Shown here: one piece after another, positions 1 through 64,000 of the stretch
Numbering within the stretch: the stretch's first letter is position 1
Layout: every line of letters starts with the position of its first letter
DNA from: Cochliopodium minus
Taxonomy: Eukaryota; Discosea; Himatismenida; Cochliopodiidae
Assembly (NCBI GenBank): GCA_024220525.1
Contig: JAMYWO010000049.1
Span: 65,534-129,533, forward strand
DNA: 64,000 bases
Direction: 5' to 3'
Translations under genes and position numbers: made by a program
The notes under the pieces: model-generated
Seen by the model: the letters and a program-made list of their open reading frames with translations, nothing else
Told to the model about the DNA's origin: nothing
The model's database searches: none

Positions 1-1422
1 TGAAGAGTATGGAATGGTGAACATTAAAAATTTGTTTTTTTTTTAAAAAAAAATTAAGAAATTTGTTTGTTTTTGTTTAGGATATAATTGGAGGTTTTCA
101 ATTTTTTTTTATTTTTTTATTTTATTTTTTTTAACTTTTTTTATTAAAGATTTATTGTATGGGGCTGTTGGATGGACTGATTGGAATTTGTTATTAGACA
201 TGCAAGGTAAAGAAATATTTTTTTAAAAAATTTTGATTGTTCAAATTAAATTATTTAATACGAAAAATAGGAGGACCTAACCATGTTGAAAACTTGTATA
301 AATAAAATAGATTTGAATTAATAAAAATTTTTTTTAATTTTTTTTTTTGTAAAACAAAAAGTTGCGATAGTCCTATCTTGGTAGATACAAGCAATCAAAA
401 GGTGGAAGTGCAACCAAAATATTATTACATGGGGTATAATATTTTTTTCAGATATTTTTTTAAACAGATTTAATCATTATTTAAATAAAAAACAGGCAAA
501 TCTCAAAGTTTGTTGTTCCTGGTTCAATCAGAGTCCAAACAATTAATTTTTTGAATTCAAAGAATATTATTCCTATTGATGGACAGAATTATGAAGGAGA
601 GAATGTTCAGCTCTCTTACTGCGGAAGTGAAATTTCTTCTCAGAAATGGAGTTACAACTCTTTCACCAAACACATCTACTTGGAAGAAACCGATCTATGT
701 TTAGATGATTCAAAGTTCAACGAGACAAACAACCCAAATGTAGTTGTATGGTAAAATTATTTTTATGCTAAATTTTATGCAGATTTTTATATTAAAAATT
801 TTTATTTTTATTTTTTTAAATTTTTTAGATTTTATTCAAATTTTTTATTTGTTTATTTTTTAATAATAAATTTAATCAGATTTTATTAATATTTTTGATT
901 TTTTGATTTTTTTGTTTTTTTATTTTTCTGTAATATTATAATTTTATTTATTTTTTGATTTTATTTATTTTTTATTTGTTTATTTTTTTGATTTTAAATA
1001 GGAAATGTAGTTTGTTAGATTCCAAAAACCAAAAATGGTATTTCATTTCTGGCAACAGACTCCAAAACGAAAACTCCAACCTTTGTCTCACCATAGATGA
1101 TTACATCGATCAATCAGGAGCCAATGTAGTCCAAAAGCCTTGTGATGAGAATGATGTTCGCCAAAAGTGGAGATGGAGCAGCAATGGATCCAATCAGATC
1201 CAATCTTTTTTGCCTCCTTTGGACAACAACTCTTTGTGCTTGCAAGTTGGAAGATTATCATTGTATACTGTATCTTTTGTTACTCCTGTTGGTGATAACA
1301 TTTTGATTGCTCAGAACACTGCATCTTATCCTGTCAACTTCAAATTTCAAGATGACAATTATCCTGCATATGCTGCCAATATTACTTTGCCCAATAATTC
1401 GATCACTACCTTTATATTTTGA
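1..1422 (+). CDS. Glucosylceramidase (GH30) with inserted R-type lectin domain, 3' part
   Basis: Hydrolyses glucosylceramide, normally in the lysosome. The window opens inside the gene. Visible exons are about 1-16, 81-93, 150-206, 271-295, 362-433, 496-750 and 1002-1422, all GT-AG. The joined protein shows the GH30 signature VGWTDWN, then GGPN, then a DSPILVD stretch, matching the end of the (beta/alpha)8 barrel and the start of the C-terminal beta-sandwich of human GBA. After PGSIRVQ, three QKW-type repeats with CL motifs (about 560-1240) mark a beta-trefoil R-type lectin. The last strands of the GH30 sandwich follow and end at TGA. The lectin therefore sits inside the GH30 C-terminal domain rather than after it. 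The catalytic glutamates lie upstream and are not seen. Family assignment is firm; the lectin's ligand is unknown. Confidence 0.88.
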
Positions 1423-1592
1423 ACAAAAAAAAAAAATAGATATACCCCTTTTTATAAAATTGTTTATAATTTCTATTATGTATTCATATAAGCATTATAT
1501 TGCTTTATTTCAAATGTGATTATGAAGATGTGAAAAAAAAAAAAATATAAAAAAATAGAAGATCATTTTTTCTTTAAAGATCAATTGAAGAA

Positions 1593-4500
1593 ATGTCATG
1601 GGAAGATATCTATAAAATGTGCATGAGTGTACCCAAAGTCAAAGAAGTGGTGGAATTGATTGATGAAATCAATTTTGATATGAACAAGCCAAAGGAAGAA
1701 TTCGATTTGCAATCCATCCAAGAGAAATTGGTCAATATAGAAAAGAAATTCACCAATTGTGGAGCATCTCAACCTATGGTGATTTATCTCAATAGCAGAT
1801 TTTTCTACGAATTGGGAAGATTCAAGAAAGCTATGGATCCATTATCCTCTCAAAAATTCTTTGAAGATTCGATAAATATAGCCTCATATCTCAAAGATAC
1901 AAAGATGATCCAATATATCAAATTAGAGTTAGCAGAATTGTATATGTTGAAGAAAGAAAAGAATTTCACAAAATTTGCTTACGAATTAGCCAAAGAGTTT
2001 GAACAATCAAAGGATCTCTTCAGACATGCCAGATTATTGTGCATCTTCGCTCAATATTGGCTCAGAGATGAATCACAGAGCGCAGAATTCGCAACCAGAA
2101 GGGCCTGCTCTCAATTCAGTTTGGCAATAAACAAATTGAAGAATGCAACAGGATATGATCAATATTTCTTGAAGATATTCTCCGAACAAAAAGATAAAAA
2201 AGAACAAAAGGTATTTCAAATTGAAAAAGAATAAATTAATATATTGGATTCAATAGAGTCTGATCTATTCAAAATATCTTGAGATAAAAAAATTTATTTT
2301 TATATACTATTTTTTAAACATGATAATTGGTTTGTGGGAGAATTCAAGATTAAAGAATTTTTTTGAAATTAATTAATGTTTCCAAATTGATACAGAAAAT
2401 CATTACATACAAAAGATTTTCAATTTATCTTAAAATAAACTTTTAATCCTACTTAATTTAAAACGAATTTGCTTTACAAATAATCCTCAAACATCTTCAA
2501 AGAAAATCTAAAAAAAAAATTTCAAAATTTAATTAAATAATAGGTTGAAATACAAGAAAATGAGAAGCAAGACAGTGAAGAAAACAAAGAATCTACAAAA
2601 GAAATAAGCAAGGAGGATGATTACTCTTCTCTTCTCAAGAACAAGACCAAAGAGCAGAAAAACCACATCAGTTGGTTGTTGAACATCTTGATTGTCAACG
2701 CAGAGCTCAAAATGTCTTTAAAGGAGTATGCTGATGCGATCGATATTCTTAGAGAAGGTAAATTAATTGCAATGAACGAATCTAGGTAAACTCTTTTTAA
2801 AATCTAAGATGTTAGAGAATGTTTACTTACTTTGATCTATTTAAATATTTATTTCTTTAAGAGTTTATTTTATTCTATTAAATTTTTTTTTATTTTTATA
2901 TTTTTATATTTTTTATTATTTTTTTATTTTTTTAAATTATTTTAAAATTTTAACATTTGTTTATTATGTTTTATATTTATTGATCTTTAGATTAAACAAG
3001 CACATACAAATGATTGGAAAGATGGCGGACATTTACTTCAACTGCTCAGAATGGGAGACTTGCATGGAATGCTACCTCGACTGCATAAAAGCACTAGGAG
3101 ACAAGAAGGAGCACAACCCGCAATTATCCATCCTCTACGCAAACGTAGGAGTTTGTCTCAAAAACTTGAAAAGATACGACGAATCTGTTGAATACAAAAA
3201 ACAAGCTTTTGAAAGAATGGTCACTGTGGAGGACAAGTTCGAAATTTTGGTGCAGATGGGAGAACTTTTCATTTACACTGATGTCAATTCTCACAAGGCC
3301 AAGAAGGCTATGGACTATTTCTCGCAAGCTAGAAAGTTATTGGAAGAGCCACACAAAGTCATTGAGTCCGAAATTGTAAAACAAAAATTTTTTTTTTTAA
3401 TCATTAATGAAATAATTTTGTATTTTTATCAAAATAATTTTCCAGTTATTTTCATTTTTTTTATTTTTTATTTTTTTATTATTTATTTTTATTTTTATTT
3501 TTTATTTTTATTTTTATTTTTTATTTTTTATTTTTTATTTTTTATTTTTTATTTTTTTCTTTTTTAATTTTTAATTTAATTTTTTATTTTATTTTAATTT
3601 ATTTTTAAAAGGCAAAATTGGATCTTGGAGTTGCTATTGCTACTTATATGATGAAGAACTATGAAGATTCCATAAAACTTTTTGAAGACACTATCCCCAA
3701 ATTGGAGCCTCAACAAAAAGCATCATCCAACTATTATTTGTCCATGATGTACCACGAGAGGGGCAACATGGATCAAGCAATAGAATGTGTTTTGAAAGGA
3801 TTAACTGATTTGGCTCCTAATTTATACTCCAAGAGTGTTGTTTTGGAAAGATTGTAATTTTTTATTTTTATTTAAAGAATTTTTTTAATTCTTATTTTTA
3901 ATATTATTTATTTATTGTTTTTTTATTTTTTATTTTATTTTTTTTTTATTTCATTAATTTTTATCTTATTTTTTTTTTCTTAATTTTTATTAGGTATGAA
4001 GGAAAACGTCACCAACTCTTATCAAAGTTATTACAGCTTTATTACGAAAAAAAAGGTAAATTTTTCTTGTATTATTTTTTTCTTTCAAAAATTTTATTTT
4101 ATTTTATTTTTTTATTCTATTTTTTTTAAAAAAAGACTTTACAAGTGCACTGGTTGCTGTTGAAAAATATAGAGCTTTAAATTTGATTTCCATTTTGAAA
4201 CTTGATGGTAGTCCAATGTCAAGCATAGGTCCATATCCCAAACTCGCCAACTTTTTGGCTCTCACAGGACTCAACTTTATCGAATATTTCGTTTCTTTGG
4301 AGTTTATCAAAGTTGACAAAGCCAATGTTGTACAAGAGGAAGTGAACGATAAAGAAGACATTGACGAAAAAGAAGAAAAAGTTGGTAAAAAATTTTTTTT
4401 TTTATTGATTTTAAATTTCAAATTATTAGATTTTTTTATTATTTTTTTTATTATTTTATTATTTTATTATTTTATTATTTTATTAATTTTCTTCAAAATT

Positions 4501-6994
4501 TTTTGAATTTACGTTCAAACTTTTTAGTTTTTTCTTTAAATAAGTTTTTAAATTATTTTTTTTTTTATTTCATTTTTAGTAATTTACTTTAATTTTTTTG
4601 GATTTTCATTCCAACTTTTTATATTTTTATTTAAATATAATTTTTTTTCGATTTTTTTTGTTTCAAGAAACCTTTGAAACTGAATTTGAGAAAAGAGAGT
4701 TTTTGTATGTTTTTGTCGTTTCTACTTCTGGCAACATAAAATGTTTGAGATTCGATGTAGAAAAAGAGTTGAAAGAACAAGGTTTCGAAGAGAAAAAGGT
4801 GGGAGACGCAGTGTTCAGCTTGAGAAAGAACTTGGGAATTGTTGATGATGAAAAGGAATCTCACTTGCTCGAATCTAAAATTTCTTCTGTTGCTGAATTG
4901 AAAGTGGACAAAGAAAATCTCGAAAAAGCAAACAAATATTTGAAATTTTTTTATAATGGTAAGTTTTTCATTTTGTTTATTTTTTAATATTTTTATTTCT
5001 TAAATTGTTATTTTTTATATTTATTTTTGATTGATTTTAATAATTTTTGACTTCAATATTTTGGTTTTTATTTGATTTTATTTTAATTTTCGTTTGTAAA
5101 TTTATTGTTTTGTTTTATTTTTGATTTTTTATTTTAATATTTTTGATTTTTTGATTTCAATTTTCGTTTGTAAAATTTTTGTTTTTTTTTTTCTTTTGTG
5201 ATTATTTTTTTTTATTTTTATTTTTATTTTCATTCAAGTTTTGATCGGACCTGTTTTGCCTTTTATTGAGAGTGAAGATTTGGTAATTGCTCCTACCAAA
5301 GATCTCTTCCTCATTCCTTTCTCTTGCCTCGAAGACAAAAACGGAGAAGCATTCGTCTCTCAACCATACAACATTTCAATAACACCATCTCGTAAAAATT
5401 TTTTTTAAATTAAAATTTTATTCGATCTTTAATTCATTTTTACATTTTTTTTTTTAAATTTATTTTATTTTCTTTTATTCATTTTTAATAACTTTTTAAT
5501 ATTATTTTTTTAAAATTGATGTTTAAAATTTTATTCGATCTTTAATTCATTTTTACATTTTTTTTTTTTGAAATTTATTTTATTTTTTCATTTTTTTTTT
5601 ATATTTTAAATTTAATTTAATTTTGTTTTTTTAAATTTAATTTGGTTTTTTTTTTCTTCAATTAATCAAATTTATTTTCTTTTATTTTTCAATTAGTTTC
5701 TGCTTTAATTGCTATTAGAGAATGTAACTTGAGCCCTACAAGAGAACCAGAAAACAAAGCATTCATTTTGTCCAGCCCTTCTCCTATGGCCTCTTTGACC
5801 AACTCCATCACCGATGGCACTCTTGGTTTGACCTCTCTTCCTACATACACCGAACATTGGAAAGAGGAACAAAGCAAAATTTTGGAGTCTTGGAATAACT
5901 CTCAAGTAGCTACCATTATATCTTCTACCGAAAAAGGTTATTTTCTTTCATTTATTCATTTAATTTAATTTTTTATTTATATTTTTCTTTTATATTTAAA
6001 TTTATATTTATCTTTTACTTTTTAATATTTTTTCATTTTTTCATTTGTTTATATTTTTATTTTTTTAATTTTTTTATTTTAAATTTTAGTTTTCAAAATT
6101 TTTAAACTTTATTTATTATTTATTCCTTTTATTTTTTATTTTTTAAATTATTTTTCTATTTTACATTTCTTTAATTTTTTATTTTTTCATTTTTTATAGA
6201 AATGATTCGACTTTTATTTGATATAGTTTTCAAATTTCAAAATTAATTATTTCTAAATTAATTATTTATTATAAAATTTTTCCTTTTTAAAATTAAGTTT
6301 AATTTTTTTTTTTTGGTTTTTTAGAATCAAGCACGGAATTTTTCTACAAAAACTATACCAAATGCAAGTATGTACATCTTAGCACCCACGTGGGAACAGA
6401 AGAAGTCAGCCCTTCTGTCGCTCACTATGGTAAAATCGCATTGGCCACCAACGAAGAAAGTTCAGTCAATGGTTGGATTTCTGCTCACTTGACTAATTAC
6501 CGTTTGCCATTTTGTTCTGAAGTTGTCTCTTTAAGTTCTGTTGTAACCCTTGCAGGAAAGATCAGAGGTATTTAAAAAATTTAATTTGCTTTTTTTTATA
6601 TTTTCTTTTAATTAGATTTTTATTTTTTTATTTTTTTTTTTTATTTAAATTAAAAATTGTTGAATAATTTCATGATTTTTTTTTAGGTGAAAACTTCTCG
6701 GAATCATTGCAATCATTCATTCGTTCAGGTTCCCAATCTGTCCTTTCCCCTCAATGCTCCTTCCCTAACCACTCGATCTCCTCCCTCTTCTCCCACTTCT
6801 ACAAGTTTTTAAGCAAATTCTCCGACAACAAAGCCAAAGCTTTGAGACTCGCAACTTTAGAGTTTAAGAAGGAGTTAGGTGACAGTTGTCCTTCCCCTGC
6901 TTTGTGGGGTTCCTTCCTTTTGTTCGGCAGCACTGATCCTTTCATTGAGAATCTTGGAATGTTGCCTGGTGTTTCTCAATACAACTTTCTTTAA
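1593..6994 (+). CDS. TPR-CHAT protein, probably catalytically inactive
   Basis: About twelve exons (roughly 1593-2210, 2544-2785, 2991-3375, 3612-3853, 3994-4055, 4136-4384, 4669-4958, 5239-5391, 5697-5936, 6325-6567, 6687-6994) join in frame. The N-terminal two thirds is helical TPR-like repeats (for example the stretches around 3000-3330 and 3620-3850). The C-terminal part has the CHAT (caspase/separase-like clan CD) fold signatures: VLIGP, a segment with LIPF, TPSLSALIAIRE, the His motif HLSTHVG, GKIRGENF and a terminal WGSFLLFGS. The catalytic histidine is kept, but the usual SAC(E)TG cysteine motif reads LSSVVTLAG, with valine where cysteine is expected (codon near 6540-6542). I infer a pseudoprotease acting as scaffold or sensor. 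The start is the first ATG after the upstream gene, 170 bp away. Confidence 0.82.
5400..5572. repeat. Tandem duplication inside a CHAT-gene intron
   Basis: A segment starting AATTTTATTCGATCTTTAAT and running into a T-tract occurs at about 5412 and again at about 5528, so roughly 115 bp of intron has been duplicated in tandem with few differences. Confidence 0.75.
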
Positions 6995-7231
6995 AAAAAA
7001 AAATCAAAAAGTGTTGTTATTAATTTATTAATTTAGAAATTAAAATTTGAATATTTAATTTTTTTTATTTATTTTTTTATTTGATATTATTATTGTGATA
7101 TTATAAATAATAAAAAATAGTTCAATAATATTTTTATAGATTACCTTTAAAGTGATAATTGTGATAAGGAATTGAATACTTTAATATCTTTTTTTCATAT
7201 AAGGTAATAAATTTAAATTTAAAAAAAAAAA

Positions 7232-9830
7232 ATGCTTATCAACAATATAATTTCATATGGATCTTCAAATTATCAACAACTTTTTATCAAAGACAATAAA
7301 ATTTATGGATGGAAAGACAATGGAATAGAATTGAGGGACAAAGAGATTAATTTCATTGAACCTCATCAAATAAAGAGGATGGCAGTAGCAAATGGATTCA
7401 TGGTAAAAAAGGGAAGATTATGGAAGGATATGGGATGTTATAATCACAAAATTAATGATTATACGAAGCACATTTTACTCATTTTTTGAAATTATAATTA
7501 TAATTTTTATTATATAGTTTATATTGTCCAAAGAAGAATATGGAGGAAAATTATACAGCAGTGGATCCAATACATTTGGAGGTAAATAATTTCAATTTAA
7601 AAATAAAAAATTATTTATTTTTTTTATTTTTAAAATTAATAATAAAAAAAAAAGCTATTGGACACAGGAATAATGGTTTCTCGCAAGTGGAAGTAGTTAA
7701 TACACTCGACTGTGAACCCTTCACTATCACCAACGTTTCAGGAGGAGATTATCACTCTATCCTCTCCACCGACAGAGAAGATGGTCTAATGTTCGGATGC
7801 GGGTACAAAAAAATTTCAAAAGTTGTTAAATATTTTTTTTATAATTTATTTTTTTTATTCGTACAAGATACAATCCGTAAATTTTTTTTTTTTTTTTTTT
7901 TAAAAAAAGAAATTTTAAAAAAAACAATGTTAAAAGTTATGGTCAGTTAGGATTTGAAAGTGAAAATATTTTTTCTTTCAGATCTTTTAAAATAGGACAC
8001 AAAGTGGTCCAATTATCTTGTTCAGATTACAGGTAAAATAAATTATTCAAATTTAAATTTTTATTTTAAAATTAATTAAAAAGTACAATGATTATGGTCG
8101 AAGGAGGAAGAGTTTTTGTAAATTCAATTAAATTTTTATTTCCATAATTTTCTTAATTTGTTTATTTTTTCGTTTAAAAAGGTTTTGGGAGAAACAGTTA
8201 TGGTCAGTTAGGAATCACTCCACATATAATGGATGTTAAACGTAAAGATTTTTTTGGCTTTTTATTTTTCTTTTTTAATTTTTTTATACACATTTTTTAT
8301 TTTGATAATTTTTCAATTTCAATATTTTTATTTTTATTATTTTTATTATTTTTATTTTTATTTTTATTTTTATTTTTATTTTTACTTTAATTTTTTTTTT
8401 AATTTTAGAACCCACTGAAGTTATTTTGAAAGAAGAAATGGGAAATAGAGTAGCTTCTCTTTTGTTGGTGGGTATCATACCCTACTCTACAAAACGATAA
8501 TTTGTATTTTTGGGCATGTAAAAAAATAATCAAAAATAAAAATAAAAATATAAATAATAAAAAATAAATTAATGAAAATTAAAAAAAAAAAAATAATAAA
8601 AAAAAAATAAATAAAAAAAAAATTAAAAATTAAATAAAAAATAAATGTTTGAAAAAATAAATATAAATTAATGAAAATTAAAAATAAAAAAATAGTATTA
8701 AAAAAAAAAAAAATAAAATTAAAAAAATAAAAATAAAAAATAAAAAATAAAAAAATAAATGTTTGAAAAAATAAATTAATGAAAATTAAAAATAAAAAAA
8801 TAGTATTAAGAAAAAATAAAATAAAAAAATAAAAATTAAAAATTAAAAATAGAATTCTTATGGACAATGTGGATCAAACAAAAAGAACACCAACTTATTC
8901 CATACAAACATTCTTTCAAAGAAAAGTTGGTTCAAATTTCAATGGAGTCTTCCACACACTCTTTCTCTTCAACAATGGAGAAGTAAAGGGATGTGGGCAA
9001 GAGACAAGTTTGGTGGAATAAATAAAGAAATTATTGTACCCACTACCCTCTTTTGTGATGAAATCTCCTCCATTTCTTCTTCTAAGCAAGCCAATTTCTT
9101 ATTCATGAAAAATGGAGATATAAAAGTTTTGGTGAAAAAAAAATTTTGTTCTACATTTTTAAATTTAAATTATTTTAGAATTTTTTTTTATTTTAAATAA
9201 TTTTTAATAATTTTAATTTTTTTTTAAAAAAATTAATTTGGAATTTTAAATTTTTTAAATTGTTATAATTAAAATAATTTTGAAATTCTTTTTTTTAAAT
9301 TAATTTGGATTATTTAAGAATTTCATTTTTTTCATTTTTTTAATTGTTACAATTTTTTTTTGTTAACTTTTTTAAATCATTTTTTTTTTTAATAAAGGTG
9401 ATAATAGTAGAGGTGCTTGTGGCTTTAAAATTGGAGCAAAATTTATAGGAACACCCGCACTTCTTACCCAAAATGTTGATATGTTTGGAAATTTATATCA
9501 TAACACCCCCAAAATATGGTAAATTATTTATTCTCATTTTTATTTTTATATGATATTTTTGATCAAAAAAAAAATGCAGTCATTTTTATTTTAATTTTTA
9601 TTTTTCATTTTTTTATTTTTACTTTTTACTTTTTACTTTTTATTTTCATTTTTTTATTTTAAATTTTTTTTCTTTAAAGGTCTCCGAATTCTCATGGTGA
9701 GTTTGCTTTCAATGAAAGAAAAAAGATCGAGTTTGCTTTTCGCTGTTTGGTTTTCCTTAATCAGAAATTCAAGTTTAAAGTTCCCAAACCTCTAGTCTTT
9801 ATCATTATTAATTTTTACCTTACAAAATGA
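7232..9830 (+). CDS. RCC1-repeat protein with C-terminal WxxxH/PKxxxxII module, frameshifted
   Basis: Repeated motifs of the RCC1 beta-propeller type are visible through about nine exons: YSSGSNTFG, VSGGDYHS, YGQLG (twice), then GGYHTLLY, YGQCG and GACG. The protein ends with WSPNSH...KVPKPLVFIIINFYL and TGA at 9828-9830; this is the same C-terminal module seen in the neighbouring GLUG membrane proteins. The exons at about 8408-8520 and 8850-9135 cannot be read in one frame. At least four one-base shifts are needed (near 8460, 8493, 8940 and 8998; possibly another at the 9133 splice). They could be assembly errors or decay. RCC1 propellers commonly act as GTPase exchange factors or protein-binding platforms; no substrate can be assigned. 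Confidence 0.7.
8640..8830. repeat. Tandem duplication in an A-rich RCC1 intron
   Basis: Two near-identical copies of a roughly 60-bp unit containing ATAAATGTTTGAAAAAATAA and ending AAAAATAGTATTAA lie at about 8640-8703 and 8755-8808. The whole intron (about 8519-8850) is A-rich on this strand. Confidence 0.75.
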
Positions 9831-9948
9831 ATTTGTTTAAGTCGAAAATTTATTAAAATAATAATAAATTAAATAAAATAATTTAATTTAATTTGATCAC
9901 TTTGAAAAATAAGAAATAAAATTGAAAATTGCAACTTTTTTTTAAAAG

Positions 9949-10634
9949 AAAATTCCCCGAAGAATATGTTCCAACTGTTGTTTTAGAATACAGCAAGATA
10001 GTGGAGATCTCTTATAAAAGAATCAAGGTAAACTTTGTGAGCCTTGCTGGTCAGGATGATTATACTTCTTTGAGGAGTGTAAGTTTTATATTTTTAATTT
10101 TTTATTGAAATTTTTTTTTAATTTTAATTTTAATTTTGGGAAGATATCTTATCCAGGAACCAATTCTTTCATGTTGTGTTTTTCTTTGGTTAATAGATTA
10201 AGTTTTGAGCACATTCATGATTGGGTAAAAGGTGATTTTTTTATTTTTTACTTTTTTTTTATTCTTTAAATTTTTTTTAAAGAAATTTCAAATTTTGACA
10301 AAAAAATTCCATTCGTGTTGTGCGGATTGAAGAAAGATCTTAGAGAAAATCCAGGTGGGTGCCTAACAGAATATGATCTCATATCCACCGAAGAAGGAAC
10401 GCTACTTTCAAAAAAAATAGGAGCGTATGCTTATGTAGAAATTAGTTCACGCCAAAACATTGTAAAATTAATTTAAATATTAAATTTTATTTATTTTTTA
10501 AATTATTTATGATTTATTTTTTTTTAAAAAAGGGAATAGAAACAGTAATCCAAGAATTGATAAATTCTCATGTAAACAACAATAATAACAATAACGAAAA
10601 TGAAGAGGGAAAGAAAAAGTGTCAAATATTTTGA
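9949..10634 (+). pseudogene. Rho-type small GTPase lacking the P-loop exon
   Basis: Exons at about 9949-10080, 10143-10230, 10283-10460 and 10534-10634 encode a Rho-family sequence. Visible are the switch I motif EYVPTV with the conserved Thr, a degenerate switch II (SLAGQDD instead of DTAGQED), YPGTNSFMLCFSLV, G4 as GLKKDL, G5 as EISS, an Asn-rich linker and a C-terminal KKKCQIF CAAX box. The first exon with the P-loop (GxxxxGK[ST]) is not present between the preceding RCC1 stop (9830) and 9949. The Asp of DTAG is also lost. Either this is a 5'-truncated pseudogene, or a divergent GTP-independent Rho-like protein with an exon I cannot find. The Rho assignment itself is secure. It converges on the EF-hand gene with about 80 bp between stops. 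Confidence 0.65.
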
Positions 10635-10717
10635 AAAAATAAAAAATAAATAATTTTTATGAACAAAATATTAAATTTAATTTTTCCGTATTTTTTTTTG
10701 ATATTTTTGCTATTTTT

Positions 10718-11541
10718 TTAGTTTTTCTTCTCTTCTTGCTCATAAGTTTTTATACACCATTCTTTGAATTCTTCATAGCTTATCTCCCCGTTTTTGTCTT
10801 TGTCCACTGCTTCGAATAGATCATTGGTAAACTTACTAATGTCAGTCTTTTCTAATTTTACATTTTTCCTCATTTCTGATGAAAAATTTAAAAGTGAAAA
10901 TGAAATAATAATAAATAAAAAATATAATGAATTAAAAATTAAATCAAATTTTAAAATTTAAATAATAAAACTGTTTATATACCTTTTGGAAGATTTTTCA
11001 TCATTTGTGCTGCCATTTTCTTTTTTTTTAAATTAAATTTTTTAAATTATTTTATTAAAAATTTATTATTGTAGCTCGGAATCAAATTTTTTTTTAATTG
11101 TTGCAACCATTCATTGGATTTATTAATGTATATTTGAGATATCTAATTATATTCAAATCAATTTTTATTTTTTACCTTTCCCTCTTCTATTTCCTTCTTA
11201 TGCTTCTTTTGGAGGTAATTGTAGAAATCCTTGGCCAATCTGTTGAATTCTTTTCTCTCCAATGATGAATTATGATTCTTATCATAGCTTCATTGTTCGA
11301 TCATATGTTCAATATTATCATAATAAAAAAATAATTAAGTGAATATCTTTTACCTGCTGAATACTTTCTGGATAAATTGATTATAATAATCAATTATTTG
11401 AGCGAATAAGCATTAAATTAAGGTACCTTCATTAATAATTCATCTTCTGGTTTCTTGTATAAAAAATTATTGAGAAAATAAAAAAAAAAAGAAGAAAATT
11501 TGTATTTTTACTTGAAATGCTTTTCCCAATTCACTTCCCAT
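10718..11541 (-). CDS. Small EF-hand calcium-binding protein, possibly N-myristoylated
   Basis: Six short exons (about 11541-11512, 11478-11451, 11369-11355, 11288-11176, 11017-10982, 10877-10718) join to about 125 residues. Two EF-hand loops are visible: DKNHNSSLERKE and DKDKNGEISYEE; each has acidic or oxygen-bearing residues at positions 1, 3, 5 and 12. The N-terminus MGSELGKAF has Gly2 and Ser5/Lys7-like spacing compatible with N-myristoylation, though the Ser is at position 3, so this is only suggestive. The C-terminus is Lys/Glu-rich. The general family is calmodulin/calcineurin-B-like; no target is predictable. The start lies 128 bp downstream of the GLUG-A stop on the same strand. Confidence 0.75.
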
Positions 11542-11668
11542 AATTGATAAATTATTTTATCTAACAATCTAATTTTTTTTATTTATTTTTTTGAATTTTT
11601 TTTCACCAAATTGAAATAAAAGAATTTAAAAAAATCATTTAATTATTTAATTTTATTTGTTCAATCTT

Positions 11669-14465
11669 TCACTCATCATCAGATAAAAGATCAAGATCAA
11701 TCATTTCATCATTTTCTAACAATTTCTCATTGTAGTAATTAGAATGAATATTGTTGTTATTTTTGTATTTGATTACAGTGAAAAAAGGTTTGACTTCCAC
11801 TTTTATATCATCTTTACTAATCCTACTTCTTAGTGAAGAATCATTATTGATTATTTTTCTGAAAAACTTTGAATTGTCTACAAACTCTTTGATGATGGAA
11901 TAGCGCAAATATTTCGGAAATTTTAAAAGAAAGTTCCTCTCCGAAATTTTGAGACAAACTAAAAAACAAAAAATGATTTCTTGCTTTGTTGGAAAGTGAG
12001 GATTGTTCTCCACTGTCCAACCTTCCCTCAAAACTCTCTTTTTTATTTCTTTTTGTCGTTTTTCTTCTTCGATCGCTTCTTGTAATCTTTTTTGTATTCT
12101 CTTTTTTTTGTACTTTGGAATCACCCAAGCTACCAAAATAGTGATTGAAACAAACAAAAGTATAAAAAGCCCCAAACCAACTTTTTTTAAAATAGTTGTG
12201 AGAAAAATAAAAATAAACAAAATAAAAATAAAAATGAAAATAAACCTAATAAAAAAATAAAATGAAAAATAAATATTCAAAAAAGTTGATTTAAAATCTA
12301 AAATAAATATCAATAAAATATCAATAATAAAAAAATCAAAAAAGTCAAAAAATTAAATAATAAAAAAATCTAATTTAAAATCTAAAATGATGATCAAATT
12401 AAAATAAAATAAATTAAATCTTTAGATTAATAAAATGACAAAAATAAAAAAATTATTTACGAGTTATCCCTACTATGAAAGGAATCATATTATAATTAAT
12501 TGGGCGGGCAGAATAAGAAGTAGACAATGAAATTTCACCAAGGGCACAAACAGTGTTGTTACAAATATTTCCCAAAAAAGTATTATTGGAATAAGATACA
12601 TTGCGCATACTCTCTAAAGCTCCCCAATAATATCCTGTTGTATTTCCGTTGATTACATTAAAATTTGAACATGAGTGTTCAACGTTGATAACAGCTTTTA
12701 AAATAAAAATTAATGAAGAAAAAAATAAAAATAAATATAAAATAAAAAATAATAATAAAAATAAAAATAAAAAAAAATAAAAAAATAATAATACTATAAA
12801 AATAATAATACTGATAAGAAAATAAAATTAAAAAATAAAAAAAAGTATACCAGAGGAAGCATATCCGAAAAATCCTCCTGAAAAAGAACTGGGGTTGAAA
12901 TTAAAAAATTTATTTAAAAAAACTTTTTTTTAAAGTACTATTTTTTCTGGGACGATATCGAAGAATTTATTGTATTTTCAATTGAAATACATTTTTTTAC
13001 AGAAATAGATGAGCCATAATTTCTTCCTATTAGTCCCCCTGAGCTAGCTTCGTAATTACCAACAGAAATTAGGGTATTATATGAAGAATTACAATTTTCA
13101 AGATTTCTTTAATTAAAAATTTAAAATTTTAAAATTTTAATTAATTTTATTTTAAAATCAAATTCTTTTGAAAAAAAATATTTGATTAATTTATTTTTTT
13201 CAAAAAAAAAGTATCGTTACAGATAAGATGAAAAACCAGCAAATCCACCGCTTGATATAAAATCATCAAAATTAGATTTTGTGACTACTTTGTTATGATG
13301 AGAAGTTGAATTGTAAATACTCACATCAAAAGCATTCCCTACTATTCCTCCTGAATAAGATTCTCTTCTCGAAAAAGATGAGTTCAGTTTGTTGAATGAT
13401 GATGTAATATTTCTCATCGTCGAATCCAATGCAGTCCCAATTATTCCTCCTAAATTTCCTTTGATAAATAAAAATAATCATAAATAAGATAATAAATAAT
13501 TATTGAATATTTTTTGTAAACTTTATTGGAAAAACAGAAAAAACCAAGAATTTCATTGAAATCATGATAAAAAATTGTTTTTTTCAAATCAAATCATAAG
13601 ATTAACAAATCCGTAAAACATGTCTTGGTTTTTGAAACTTTTGATAATTTATATTTTATTTAATTATATTTGTGTTTTTAATTTATTTTTATTTTATCTT
13701 TTTTTATTTATAATTTATTATCAATATATAAAAAAAAAATTCTAAATGAATACTTCCGCTCGAGTTTAAAATTGTGGAATTAACAATGCAATCAAATATC
13801 TTCCCAAATTCAACTCTCCCTATTAATCCTCCAACAAAATTATTTCCAGATATGCTGTTGGATTCTTTCTTTTCGGTGAAGATTGAAACATTTCTGATTG
13901 TACAATTCCAACAGTAGCCAAATAATACGCCCACATAATCATAACTTGAGTTTATATTCACATCAATCAAGTTCAAATTTGATATCATTGTATCTCTTCC
14001 ACATGGAAAAAGACCTAATTTAAATATGAGATTGTTATTAATCCTTTTTGTTGCATAATTATTTGGTTATGTTCATATTTATAAAATTTTTGAAATTTCT
14101 CAGCAAATATTTTACCTGTATAATATAAACTTGATTGTATTGTCAGATTTTTGATTGAATATCCCTTTCCATCTTATCATTTTAATCGAAATTTATCAAA
14201 ATTAAAATTTTTTTTTTTTTAGACAAATAATTTCACCAAATTTTCCTTTGAATGCTACCCTACAATTTAAATTGATAGGATTGATGGATGAATAGCAAGT
14301 TAAATTTCCATTCAATTCATAAGCGATATTTGAATCATTTAAAATGATATTGTTGAAGGAATCACAATCATTCAAAATAATAGCTCGAGAATTGCTAAGA
14401 ACAAAAAAAAAGGAAAAAAAAGTAATCAACAAAGTGAAAGAGAATATATGGATCTTTGATAACAT
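11669..14465 (-). CDS. GLUG-repeat type I membrane protein, paralog A
   Basis: The start ATG (14463-14465) opens a hydrophobic signal peptide, then LNDCDSFNNIILNDSNIAYE, a motif shared with the two paralogs. The ectodomain carries repeated GLUG-like units (NFVGGLIG, YSGGIVGN, SSGGFAGF, SGGLIGR, SGGFFGY) that predict a right-handed beta-helix or adhesin-like stalk rich in N-glycosylation sites. A transmembrane helix lies at about 12200-12120, followed by a basic juxtamembrane segment, the WxxxH/PKYLRYSIIKEF module (about 12025-11880) and an acidic end MIDLDLLSDDE. GLUG repeats are known mainly from secreted adhesins and peptidases, so I infer a surface receptor or adhesin with a signalling tail. 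It starts 49 bp after the RCC1 stop at 14514. Exon joins are by eye. Confidence 0.78.
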
Positions 14466-14513
14466 TTTTTTTGTTTTTTTGAAAGAAATCAAAAAATGAA
14501 ATCAAATCGTTTT

Positions 14514-16525
14514 TCAATTCATGAGACTCAACCAAGTTTGCTTGACAATAAGAAACAAAATAACTTTAGGTATCTTAATTTTGTGTAAAACAAAAAATCT
14601 TTTCATAGAAAGAACAAAAAAAAGAATGGAGTTTCTAAAATCAAGAGTAAGTAATTTATGAGAAGAAGAATCCCATTCAATGAAACGTTTTCCTACTTGA
14701 AGAAAATGAATAGGAGAATTTTTTAACATCAAAGTAGATGCAGACTTGAGATTTCCGAATTTGAAGTGAAGGTTTTCACCGAAAGCGTGGAGTTCCCCGT
14801 TTTTCTTGAGTAGAAGAGATGAAGCGGTTCCGCAAGTGATGCTTTCTATTTGAGGATCGCTCATCACAAGTTTCATTTCAAATTGAGTTTGTACTCCTTT
14901 GAATCCTAATTCGCCTAATCATAAAAATTTTTAAATTTTTTTATTTATTTTTTATTTATTTTCTTTGTTGATTTATTTAAAAAATTACCAAAAAGATTGG
15001 ACCCAAAAGAAAAAAGGTCTCCATTTTCTTTAAGTATGAAAGAGTGTTGGTTTCCTAATTAATATGAATTCAACAAAATCGTTGGGAAAAAAAAAATGAA
15101 AAAAAAAATAACCACAAGAAATGCTCTTTATTTGTTTATCTTTTATCAATAAATAAGGTAAGTTTTGATTTTTATTGTTTCCAATACCAAGTTGTCCCTT
15201 AAAAAAGAAATTTCTTGAATCAAAAATTACTGAAAGAAATATCATTAATTGAAATTTTAAAACTTCTCTTGTTTTTAATTTTTTCTTTAAAATTTTTATT
15301 TTGATTTTTTAAATTTTTTTTTTTTTTTTACATAACAACCCAATCCCATCACATACAATTCTCCACTGTGATTCAATAACATGGTATGACTTCCTCCGAG
15401 TGCCATCATTTTGAGATCAGGGAAATTTTTCATAAGTGAGAATTTATAATTGTCAAATTTTTGTCCAATCCCTAGTTGACCCTTTAATCAAATAATAAAT
15501 TTTTTATTTTTTTAATTTTATTTTTAAAAAAATATTTTTTTTCTATTTTTTATTTTATTTTTAATTACACTTTCATTGTTTCCTGTCACGAATATATCCT
15601 AATAAACATTATTTTACTAAAAAAAAACTTTTTTTTCTTTTTTACACCATTACTCTTGTACATCATACTAAAATAGTTTCCAGAGTAAACTTTCTTTATG
15701 GTTTTGTCTTTCATCAACAGAAAGGGTTGTTGTTTTAACTTATTTTTTCTAGGCAAACCCAAAACACCAAAACTAAATTTATAATTTTATTTTTTTTTAA
15801 CTTATTATTTATTATTTATTATTTTTATTATTCATTGTTTTTTTATTTTTTATTTATTATTTATTATTTATTGTTTATTTTTATTTTTTTCAAAAATTTT
15901 ATTTTACTAATTTGATCCAAAACAGTATAATTCTCCATTATCTTTCAAGACGAATGAACTTTCGGATCCACAACTAATTTCTTTGATAGTTGAATCTTTC
16001 ATCACCAAAACTGGATATTTTTGATTCTTCAAAGAATTTATTCCCAATTGACCTATTTAGTAAATAATTGAATATTCATTTATTAGACATGTCCAAATAT
16101 TACAACTTTGTTAGGATATAAAATTTTTACAAACAAATTTTAAACTGTTTTAATATTTGGATATCCTATTTGTTTATTAATTATTTATCCGCTAACTATT
16201 ATAATGTTGTGTTGTTTAAATTTATTTTGATACAAAATTTCATATTGTTTTTTTACCTTTATTGTTTGATCCATAAGAATATAATTCTCCATTATTTTTT
16301 AATATCAATCCATGTTCACTGCCACTCGCAATTGAAATTATATTGTCATCTTCCATAGCAATAAATGGTTCATTAGGATCATCATTCAATTGGTAGCCAT
16401 ATAAAATAAACTTATTGCCTGAATATCACATATTAATTGAAATAATTCTTGAAGCTTGTTGATTTGAATTAATTATTACCAATAAGAATTGAAGTGAAAT
16501 TAGATTGAGAAGAATAATATTTCAT
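14514..16525 (-). CDS. RCC1-repeat protein with C-terminal WxxxH/PKxxxxI module
   Basis: It starts MKYYSSQSNFTS at 16525 and reads through about eight exons into RCC1 propeller blades: GSEHGLILKNNGELYSYGSN, GQLGIN, SCGSESSF, YCFGSN, GQLGIG (twice), LYVMG, LFSFGSN and GELGF. The last exon (14876-14514) contains a final blade and then EWDSSSH, a hydrophobic LLTLDFRNSILFFVLSMKR stretch and KIPKVILFLIVK, so the protein ends in the same module as the GLUG tails and the 7.2-kb RCC1 protein. The gene is wedged between GLUG-B (stop 61 bp upstream) and GLUG-A (start 49 bp downstream), all on one strand. The region near 15050-15110 is unclear and may contain an intron or a disturbed frame. Confidence 0.78.
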
Positions 16526-16585
16526 TATTAAAGCAATTTTTTATTATTTATTTTTAATTTTTAATTTTCAATTTAAAATAAAAAT

Positions 16586-18940
16586 TCACTCATCAGAAGA
16601 TAAAAGATCAAGATCAATCATTTCATCATTTTCTAGTAATTTGTCTTTGTGGTTAACATAGGGTAAATAATTCTCATTGTTATTTTTTTTAACTTCAATC
16701 ACAGTGTATAAAGGTTTGTTTGGAGGTTTGGCTTCTACTTTTAGAGGTTTGGCTTTAACTTTTCCATCTTCACTAACTTGTGAAAAATTGTTATTATTGT
16801 CCACAAACTCTTTGATGATGGAATAGCGCAAATATTTCGGAATTTTAAAAAGAAAGTTCCTCTCAAAAATTTTGAGACAAAGCAAAAAACAAAAAATGAT
16901 TTTTTGTTTTGTAGGAAAGTGAAGATTGTTCTCCACTGTCCAACCTTCCCTCAAAACTCTCTTTTTTATTACTATTTGCCTAATTTCTTCTTCAATCTCT
17001 TCTTGTAATCTTTGTTGGTATCTCCTTTGCTTCGATCTCTCTTTTCTATCATTAATTCTCATTTTGCATTTGGGAATGAAGATACATATTGAAAGTACAA
17101 TTAAAATGAACAAGAAAAACAAAAGACCAAAACCTACTGTTAAAGTTATCATAGAATTTAAAATATTAAAAAAAGTAAATCTTAAATTAAAAATAAATTT
17201 TCAAAAATATTAAAAATATTTATATTGGTTGAATAAAATTAAGAAATTTTAAATTTTTACGTGATATTCCTAATATGAAAGGAACCTCACTATAAGAGTA
17301 AAAATAGTATTTTCCAAGAATGCAATTTAAATCATTGCAAATATTTCCCACAAATGAATTATTAAGGGAAGAAAGAGTTTTAATATCGAGTAAACCCCAA
17401 TAATAGCCTGTATTTATTCCTTTAATGGTATTATAATTCGAATTTGATAAATCCATTCTTATAATACCTTGAAAAAGATTTATTGTGATTCAAATTATTT
17501 ATTGTGAAAATTAAAATAAATTTTACCGCCTTCATCATAATAAGTAGAATACCCGATAATTCCTCCAGAACGAGAACTTTAATTTATAATTATTTATCTA
17601 ATGTTCTAAAAAATTTCACGTGTACCTTTTTGTATTAGAAGATGAAATATGGTTTTCTTGTGAAGTGCAATATTTTATCAATAGTTTTTGGTTGTAACTT
17701 CTTCCCACTAATCCCCCACTTACTCCATATTTACCAATGGACGTAATGTTGTTGCTGTAAGAAATACAAAAAGCTAGATTTCTGATCAAAAAAAAAAAAT
17801 AATAAAAAAATATAAAAATTAATAAAAATAAAAATAAATTTAAAAACAAGTTAAATTGTTGCATTGATAGAAATTAAAATATTCTTTAAAAACTCGACAT
17901 TTTAAAAAATTTAAACAATTACAAACTTTTATAATTATATCCGACAAAGCCTGCACTTGCTTTATCATATTCAACAGAAAGTGAATATGAAATTATTTCG
18001 TTTTTATGAGATGTTGAGTTGTAAATGCTTACACTTTCAGCCAATCCCACCATCCCTCCCGAGTATGTGTTAAGGAATGAATTTGATGAAATTCGGTTGA
18101 ATGAAGATATTAAATTTCTCATTAATACATTTTTAGCAATCCCGAATATTCCTCCCAAATATCCTTTAATAAAAATATAAAAAAAAAAATTTATTTTGAT
18201 TATTTTTATACCTATTTTAGAGTTTATAATACTTGAATTGATGTTGCAATTTATAATTTCTCCCCTGTATATATCTCCTATAAATCCTCCAACATAATTA
18301 TATCCTGATATTTTATTGTATTCTTCCTTTTCAGTGAAGATTGAAACTTGTCTAATCTTACAATTTGAACAATATCCAAATAATACACCCACTGAATCAT
18401 TAATCGAGGATATATTCACATCAATTAAATTCAAATTTGATATAGTTGCATTTCTTCCACATGGAAAAAGGCCTAATTTGTTGAAAAGATAAGATAAAAT
18501 ATAAAAATCATTTTTATTGATAAAGATAACTCAATTTTTCTTCTTTCTATTTTTATATATTTACCTGTATAAAATGAATTTGATTGGACAGTAAGATTTT
18601 TGATTGAATATCCTTTCCATCTTTCAAATTTGAGAATAAAATTAAAGAACCAAAAAAAAAAATATCCCATATATGTATTTTATTGCAAACATACAAATAA
18701 ATATTTTTATTACCTAATTTTCCTTCAAAAGAATCACAGTTTAAATTTGACTTACAATCAATCACTGTTCTGCAAAATAATTTTTGAATTGCAAGTTATA
18801 TTTTGATTCAATTGTAAACGATGGTGGGATTATTTAAAAGCATATTTTTAGAGATTCACAATCCTTCAAGATAATGGTTACAGAGGTTACAAAGATAAAG
18901 AAGAATGATAAAGCACAAATAACTTGTTTAAAAATAACAT
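16586..18940 (-). CDS. GLUG-repeat type I membrane protein, paralog B
   Basis: Closest to paralog A in the tail. The N-terminal exon (ATG 18938-18940) encodes a signal peptide followed by ILKDCESL, but to continue into the family motif NNPTIVYN one A must be missing near 18843, and a second disturbance follows at the TGA near 18815. The 5' end is therefore frameshifted as assembled. Further exons are clean: KGYSIKNLTVQS, FPCGRNATISNLNLIDVNIS, VGVLFGYCSNC, then GLUG units YVGGFIGD, YLGGIFGI, YSGGMVGL, ASAGFVGY, VSGGLVGR and RSGGIIGY. A transmembrane helix (about 17150-17075) is followed by the module GWTVENNLHFPTKQ...IPKYLRYSIIKEF (16947-16805) and an acidic end MIDLDLLSSDE. Confidence 0.74.
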
Positions 18941-19441
18941 TTATTTTTAAAATTATTTTATTTTATTGAAAATAGAATAAAAATATTTTATTTAAGATTA
19001 GGAATTAAGATGATAAAATTAATTTAAGAAAATTTGGAAAGACTGAATAAAATTAAAATAACATTAAAAATAATTTGAAAGCAAACTGTAAAAGTTAGTA
19101 CTTTTTAAGATCTTCTCCTCAATTTTAAATATTCTGTTTGTAAAATCTTTTCAAAAAAACAAACATTTTTTTCATTTTTTGTTCACTATAATTATTTTTT
19201 TTTTTTTATTTATATTTATTTATAAATATTTAATTTATTCAATAAACAAATAAATGAATTTTGGATCTTTTGTGAAAAATAGTTTGGATCGTTTAAAATG
19301 TAATAATTTGTTTTGTTTCTAATAATATAACATTTGAAAAATTTGAAAATTCTAATCTTTCTAAAGATAAAAACGGATTAATTTTCATGAGAGAAAATAA
19401 AATTTAAAAAATTGAACAAATTCTTCAATAAAAATCAACGA
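18941..19441. other. Intergenic, shared 5' region
   Basis: Head-to-head spacer between GLUG-B (minus) and the F-box/SPRY gene (plus). It is AT-rich with A- and T-tracts; I see no coding signal and no clear RNA gene. Confidence 0.6.
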
Positions 19442-20595
19442 ATGGAAAAATTGCCTCTCACAATTTTTAGTTATTTTGGTGAATTTCTGGAATTAAGACA
19501 AATTGGAATACTATCTCGATGCTGCAAGACATTACACAAGAATATTAACAAAGATAAGATCTTTTTTCACTATTCCAGAAAGAGATATCAGGTGGATAAA
19601 TTACCTGAAGAATATAAAACATGGAGAGAATTTGTAAAAGAACATTCTGATTTGAAATGGGACAAAAATGGAGGAGGAATTGAAATTTCTAAAAATGGAA
19701 GGTCAATTACTTCAACAAATTGGTCATGTGCTATCACTAATCTATCATTCAACAAAGGGAAACATTTTGTTCTCTTCCTTATCCGCAAATATCAATTTGG
19801 ATTTCTGGGAATAGCATTTCCAAATGCAAAATTAGTAGGACCATGTTTTGGAGATGGGAGTTTTGCTCATTCAAGCTTTTACAAAGATTATAGGTTCGAA
19901 ATAATTATAAAAAATAAAATTTTTTTTTTTTTTTAGCTGAAATTATTTTTTTAAATTTTAATATTTTTTTTTTAAAATTAATCAATTCTATCCATTTTCA
20001 TTTCAATCTCATTTGTTTAGAGATCCAATTACTCAAAAAGATTATAATGCATTTTCAACCTATCATAAAAAATTACCTCAACACAAAGCACTTTGGAAAA
20101 CAGGTTTACTTCCCACAATCTCAATTCTTTTTTTGCAAAAAAAAAAATATTATTTGTTTTATTTATTCAAAAAAATTATAGGAGATTTGGTGGGAGTTTA
20201 TTTAGATTTAGATAGTGAAAACAGAACGATGACGTATTACATAAATGGGGAAAAATCTGAAGATGGAATTGCTTTTGAAAATTTACCCAATAGTAGAAAA
20301 TATTTAATATTTAATATTTTTCTTATTTTTTTATATTTTTTCTTTTTTTTATTTTTTTATTAAAATAGATAGGTACCACTTTTTTTTTAGTGGATATATA
20401 GAGACCTATGAAATTATAAAGCAAAGATTTTACATTTCTGACGAAGTTTCTTTCTTTGAAGACACTAACCTCTTTAAAATTCAAGAAAAAGCCGAAATTC
20501 AAACCAAAAATCAACCAAGTACCCATCACAACCATATACACAAAGAAATTGAAGAAGTTCCTAAAACTAAAGCGAATAATTGTTCTGTTTTTTGA
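19442..20595 (+). CDS. F-box/SPRY protein with C-terminal CAAX box
   Basis: Exons are about 19442-19893, 20020-20101, 20181-20293 and 20366-20595. The N-terminus (LPLTIFSYFGEF...CCKTLHKNI) is F-box-like, which would recruit Skp1-Cullin1 ubiquitin ligase. A SPRY/B30.2 domain follows, recognised by GIEISKNGRSI near its start, FGFLGIAF, GDLVGVYLDLDSENRTMTYYI (key residues G, D, Y and NG) and a closing FFFSGYIETYE. The C-terminus is KANNCSVF, a CAAX prenylation signal (C-aliphatic-aliphatic-Phe, predicted geranylgeranyl). The F-box plus SPRY arrangement resembles FBXO45; a prenylated version would be membrane-anchored. The first ATG that gives the F-box is used. Confidence 0.8.
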
Positions 20596-20801
20596 TTGAA
20601 AAATAAAAAAAAAATTTTTGATTGGAAAACTTTATTAAATAAAAAATAAAAAAAACAAAAAAAAAAAATTATGTAAAAGAAGATTCCAATTCAAAGAACT
20701 TGCAGTTTAAATAACCTGATATTTTTAAAAAGAAATTTGGTATATAACTTTCATTCCAAATTGAATTTAATTTCTATTCACAAAAAAAAAGTATACAAAG
20801 T

Positions 20802-23429
20802 TCAATTCTCGGAATCAGATAAAACAATTACATCTTCATCTCTGTTATCAATTAAAGAATCTTTATAATTCGTAGAGATTTCTTTGGGGGAACTCTCCAC
20901 AACAATCTCCTCCAAATCCCTGTTGCTCTTTTTGGTTTTAGGATGATGTTTCACAGTAAAAAGATCCCAATCATCAACAAACTCCTTTATAATCTCATAA
21001 CGCAAATATTTCGGAATTTTTAAATTAAACTTCCTCTCAGTAATTTTTAATGAAAGCAAAAAAATTTGAATTGTTTCGTGTCTTTTGGGAAAGTATGAGT
21101 GGTAGTCAGGTGACCAACCCTTCTTGGCTATTTTGGTTTTCTCTTCTTCTATCAGCATTTTTTTGAGGAATGTTCGCTGTCTTTTCTTTCTCAAATGGAG
21201 TGGGATAACAAAAGTTATTACAATGAACGAAATGATCACCAAAGCAGGAACTAAGGAAATATAATAGTTTAAAAAAAAAAAAGACTGTTAAAATGAAAAA
21301 TAATATAAGTAGAATGAATCAATAAATTCAAATTTAAAATGATGTAAAAGAGAAACAAAATAAAATAAGTTATCAAATAAAAATTTTGAAGTAAAGTGGA
21401 ATGAATAAATTTGAGTCAAATTTAAATAAAAATAATAAAATGAAATAAAATAAAAATAAATTGTAATTTAAAATGAAGTTAAAAAAAAATAAATTCAAAT
21501 TTAAATAAAGATAAATGAAAAAAAAAGAAAAAATAAAAAAAATTAAAAATGAATTAAAATAAAATTAAAAATTATTTTGAAGTAAATTTTTTGTTAGATT
21601 TTTTACTCACAAACAACAAAACAGAATAGATTAATGTGGTTCTAGAAGTGACTTTTGTGGAAGTTCCTTGGTTACATTTAACGCTGTTGCAAGTGTTCCC
21701 ACTGTTGGTGTTTCTTAGGGTGGCGATCGATTTCATCTTTTGGAGGAATCCCCAGAAAAAACCGGTGCTTCTTCCTTCAATAGCATTATCTCTACTTGAC
21801 GAAAAATACATAATGAATTTTGCTAAAAAATAAATCATTTAAAAAAAAATTAGTAAGGAAAATAAAAAATAAAATTTATTTTTAAAAATCTATATGAAAT
21901 AAAAAATAAAAAATTTATTTCAATTTAAGAAAATAAATTAAAAAAATAAAACATTAATTTCAAATTCAAAATAAAAAAAAATTTTTTTTAGTCTCACCTG
22001 CTATTGAATATCCTACAAATCCCGCTGAATAAGAACTATTTTTTCCAAAAAAAAATTTATTATTTAAACTTTTATTTCATTTGTTTTTCTTACTCTGCAT
22101 TATTTGAAAAACAAAAAATATGGTTGTTATTAGATGTACATCCAGTGATGTAAATGTAATCTGAAAATGCACCAACCATTCCTCCTGAACTGGAAGGATT
22201 GAAATAAGAAGAGGTAGAACCCAATTCATTATTAGAAGAAAAACAAGTGTCTAAATATCTATTTTATTTGGAAATAAATAAAGAAATAAAAAAATGATAA
22301 ACAAAAAAAAAAAAATAAACAAAAACAAAAACAAAAACAAAAAATAAATAAAGAAATAAAAAAATGATAAACAAAAAATAAAAAAATAAAAAAAACAAAA
22401 AAAAATTTTGTTTTACAATGAAAATGTACTAAAACCTACAAACCCTCCTGTATAAGAAGAAGAGCTTGAAGAATTGCAGGAGACAGTGTTTTTGAAAGAA
22501 ATGGATTTGGTAATGGAAGTCAATGCAGAAAAGCCGATCAGTCCACCTGAATAAGTTGAAGATGTGATCACATTATAGGAAGATGTTACATTAATTAAAA
22601 TGATTGTATATGCAACACCAAATAAACTTCCGGCATGAACTTTTTTTTTTTTTTGTTATTTTATGAATATTTTATTTCAGTGAAAAATAAAATTATTTAA
22701 TATTATACTTGAATCAGAACTGATGATGGTTGAATTGATATAACTATCACTCATATTTAAAGTGATTGCCTCTCCTATAAATCCTCCCACATTGTACATT
22801 CCTGATATTTTGTTGTTTGTATTCTTTTCTGTGAGAATAGATACGCTAATTATCTCACAATTCGAACAATATCCAAACAATACACCCACTGAATCAAGAT
22901 TATTCATCGATACTATTTCCACATCTATTATTTTTAAATTTGATATTGTAGCATTTTCTCCACATGAAAATATCCCTATTTATAAAGTTAACTTAATCAA
23001 TGATATCTTTATAAAAGATATATCTATCTATGTGCGATCTTATACTGTCGTTTCATTCTTTTCAAATAAAAATTTTTTTAAATATTACCTGTGTGAGATT
23101 TATTTGTTTGAATGGATAGATTCTTGATTGAATATCCCTTTCCATCTTTAAAGATATTTAAAAAGCAAAAATTTTATTGTTACGGAAAATTTATTTATTT
23201 TTATTTTTCACTTACCTATTATCCCTTTGAATTTATTATCAACACAATCACCAATTGAATCAAATTTTGTGTTTTTACATGTTATATCTCCTGTTAATTC
23301 GTATGCAATGGTTGAATTATTCAATATTATACTTTTGAGGGATTCACAATCATCCAGATATATTACTTGTGAATAGAATAGTTTATAATATATACAAAAT
23401 ACTACCAGCAATTTGGAAATCTTTTTCAT
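20802..23429 (-). CDS. GLUG-repeat type I membrane protein, paralog C
   Basis: The ATG at 23429 gives a signal peptide, then YLDDCESLKSIILNNSTIAY, the family N-terminal motif with conserved Asp-Cys-Glu. Exons then give KGYSIKNLSIQT, SVGVLFGYCSNCE, NVGGFIGE, YSGGLIGF, YTGGFVGF, SSGGMVGA, SAGFVGY and a FFWGFL unit. A transmembrane helix (about 21240-21190) leads to a Lys/Arg-rich segment, GWSPDYHSYFPKRHET...KIPKYLRYEIIKEF (21120-20975), and the C-terminus EDVIVLSDSEN. That end matches the SUMO-interaction-motif pattern (hydrophobic V-I-V-L followed by Ser and acidic residues). It is more diverged from A and B than they are from each other and is separated from them by the F-box/SPRY gene, with which it converges (206 bp between stops). 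Confidence 0.77.
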
Positions 23430-23789
23430 TTTTTTAATTCAAATAATTCAAGGCCAGAATAAATTTTTTTTTTTTGAAATTTCAAAACAATAACAAAATA
23501 TTCCTCAAAAGTTTGGGACTGAAATTTTGGAATTTGTTAAAAAATTTTTAAGTTTTAATTTTTTACTTTGATAAACATCATACAAAACTTTCTTCATTTT
23601 TTGAATAATGTACATAAAAAAAAACTTGATTTGATCTCCTTTTTAAAAATCCTGATTAAAATTGTTTGGGAATCGGTTTCAAATAAATAAAAAAAAAAAT
23701 TTGTGAAAAAAAAATCTCTTTGGAGTGACAAATATTGACCCTTTATAATTGATATAAGACAAATCCATTTAATACAGAAAAAGGGGAGA
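23430..23789. other. Intergenic, head-to-head spacer
   Basis: Spacer between the starts of GLUG-C (minus) and the seven-TM gene (plus). AT-rich; nothing convincing seen. Confidence 0.5.
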
Positions 23790-25190
23790 ATGGATAATTT
23801 CAATTGTACCAATATATGCTGTAGATTGGATTATTATTCTATCAATGTAACGGGTAAAAAAAAAAATTCCAAAGAAAAATAATTCGAGCATAAATTTATA
23901 TTTCTGACATAGGATCATGGGATGTCCAATTGATAAGCATCTTGTTCTCATTACTGGTATTCATAGGGATAATATTCCTATTATTCGCATTTAGGAAAGA
24001 TGAAAGTAGACAATTCTTCTCAATATACACAACAATGATGATATTGGTCATATTAACATTTTTGATGAGAGTAACAAAAAAATATGAAAAATAAATTTTT
24101 TGACCGATATAATAATATAAACGATAAAAAAAAATTTTCGGTTAAAAATTTAATTATTCTCAAAAAAAAATAAAAAAGATGATATTTCTAATATTGCCTC
24201 CATCAATAAAATACTCACCAGATTCAGGAAATGCATTTTACATTGCAAACATTTTACACACTTTCCTGGAGACACTATCGTGGTTCATAGAACTGTCAAT
24301 AATATTTTTCATGTTTAACAATGACGTTGAAAATAATTCTTCAAGAAATGTAAAAAAAAAATAAATTAAAAAAAAAAAAAAAATTAAAAGTTTTAAAAAA
24401 TTAAAATTGAAATATTTCTTAGGCTTATATTTATTCGTTGATAATTATTGTTCCTTTGTCAGTATTGTAAACAATTTTTTTTGGAATTAAATTTATAAGT
24501 TTTCTTTTAAAATTTTAAAAAAAAGATATTATATACCAATTATTTTTTGGGATAAATGTTCTTTGTGTGGTAAAAAAAAATTTTAAATTTTTTTGAATTA
24601 AAAATTTTTTAAAATTGATTTTTATTAAAATGAAAAGGTTGTGCTATTGTAAATGGACTTCTCATGTTTTTCTTTTTGTTGATTGTGATTTATGGGTTGG
24701 TAAGAACCAAGAAAAATACAGAACAAAAAATAAAAGAAAAAAAGCCAAGGCCAGCTGGTAATAACACAAAAAATAATTAATAATAATCAAACAAATAAAA
24801 ATAATTAATAATAATCAAACAAATAAATTAAATTTAATACTAACTAAAAATAAAAATAAAAAATAAAAAAATTATAAAAAATTAAAAAAAAAAATAAATA
24901 ATAAAAATAAAAAATAAATTAAAAAATAAAATAAAAATAAAAGCTCTCTCTTGGTCTTCCTATCTTTTTGTTATTCACACTTTGTTGTTTGGGTGGTTTA
25001 TTACAAGAATTATAAATAGCCAACCTTCCATTGCTTGCATGGACATGTAAAAACAAAATTTTCAAAAAGAATAGAAAAAGAAACTCGTTTTTAAAAACAA
25101 AATCTTTCCCTAGTATTGCTTCATTTTTCAAAGAAGCGATTTTTGCACCTGCTTTCTACTTTTGTTTGAAAAAAGATTCGAGATACTGGA
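23790..25190 (+). CDS. Seven-transmembrane protein, 3' end uncertain at an assembly gap
   Basis: Exons at about 23790-23851, 23913-24069, 24179-24348, 24422-24467, 24525-24570, 24640-24760, 24942-25049 and 25117-25190 join in phase. The protein begins MDNFNCTNICC (short extracellular end with Cys and an N-glycosylation site). It then has about seven hydrophobic helices separated by basic loops, including VRTKKNTEQKIKEKKPRP in the third cytoplasmic loop, and a final FAPAFYFCLKKDSRYWR. This layout recalls GPCR-like or THH1/TOM1-type seven-TM proteins; the family is not certain. After DSRYWR the sequence enters a TAAAAAA repeat with two Ns, so it may end within a few codons or continue into a lost exon. 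Confidence 0.65.
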
Positions 25191-25193
25191 GAG

Positions 25194-25341
25194 TAAAAAA
25201 TAAAAAATAAAAAATAAAAAATAAAAAATAAAAAATAAAAAATAAAAAATAAAAAATAAAAAATAAAANNAAAAATAAAAAATAAAAAATAAAAAATAAA
25301 AAATAAAAAATAAAAAATAAAAAATAAAAAATAAAAAATAA
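25194..25341. repeat. (TAAAAAA)n heptamer repeat with 2-bp gap
   Basis: About twenty perfect copies of the heptamer TAAAAAA are interrupted by NN at 25269-25270. The Ns mark an assembly join, so the true length is unknown and sequence may be missing between the two convergent genes. Confidence 0.95.
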
Positions 25342-25389
25342 TTAAAATTTTTTTAAAATTTTTTTAAATAAAAAATGAAAAATAAATAA

Positions 25390-26780
25390 TTAAAAAAAAA
25401 AAAAAAAATAAAAAAAACCATTATCTCCCCAACCCATTAAATCACCATTTTCCTTGTAAATTAAGACATGGTAAGCTCCACATTCCATCAATTTAATTTT
25501 AGGAACATCAAACAAAAGAGTTGACCTGGAAAAAACTATGAATTGATCTTTATCTCCAAGTTGATTGTGAGTGTTTGACCCATACCCATAAACTTTCTCG
25601 TCGTTTGAATACATCAAAAAAAAATTCCAACCTTTAAAAAATAAATAATAAAAAAATTAAATAAGATTACAATTAAATAAAATAATTTGATTGTATAAAT
25701 TCTATCCTCACAAAAAAATAATATAAATTAAAATAACAAATGAAATATTAAAGAAAAATTCTTTATTAATCAATTTTAATTTTGAAAAAAAAAATTTACC
25801 AGCAGAAATCATTTTAATGTTATTTTCGACTTCCTCATCAAAATTCTTGAATACTTTCCCATCGTTCTTCAAAATCACCGAAAAATCTTGTCCACAACAA
25901 ATAGACTTTATTTCTTTATCATTCAAGAGTAATGTTGGCTTTAAAACAAATTTTTCGTTTCTTAAATTCAAATTTTTTGAAGATAGATTTCTACTATTTC
26001 CCATTCCAAATAAATCTCCGTTAGAACAATACAGCAGTGTAAAGTAATATCCACAACTTATTGAAGCTACTTCTATTCCCTTTATTATTTCTACAATAGT
26101 TGTCTTTTGAATCGTTGTTCCATCTCCTAATTGTCCTTTTTAATTTTTAAATTTTACATAGGGAAAAAATTATGCATTTTAAATATAATGTAAAGTATAT
26201 AATTAACATTGTATATTTGGCTTTATATCTCCAATATCGATGTTTGATTTTTTTTTATCGTGTCAAAATATCCATTTCTAACATGGAATTATTAAATTAA
26301 TTTATTTTTATTTTGATTGGAGAGTAATTGAAGATTCATAGGTTGGGGAATGAATTCAAATTCCAATGATTCATCAATCAAACAATATTATTTTAAAAAT
26401 TATATTTTAGAATTTAAAGGAGAGGAAAAATGTTGAAAATTATTACCATTTCGATTGTCTCCACATCCATAAACAATTCTTTCCTTTTCTATTATTATCA
26501 AAGTATTTTTAAATTTTTGTTAATAAAAATTAAATTAGTATAATCCTTATTAATCTTGCCATCATAAAAAAATCCAAAATATCCATGGCAGTTTGATGAA
26601 TAATTTTCCATAAATCTTGTTCGGATTCAATTTTTTCTTTTTTTTTTATTCAAATTTAAAAAAAATAGATTTAAATCTTGAGAATATTCTTTCCAATTTG
26701 GATCACTTCCGAATAAATTTTGTTTTTCAAAATTATTTCCATATTTTAGGTTGAAATTTTTTTTTTTTCAGAGAAAAACC
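25390..26780 (-). CDS. RCC1-repeat protein, C-terminus lost at the assembly gap
   Basis: Minus-strand exons encode RCC1 blades: a first segment with GNNFEKQNLFGSDPNWKEYS (about 26745-26690), NYSSNCHGYFGFFYDGK (26610-26555), VYGCGDN, QLGDGT, SCGYYFTLLYCSNGDLFGMGN, CCGQDFSVILKNDGKVF, VYGYGSNTHNQLGD, MECGAYHVLIYKENGDLMGWGDN. The sequence then enters the heptamer repeat and gap, so the expected C-terminal module is not visible. One A appears to be missing near 26612, where DLWK should run into NYSSN; the start is uncertain (an upstream exon or the ATG at 26611). Related to the two other RCC1 genes in the window. Confidence 0.65.
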
Positions 26781-26899
26781 ATTTACTTAGAATTCAAAGC
26801 TTAATATCTCCACACAAAAGATGGAATTTACTTTCATACTAATGGAATCTAATCTTGTTTGAAATTCTCCAAATAAAGAAAATTTATAAAAAAAAAAAA

Positions 26900-28292
26900 A
26901 TGTCAAATATTTATTTAGGTATTGAAAATGATAAATCTTTCTCTACATTTATAGGAGCAAATGATTTGGATATAATAAAATATCAATTGTTGGCTCTAAC
27001 ATCTCCACCCAATAAAAGTAATAACAACAATATACCGAGTGATAAAGAGGATAAAGAAGAAAAGGATGTGATAGAGAGCCAAGTTTTGAGTATTAAAGAA
27101 AATAAGACATCGATAAAAGTGACAGCAAACAATAATAGTGTCATATTGGATGATAATGTGAATAATAAAAGTAATGATAAAGAAAATACAAAGATAAGCA
27201 ATAACAAAACAAAGGAGGAGATTATAATTGAAAAGAATCAAAATTTCGAAATCAAACTGATCAATTTAAAGGGCGAGGAAGCTGAGAAACTTGAAATTGA
27301 AATAGAAAACGTGGCAAAACAAATGTACAACAGCAAATTGGAGAAAGAATCTAAATCAGAGACATTACTCTCGAAATGCGAATTGGATGCGCTATTATTG
27401 TTGGGAACAAAATATAGACAAAATAATCAATTGGATAGTGCATTGTGGTGTTTGCAAAAAGGGATATTACTTTCAAAAAAATTAAATGATAATTTTAAAG
27501 AAACAACAAGTAAAAAATTTAAAAAAAATACATAAAATATATAAAAATTTTTAGCTGAAAAAAATAAAAAAAAATTTAATTTTCATTTTTTTTTTTAAAC
27601 CCTTGAAAATAGTGATGTTTGCAGCAGGAGAGATTTTGCAAGAATCAAAGCAATTTGATCAATCAAATGATTATTTCTTTGAAATATTTTCGATATCGGG
27701 ACCAGGGATGTTGGACAGAATCTCATTGAGCGTGGGAGAAAACTATTTCTTCCTGGAGAACTACGAAGAGTCCGTACAATACTTGCAACAAGCAGAGAGG
27801 TTGTTCCTCCTAAACAAAAATCTCCCCTCCATCGTGAGAACTCTCAGAACATTGTGCATCTGTCACGAGAAACTTGGAAAATGGAAAGAAGCAACAAAAG
27901 TTCTCCACAAAACCGAAGAAATCGTCAATCAGTTGTTCAAAATGAAAATAGTCGGAGAAATGCAATCGGGGATGGAGTTGTTGTTTGTTTACGAACATCT
28001 TTCTCAGATCAACTTTCAGCTCAAGAACTATTCTAACGTTGTTGTAAACTATTTGAAGTACATCCCTGTTGCTGAGAAACTGAATCGTAAAGTTGGTCTC
28101 GTTTGGGCTCATCATTACTTGGGCGTTTCTTACAAGCTTCTTGGTCAATATGTTCAGTCTTTTCTTCATCATCAGTGCGAGCTTACTTTTGCAAAGACTA
28201 TCAATCAACCTAAGGCTGTTTCTTTGGCTAAGAAGAGTCTTTATCCTCTTCTCTTTTTCCTTGTCAAGCAATCCAAATCTCAGCAAAAATAA
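26900..28292 (+). CDS. TPR-repeat protein
   Basis: Two exons (26900-27508 and 27613-28292) join in phase to about 429 residues. The N-terminal 100 residues are low complexity (Asn, Lys, Asp, Glu, Ser). From LDALLLLGTKYRQNNQLDSA onward, helical TPR-type repeats run to the end (for example YFFLENYEESVQYLQQAERL and VWAHHYLGVSYKLLGQYVQS). No catalytic domain is seen; the likely role is a scaffold. Codon use changes sharply inside exon 2, from C-ending codons (27700-27960) to T-ending ones (28040-28290). It shares the TPR type with the 1.6-kb CHAT gene but is not obviously a paralog. Confidence 0.78.
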
Positions 28293-28719
28293 GATTGAAA
28301 TTTCGATTTTTATAATTTTAATTAATTTTTTTTATTTTTATTAAATTAATTGTACATACTTATCTTTTTTAAAATTTTTTGTTTATCTTTTCAATCTCAA
28401 ATTTTTAAAAATTTTGAAGATCCATCCTTACTTGCAGAGCTTTTTTTTTATTCTTTAGTCTGCTCAATCAAAAAAAAAATAAATAATATAAAAAAAAAAT
28501 GGAAAATAATTACTATCTTCAGTCCAATACCAAAACTGTAATGACCCCTCTAAATTATAATTATATCTATTCAATCTTAATTAAAAAAATGTGTTTCAAA
28601 AAATTAAAAAATTATTTTACAAACGAAAACAATTTTTTTTGAGATTCATAAAAAGGAATCTCAAAAAAAAATTGAAAATAAAAAAAAAAGGAAAAGTAAA
28701 TGAGAAATAAATAAAAAAA
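28293..28719. other. Intergenic
   Basis: AT-rich spacer between two plus-strand genes. I see no coding exon or RNA gene. Confidence 0.5.
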
Positions 28720-29782
28720 ATGTCTCAAATGGCTCCCGAAAGTAATCTTTTGAATGCAATCCCAAACCTAATTGTCCTAAAGGATGGAGAATCTGCCCCA
28801 AATTTGAATGATTTCCCAATTTACAGACCCAGCAATTCCAAAATTCGGAAATTGGTGGAGATAGATGATGATAAAGAGATTACAATTGTACACAAAAAAA
28901 AAAATAAACAACAAACCAGGGAGAAATTACCCAAAAATTATGAATTCGAAGAAGATGTGGAAGATCATCTCAAATTATCACCCAAAGCAAAGCAATGGGC
29001 AATAGAATTAAACAACACAGGTAAATATTTTAATTTTTTATCATAAACAAAAATATAAAAGAATTAAAAAAGGGAAAAACCATTTTTTCGGCATTCTATC
29101 GGAAATAGAAAAGACCAAAATACCTACCAAAGATGGAAGCAAAGGGATCACTGTCAGCAGACAGGTGATGACAACAGATATCCTTCCATTTTTGAACAAA
29201 TTTATGAAAGGAAAAAGAATGTTTTACAAAGTCAAAACAAGTTTCAAAAGATATCCTTACACGGGAGGTACCTACACTCAATGTGTTTGGGTGATAGATT
29301 CTTTCAAAGATTTGAAAAATAATCTTTTTCGTACGTTCGAGAATGTTTCCATAATCCCTGAGATCCTTTGGATACATCACCCTATACAAATGTCGATCAA
29401 CAGAAGATATGATAATCCAAAATCACATGAGGAAATTTCGTTTTTTTATGAGGACAGCCAACAAGCAAGGGAGAAAATAAAACAGTACAACACAGACAAC
29501 TTTGATACCCCTACAAGCAAAACAAAGCAAGTAAATTTGGTTGTGGGAGAAATTCCAAGCGGAAAAAAAAGGGTTGGAAGTTTCAGAATCACTTTCATAA
29601 GAAATTGGCACAAAGGAGAGAAGTACTTTGGAGGTGATCTTAGTTTTCGTTTTTTTCACGAAGTACGAGAAGCAGGTGTACTAAAAGGTGAAAACGCAGA
29701 AGATGAAGAGTACCAAGATGAAGCAATGCCAATCAGTGATGAAGAGCTTTCACTGAAATTAATAAAAAAAATAAATAAATAA
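28720..29782 (+). CDS. Unrecognised protein of about 330 residues
   Basis: Two exons (28720-29021 and about 29072-29782) join in phase across a short intron. I do not recognise the family. The N-terminal 90 residues are charged and probably flexible. From GKNHFFGIL to the end the protein looks globular, with many aromatic and basic residues (KGKRMFYKVKTSFKRYPYTG, SFRITFIRNWHKGEKYFGG), and it ends in an acidic stretch EDEEYQDE. No signal peptide or transmembrane helix. The start follows an A-rich leader and is the first ATG in the frame. Confidence 0.75.
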
Positions 29783-30045
29783 AATAAATTAAAATTTGAA
29801 ATAATAAAAGTTTTACAAATAAAAATAAAAAATAAAAAATGAAAATAAAAAAATAAATGAAAATAAAAAAATAAAGATATAATAAAAAGAAAAAAAGAAA
29901 AAATAAAATAAAAATTTAATTATAAAAATTAAATAAAAATAAAAAATAAAAATCAAAAATCAAAAAATAAAATAAAAATAAAATGAAAAGATTGACCTAG
30001 ATCTTTTTATTCAAAATAAGATAAATCATTTTATATCTAAAATTA
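29783..30045. other. Low-complexity convergent spacer
   Basis: A-rich low-complexity sequence (AAAAT-type repeats) between the stops of the unrecognised gene and the USP-Ulp1 gene. Confidence 0.6.
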
Positions 30046-33000
30046 TCAATGTTTTTTGTGTGAAAGATAGATCTTCTCCGTGTGAAAGATACAGCCCATA
30101 CAAGACAGAAAACGGCCACAGTCATAATTATTTTTTGGAATGGAATATTTTTTGATGTTGTCTTTTTCCAATCTGACTTGAAAAGCCATACTTTATGTTG
30201 TCGGTTACTTTCTCCAAATTATTCTCTTTTCAAAAGATATACTCTAGGACAGCTTCAAAACACTTTTCGTTGGTTCCTCCAAGCGAGTCAAAATATGTCA
30301 ATTTTTTTCTCTCAACTTTATTTCTAGAATACACCAGTGATTCCCTAAGTGTATTGGAACATAAATGGTATACTTTTCGGAGAAAATGTGACTATCAAAG
30401 TTATAATGTCTCTTGACTGTTGAATAGCCTTTGTTTGTCAGCTCAGTGTAAAAGTAGGTGGTAAAAAAATAACACTTTTCCAAAGGAAGATGATACTTGA
30501 ATCTTTTGTTGAGCAAATTATTGAGAGAATTGATGATCTATTTGAAAAATATGATAAATATGATAAATTTGATAATTAAAAATAAATATTTAATTAATAG
30601 ATTCAATTTACGTCAGAATTTAACCACTTTGATAAGGTATTGGAATTGCTTGTAGGAGGAAGTAAGATTTTGAAATCTCTGACTTTAAATTCACAAGCTC
30701 CAAATGCTGACAAAACAAAGTCATCATGTTTGTTACTAATTAATTCCATCATTCTTCTTTTTTCTTCATTGCTGATTGGAGAAACAATTTCTCCAAATGT
30801 AAGAAAGTCATCTCTATTTTGGTTTTCTTCTTCGTCTGAATCATCAACAAAGTTCCAATGAATGATACTTGTTGGAACGAAGAGAGAGGAAGGGGAAGTG
30901 ACCGGAATAGAGGAAGGAGGAGAATATCTATCCCTTTTTTTGGGAGGTAACATGTCTTTGGAGATGGGAAACGGGATAGTGGTGACGGGAGGATTTTTTT
31001 GTGGTTTAAAAATATTTTTTGAATACAACAAAATAACCACGTTCTTTTTGTTGTCCAATGTCCCCACTTCTTTGTTCAAGAAAGAACTTCCATTTCTGAA
31101 AGCAAAAAATTGACCTAGTTAATAAAATTAATAAAATTTTTTAATTAAAAAAGAGAAAAGGGGTACTCTGTTCTCGTTTATTTTTTTTTTTGCTTTCATC
31201 TTTTAAAAAAAAGTAAATAAAATAAAAAATATAAATACAAATAAAATAAATAATGTAAAATAAAAAATAAAAAATAACTTAATATAAAATAAAATAAAAA
31301 AAATAATAAATAATAAAGAAATATTAATTAAAATAAGATTTATCATAAAAATAAAAAATAAAAAATTGAAAAATAAAAATAAAAAATAAAAAATAAAAAA
31401 TAAAAAATAAAAAATAAAAAATAAAAATTAATTTGTTAAAAATGTTATTTTCATACCCTCGGTTTGGTTGATGGTGCATACCAATTTAAAATTGGTTTTA
31501 TGATTTGTTTTTGGATCAAACAGCGAAATTTCGTCATCAAACAATAGATCAGTATTTGAAGGAAAATGCAAAATGAGGTTGTCAGGAAGAGAAGAGATAG
31601 AAAAATCAAACTGATGGTTTTGATTGGAGTTGCAGGTATCACATTTGAAGAGATGTAATCTTGGAGCAAAAAATAAATCAAAATAATTCTGCAGTGTTGG
31701 ATCTTCCTGTGAAAGACTTCCAAATGATAAAGAAAATTGAGACAAAGATCGGATCATGATTTCATTACAAGCAATGCACCTTATTGTTTCAGAAAGTTCT
31801 ATCTCAAACATTGATTTTATGAGATTTGGTTGATCAATGAAAGGACATTCCACATTGAGATTTTCTAGCAAGAATTCCAACAACCTATGAGGAGAATGTT
31901 CTTCGTTGGATGGAAAAGATTTTTGAATTACACTTTTCAAAAAAGAAGCTGAAAAACAAGAAAGAGAAGAACATCCTTCATTCGTGTAAATCTGCAAAAT
32001 CTTGGAATAAGCGGAGAAATAAAGAGGTGTAACTTCATACTTGCTTTTTGGAAAACTAAAACTCTGTTGTTTAATGAAAATGGAAAGATCACCAACTGAG
32101 AGAAGAAGTTGAACAACACTGTTGAGATACGAAGAATTTCCCAAATCAATAAATCCTCTATTGCAGCTTGGATCATAAATTATATCGAGGTTATAAAGAG
32201 AGAATTTTTTGTTTGAGTCGTTGACGATGGTTGTGATCGAGGACTTTTTCACAAAGAAGAGTTCTTCAAGGTCGAAAGATGTATCAAGAAGAAACTTCAA
32301 GCAACGATTACGGTTATCATCGTAAGAGTAAAACGACAATTCATCTATTTTGAAGAGCTGAATATAGCAATCGATGAAATTTCTGAGGTAAACAAGAAAA
32401 AAATTGTGAGTGGATGTTTCGTCGTCACTGAGCTGAACAGGATAGCTTTGTGGACCAAAACTGCAAAGAGGAGAGAAAGAAGATATGACAAGATTTGGTT
32501 TGTTCTTTGTTTTCTCAAGCAATTCATATGATTTATCAGTGTTGTTTTTTCTTGTGTGGATTTTGAATTCCTGTCTCTTTTCAACTGTTTTCGTAATGTC
32601 ATCAATACATTGCAATAACTCAGCTCCAGCAACTTGCATCACTTTGGACGTTGATGGGAGTTTTTCTTCATCAATCTTTGTTCTACCTCCCTCCCCATTT
32701 GTCTTTGAAAGATCTCCATGAAGTTTACGATGAATGAGTTCTTGAAGCTCAAGTGACAATACCCTTAATCCCTCTTTTGAATAAAAAATAAAATAACCAA
32801 CAAAGAAATATTTAAAACAAATTAATATCAAAAATATACAAATATAAATAATTAATTAAAATAAAAATAAAATAAAAATAAAAAAATCAAAATCTATCAA
32901 GAATAAAAATTGGGAAATTAAATAAATTGAAATTAAAAAAATAACAAACAAATAGTTAAAATATAATAAGAAAATTATTAAAATTTCAAAAACTAAAATA

Positions 33001-36000
33001 AAATTAAGATTGATGAAAAATAAATAAAAAAATAAATATAAAAATAAAAATAAAAATAAAAATAAAAATAAATAAAAAATAAAATAAATAAAAAATAAAA
33101 TAAAAATACAATAAAAATATAAATAAAAATAAATATTAATTAAAAACTGAAACATAAAAATAGAGATCAATCAAAAATAAATTTGGGATTTTAAAAAAAA
33201 TAAATAAATTAAAAAAACTATTTTCATTAATAAATATTAAATAAAGGTTAATCAAAATTTATAAAAATAAAAAAAAAAATATTTAAATATTTAAATTAAT
33301 ATCGAAATAATGACAATATAATGATGATAAAAAAATTGAAAATAATTTGTTTTACGTTTAAAGTGAAAAATGATGGCTGACGAATGATCCGAAGCAAAAT
33401 GATTGTACAGGCCACCCAGATTAGAGTCTAATGCCCTCCAAACTTTATACCAAGTGGTTGAAAAGAAGTAATGTGCAGGAAAGTTGTGATCTTCTTTTTC
33501 AGATGACAAGGGAGTAGTAAAGCAATCTCTCCACAATTTGCAGTCAAAGCCTTCTTCCATGGAATACAAAATGACTTTAATCTTCTTGGTGAAGAGATAT
33601 TCGTAGGTATCCACAACTTTTTCAAAGTAAGCAAATCCAAAATCCTCTTTTCCTTTTTGGGAAGATTGGGAAGGCTGAGATTTTGGATCTTGGGAGGAGT
33701 TTTTTTTTTGTTGTGCTTGTTCTGTAAAATATTTCCTAAAAAATTAATTAAAGTAAAAAAATAAATAAAAACAAATAAAATAGATGAAAATGAACATAAA
33801 TAAAAATAAAAATAAAATAATCATTATTGATTTAGTAAAAATAAAAATAAGTAAATTGAATTATTTAGTAAAAATAAAAATAAGTAAATTTTAAATAAAC
33901 AAAATATGAAATAAATAAAAATAAATAAAAATGAAATAATAACCTTTTCCCGTCAAGTAGATAATCAGGATCAAACTTATGAATCAAATCTAATACTTCT
34001 TTTAAATTTTCTTGGATTAATCCCTCGAAAGGTTTTGATGAATAAGAGATTCTCCCACCTTGTAAAGGAGGAGCGTGTATTTCTTCATAGTTCTCAAGTA
34101 GAATCTGTTCCATCTCTATCAAGAAATTGTTTTTGTGCATTATGTCAAATGGGTATTTCTCGCAACTCTTGTGTCTTTCTTTAAACAATTTAATGAACTC
34201 TGGGAATTTGGGGTAAAGAGATAGAACATTCTCCCTGTTTCCAGCCTCAATAATTACGTTGCTTTCATAGAAAGTAGATGCTTTCTCGTTTTGAAATCTA
34301 AAAAAAATAAAAAAAAAAATAAAAATCTTGTAAATTAATAAAAATAAAAATTTTACCTTGCATACACCTTTTCACCGAATACTTCTTTAAAGATTTGATT
34401 TATAAATGCAAAAGATTTAGGAAAAGTGTTTTCTGCTTTCTTTATTTTATAAGAGAGGATTGCAAATGGTCTTAATTGTCTCTGCATAATTGCCTTTTTA
34501 AAAAAAAGAAAAATAAATATAAAAAGAAATAAATAAAATTGATGAAAGTAAAAAATAATTGAAGTAGATAAAAATAAAAAAATTAAAAAAATTATTTACA
34601 TTATCCCCATGGATACAGTCAATACATATTTGGACATTTTTCAAATTAATAGGATAAACAAAACCATCTGGTTGACAAGTATGCTAAATCAATTGTTTTA
34701 ATATTAAAACAAAATAAAAAGCAATATTCTTACAATTCCAATGTTGCGGGTTGTGTTATAACAGTCATTACACTTTGTAGGGTTGTTTGAAGGATTGGAA
34801 TAATCTACTGTTCTTTCACAACCATTAATGCAACCTGTGGTGGCTGGGCACAAATAGCAGAAGCACTTCTCTTTAAAAGGATCTTTCTTTCTACTTTTGT
34901 TTGGTTTTTCATTCGATTTAGAGCTTTCTTTGTTGTTTGGATCAATTTTTTCGGAAATTTCATCTTTGTCACCTTCACCAATTTGGTTTTCTTTCTGTTC
35001 TTCAATTGTGTGAGTTTCTTCAAAAAAAGTAAAAATAATTTCATTTTTTCTAACTTCTTCTATTTTATACTTCCTCTTTTCCACAACTTCCTTGTTTGCA
35101 CTCAAATCCAAAATAAGAAGAAGATTGATCTTGTGTTCGTACCCCCCAAACCTTATCGCATCCAAATCCATGTAGTATTTTAAAAGTTCAAGTAACTTTG
35201 GTTTACTCATGGGTTCATCTCCATGAGTTAATGACCTGATAAACAAAGAAAGAGGTAGATTTACACCATTAACTATGAATAAAAAAAATAAAAATTGAAG
35301 AAAAATAATTGATCAAAAAGATACAAAAAATTAATTAAAATCATAAAAATAGAAATAATGGTGCAAAAAAAAAATGAATAAAATGGTAATTAAAATGAAT
35401 TATAATACTTATTTTTCCAGTAACAGGTGTCATTCTAGTAATAGCTCCATAATCCATGCTTACGATAGTGTAAAAAATGGAGTTTTCAAATTGGAAGGGG
35501 AGTTGGAGTTGCAAGCTCATGCAATAAGCATAGTTAAATATCATTGTTTTTGGAGAAACAAATGATGTTTTAGTTTTAGGATCGTATTTGAGATCCGCTA
35601 TTTTAGAGTAGGCTTGTTTTAAATAAACGTTACTTGCATCCAGAATACCAGAGGCGGGGAGATTGTCAAGTTCTTCGATTTTACGGAAAGATCTATACAT
35701 TCTTTTGGTTAAGTTAGAGTTGGCTTTGATAGAAGTGATTTTGGAAACTTGGATCATTTTTTTATCGTCGTTCAAGAACAAATCTCCCAAATATCCAATA
35801 AATCTTTCAAGAAATGGAAGTTTTCTATTAAAGCAAGGTAAAGTGAGAAGATTACAAAGAAAATATTCAACATCTACTCTGAGAACTTCCAAAATATCAA
35901 TCACCCTCATGGTAAATTGTAAAAGAGTTCCGTCATACAGACCGGCTTTTCCAAAGTTTTCCACATCATCTTTGAAAATTCTACTCTTTCTTTTTGAATT

Positions 36001-39000
36001 TGTTTTTGGGATTTCAAGTATAGCTAAAAAATATTTAAAAAATTGAAAATTTAAATTTTTTAAAAATAAATGAAGATAATAAAATTTTATAAAAATAATA
36101 AAAATTATTAAAAAAAAAAAATTGAAAAAAAAAAAAATTAATAATATTTTTACAACTGTAAAGTGTTGAAGGCTTGATTTCAATCCTATGAAATATGTCA
36201 AGAGCTTTGAAAGCGTTCTTTGCGTACGTAGTTCCCCAAAAATCAACTGCATTCTTATCTTTGGTGTTATTCTTTTCTTTGTACAAATGAAAGAACAGGA
36301 ATTCAAAACTATAAATTAAAAGTTTTCTTCTTTTAACTACTTTTCCTAAAGTAAGAGTTCCCTTCTTTGCAAAGTCGTACATTTGTTTACTTCCTTTGAT
36401 CTCTTGTTCATTTTTTGAAGTAGTTACACTGGGTAAGTGAATCCAAATCTTTTGATTATCTAGCTCCTTGGAAATAAAATTGAAAACCACAGTGACATTG
36501 TTATCTTCCGGAAACTTTGATTCGCAATGTCCAGATACTTTGTCCAATCCTAGTTTCTAATAAAAAATGATGTGAATAATTATATTAATTGAATAAAAAA
36601 ATTAAAAAAAGAAAATTTCTACTTCTTGAATTAGTCTTGCTTGATATGTGTTATCTTCCTCGTCATCACTTTCACCCACTTCTTCATCCTCATCACCTCT
36701 TTCGTTCTTTTCTCTTTTTTCCTCTTCCTCGTCGTCTCTTTCATCCATGTCTTTTTCCCCATATCCCAAGTTGTCAAAATCGATTATGTTTGGATCCAAA
36801 AAGAAGTTATTTGAGAAATCATCATTTGAAAATATTTCTTTATCAAAATTGAAATCTGGCAGACAACTACTATCGTTCTTTTTTTCAGTCGAGTTCTGCA
36901 ATGACATCATGAGGACTCTTTCGTTACTTAATAGAGTATTCAGTGAACTAAAAATATTGAGTTAGAATAAGGAGAAAGAAATTTAATATTTTTTACCTAA
37001 ATTTAATTTCAGGAAAATTGTTTTGAATCACTGAAACAATCTGAGAAACATCAGAGTTTTCATTGTCGGACGAGATTTTCCCATTTTTCAGATCGAGTTT
37101 GAAAGGGTAACAGTTTGAATCTTTAAAGAAGTGGAAATAGTATAGATTCCCTCTTTCCATCTCTTCAAATTTTATTTTTCCTTCAAACTGAAGGTAGAAA
37201 CAAGGGAGATCATCTTGTAGTGGAGTGACCTTCAATTTTTCTTCTAACTTTAAAATGTTTTCCATTAGTCTGATATTTTCATCTTTGAGCTTTAAAACAA
37301 TGCTTTCTTGACACTCCTTTTCTTTTTCTATTCGTAAATCGAAATCGATCTTTGCTTTTTTCTCCTTTTGTTTGTATTTTTCTTCAATTTTTCTAATTAT
37401 CTCTTCCGTGCTCTCTTGAAGTCTGTTCTCGCAGTCAAAAAGAGACTGTAGATTGCGATTAACTGGTGCTAGATTACTGGGAGGTGTTGAATTCATTTGG
37501 TTCTGCTCATGATACTCTGATGGTAAGGGATTAGAGGGATTAGGTATCTGTTTTGTGGATAGAATCGGAGTAGTGATGTTATGCTCTGGAAAGTTTAGAA
37601 GTACCAGATTAGGTATCGGTGGAATAGATTGGATTGGAGAAATGAAGGGGAAATCTTTTGAGTTCGTGGTTTTAGTCTGCTATTTATTTAATAATAAAAA
37701 ATAATAAATGTGGAGAAATATAAAAATAAATAAAATAATAATAAATATGAAATAGAAATAAAACATAAAAATAAATAATATTAGATTATGAGATAAATAA
37801 TAATAAATAAATTAAAAAAGGTTGCCTGCCGGAATTGGAGCATACTTGAACCAAGTGAGTTAACATCAGTAAGGGGAGGGATCTCACTCTAACAATAAAA
37901 TTTTAAAATAAAATAAATTGAAAATAAAGTTAGAATTTAACCAAATGAAAATTAATAATAAAAATAATAATAATAAATAGAAAATAAAAATAAAAAGAAT
38001 AAATAAAATAAAATTGAAATAAAAAAAAGTATTGAAAATAAAACAATATGATGTTGAAGTTAGAAGTAAAGAAAAAATTTTGCTTGGGTGGTTATTCTTG
38101 GAGATGGAGGGAAGGTAACTTCGTCTCTTTGAGATTCAACGACTTCTAATTCGATTGAATATTTTTGCTCATCTTTTCTCTATTAAATAATTTTACAAAA
38201 AGTAGATTAATAAAATATAATTTAATGTATGAAATTTAAAGATTAACGATCAAGGTTGGTATATACCCTGAAAATAAAATAAAAGGGTGTGGAAATAAAG
38301 ATAAAGAAAAATTAATAAAAAAAAAAATTCATTACTTGTAAACAAAACATTCCTCCTTTTTTATAAGGAGATAACAGATCGGTTAATTGATTCTGGAATA
38401 CATCGTGGAACCTCAATGCATTGGTAATACCAAGAGATGAGAAAAATAAGTTGAAATCTTCATAAATTATAGTTGAAATGTTCCTTAAATCCATTTTGGC
38501 AGAGCTATTATGATCAAATTTTAAATTGATCAGCAAAGAAAGAATTGGTGTCCAAAAAAGATAGATAGGATCCTCTTTGGGCTTTTTGTTGCTCTCACTA
38601 ATTGCTTCTGACAGATTTCTTTTGATGTTTTCGTTGGGATTGGAATTAATATCAATGTTGGTTGTTTTATATAGGTGATGATCCCCCGAATCAAAAAGTC
38701 CTATTACATAGCCGAATACGGGTCTGTAACAGTCCTTCTTGACATAGGATCCCACACCTAATACAACATTATAATAGATCACCAATTCTAGTTTCTTATC
38801 TTGATTGATTTCCTATTGAAAATAATAATAAAAATTCTTAAAATTTGACTGGGTTTATTTACCTCATAAAAACTTGGCAAAATAAAATGTTTCAGCTTTT
38901 TTTGATGTGATACAAAAAATGATTTATCACAGAGTCCAATCCCCAAAAAAATTTGATCATGAAATCTTTTGAAAATGTTGTTTGATATCTCTCTTAATTC

Positions 39001-39108
39001 TTTTTTCTCTGATCTTCCATCATCAATCTGATATAATTTGTCAAAACAAATCTTCAAAAAATTATAAAACAACATTATCTTTGGTTTTTTCGACCATGGG
39101 TTCATCAT
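30046..39108 (-). CDS. Inactive USP domain fused to a Ulp1/SENP-type cysteine protease
   Basis: A long multi-exon gene starting MMNPWSKK at 39108. The N-terminal 5-6 kb encodes unrecognised globular segments, a coiled coil (37440-37230), an acidic stretch (36780-36640) and a Cys-rich stretch CFCYLCPATTGC (near 34860). The exon at 32778-31456 has the USP fold: box I reads GFIDLGNSSYLNS, with Ser (32130-32132) where the catalytic Cys is expected. Zinc-binding CIAC and CDTC pairs follow. After an intron, EGQFFAF has Gln (31110-31112) where the catalytic His is expected, then VVILLYSK. A Ulp1/C48 domain follows directly: KWLNSD-IINSLNNLL, PIHLGNHWC (His 30337-30339), YFDSLGG (Asp 30287-30289) and YDCGRF (Cys 30118-30120), so the SUMO-protease triad is intact. 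The final 300 bp contains two one-base shifts and an in-frame TGA. Phase agrees at the joins checked, but the far 5' part could be a separate gene. Confidence 0.68.
31373..31432. repeat. (AAAAAAT)n heptamer repeat in an intron
   Basis: About eight copies of the heptamer lie in the intron between the two USP exons; the unit is the same as at 25.2 kb. Confidence 0.85.
33830..33900. repeat. Short tandem duplication in an intron
   Basis: The string TTTAGTAAAAATAAAAATAA followed by GTAAATT occurs twice in direct succession (about 33833 and 33864). Confidence 0.8.
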
Positions 39109-39390
39109 GTTGAAGGATTATTTTGGAATCCAATAAATTAAAAATCTTTCAAACTATGTCCTATTTTGAAAAGAGAAAGGGTTTGAATTTAAGTTTTTTT
39201 TATATTTTTCTTATTTTTCTCATAATTTAAAAAAAAAAATTTTTATTCACAACACATTTCAACAGCCCATATGCTCACACATCTCAAATGAATGATCCAA
39301 TTGAGATCATTTAAAAAATAAATGGATTTTATGCTAAAATATCCTCAATTTATAAATGTTAGTAAATATATGAAAATATCATACATCTAG

Positions 39391-39774
39391 NNNNNNNNNN
39401 NNNNNNNNNNNNNNNNNNNNNNNNNNNNNNNNNNNNNNNNNNNNNNNNNNNNNNNNNNNNNNNNNNNNNNNNNNNNNNNNNNNNNNNNNNNNNNNNNNNN
39501 NNNNNNNNNNNNNNNNNNNNNNNNNNNNNNNNNNNNNNNNNNNNNNNNNNNNNNNNNNNNNNNNNNNNNNNNNNNNNNNNNNNNNNNNNNNNNNNNNNNN
39601 NNNNNNNNNNNNNNNNNNNNNNNNNNNNNNNNNNNNNNNNNNNNNNNNNNNNNNNNNNNNNNNNNNNNNNNNNNNNNNNNNNNNNNNNNNNNNNNNNNNN
39701 NNNNNNNNNNNNNNNNNNNNNNNNNNNNNNNNNNNNNNNNNNNNNNNNNNNNNNNNNNNNNNNNNNNNNNNNNN
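39391..39774. other. Assembly gap (384 Ns)
   Basis: A run of N replaces the 5' part of the following gene and the upstream region. Confidence 0.99.
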
Positions 39775-39775
39775 A

Positions 39776-40854
39776 GCAACTTTCTCAACAGGGAGAGTTC
39801 TCCTAATGTCAACTTGAATATTGGTAGTAGCAATAAAACTTCCAACTTTTCTGTTCCTTCCACTCCCAGTCCTCTTTCTCAAAAGCATGGTATAATTTTT
39901 TTTTTATTTTATTTTTTTATTTTTTTATTTTTTTTTTAACTTTTTTTTTTTTTTACTCTTTTATTTTTTGAAGATACGAGAAAAATGTCAACACCAAACC
40001 CCAGCCCTATTTACAGTAAATCACCAGTCACATCACCCAGAACAACAACATCTCCAAGACCAACGGACACGCCCACCTCCCCACTACCCACCACACCCAC
40101 CACCACACCAACCACCACACCTACCACAGAAAACCCTTCAATTAGCGGAGGAGTCACCAAGAAAAAAGTAGTGAGGAAAATAGTGAGGATGAGTGTTCAA
40201 GTTCCTTCTACCAAATCTTTTGAGAGGGATCTCTTTTCTAATGAGAGATCTCAAACTGACTTTTTCATTGATTCTTTTTCTTTTGAGAGAGAGCCTGTTT
40301 TGGTAAAAGACACCTCCATCAAAGACAAAGCGAATGAGCCGGAAAAAACGAACCGAGTTGCACAAGAAAGAACTAACAAATTAGAAGAGGTAACTCCGAA
40401 TAGAAATGACATCCCCAATAAAATCGAAAATAAAAAAAAAGAAGAGAAGAAAATAGAGGACAAAGTAAAAGTAGTAGAGGAGATAAAAGTTGACGTTAAA
40501 GTGGAGGAGACAAAGAAAGAAACAGAATCTTCTAAATCTGGGGAGGAGATGGATAGTTTTGCTGAGAGACGCAAAGAAAGAGAGAAGAGAAGATTGTTGC
40601 TTCGTGGTGAAAGCAATCCCTCCATTGAAGAAACTTCCAATGAAAATTCTCATCAGAAAGATATTGTTGTTGATGATCCAATGCCTGTTGAAGAAGATAT
40701 CGTCCCTCTCAAAAATAATCAAAGTGGAAACAACGATGAAAGTCCATCTACTAACAACAAACCAAAAACTAAAACTGTCAAGATGATTGTCAAAAAGAAA
40801 GTTGTTCAGGTTGTAAAGAAAAAAATCAAGAAAAGTGAATTGTTGAGCAATTAA
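39776..40854 (+). CDS. Disordered Pro/Ser/Thr-rich and basic protein, 5' end in gap
   Basis: The last two exons are visible: about 39776-39889 (Ser/Asn-rich, ending PSPLSQKHG) and about 39974-40854. The protein is low complexity: a Thr-Pro tract (PTTTPTTTPTT), then KKKVVRKIVRMSVQ, a Glu/Lys-rich region with a possible coiled coil including SFAERRKEREKRRLLLRGE, and a basic end TVKMIVKKKVVQVVKKKIKK. The short motif KKKVVRKIV / KMIVKKKVVQ occurs near both ends. No enzyme domain is seen. A similar basic KKKLIYKRVKRVKR stretch occurs in the kinase gene at 62.35 kb, so the two may share a cytoskeletal or scaffold role, but this is weak. Confidence 0.7.
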
Positions 40855-40999
40855 AAAACTTTAATTATTTTTTATATTTTATTTCTCTAATTTTATTTCA
40901 AGAAATTAAAATTCAAATAAAAAATTAAAAACAAAGCATGTTCAAAACCACAAGAAATCGAAACAACATTTTCTAATTTATCAATTCTAATCCATCGCT

Positions 41000-41345
41000 C
41001 CTTTTCATTAATTCCCAATACCCATACCAGTAAATTTCTCCATTATCTTTCAATAAAAATCATTTTAAATTTAATAAACTTTTCTAAAGTTTTTTTTTAA
41101 AAAAAAATTTTTTTCAACTTTCGATGTAAAATGAGCGAAAGTTTCCCAATGTTTTTGATATTACTTTTGGATTTTTCATTATTTTGGTTAGTTTTTCGAC
41201 ATTTTTTCTGTCTCCTTTCCCACATTGCCCACAATAATTCAACCCAAATGATTATTCTCCATTTTCTTTATTTACCTGACATGAACAAATTGGTTCAGAA
41301 AATCCGGAGTTTGAATTTGTTAACATCTCTTTTTTTTTTGGAAAT
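41000..41345 (-). pseudogene. Relic of an RCC1-repeat gene
   Basis: Minus-strand fragments read FGLNYCGQCGKGDRKNVEKL (41243-41184) and LLKDNGEIYWYGYWELMKRS (41060-40998), both typical RCC1 blade sequence, but in different frames and separated by stops and T-rich filler. No start or complete blade set is present. I read this as a decayed RCC1 copy, the fourth in the window. Confidence 0.6.
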
Positions 41346-41757
41346 GGAGAAATTAAAAAAATAGATAATTTTCTTTGGTTTATTTGCCTATCCACCATTA
41401 TGTGGTGTTAAAATTATGCTACTTTTAAAATTTCTTTTCAAAGAAGTCCCAAAAAATTCTTAAGATGAAGATGGAGTATGAATTTGTTTGATGAAAAAAT
41501 ATTTACTCTGAAGATCTTTTTCATAACTTAATTTTTTTTTTTCGAAGCAAAAACTGAGAAACTTAATATTAATTAATTCACATCCTCATGTTTCTTTTGG
41601 ATAAAATAAACAAATAAATCTTATGAAAAAAAAAATAAAATAAAAAATAAAATAAAATAAAAGATTAATAAATTTGAAATTTTAAAGACTGAGATCAACA
41701 ATTTAGTTTTATTATTTCTAAAGAAATTAAAGACCATATAGGATAAAAAAAAAAGAA
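41346..41757. other. Intergenic after PI4K
   Basis: AT-rich spacer; perhaps further decayed RCC1 sequence, but nothing I can align. Confidence 0.4.
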
Positions 41758-44700
41758 TCAATATTCTATATCGTTGGTCATGCTCTGGAAAAGATCATAA
41801 ACTTTGGTGGTGAAGTTGGAGATGGCAATGTCGATTTTCTGTTTGATAAACTTGGTTGCCTTTCTCTCGGAACCGTTGGCACAAAACCTTTCTTTGAGAC
41901 TTTCGATGGTGTTGCCTTTGAAACAAGGAAGTTGAGTTGGTAACATCAAATTGACCAAAGTGACTATCGCATCCAAGTGTCTCCTCAATGCCAAAAATCC
42001 TTTTTAAAAAAATAATAGAGTAAACACAAAAATAGAATAAAATAAAAATAAAAAACTAAAAAAATAAAAAATAAATAAAAATAAAAAATAAAAAATAAAA
42101 AAATAAAAAATAAAAATAAAAAAATAAAAATAAAAATAAAAATAAAAAAATAAAAAATAAAATAAAATAAAAATAAAAAATAATAATTATAAAAATAAAT
42201 AAAGAATAAAATTAAAATATGAAAAAAAAATCAAAAATAAAATAATAATTAAAAAAACCTTTTATCATCAAGTCTACAAAAATGAAAGTTTTCAGCGTTA
42301 TTGTTCCCTCCAAAGTTGCATCATTTCTCCAGTGAGCTTGAAAGGAGATCTTTCGAACTTGAAATCTCCACCTGAGGACAAATCGAAGATGAAACCAAAG
42401 TCAATGTGAAATGATGTGACCTATATTAAAAAAATCAATAAATTGAAAAAAAAAAAAATAAAATTAAGAAACAAAAAATTTATAATAAAAATGAAAAAAA
42501 AAAAAATAATATGATAGAAAAATAAAAATAAAATTAAGATAATAAAATAAAAAAATAATAAATTTTACATAAAAAAAAAAAAATTGAGAAAAAGAAATAA
42601 AGAAATAAAAATAAAAAAATAAAAAAATAAAAAAAAATAAAAAAATAAAAAAATAAAAAAAATAAAAAAATAAAAATAAAAAAAAAAAAAAATAAAAAAA
42701 AATAAAAAAAATAAAAAAATAAAAATGATGAAAAGATAATAAAAAAATTTAAATAAAATAAATTATTTTTTTACCATCGTCATCAACCAGAATGTTTCCA
42801 TTATGTCTATCTTTGATGTTGATCAAAAAAGAAACGAGAGAGTAACCTGCAGTGCTCTTTATGAAGTTGTTGATAGCTTTGTTGAACTGAGTTGGATCAG
42901 GATACTTGTTGTTGAAGTAATCGAAGAGGGACCCTTCTATTTGCTTACCCAAAGCGTCTCTACTTCTACAATTTGGAACACACTCAATGATTCCTACAAA
43001 AATAAAAAAAAAAGTAAAAAAAAAAATAATTTATTGATTAAAATAATTAAAATAAAAAAATAAAAATAAAATAAAATAAATCAAAAAAAATAAAATAAAA
43101 ATAAAAAAATAATAAAAAAATCAAAAAAATAATTATTCATTGAAATAAAAATTAAAGATAAATAAAAAATTAAAAAAAATTTTAAAAATAAATTAAAATA
43201 TTATAAAACTTTTTAATAAAAAAATATTAAAATAAAAAATAAAAAATGAAAAATCATAAAAAATAAATAAAATAAAAATAAAAAAATAAAAAAAAATGAA
43301 AAAAAAAATAAACAAAATTGAAATAAAAATTAAAGATAAAAATAAAAAAATAATAAAAATAACATAAAACTTACTAATAAAAAAATATTAAAATAAAAAA
43401 GAAAAAATGAAAAATGATAAAAAATAAATAAAATAAAAATAAAAAAATAATAAAAAAACCAAAAAATAAAAAAATAAAATAAAAAAAATTTTATCACCTT
43501 TTCCTGGTCCTGTTGCAACAACTTTGTAAGGAAACAAAAAGAGAGGGATTCCCTCTTTGTCCAATATCCTCTTGAACAACTCTATGATCTGCAAAGTGAG
43601 AACGTCCTGTCTCACATCGTCTCCCACCTTGAAAATGCAAGCACGCGTGATTGTTTTCTTCTTTTCAGATTTCTTCTTCTTTTTCTTTTCGAGAGGCATG
43701 ATGTTCCTTTCTTTGGAATCACGGACCATGCCTGTCTTGGAAAGAGGGGAAGAATTTTCCACATTCAAATCTTATTTTTTTTTTTGTTTGAAAATATATT
43801 TAAAAAATGTATTAAATTCAAACATTTTTAAATTATTTTTTAAAAAACTTTTTAATTTATTTTTTCATATTATTTTGAATTAAATCAATTATTTTTAATT
43901 TATTTTTTGAGATTATTTTAAATTTATTTTTTGAGATTATTTACAATTTATTTTATTCATTTTCTTTTTTTATTTTTAAATTTGATTAATTATTTTTAAA
44001 ATAATTTATACACAATTATATTATATTTTTTGAATTGAAAATTTATTTATTATTTTTTTAAAAAAAAAGTTAAAATTTACCATCCTTCTCGGTGAGAGTG
44101 ATCAAATCTGAAAACTTGGAAGAAGGTTTTTTAAGGCTCACAATTTCATCGATATAAGGATTGTTCCCTTTAGAAATGGTAGAAGAAGAGCTGATCTGTT
44201 TCTTATGCTCATTTTTAGTGACGGGTTGAGCGAGGGTGGAATGTTTATCAGTGTTTTTCTTTTTCTGGTAAAGTTTGAGAGGAGAGTTCAATGTTTCGAG
44301 GACGGAGGTTTTCTCTTTCAGGTCACTCACTGTGTTGTGGCGGTTTAATAATGGAGTGTTGGATTTTCTAGAAGCAAGCGTCTTCAAGTTGGAAAGATCT
44401 ATCAAAAAATATAAATAAAAAAATAACAACAACAAAAAACAAATTTAAAAAATTACTAAAATTAAAAAATAAATAAAAATTAACTGTTTAAATATTTAAA
44501 AAATGAATTAAATATAAATTAAAATAAAAAATATTCAAGGAATAAATAAAAAATAAAAAATAATCAATAAAAATTTAAAAAATGAATTAAATATAAAAAA
44601 TAAAAAATAAAAAATAAAAAATAATCAATAAAATATTAATTAAAAAAAAAATTAAACTTGAAAGGATAAAAAATGAAAATAAATAAACATAAAAAATAAA

Positions 44701-47700
44701 TAATAATTAAAAAAAAATTAAATTAAACTTTAAAGAATCACCTTTTTTGGATGCAACATGTTGTGTTTTGTAGATTGTAGGTTCTATTACAGGGAGATAC
44801 AACAATTTTTGAGAGTAGACTTTTGAAGAGGGAAGGAAAAGAGTGTTAACCTGAGTGACAACGAAAGGAACGAGAATGGGAGTTTTGGCAGCAGACTGCA
44901 TGGGAGAAGAGCTGTCATAAAGAAGATTTTTGACGTACAAAGTAGGGTTAGTGGGCAAGTAAACATCCTTGGAAACTTCTATTTCTTTCAAGTGTTGTTT
45001 CAAAACGGGTCTTCTGTCATCAAATTGCAAACCAGTCAACTTTCCACTCACGTTGGTGACAGTATCAAAGAAAGAGAACAAAGTCTTGAAATTAGAAAGT
45101 TCGGTGGGGTTGAAAGATTGGATGATCGTTTCTTTCAAACTTGTGGCGATTGGAATGAGCGGGTCAGATGCTTTGGCGTCCTTTTTGTGTCTCTCAGAAA
45201 CGTTTTTGTTGTCTTCTGGATCATCGGAATAAGTTTGCAAGTTCCAAATCAGTTGATGAGAAAACTTTGGATAGGCAAGTGCCTTCTCGATCAAAATTTG
45301 TCTGACCAAACCTGTCTTGTCAAACCTTAGAGTTTGTACAAGCTGAGGGAGATAAAAAGTGATGGTGGAAATCGACATTTTGTTCAGGACATTGATGACA
45401 TATTGGGTGATCTTCTTATTTGGTTGATAAGACTCGTTCAAAAGCTGTAATGCGATGGTGGGCTCGATTTCTATGGACCAATATTGAAGGTAAGAAAGTT
45501 GGGGGCTGTTTTGTTGTGCCATGTCAGGTGTTACGAAGAATATCACGGAAGAAGGAATTTTGAGAAAGAGATGCGGAAACTTCTTCACTTTTTCTGTTGT
45601 GAATTGTTTGAGTTTGATTGGGAATCGTTTGGTGATTTCAATCAACAAACGAGGATCTATTTTCAAAGATTCTTCCGCCAAAGAAAACCACTCTTCATTC
45701 TTCATCTTGAACTTTTTCTCGATCGAATAAAGCTCTTGGTTCTCGATTTTCATCGTCGGCTTGTTTTGAGGATTGTTGACAGCAATGATACAATCTATTT
45801 CATGTCCGATCAACAACTGCAAAAGTTTTGCTGTTTTACTGATTTGATTGAGAGTGGTGTTTCTCTTTACTTCGGGCTTTGGGATTGTCAATTTTCTCGA
45901 AGAAAGAAGACCTTGTTTATTGACCACATTAGAAGAGTTGCTACTCTGATAGTTTGGAATGAAGAAAGGTAGATTTGAATAGTTTAGGCTTTGATCTTTG
46001 TTTATACTGTGTTGATTTTGAAACTGTGTAGGCAAAGGTGTTGTTTCTGGTTTTGCTTTGTTCTCTTTTTCAGGAAAACAAGTTCCGAACAATCCCTCGT
46101 CTACTTCTATTTGCTTGCAAAAGGAGACCAACAAAGAAAGATCAGAAACATCTTGTTTGTTAAAAGATCCAAAATTCCAAGACTTTTCTTCACTGAACCA
46201 AGAGAAAGCAGCAAGATATATTCTCTTTCTTAATGCAAATTCGTTTTCTTTGTAGTTGTTGGATTTGTTTTTGTATCTTAGGAACTTGAAAGAAAATGAA
46301 AGTAGAGCGAATCTTGCAGTAATACTCTCACTTTGTTTGTTTAATCCATTTACATTTGAAAGGGAGTTTTGTATTATGGAATAAATGATCTTTTGTTGTT
46401 GTAAATAACTGCAATTTTCAACAGTCAAGAAGTATTGCTGCAAAAAGTTGATGATGTATCTATGAGGCTCGCTGTTCTTTTGTTTGCAAGCATTGATTGA
46501 CGTAGGATCAACAAATTTGGAGTTTTCTTTCTTTTTGCTTTCTTCATTCTTCGTTTCATCGTCAGAGAAGAGAGGGCTCAATGGTTTCTCAAGTTTTGAA
46601 AACAATCCCCAATTGTTTTGAATGGACCAATCCCAAGACTCCTTAATGTTCAAAAGTAAAGATACGCGGAAGTGTTTGGTAGGAATCTCCGACAACAACC
46701 ATTCCCAAGAAAATATTGCTGCTTTGACGATTTTGTCACAATAAAATCTTGAAAAAGACCAGCAAATGTGATACAAAATTTTGTTTGCTTCTTCACTCCA
46801 TGTATCTTCATTTGTAATCCTTACTAATGAATCATAATACACCACCAAAAAAGAAACTCCGCTGTACATCATCCCTTCGTACTCATCTAATAGCCCAATA
46901 ATCTCCTTTGTTGGTTCGTTACATTTGCTTTCGAGAAGTTTACCAAGAGATTCGAATTGATCGATGAGTTGGATGGATACCTTTCTTAAAACGTTTTCCA
47001 AGTTTCTTGATTCGGTTATCTCTATTGATTCATCCTCATCCAAATCAAAATCAGAAAATGGATTCGATTTTCCAAACATATCAGAGAAAAAATTGGATTC
47101 GGAGATATCTTCAGATTGATCGTCGGAAAAAATAGAAGATAGAAAACAATTGTTCAATCTTTCAAACTGAATCATCCCTTCAATCTTTCCGGTATAATAA
47201 CCTATTTGTAAAAAAAGATGGTTGTTAATAAAAATAACAAAAAAAGCAAGTAAAGTGAATTTACTTTTCAAACATAGCCCGTCAACAAAATTAGAAGCAA
47301 ATGTTTCAGTAATGAATCTTTTAGGCTCTTCATTTGGCTCATCATTCAAATTTGTATCATATCCTAAAATAAAATCAAGAATTAAAATTGACAAAAAAAA
47401 AAAAAAAAGAATTTTTTACCATACAATGCCATTTTGACAGAAAGAGAAAGACCTGGATGAACTTGATCAGATCCAATAAATAGTCTGCTTGCCTCTGAAT
47501 ACTCGGTTTGGAATTGAGAAGAAAGGTCCTGGAGAAGAGAGCCGTTGGATTTATCAATTACAATCGAATTATCTTTGTTCTTTGGAAAAGAAGAAGATTT
47601 CAAAAGAGAGAATGGAATGAAATGATTATGTTGACGTTGGATGTTGAGAAAAGAAAGAGTATACTGATGCAAAAGTGCATTCGTTTGGCTGTGTGCTTTG

Positions 47701-50589
47701 ATTCCAGATGTCCTTAGCCATGTGACGCACAATTTGGTGATGTTGAACAACATCTCTTGTCTATTTTGAAGATTGTCAGGCAAAACCAAATCAAAAGAAG
47801 TTCCAGGCAAAGACAAAAAGGTCACATAGTTTGTTTTAATGTTGCAAGATCTAGTAACGACTTGCAGAAGATTGAACAAAACTGTCAAACTGTCTGAAGT
47901 CCAAAGTAACTGAGGAAATCTCTTCACCATCTCAACGATGTAACGATCAGAAGCCAATCTAACAGATACTTCTTTGTGACAAAAGTTGACAAGCAAGTAA
48001 ATGATTTCTTCGATCAACATTTTTTGTTTGAGGGAAGATGAATTGTCAATATCTTCTTCAAGCAAACTGTGGTCTCCAAAATGAGTCCCCAACATCAGAT
48101 GGATGTAATTGGCAAAGATTCTATCACACAAAGAAATGAGGAGGGGAAAGAAGGTGGCATTCAAAAGAGAGTTGTTCGAAATGTAATCAAAAATTTTAGA
48201 AAACTTGCCGCTGTATATTCTGATGCTCTCCAGTTTGTAAAAAGAAAGCAAATAAAAGTTTTGGACTGGAGTGAGTTTGTTGGCTTGATTGACCTTGTCT
48301 TTTTGATCAAACAAAGAAATCAGCAAAATACGAAAAGGAGAAAGATGTTCTTGGTGGGTTCTGTTTAGAATAGAGGATATCTCAGATTCACACTGTAAAT
48401 AAGAAGCAACAGAATCATTGATTATTGAAGGAGCATTCGCCGCAATACAAACACAAGCATCATACCTATTAAATAATCAATTTGTTTGAATCAAATTTAA
48501 ACTGAAAATTAATTTGAAGATAATACCAATCACTTGACCATTTCCCTCCCTCATTTGGAAATCCAAAAATAACACAATAATACCAAAATGTACTAAACAA
48601 TTCTTTTTGACATGAAATTTGTTTTGAAGTTTTTTTGTCCATTAACTCAGCAATGACAGGAAGCAAAACCTAATTAAAAAAAAATAAAATAAAATAAAAT
48701 AAAAAAGAAACAAAAATTTACCCCGACCGCACCAACACATGAATTAAGAGACTGAACAGGATTCCTTAAGATATCAGAAGATAACAATTGAAAGAGTTTA
48801 AGCAACCTTGTGAGCAAATCAGAACGGAGTGTAAGTGAATTGTTGACATTCTTGAAGTTCTTTGAAAGAAAGAAAAGAGTGTTGGAGACGGTGTTGAAAA
48901 TGTAAGGAGAACTGTTGTCGTTCAAGATAGATCTGTAAAGATTGGTAAAAAGCTCTATTACACCAGAATAAACATCGAAATCAATATCAGGGATGGAAAT
49001 GATTCTTGAGACTTCGTCTATGATAAGAGGATCAATGACAGTGTCCAAAGGGGATTTCAACTTGCTTGTTAATGATTCGACATTTTTCTTGATGAGTGCG
49101 GGGTGTCTTGATATGATAGGTGAGGTTGTGATCCTGGAGAATAAAGAAAGCATGAGCGAAAATCTCTTGTTTTCTGATTGCATTTCCTTTTCGTTTTCTT
49201 GCTTTAGCCTAAGATACTTGTTATGAGAATTAGAAATCTGAGAAGACATGGATAAGCAGATGCTTCTAAGAAACTGTTGAGTGTCCAAGTTTTCTTTTAG
49301 TTCTGTATGTGTTTCCACTATTTCTACTTCAGAAATACTCGTACTTTCATGAGAAGACTCTAAATTTCCAGAATTTTGTAAGATATCGCAAATAGCTTGA
49401 ATGACAAAATCGCTAAAGATAGGTTGATCAAATTGCATCAATTTTTGGAAAAGAAAAGTAGATAACGTATTGAAAAATTCGAGAATAAGCTTTGGATACT
49501 TCTGAGTAAGTCTCACTGCAGAATTTCCAATCTTTGTTAAAATAGAAAGAGTGGTTTGGTATTGTTTAGAGTTTGTTTCGCACTTCAAGTCCAATCTGTT
49601 TAAAAGATCCACCAAAAAATTAACAGTTTTGTCTCTGATTCTTTCATCCTTCAAAGAACAACTCACTTTTAGACTAACTGCAAAACAAAATGTCTCCCTA
49701 TAGTTCTCGAAGAGAATGTATTTATCTGCCAAGTCAGAATAGTCACCAAGTACTTCACTATCTTTCTCATTTAACTTTCTACACATTGAATCGAAGATGT
49801 TGAGTATTCTAACCTTATATAAGAAGGATTAAATAAGATATTGTTGAATGTATTATTTTTTTACTTCAGTGATTTCTTGTCTTTCTGATTCTTTCAACAA
49901 TGAGAATAATATCTCACTCATTTTTTTCATATGTTCCCCATGAAAAGATATCTTTGATTCAGAAAATGAATTCAAACATTGATTCATTATTTCTTTTTCT
50001 TTATCATTTATTGAATCTAATATGTTATTATGCATTAGTTATTTGTTTGATATAGGAATCTTCTTCAATATTTATTACCTTGAAAGAAATTAATCAGTTC
50101 TTTCATCAATGTATCATTTAATTCAGATGCATATTTATCATCTATTCTTTCTAAATTGATAGATAATGAACATAATTCCATCAATAGTTGTCCAAATGTT
50201 TCAGCTAAAGATATTACTAAGATTTATATTTTTAAATCAAAAAATGATTTACATGATGACAATTGGCTTCTTAATTCTTTATCAATCATCAAAAATTCCA
50301 AAGCAATAGGATGTAATAATCTCAAAAATTGAATCAATATCCTATTATCTTTTATTGTTGTGATTGAAAGCAATGATTTGAGGAAAAAGATCATCTTTTG
50401 TTTCCACTAATGAGTGAGGTTTGGGATAAAAGATAAATAAATTAATATCTCTTTCAAATTTTTTACCAATAATGGGCAATTATTGTTTTCTAATTTGCAT
50501 GAATCAAATAATTCTCTAAAATTTTCTGTATAGTTGAAATTATTCAATTCTTCTTGTTCCAATGGAGAAATCACCTTATTTTTCAACAT
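41758..50589 (-). CDS. Phosphatidylinositol 4-kinase, type III alpha
   Basis: Makes PI4P at the plasma membrane (Stt4/PI4KA family). The start is near 50589 and about fifteen exons follow; the largest is about 47200-44742. The long helical N-terminal region has no motifs I can name. The lipid-kinase part is diagnostic: [51 protein letters not shown]-like [24 protein letters not shown] (catalytic loop), [14 protein letters not shown], and the C-terminus [16 protein letters not shown]...NDIEY, matching the family end. In the exon 42425-42262 three shifts are needed: an extra T between HII and HIDFG, one shift after EMMQL, and a missing T before VDLMIKG. Because this enzyme is essential elsewhere, assembly error is the likelier cause. 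It is head-to-head with the FHA-PBZ gene, 125 bp apart. Confidence 0.92.
42000..42260. repeat. AAAAAT/AAAAAAT low-complexity intron
   Basis: The PI4K intron consists mostly of A5-8 tracts punctuated by single T. Similar tracts fill introns at 42560-42740 and 43000-43490. Confidence 0.85.
43137..43470. repeat. Diverged tandem duplication in a PI4K intron
   Basis: A roughly 180-bp block with the order TTGAAATAAAAATTAAAGAT, then AAAATATTAAAATAAAAAA, then GAAAAATGATAAAAAATAAA occurs at about 43139 and again at about 43318. Confidence 0.6.
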
Positions 50590-50713
50590 TATCAAAGTAA
50601 TTTTTTTTTATTTTTTCATTAAAACAAGAAGAATTGGAATATAATCATCACAACTTGAATATTGAATCATTTATAGTTTGAGGTAAACTTTTATTGTTCA
50701 TTTAAAAAAATTT
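50590..50713. promoter_or_regulatory. Presumed bidirectional promoter
   Basis: Only about 124 bp separates the divergent starts of PI4K (minus) and the FHA-PBZ gene (plus), so both promoters must lie here or in the coding regions. No specific motif can be claimed beyond AT-richness and T-tracts. Confidence 0.4.
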
Positions 50714-53532
50714 ATGAAAAAAAAAAAATTTGGAAAGGAAATGTTTGAAATTATCGCACCAAATAATGAAATAATAAAAGTTAAAGATGATCCCATAAAT
50801 ATTGGAAGAGGAACATATGGAGTAAACAGTAAAAAATGTAGCAGAAAACAAATTATACTTCAATATAACAAACAAAACCAAAAAATGACAATGAAAGTGG
50901 TAAATATAAATTCTCTTTTGAATATTTTATCTATATTTACTCAAATTATATTCATATCTTGTAATATTCATTTGGAATAATCATTTTTATAACCTTCCAA
51001 TCGAATTTTCTTGAAAAATTTGAAATTATTAGGAAGGAGTCAATCCATCAGTTATCAAAAGAGGAAATGATGATATAGTAATAGAGAAAAATGATGGATG
51101 GATAGAATTAAAAGATGGAGATAAGCTATATGTGCTGATAGACGATTCATACTTCACCATAAAAAAAATCGAAGAGAAAAAAGCTCCATCAAAGAATGAT
51201 ACAAAGACAAAAATAAACAAGAGAAAGATAGATGATGATGAAGATAATGACGAGGATAATAACAAAAATAACAAGAGATCAAAAGAAAAGGTGAAAGACA
51301 ATGAAAAAAACAATCAAAAGAAGAGAAAAGTAAATAAAAAGTCAGAAGATGAAGATAACGAAGATAACGAAGAAGAAGATGAAGTGAGAGACAACAGAAA
51401 TATGTGTAAATACGGTGCAAACTGTTTTAGGAAGAACGAGGATCATTTAAGAGAATACAAACACCCTCCTGGACACTTCTCCAACACAGGAAGTTCCAAA
51501 ACCCAAATATCTTTCTCGCAGCCTTCTGATATGAGAGTCACTCGATCCAAAACCGGATCTAGATCATCCTCTCCCAACAAAAGAAACAAGAAGAAAGAAG
51601 TGATTATGGATGAAGAATCCGATGAAGACGATTCTTTTAAAAAACCTTCTAACAACAAAGGAAAATCAAAAAACAAAAAAGATTATAAATCAAAGTAAAA
51701 AATTGTTTTATTTTATTTCAGTATTTATTTACAATTTAGTATTATTTTAAATAAATTTTTTAAAGTTTTTTCAATTTTTATTTCTTAGAAGCCAATCTCA
51801 AATTTTTAGTTCCACTCTTCCTGTCCTTTCGAGTATCCCCTTGAACGACTTCAGAATAGACATTCACAGAAGCAAAGTGAACCCCAAAAAGATCAAGATT
51901 GTGAAGAAAAAGGTGCAGGACGAGAACAGACCTAACACCATCGACCCTTCGCAAGACCTCCTCTATATGTCAGTGAGGGACGAGTCTCCCTTGTACCTAT
52001 CAAAATCTTTCTACATCAAAGAGACTTCAAACTCAAACAAAAATAAAAATATTAAAATTGAAAATAATGTTAATAATAATAAAAATAATAACAATAATAA
52101 AAATAATGATGATAATAATAACAATAACAATAAAAATAAGTATGACATCATTACTAATGAAAGTTACAAAAAACAAAAGAACAGGAACAGAGATTCCACT
52201 CCTCCTCTTGATGACCCCGGGACTCCTTCTTTGTCTGGCTCCCAAACCCCTCCCTTGTCTCCCAACTCCTCTCTTCTCATCCAAGCTAGTATCAGAGAAT
52301 CTCAGTTGGAAGATGAGAGAATCAAAAGGAAAAAAATCAATGATATGGATGATTCCTCTTCAGAACCCACTTCTCCATTGGATAGATCAAGGTAGATATT
52401 TTTTTTTGAAAACATCTTTTTTTTTATTTAATCTAAATTAATTATTTTTAAATTTTCTGAAATTATTTTTATATTCTCAAGATTTTTTAAATTTTTTTTG
52501 TTTTTTTAAAATCTAAATTAATTAATTTTTTTATTATTTTTAAATTATTTTGTACTATCTTTTTAAAATTACTTTTAAAAGATCTAGATCGGGTACTCCA
52601 GAAATAGATATTCCAAAACAACCTTCCAAAACATTCAACATTGCTATGTCAGACGAAGATGAAGATGACGAAGATAACTCCAGAACTCCTCCGATGTCTC
52701 CTGAGTTCAACATAAACACCTCATCCAACTCCCCAAACAATTCAAGCACAAAAAACACCTATATTTTGTTGTTACCCTCCATTTCTACCACTTCTTTGCT
52801 TTTCGATGCCAAAATTGCCGCCAAAATTTGCACTCCTTTGATTAACCAGTTTTTCCAGAAGTATAAAGAAGACAATTACAAAATTGTGTTTATTGATGAA
52901 GAAAAGAGAGTCACCCAATTGTTCCAAAAAGTAAAAAGAATTTTTAATAAAAAAAAATGATTTCATTTATTTTAATTTATTATAAATAATTTTATAATTT
53001 TATTTCAATTAATTTTGAAATCATTTTCTTAATTAAATTTTCATTTTAATTATAAATTATTTAATTTTTATTATAAATTATTTAATTTTTATTTCAATCA
53101 ATTTTTCTTTCCTTTTTAATAAAGAATATAAATGATGACAGATTCATTTGCAAAAACACGAATGATATTTTCTCTGTAGCCAAATCATTTGAACAACAAA
53201 AGAAAGTTCTCGTGTACGAATGTTGCTGGCGCTTCAAATCCATCTCGGGATCCATTAGCGGAAGTATTCCAGATGACATCAAATCCGATCTGCAACAAGA
53301 TATCAAAAAGCAACACAGAATCGGTCAAGAAGGACATTCTTACCGTTTAAACGTTGATAAAAACTCTCCGCTGTATAAAAACGAGAACATTTTTTCTGTC
53401 TTTTTTTCTATTGGTCCCAACATGTGCAAAAACAAGAGAGATTTTCACGAATCCTATGATACTGCTTCTCCTGTTCTTGAAAATTCTTACAAGAGTATTT
53501 TCGATGAGTTTTCAAAGATCATTCAATCTTAA
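50714..53532 (+). CDS. FHA-PBZ-macro-like protein (DNA-damage/poly-ADP-ribose reader)
   Basis: Exons 50714-50899, 51033-51694, 51789-52391, 52582-52930 and 53125-53532 join in phase. Residues 1-115 form an FHA domain (INIGRGTYG, then SRKQIILQ, then VNPSVI), which binds phosphothreonine. A Lys/Asp-rich linker with nuclear-localisation-like KKRK clusters follows. Next is a PBZ finger: CKYGANCFRKNEDHLREYKH (C-x5-C-x6-H-x5-H), the poly(ADP-ribose)-binding zinc finger of APLF and CHFR. A long disordered Ser/Pro and Asn region follows. The C-terminal roughly 200 residues end with FFSIGPNM, as in macro-like domains found with aprataxin/PNKP relatives. The inferred role is strand-break repair or signalling in the nucleus. 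The macro-like call is the least certain. Confidence 0.83.
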
Positions 53533-53611
53533 AAAAGAAAGAAAAAAAAAAGTTTGTTCATTGTTCGTTTTTTTGAATTATAAATAAATAATAAAAAAAT
53601 AATAAAAAAAA

Positions 53612-55103
53612 ATGAAAAATATTTTAAAGTGGAACAAAATCAATCCCAAACAAAATTTATTCAAATCTTCCTCCAACCTTGGGAAAAATTTACATCTTAA
53701 ATTCAAATTTAACAATAAATCTTTTTATTCTACCACTACGATTGGAAATTTTCAAGTAGAAAAAAAGAAAGGTAAAACTTTAATATTTCATCATTTAGAT
53801 ACAAGAATAAATAGATATTGTAAATCCAAAATGTTAAATTTATATATTCTATAAATTCCTTTTAGAAATTTATTATTTTTATTGATTATGGATGGATATA
53901 TGTTAATATAGCATACTCTATAATGTAATCTATATGTGATATAATTGATGTGAAGCCTTCATTCTTCAAGGCTATGCTATATTCAGTGATATATTAAATA
54001 TTCAAAAATAATTTAAAATGATTTCTATTTATAGATTATGCATTGATGATTTTGAATAGACCACCAGTACATGCATTGAATGTAGAAACATTGGGAGATA
54101 TAACCAAAACAATCAACTTCATCGAGGAAGATCCTGCAATGAAGGGAGTCATATTAACATCATCAACACCTGGTGTATTTTCTGGAGGATTGGATCTCAT
54201 TCAACTCATGAAATTCGATAGAAGGTCAAAAAAAAAAAAAAAAAATTTTTTTGTAAAGAGAAATTTAAGATTGAATTAATTTTTTTTTATTTTATCAGTC
54301 AAATGGAAAATTGGTACGAAATTTTTACTACTTCTTTGAAAACGTTGTCAAGTACAAGATTAAATTCCATCACTGCTATCAATGGGTAAAATAAAATTTT
54401 GAAATTTAAGATAGAAATAATTGTTTTTTACTTAAAATTTTTAAAACGAAATAGATCTAGCCCTGCAGGAGGAACTGTTTTAGCAAGTAAAAAAAAAAAC
54501 AATTTTTCTCAAAAATTTTAATTAATTTATTCTTAATATTTTTTTTTTCATAATTTAGTTTTGACAGACTATAGAGTTATGGCTCAAGGAAACTTTTACT
54601 TTGGGTTGAACGAAACATCCATTGGTTTACCAGTTCCAAAAGCAAGTAACACTTTTAAATAATCATTTTTTAATTTCAATTTTTTAATTTTAATTTTAAT
54701 TCTTGTATTTAATGTTAAAAATCATTTATTAATTTTGAATATTCGTTTAGTTTATGAAAGATATAAAATGGTTGTTGGAGAACGTAACGCTGAATGGTTT
54801 TTACTTACTGGAAAACTTTTTGTGGGAGAAGAATCAAAGAACGTCGGACTCGTTGATGAGATTGTCACCCAAGATCAATTGATTCCTCATTGCGAAAAGG
54901 TGATGACAAACTGGATAAATTCTACCGGTTACACTGTGGTCAGACAAACGAGAAACAACATTAAAAAGGATTTGGGTGATTTATTCGAATTCATGAGAGT
55001 CAATGAGAAGAAAGCTTTCTTGGATTTCTTTTTCCTTGAAGAATCAAGAGAAAGATTTAGAATTTTGTTTGAAAATCTCAAAAAGAAGAAAAAAACTGAA
55101 TAA
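53612..55103 (+). CDS. ECI1: Mitochondrial delta3,delta2-enoyl-CoA isomerase
   Basis: Interconverts 3-enoyl- and trans-2-enoyl-CoA so that unsaturated fatty acids can enter beta-oxidation. Exons are about 53612-53771, 54035-54224, 54299-54385, 54455-54486, 54559-54645 and 54751-55103. The first exon encodes a basic, Ser/Asn-rich, acid-poor leader of about 50 residues that looks like a mitochondrial presequence. The crotonase fold is clear: PVHALNVETL, GVILTSSTPGVFSGGLDL, ITAINGSSPAGGTVLA, DYRVMAQGNFYFGLNET and the late NVGLVDEIV. Order and spacing match ECI1/DCI rather than plain enoyl-CoA hydratase, because GLNET with Glu is the isomerase catalytic motif. It starts 80 bp after the previous stop on the same strand. 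Confidence 0.88.
53905..53983. repeat. Intronic inverted repeat with inner hairpin
   Basis: In intron 1 of the isomerase gene, AATATAGCATA (53905-53915) is the exact reverse complement of TATGCTATATT (53973-53983). Inside lies a second stem, GCCTT/AAGGC (53955-53959 with 53968-53972). This stretch is less A/T-homopolymeric than other introns. It could be a folded RNA or a small palindromic insertion. Confidence 0.6.
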
Positions 55104-55230
55104 AAAAAAAAACTTTGAAATGGAAAAAAAAAAATCTAAATTAATTTTTTATTTTTTATAAATATTTTTTTTTTTTAATTTTTTATGAATCGATTCTCGA
55201 GAAAAGGGAAACAAACAAAAAGTCACACAT

Positions 55231-56883
55231 TTACTTAAGAAAAGAAAACAAAAAATCAGAGGAAATTTGTGCTTTGAATTGGTAGAAATCAAAAAAGAAG
55301 TAACCAAACAAGTAATAAGTCCAAACGAGATACTTGCTTAGGTTAAGTTCAACACGTAAATAAAAGAAGAAAGATACAAATGCAAAGAACACAAATCCTT
55401 TTACGTACAACATGTAAGAGATACTGAAGAAGAGAGCCAAGGAGTACCAGAACAAGTGGGAGTACCATCTGATGATTCCCTTACGTTTGAGAGTCATCAA
55501 GAAAGCAGAACTTTGGATGGCAATCAAGGTATTGTAACCCAAATCATTCAATTTTTCCTATTTTTTTTTTTTTTTGAAATGAAAAAATTAATTGAATATT
55601 TATTTTTTATTTTATCCATTGATTTTTCGCAAATAAAAATATTATTCTTTTCTATCTTAACATGATAATTGAAATATGTGATATTCGATTAATAAATCTT
55701 CAGTTTATTTTATAAATTTTAAATTTTGCATATATTTTTATTTTAAAAGGAAATCTTACATCTAATACCAAATGAGAAGCTAATGCCATGAATTGATAAA
55801 ATGCAAAGAATAATTTCAATCCTTTCAATGATTTATCCTTGTTGTTAACTCTTACAGCAGTAACTCCTTGTGTTCCATATTTATAAGTGATAAAGTCAAC
55901 TACCAAGTGGATAGTGAGGATGAATGCAATCAATAAAGCTTGTCTAACCATGGGAGTCAACGAATTTATATATGTTGACATTCCAAACAACGATACACCA
56001 ACAGCTCTTCCTAATTGGAAAGGAGAATTAAATAATTTTTAAAAAATAAAAATTAATGAGAAAAATGAGAGGAAGAATAATTGATAAATATAAAAGATAT
56101 GGAATGGATATAAAGTAAATAGTACAAAGATCTCGATAATTGAAAATTTTGAATAATATTTTATAGTTTATTTTATAAAGACTTTGTAATATATTCTAGA
56201 TTGAATATATTAAATAAAATAAATATTTTATAATGGTTCTTTTACCAGAAAACACGATAGCATGTAATCTATATTCTTCATAGATAATGAGAGGATTGCT
56301 TTCTAATCTCTTTTCCAATACATGAAAGATCAAAGAAGAGAATGACAAAAGGAAATGTACCAATAAGGTGAGATAATCAATTAATTGTCCATCAAATCCC
56401 AATGTTCCATTTTTGAAGAAATAAGAATATCTATATGTGAATAATGCCAAACTAGTGAAGCCGAATATCTTGTGGAGAAAGTTTTTATCCTCCTTTGTTA
56501 CTAATTTCTCATATGCATGTTTAATTTGTGATTTGAAATCATTTGGTCTTCTTTCTTTTTTTGTAGTTGCTGTATTATCTGTATTTGCATCTTTGTTTGT
56601 AGTTGCATTTGTGCTTTGATTTTCTACAACGAGATATCTCTTCATGATCTCTTTGGCTTCTTCGCTGTGATTGATTTCATCGTATGCGGTTGTTAAATCT
56701 TTATCTTTATATTCTTGCAAAATTTCACTTCCACCAGGATGTTTTGAAAGAAATGATGCTATATTATATCTATAATGTTTTAAAATAAAAAAAAATTGAT
56801 TTTAGAATCAATCTCCATTCCGTTTAAAATATTTTATTTTACTTTTGCTTTTCATAAGTTACAAAGAATGCTTCACCACTCAT
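55231..56883 (-). CDS. Cytochrome-b5-like domain plus multi-pass membrane protein
   Basis: Exons 56883-56843, 56769-56246, 56010-55760 and 55557-55231 join in phase. Residues 1-60 hold the heme half of cytochrome b5: YNIASFLSKHPGG supplies one axial His, and EINHSEEAKEI supplies the second. The usual N-terminal beta-strand part of the fold (about 25-30 residues) is missing; the protein begins MSGEAFFVTYEKQ. A Thr/Asn/Lys linker follows, then about six to eight hydrophobic helices. No histidine boxes of desaturases or hydroxylases are seen, so a fatty-acid-modifying activity is not supported. It is a probable ER membrane protein of unknown function. The stop lies 128 bp from the isomerase stop (convergent). 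Confidence 0.75.
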
Positions 56884-57375
56884 TTTTTTATGCAAAATTT
56901 TAAAAGATGAAAATTAGAATTCGAGGTTTTTGATTTTTTTTTTTTTTTTTATTTTTTTCTTATTATTCTTTCTGTGATTTTGTAAATTTATTTAAAAAAT
57001 TAAATAAAAGTTTATAATCAAATGGAACTTGGAGTATAATAAATTGTGTTAGAATAGAATGGAATAGAATTGTTTTTTTTTTGGAAATAAATGAACTTTG
57101 AATTATTTAATTGAATTTGTTGATATATTTGATTAAAAAATTTAAGAGAATTAAAAAAAAGAATAAAAATAAAAAATAAAATTGAAAGAGGGAATATTTT
57201 AAAATTTGAAAGAGATAAAAACATCAAAATTTTGAATGAAAGATTTCAATGCAAATTTCATAATCTAAAATAAAGGAAAAGGAAGAAAAGAATTATGATA
57301 ATATAATAATTTAATGAAAATACAAATAAATAAAAGTTGGAAGGATAATGGAATGCATTATAATGTGTTATTGTA
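56884..57375. other. Intergenic
   Basis: AT-rich spacer between two minus-strand genes, with T- and A-tracts. Nothing recognisable. Confidence 0.5.
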
Positions 57376-59135
57376 TCACTTATTCAAGATATTGCTGAAT
57401 CCTGAATTAGAAGGAGCGGGCAAAAACAATACACGATCGAGAACAGAAGCTTTGGGAAGGAGAGAAAGATCGCTCCGTTCGATCTGAGGACAACAATCGA
57501 GGACAATTTCTACAAAATCCATATCAAAGTATCCAAGTTGAGCGCTATTCAATTCACATCCTTTTTTTAAATAAAAATTTAATAACGTTATAAAAAGAAA
57601 ATAATTCGAATTACCTTCTAATATCAGCTTTGATGAAGGACAATGTTTAGATAGGGATTTGATAAAAATGGGTTCTTCTAGTGGTTGAAACTTGACATGC
57701 AAAGTATGGATGAAAGGGATGAGATGGGAGTGGAAATCAATGTTTTTCTCGATGATGAGGGTGTTCAAGTTGATCAAGTGTTTTAATTCGTCCCCAATTA
57801 TCATTATTTGTTTCAAAGATCTTGCTCTTTCACTCATCAAAGGATCATCATTTGCAAAAGAGATCTAAAGTTTTTATAAAACAAGACGATTTCAAAAGAT
57901 AATTAAAAAGATAAAAAGATAATAGAAAAAAAGTTTTAATTAAAAAGATAAAAAAAAAGATATAAAAGGTTTTTTACATTTGAGCTTGTTTTTGAAAGAT
58001 GTAGGTATTTAAGAGAAACAGGAAATGACTTGAAAGATTGGCAATTAGTGAGAAAATAACTAAACTCGAGAGTCAAAGAAACAAGGTTGGAAGAGAGGTT
58101 GGGAAAATAGATCTTCTCTGGAATGTTCTCGTGAAACCTAGGATCGCTAGTAGCTTTGATGGTCAACTTTTGTAAATTGCAGAAAGAAAAATCTTGAATC
58201 AGAGTCAAAATTAGCTCGATGGGATTAGTAGAATCTTCCCAATAAATAGACCTCAAATTCTGAGAAGCTTTGGAAAACTCATCAATGTTAATTTTTTTCT
58301 TAAAGAATTTTGGGGAAGAACAAAACCCTATTTCTTCCAATTGATTATAAAACTTGAGGATTTGAAAGTAAACATTCAAAGAAATATCAATCTTCTTCAA
58401 AAAAAAGGACTTTAAATTTTTTTCTTTGGTGATTGTAAACTCGTTTTCTAGTTTGGAGTCTGGCAACAATCTTAGTGTAAGATGTTTTATTTCCGAATTG
58501 ATACAATCTAATTCAGGGATCACTTTTTTGAATTGCAAGATGAGATGGAAGTTTTTGTTGTTGGGTTTTATTTGTTCGAGTGTTTCTTTTGTTGCTTCGA
58601 ATATTTGGAGCTCTTTTATGCGAAATGGATATTCTATGATCTTCTCTGTTTTTGTTCTTACGAACTTTAATGTTTCGAGCCTCAAATTTTTTGTTTTGTC
58701 CATTTTCATCAATTTTTCGTAAAAATGATTCATTTTATCCCATTTCAAATCAAAAAATTCCAATCTCTTTAATATTATAAATTAATTTCATGAAATTAAT
58801 TTAGACAAGAAGAAAATGAAAAAATAATTATATATTTTAAATCGTAATAACCGAAGAGGTTGCCAATGATATTTGTTATTTTTACCTTTATTGTTGTATA
58901 TGCTATTTCATTCCATTTTCTGTTTCATATTTTTGATTATTTTCAAAATATATTATTTTTATTCAATTATTTTTACTTGCATACAAGAGTGACCATATTC
59001 CATGAATTACTCATGGCATATCCCATCCATTCTTCAATTAATTTGTCTCTATTGTCTAATATCTCGAATAAATAGGAAAATATCATTTGCCATATAACTT
59101 TTGGCAGGATAGGAAAAGGGGTATCCTTGAAATGT
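57376..59135 (-). CDS. F-box/leucine-rich-repeat-like protein
   Basis: A first exon at about 59135-58980 reads PFPILPKVIWQMIFSYLFEI...SWNMVTLVC, an F-box-like start (LPxxIxxxIFxYL). After an intron, the exon of about 58770-57977 has irregular leucine-rich stretches (IKELQIFEA, IKHLTLRLLP, LVSLTLEF, LKYLHLS); two further exons (about 57866-57617 and 57561-57376) continue the pattern and end NILNK. The pattern is that of F-box/LRR or FNIP-like substrate receptors of SCF ubiquitin ligases in protists. The true start is unresolved; no good ATG lies just before the F-box segment, so a further 5' exon may exist in 59140-59600. Confidence 0.65.
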
Positions 59136-59713
59136 GAATGATAATTGTAATTTTTAAAAGATATTCTAATAATAAAGGATATAAGGATATATTCATATTA
59201 AAAATATATATATTTGTTTACCATTTATTATTGTGAAGTTAAATTGTGTTAATGATATTTATGATTTCAATATTCTATTTGAATGGACGATAAATAAAGG
59301 AACTATAAGCTTTTTTTTTTTTTTGAATACACTGAATTGTTTTTATTTTTTTTTATTGAATAGAATAAAATTAATTAAGGTTTAGAGACTGTCAATGAAA
59401 GGATTCATTTTGAGGTTTACTTGTAAGAAAGTAATTTTTTCAGTCAATCTGAATTAAATTTTCTTTTTTTAAATAATTTCTGTTAACAGAAAATATGAAA
59501 CAAAAATAAGAATAAAAAAAAAATGATAACAAGCCATGGTCCAAGGTCAATTTGAATTCAATATTAGAAATATAAAACGATCAAAATATTTACATAAACC
59601 TTTTATAAATTTTATAAATTTAGAGGAAATAATATTATTTCCTTTTCATATATAATTTTACCTTTCTTCCATCAACCCAAAATTTAAAAATTTAAAACAA
59701 TAATAATAGAGGA
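59136..59713. other. Intergenic or 5' exons not resolved
   Basis: Head-to-head region between the F-box/LRR-like gene and the kinase gene. First exons of either may lie here (an ATG near 59536 on the plus strand is a weak candidate for the kinase), but I cannot support one. Confidence 0.4.
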
Positions 59714-62700
59714 CCACCATTGGAAACATTATTAGATGAAGGAGATCCTGAGGAATTATTCGAATTATATTCCGAAATTGCACAAGGAGCATACGGACAA
59801 GTGTAAGTGAAATAAAATAACGGAAATCTAAAAATACATAATTATGAAATACTGAATCAATATCAATCCCCTTTAATCTATTGTTTTTATTTTGTATAAA
59901 ATTTTGATTTGTCAAATTATAGATATAAGGCAAGATATCTTAAAGATGATACTGAATGTGCTTTGAAAATCATTGCACTTGGAGAGGATGAGACATTTGA
60001 TGATTTGAAAGTTGAGATAGCTTTGTTGAAACAATGTAATCATAAAAATATAGCGAAATATATAGGAGGATGGAAAAAGGAGAACGAATTATTTGTAAAG
60101 AAAACATCCACCAAAAGAAATTTAACTCTTATTTTTGCATTTTATTTGAAATATATTTAGATTGCAATGGAATTGTATGATGGAGGATCTTTGGATGAAA
60201 TTCTTTCAAGTAAAAAAAAAAATTTAATGATTAAAAGATGCATATAAATACAAATACAATCAAAATTATCAAATATTAAATCTCCGATCTTTCAAAATAT
60301 ACAAATAAACAAATATTTATACTTTTAAAAACTTATCACCCGATAGAGCGTAAAAGAGGATTTAGAGAAGATCATATTCAATATATTGCAAAGGAAGTAT
60401 TAAATGGTCTGAATTATCTTCATAAAAACAATGTGATTCACAGAGATATCAAGGGAGCAAACATAATGATGACCAAAAAAGGAGATTTGAAGTTGATTGA
60501 TTTTGGAGTATCAGTGATTGTATGTGATAATCAAAAAAGATTCTCTTTGATCGGATCTCCACACTTTATGGCTCCTGGTAAAAAAAAAAATTCTTATTTT
60601 TAAATTAGATTTAGCTTTTAATAGATGGATAAATTTGATTTTAAATGAGAATTTTTTTTATTAGAGGTTATTTATAACAGAGACTTTCCTTCTGCATACG
60701 ACTTCAAAGCTGACATTTGTAAGATTTTTAATACAAGTTTTCTTTTATGTTCAAAAAATAATATTTATTAATTCTATGTTCCAATTCTAATTTTAATTTT
60801 ATTTTTTTACATTTAGGGAGTTTGGGAGTTACTTTGATTAACGTGGCAGAAGACAGAGTTCCTCATTATGACCAACCTGCTATCAATGCAATGAGACAGA
60901 TTACAAAGAGTGATCCTCCAAGGCTTAGTGAAGATAAGTCTTGGTCTCCTGAATTCAAAGATTTCATTAACAAGTGTTTACAAAAAAACCCAGGTGAAAG
61001 ATTATCTGCTGAGATTTTGCTCAAGGTAAAATTTTTAATTTACTTTAATTTTGTTTTTAAATAAATTTTTATTTTATTTGTAGCATCCTTTTCTTTCTAG
61101 TTCCCCACAAACAAGAGTTATTATTGATTTAATCGAACATAAAGAAGAAACATTAAGAAAGGCAAAGAAGAAATCTATGAAAGAAATAACTAAATTAAGA
61201 ACACAAAAACCCACTAAAAATCCCACACAAAAACCCAAAATAGTACAAGTTGTTGAAGAGAAAAAGAAGCCAGAAGAAAAAAAGTTGGAGGAGATAAAAC
61301 CTAAAGAAAAACCAATCGAAGTTACTCCAGAAAAGCCACATGTTGTAACCAAAGTTATTAACAAGAGCGCTCCTGTTGTTAATTTACCTCCTACTAAAAA
61401 CTCAAAAAATATTTCTCAAAAAGTGGAGATTGTGAAGAATGAAAAAGAGAAACTCGCTCCTGAGCATCATAAGCAGCCGGTTATTTCTCCAAGAGAGAAT
61501 GTAGATGTGAAATATTTTGAAACTAAAGTATCAACAGTCACCAAAAAGCCAGTAGAAAAGTCTCCTCGAGTTGAAGATCCTAAACCTAAAATAGAAGATA
61601 AGGGAAGAAAGAAATCAGAGCCTATGGTCTTACCTATTGACAGTAAAGGTCCGTTGTATATAGGAAAAAAGCATTCCTTGCCCGAAAATTCACACAGCAG
61701 AATAGTTCCATCTCCACTCGAAAAGCCACCACAAGAAAAACCACACAATAGAAAGTCAAATGAAAAGCCTCTAGAGAAGCAATCACAAGATAAAATTTCT
61801 CACGAAAACCAAAAAGTGATTGATAAGAAGGAACAAGAAAAAAAAACAAGAAAATCAAAAAATAAATCTTTGCAGACAGAGTACGTTAATGTTTCCACTC
61901 AATCAAGAAGATCTAATCCGAGCATAAACAGTGGTTCAAATTCTCCAAAGGGAAGCACACCAAGGAGCGAATCTCCCTTGGAAAACAGTCCAAATACAGG
62001 AAGTCCAAGATCAAAAGTTACACCAACAACAAAAGACAAAAACGACAATCCTGTCAAAAACGAAAAAGTTGAAATAGATCACAAAGGATCTTCTTCCATA
62101 ATAAAAGCTAAAAAAACAGTGGAAACAATACCTTCTCCAAAAAAAGTAGAGACAACTCCTAGAACTAACGAGACAACACCAAGAACTAATGAGAGAACAC
62201 CGAAAACAAATGACAAATCACCAATCAACAGCCCTAAAATCAGTCCGAGGGATAATTCTCCCAGAAATCTTCTTGAGCGTTCCAGTGGTATTGTCAATTT
62301 GAAAGAAGAGTTGAATAGTCTCGAAAAAGTGGAAACCAAAAAAAAATTGAAAAAGAAGCTGATCTACAAAAGAGTGAAGAGAGTGAAGAGATTGGAGATC
62401 AAGAACCAAACCGACATTGAAAACTTTGAGAAGGACCTCAACGAAGAAGAAAGGGAGCTCGTCATGGGCACGCTGAGAAAAAAAATGAACAAGAACAGGC
62501 CCGTCACTGTCCGTCCCAAAAACATCGTCAACGACATCCAAAAGATCAAAGAAGATCAGTTCCTCCAGCAACAGATCAAAGCCTTCAACAAACAACAGAA
62601 AAATCAAGGCAAAGATTTGGCCAACCTCGAAAAGAGTCAGAAGGCCGAGATCAAGGAGATGGAAAGGACCACCATCCAGAAAGTCTCCAACTTTGATTCG

Positions 62701-64000
62701 AAAATCAAAAAAACCGTCGAGTTGAAGGAAAGTCAGGACAAGCACGACAAGATCTCCCTGCAGCAAAAGTCTGAGAACGATCTCAAGTTGCTCAAAAGCG
62801 AGCAGAAAAAGTTCTTCAAGACTTTCTTTGTCGATTTGAAGAACTCTCAAAACGAAATGAGAAAGAAACAAGCCCTCAACCAGAAGAGTTTGCAGTCCAA
62901 CTTCTCCTCACAGCTCAAGATGCAGAAGAAGTCCAACAAGGACAAGAAGCTCGTTTCCAGCTTGCACAAGGCCCACCAGGAGAAGTTTGACAACCAGCTC
63001 ATCACTCTCAACGTCGAGTTTGGATCTCTTTTCGACAATGACATCCAAATATTTCAGAATTTTATTGATTATCTCAAAAAAATTTCTTATGATATTTATA
63101 TGTTGGTAAGAAATATTTTAATTTTTTTTTGTAATAATAATTTTTTATATTTATTTCCATTTTAATTTTTAAAGATTTTTTTATTTTTTTTTCCCAACAT
63201 CAAAAAAGAGAATAAGTTCTTTTAATAATTTTTTATTAATTATTTAATTTCATTTTATTTTACAAAAATTTTTTGAGATTTTTTTTATTATTTTTTTATT
63301 ACAGCATCAAAAAAGAGAACAAGTTCTTTTAAATGTTCATCAAGTACAAACCAAAAACAAGTTGGATCAAATTTTACTTTACGGGAAACATGAAATGTAA
63401 TTATTTTTTACAAAAATTATTAATTTTATTCTTATTTTATTAATCTATTTAATTTTTTAATTTTCAATATTTTTTTAAATTTTTTTAAATGTTTTTTTAT
63501 ATGTTTTTTTAAATGTTTTTTTAAATGTTTTTTTAAATGTTTAATAATTTTTTTTTAAATTAAAAATAGACAAACCGAAGCCACAATCCACTTGATACAG
63601 TTACAAACGAGCCATTTACAAGCATACCAACAACTTCAATTACAACAGCAGCTTCACAAACACACTCTCGAAATCCAAGAACAGCTCAAGTTTCAGACCA
63701 AAGAACTAAAAGAGAAGAGGTTGCTTGTCAAACAACAAATGAAAACTCAACTCAAAAAACTTACAATGGACAAGAAAAATGTAACAATTTATTTATTTAT
63801 TTTTTTATTTTTATTATTTTCACTTTGTATTTTTTATTATTATATTTTTATTTATTTTTATTATTTTTTAAAAAAACAAATTTTATTTTATTTTTTTTAT
63901 TTTATATTTTATATTTTATATTTTTTATTTATTTATTATTTATTATTTATTATTTATTATTTATTATTTATTATTTATTATTTATTATTTATTATTTATT
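59714..64000 (+). CDS. STE20/TAO-like protein kinase with long disordered and coiled-coil tail, 3' end cut
   Basis: The kinase domain spans eight exons (about 59714-61120). Gly loop IAQGAYGQVY, ATP lysine in CALKII, catalytic loop HRDIKGAN, IDFGVSV, GSPHFMAPE and DIWSLGVT are all present, so it should be active; HRDIKGAN and MAPE place it in the STE20 group. The tail starts TLRKAKKKSMKE and is Pro/Lys/Glu/Ser-rich and disordered to about 62330, with TPRTNE-type repeats. A basic KKLKKKLIYKRVKRVKR stretch then leads into a long coiled coil (62380-63060) that continues in Gln-rich exons (63305-63398, 63570-63776). The layout resembles TAO/SLK kinases. The first exon with Met was not identified, and the gene runs off the window. 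Confidence 0.85.
63198..63332 (+). repeat. Intronic copy of an exon start
   Basis: The start of the exon at 63305 is duplicated in the preceding intron at 63198-63225; the 28-nt copies differ by one base (AATAAG against AACAAG). The upstream copy lacks an AG acceptor (CCAACAT instead of CAGCAT). Confidence 0.85.
63470..63545. repeat. 12-bp tandem repeat in a kinase intron
   Basis: The unit TTTTTTTAAATG occurs about five times in tandem, with one variant (TATATG). Confidence 0.85.
63930..64000. repeat. (TTTATTA)n heptamer repeat
   Basis: About nine copies of a TTTATTA heptamer run to the end of the window inside the last intron. Confidence 0.9.

What the first reader, a model, noticed from the sequence alone, without database searches (positions are those of the whole stretch)
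9678..21120. A shared C-terminal module in RCC1 proteins and GLUG membrane receptors
Five proteins in this window end with, or carry in their cytoplasmic tail, the same block of about 45 residues: W-[ST/D]-x-x-x-H, about 8 residues, a hydrophobic helix with LK or MK, then [IVF]-P-K-x4-[IV]-[IV]. Copies: RCC1 at 9678-9830, RCC1 at 14522-14680, GLUG-A 11880-12025, GLUG-B 16805-16947, GLUG-C 20975-21120. Unrelated N-terminal architectures (soluble propeller, membrane-bound GLUG stalk) carry one tail. The two-helix pattern with a Pro-Lys turn is reminiscent of SOCS-box or F-box-like adaptors. It may be an undescribed protein-interaction module linking surface receptors and RCC1 proteins; the function is inference.
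Basis: partly seen in the sequence, partly recalled or inferred. Interest (0 to 1): 0.8.

Follow-up and report, generated by a model that had tools for sequence, protein, structure and literature searches.

The report
Widespread C-terminal module, possibly ubiquitin-ligase-linked
A protist genome carries hundreds of copies of one undescribed 45-residue protein tail, joined to very different proteins, and in two genes to a ubiquitin-ligase RING, which suggests a home-grown plug into the protein-degradation machinery.

Summary
Profiles from ankyrin-type or RCC1-type copies outside the window also find all five. It usually lies near the C-terminus, after RCC1, ankyrin or LRR repeats, and in the cytoplasmic part of GLUG receptors. 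None of 45 copies has a significant Pfam or NCBIfam match; no relative was found in PDB sequences, viral contigs or prokaryotic genomes with the queries used. It is predicted as a helical hairpin with a Pro-capped second helix. Two tandem genes fuse it to an RBX1-type RING, the second and third best zf-rbx1 matches of the genome. SKP1, cullins and F-boxes are present; Elongin C was not detected. It fails SOCS-box and F-box profile tests but resembles them in size and, for SOCS, in position. Best reading: an independent cullin-RING receptor box (confidence 0.5). Binding was not testable here.

The parts
9517..9827 (+). Tail of RCC1-1 (W codon 9517-9518 plus 9680; inferred intron 9519-9679; stop 9828-9830)
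   Evidence: HMM E 1.3e-17, 1.1e-14 leave-out; splice check
7223..9518 (+). RCC1-like exons of RCC1-1
   Evidence: strung exons: WD40_RLD 2.5e-14, RCC1_2 4.6e-4, both under curated cut-offs; single exons mostly negative
14517..14675 (-). Tail of RCC1-2, C-terminal
   Evidence: HMM E 3.6e-10, not in training set; 1.2e-10 leave-out; place
14676..16425 (-). RCC1 repeats of RCC1-2
   Evidence: RCC1_2 7.9e-9 at 15910-16056 and 1e-9 at 16243-16425, over cut-off; last exon 3.7e-5 WD40_RLD and 0.0012 RCC1_2, under cut-off
11873..12019 (-). Tail copy in the cytoplasmic part of GLUG-A
   Evidence: HMM E 1e-18, 1.7e-12 leave-out; place
12119..12181 (-). Hydrophobic transmembrane-like segment of GLUG-A, just before the tail
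   Evidence: sequence; by eye, no TM predictor run
13220..13477 (-). GLUG repeats, ectodomain exon of GLUG-A
   Evidence: Pfam Glug 6e-6, over cut-off
14382..14465 (-). Signal-peptide-like start of GLUG-A
   Evidence: sequence; by eye
16796..16942 (-). Tail copy in the cytoplasmic part of GLUG-B
   Evidence: HMM E 7.3e-20, 5.1e-14 leave-out; place
17075..17140 (-). Transmembrane-like segment of GLUG-B
   Evidence: sequence; by eye
20970..21116 (-). Tail copy in the cytoplasmic part of GLUG-C
   Evidence: HMM E 4.2e-23, 8.3e-20 leave-out; helix 24-41, turn, helix 48-60 in the model
21198..21254 (-). Transmembrane-like segment of GLUG-C
   Evidence: sequence; by eye

Best explanation
The tail is a small C-terminal adaptor box: an 18-residue helix, a short [IVLF]-Pro-Lys turn and a second helix. 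It plugs interchangeable binding domains (RCC1 propellers, ankyrin repeats, LRRs, perhaps SPRY-like domains, and GLUG ectodomains across the membrane) into a cullin-RING ubiquitin ligase, so that each protein acts as a substrate receptor, or is itself turned over as a receptor. It does the job that SOCS boxes do in animals and F-boxes do generally, but is an independent family. Shown: one homologous module in all five proteins, hundreds of matches, mostly C-terminal position, varied host domains, in-frame fusion to an RBX1-type RING in two tandem genes (second half of the RING behind an inferred intron). Predicted: the helical hairpin. Inferred: that it binds ligase machinery, and which part (SKP1, cullin or RBX1).
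For: Two tandem genes on contig C536 read tail, then RBX1-type RING: Pfam zf-rbx1 3.6e-16 and 1.9e-18 on the spliced proteins, PDB RBX1 at about 1e-20 for one of them, open frames and intron; these are the 2nd and 3rd best of 30 zf-rbx1 matches in the genome. Host domains by consensus search: RCC1 in 33, ankyrin in 17, LRR in 3, GLUG in 4 of 79 loci, antisense control 0 for each; ankyrin, SPRY and propeller proteins are also hosts of animal SOCS boxes (recalled). Position: 52 of 79 end within 15 residues of the match, 65 of 79 within 40. Helix-turn-helix with Pro at the start of helix 2, as in the SOCS box (recalled). SKP1 (L086, Pfam Skp1 5.9e-27), cullins (29 matching pieces) and 150 scored F-box places of 481 candidates are present. 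Tails sort by host domain: 10 changes of label against a shuffled mean of 29 on 66 labelled rows, 10 of the labels given by eye or by tail type, which fits an old, maintained module.
Against: The RBX1 fusion is one tandem pair, so probably one evolutionary event; the RBX1-like hit at C64 lies in a separate gene. No profile link to SOCS box (Prob 0.4) and only a faint one to F-box helix 1 (Prob 5.3, E 0.0073 on 15 columns). No BC box or LPxP to speak of (1 and 0 of 59). Fusions to other domain kinds were not surveyed beyond the 79 loci. No partner binding was tested. Foldseek found no PDB match for the model. The model is modest: mean pLDDT 72.8, pTM 0.51, five sequences.
Confidence: 0.5

Rival explanations
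1. A general docking or dimerisation module: the tail brings all these proteins to one common scaffold or to membranes (for example in trafficking or small-GTPase signalling) with no role in ubiquitination. The RBX1 fusion would be one incidental combination.
For: Three of the five window copies sit in membrane-receptor-like genes, and a Ras-like gene follows RCC1-1. 5 of 79 tail loci end in a CxxX prenylation-like motif. Only one tandem pair carries the RING.
Against: The one catalytic partner noticed among the loci read is the RING type that is dedicated to cullin ligases; the host domains are typical substrate-binding domains.
Confidence: 0.3
2. A very divergent true SOCS box or F-box, that is, common descent rather than analogy.
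For: C-terminal half has P with hydrophobics at +3, +7 and +8 in 57 of 59 copies, much as in F-box helix 1 (recalled); hhalign sets KIPKyl..II on F-box helix 1 and KIPK on LPLP of SOCS, both very weak. SKP1 present.
Against: PF07525 has no match in the genome at E<=10; BC box 1 of 59, LPxP 0 of 59, strict F-box helix pattern 0 of 59; 0 of 150 F-box places overlap one of 263 tail places, and in the three near cases read the F-box opens its own next gene; Elongin C not detected.
Confidence: 0.12
3. A structural C-cap of repeat domains (ankyrin, RCC1) without a partner of its own.
For: It follows RCC1, ankyrin or LRR repeats in 53 of 79 loci by the consensus search.
Against: In GLUG receptors it lies beyond a transmembrane-like segment, away from the repeats, and in the C536 genes it precedes a RING; the sequence is conserved across unrelated hosts.
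Confidence: 0.07

Closest known systems
SOCS box (PF07525; ASB, SPSB, WSB, SOCS proteins)
   Same: About 40 residues, C-terminal, helix - turn with Pro - helix, carried by ankyrin and propeller proteins (SOCS side recalled)
   Different: No BC box, no LPxP, no PF07525 match in the genome, Elongin C not detected; the W...H...F block at the start is not in the SOCS box; also on transmembrane receptors
F-box (PF00646), and the C-terminal PRANC domain of poxvirus ankyrin proteins (recalled)
   Same: Loose hydrophobic pattern after the Pro of the second helix; SKP1 and many F-box genes in the same genome
   Different: Pfam F-box and PRANC do not match any of 45 tails; in the three F-box genes read the F-box is N-terminal
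RBX1/RBX2 RING-H2
   Same: Fused in frame to the tail in two tandem genes
   Different: The RING is a partner domain, not the tail; the tryptophan-rich cullin-binding strand of RBX1 (recalled) is not seen by eye in the fusions, where the tail takes its place
GLUG repeat surface proteins and RCC1 family
   Same: Ectodomain and propeller parts match Pfam Glug and RCC1 models
   Different: The tail is not part of either Pfam family

Membership tests
SOCS box | Match to Pfam SOCS_box profile | tested here: not met
   0 matches in the whole genome at E<=10; not among families hit by 45 tails
SOCS box | BC box [APST]Lxxx[CSA]xxx[AILV] (motif recalled) | tested here: not met
   1 of 59 strict, 6 of 59 loose
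SOCS box | Cul5 box with LPxP (motif recalled) | tested here: not met
   0 of 59
SOCS box | C-terminal position after a substrate-binding domain | tested here: met
   65 of 79 end within 40 residues; RCC1 33, ankyrin 17, LRR 3 of 79
SOCS box | Elongin C partner encoded in the genome | tested here: inconclusive
   5 Skp1_POZ matches at 4 places; 3 of 4 places translated, all SKP1-like, C31 not read; human Elongin C scores 43 bits with that profile but finds nothing in the genome (no positive control)
SOCS box | Binds Elongin B/C and Cul5 | not testable with these tools
   no complex prediction or binding assay
F-box | Match to Pfam F-box profile | tested here: not met
   0 of 150 scored F-box places overlap one of 263 tail places on the same strand; not among families hit by 45 tails
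F-box | Helix 1 pattern LPxExLxxxIL (recalled) | tested here: inconclusive
   strict 0 of 59, loose hydrophobic pattern 57 of 59; hhalign Prob 5.3
F-box | Binds SKP1 | not testable with these tools
   SKP1 exists; binding not tested
PRANC | Match to Pfam PRANC | tested here: not met
   not among the families hit by any of 45 tails
RBX1-type RING (the fused partner) | zf-rbx1 RING-H2 | tested here: met
   Pfam 3.6e-16 and 1.9e-18; PDB RBX1 about 1e-20 for one of the two
GLUG surface proteins | Pfam Glug match in the ectodomain | tested here: met
   GLUG-A: 6e-6 over cut-off at 13220-13477; GLUG-C: 8.1e-4 just under cut-off at 22416-22655; GLUG-B: 0.033 under cut-off at 17922-18530

The most novel reading that the evidence does not exclude
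A lineage-specific substrate-receptor box, separate in origin from F-box, SOCS/BC box, BTB and DCAF, that feeds several hundred proteins, among them transmembrane surface receptors, into cullin-RING ligases; in one pair of genes receptor part, box and RBX1-type RING are joined in a single chain.
Probability: 0.4. Interest if true: 0.82.

Novelty: new variant of a known kind. Interest (0 to 1): 0.66.

Why it matters
Known cullin-RING ligases use a handful of receptor boxes. PMC2785787 (passages read) argues that F-box, BTB and DDB complexes are ancestral and that elongin/BC-box complexes arose later, perhaps twice. Another late invention, expanded to hundreds of proteins and placed on cell-surface receptors, would show that such plugs evolve repeatedly and would put a testable function on hundreds of unannotated protist proteins. 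It also gives a profile that can be searched for at once in protist proteomes.

Tried and rejected
Chance or composition artefact: rejected. Recent spread by gene conversion: not favoured, since tails sort by host domain (few columns, 45 of 76 inner branches open). Tail-RING fusion at C64: rejected, separate gene. Tail-F-box fusion at C200, C146, C191: rejected, the F-box opens the next gene. Relatives in viral contigs (four single-copy queries) and in prokaryotic genomes (one): none confirmed by tblastn; these scans reach close relatives only. NCBIfam: best E 0.02. Structure library: Foldseek found no chain, which says little for a hairpin of this size; the viral structure library was not searched. 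A second model with the RCC1-1 copy first could not be queued, nor one of the RCC1-2 end. Anaeramoeba ignava was considered from A+T richness, but PMC11550330 (passages and section 10 read) gives 80.65% A+T against 74.0% in the window and 74.7% in 290,733 bases of loci, so no identification is made. Papers: the listings show no description of this module; most subscription journals and all preprints are missing from that library.
Full report
Setting. The window is positions 65534-129533 of contig C49 of an unnamed eukaryotic genome of 44.65 Mb in 598 contigs, 26% G+C, with short A+T-rich introns. It was not identified.

The observation. A profile made from 59 copies (55 from elsewhere, 4 from the window) hits five places in the window, E 4.2e-23 to 3.6e-10, with the next at 0.12. 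Tests with parts left out hold: 52 non-GLUG, non-window copies find the five at 8.3e-20 to 1.2e-10; 11 ankyrin-type copies find all five at 7e-8 or better; 22 RCC1-type copies from outside the window find all five at 5.5e-9 or better; six GLUG-type copies rank the two RCC1 copies next, at 1.3e-4 and 5.8e-3, before 0.084. In 30 simulated windows with the same dinucleotide statistics the best score was 19.2 bits, against 38 to 67 for the real copies.

The consensus over 59 rows is W-[ST]-P-x-x-H-x-x-F, then K-x-x-[IV]-x-x-F-[LV]-L-[CS]-L-K, about 8 residues, then K-[IVLF]-P-K-[YPF]-[LIV]-x-x-x-I-[IL]. K, P and K of the turn are near invariant (59, 59 and 56 of 59), as are W (55), H (53) and F (57). 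In RCC1-1 an inferred intron splits the W codon; in 8 of the 28 loci listed an acceptor-like site lies within 10 bases of the match start, which would suit exon shuffling.

How many. Their union is 349 places on 192 contigs. Leaving out 67 places known only rows above E 0.01 and four such rows, 278 places on 167 contigs remain. Because of the cap this is still likely an undercount: the window's own RCC1-2 copy is in none of the four lists. 95 of the 349 have a neighbour within 5 kb.

Where it sits. Of 79 loci (59 best matches and 20 random; one duplicate, L046, dropped), RCC1 consensus repeats match upstream in 33, ankyrin in 17, LRR in 3 and GLUG in 4; antisense controls gave 0. 22 were unassigned: of these, L036 is the window RCC1-1 (RCC1-like), L007 and L008 have GLUG-type tails, L054 has ankyrin repeats by Pfam, L038, L058 and L065 look like LRR and L013, L017 and L019 like SPRY by eye, though Pfam gave nothing for L038 and L019. 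L028, counted under ankyrin at E 0.0016, was labelled SPRY-like in the tree. 52 of 79 end within 15 residues of the match and 65 of 79 within 40; the GLUG type has 53 to 69 residues after it. A tree of the tails needs 10 changes of host label against a shuffled mean of 29 on 66 labelled rows, so each type has mostly grown by duplication after a few transfers; the tree has few columns and weak forks.

What it looks like. AlphaFold2 on the GLUG-C tail with the other four window copies gives helix 24-41 and helix 48-60, pLDDT about 90 for residues 31-50, mean 72.8, pTM 0.51. Foldseek found no PDB match. Among 45 tails the best Pfam E is 0.02, with scattered families, and the best NCBIfam E is 0.02; the profile finds only antibody chains at E 0.55 and 1.6 in PDB sequences.

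The RING fusion. On contig C536, two tandem genes read tail, short linker and the first half of a RING in one open frame, then an inferred intron and the second half of the RING up to a stop (L037). Spliced, they match Pfam zf-rbx1 at 3.6e-16 and 1.9e-18, and one was compared with PDB, where RBX1 leads at about 1e-20, ahead of RBX2 (1.7e-9) and APC11 (1.4e-5). In a genome-wide zf-rbx1 search these RINGs rank 2nd and 3rd of 30; of the 30, only these lie within 300 bases downstream of one of 263 tail places. RBX1-type RINGs are dedicated to cullin ligases (established knowledge). This is the only direct pointer to function, and it is probably one event.

The ligase parts. The genome has SKP1 (L086, Pfam Skp1 5.9e-27; L087 and L088 SKP1-like by eye), cullin matches on eight contigs and at least 150 F-box places. 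Elongin C was not detected: the profile that scores human Elongin C at 43 bits finds five matches at four places, of which the three read are SKP1-like and one, on C31, was not read; a direct search was empty but had no positive control. No SOCS box profile match was found.

Reading. The position, size, helical hairpin, exchange among substrate-binding domains and the RBX1 fusion together suggest a receptor box for cullin-RING ligases. It is not a member of the SOCS-box or F-box family by the tests above; it may work like them. I hold this at 0.5. A general docking module without ubiquitin is the main rival at 0.3. What the tail binds is unknown and is the decisive question.

Noticed in passing
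window 19391-20595 (+): Gene beside GLUG-C with an F-box-like start (Pfam 0.028, under cut-off) and a SPRY match (8.7e-4, under cut-off), ending in NNCSVF, a CaaX-like motif; it has no tail.
   Followed up: partly
window 9926-10476 (+): Ras-family GTPase exons (Pfam Ras 1.3e-5 at 10270-10473) directly after the RCC1-1 gene.
   Followed up: no
window 25390-26139 (-): A third RCC1 gene (Pfam RCC1_2 5.5e-13 at 25708-26136) without a copy of the tail.
   Followed up: partly
window 31431-32831 (-): Ubiquitin carboxyl-terminal hydrolase (Pfam UCH 5.9e-14).
   Followed up: no
L012, L031, L050, L081, L085: 5 of 79 tail loci end in a CxxX prenylation-like motif after the tail.
   Followed up: no
L037 (contig C536): The second tail-RING gene appears to open with MGNKQNK, an N-myristoylation-like start (by eye).
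   Followed up: no
whole genome: F-box genes are numerous (481 candidates, 150 scored), so receptor boxes in general appear expanded.
   Followed up: partly
L064: A Cys-rich, zinc-binding-like stretch lies between ankyrin-like repeats and the tail (by eye; Pfam only 0.06).
   Followed up: no
window 44710-48326 (-): Phosphatidylinositol 4-kinase gene (PI3Ka 2.6e-24, PI4K_N 9.1e-22).
   Followed up: no
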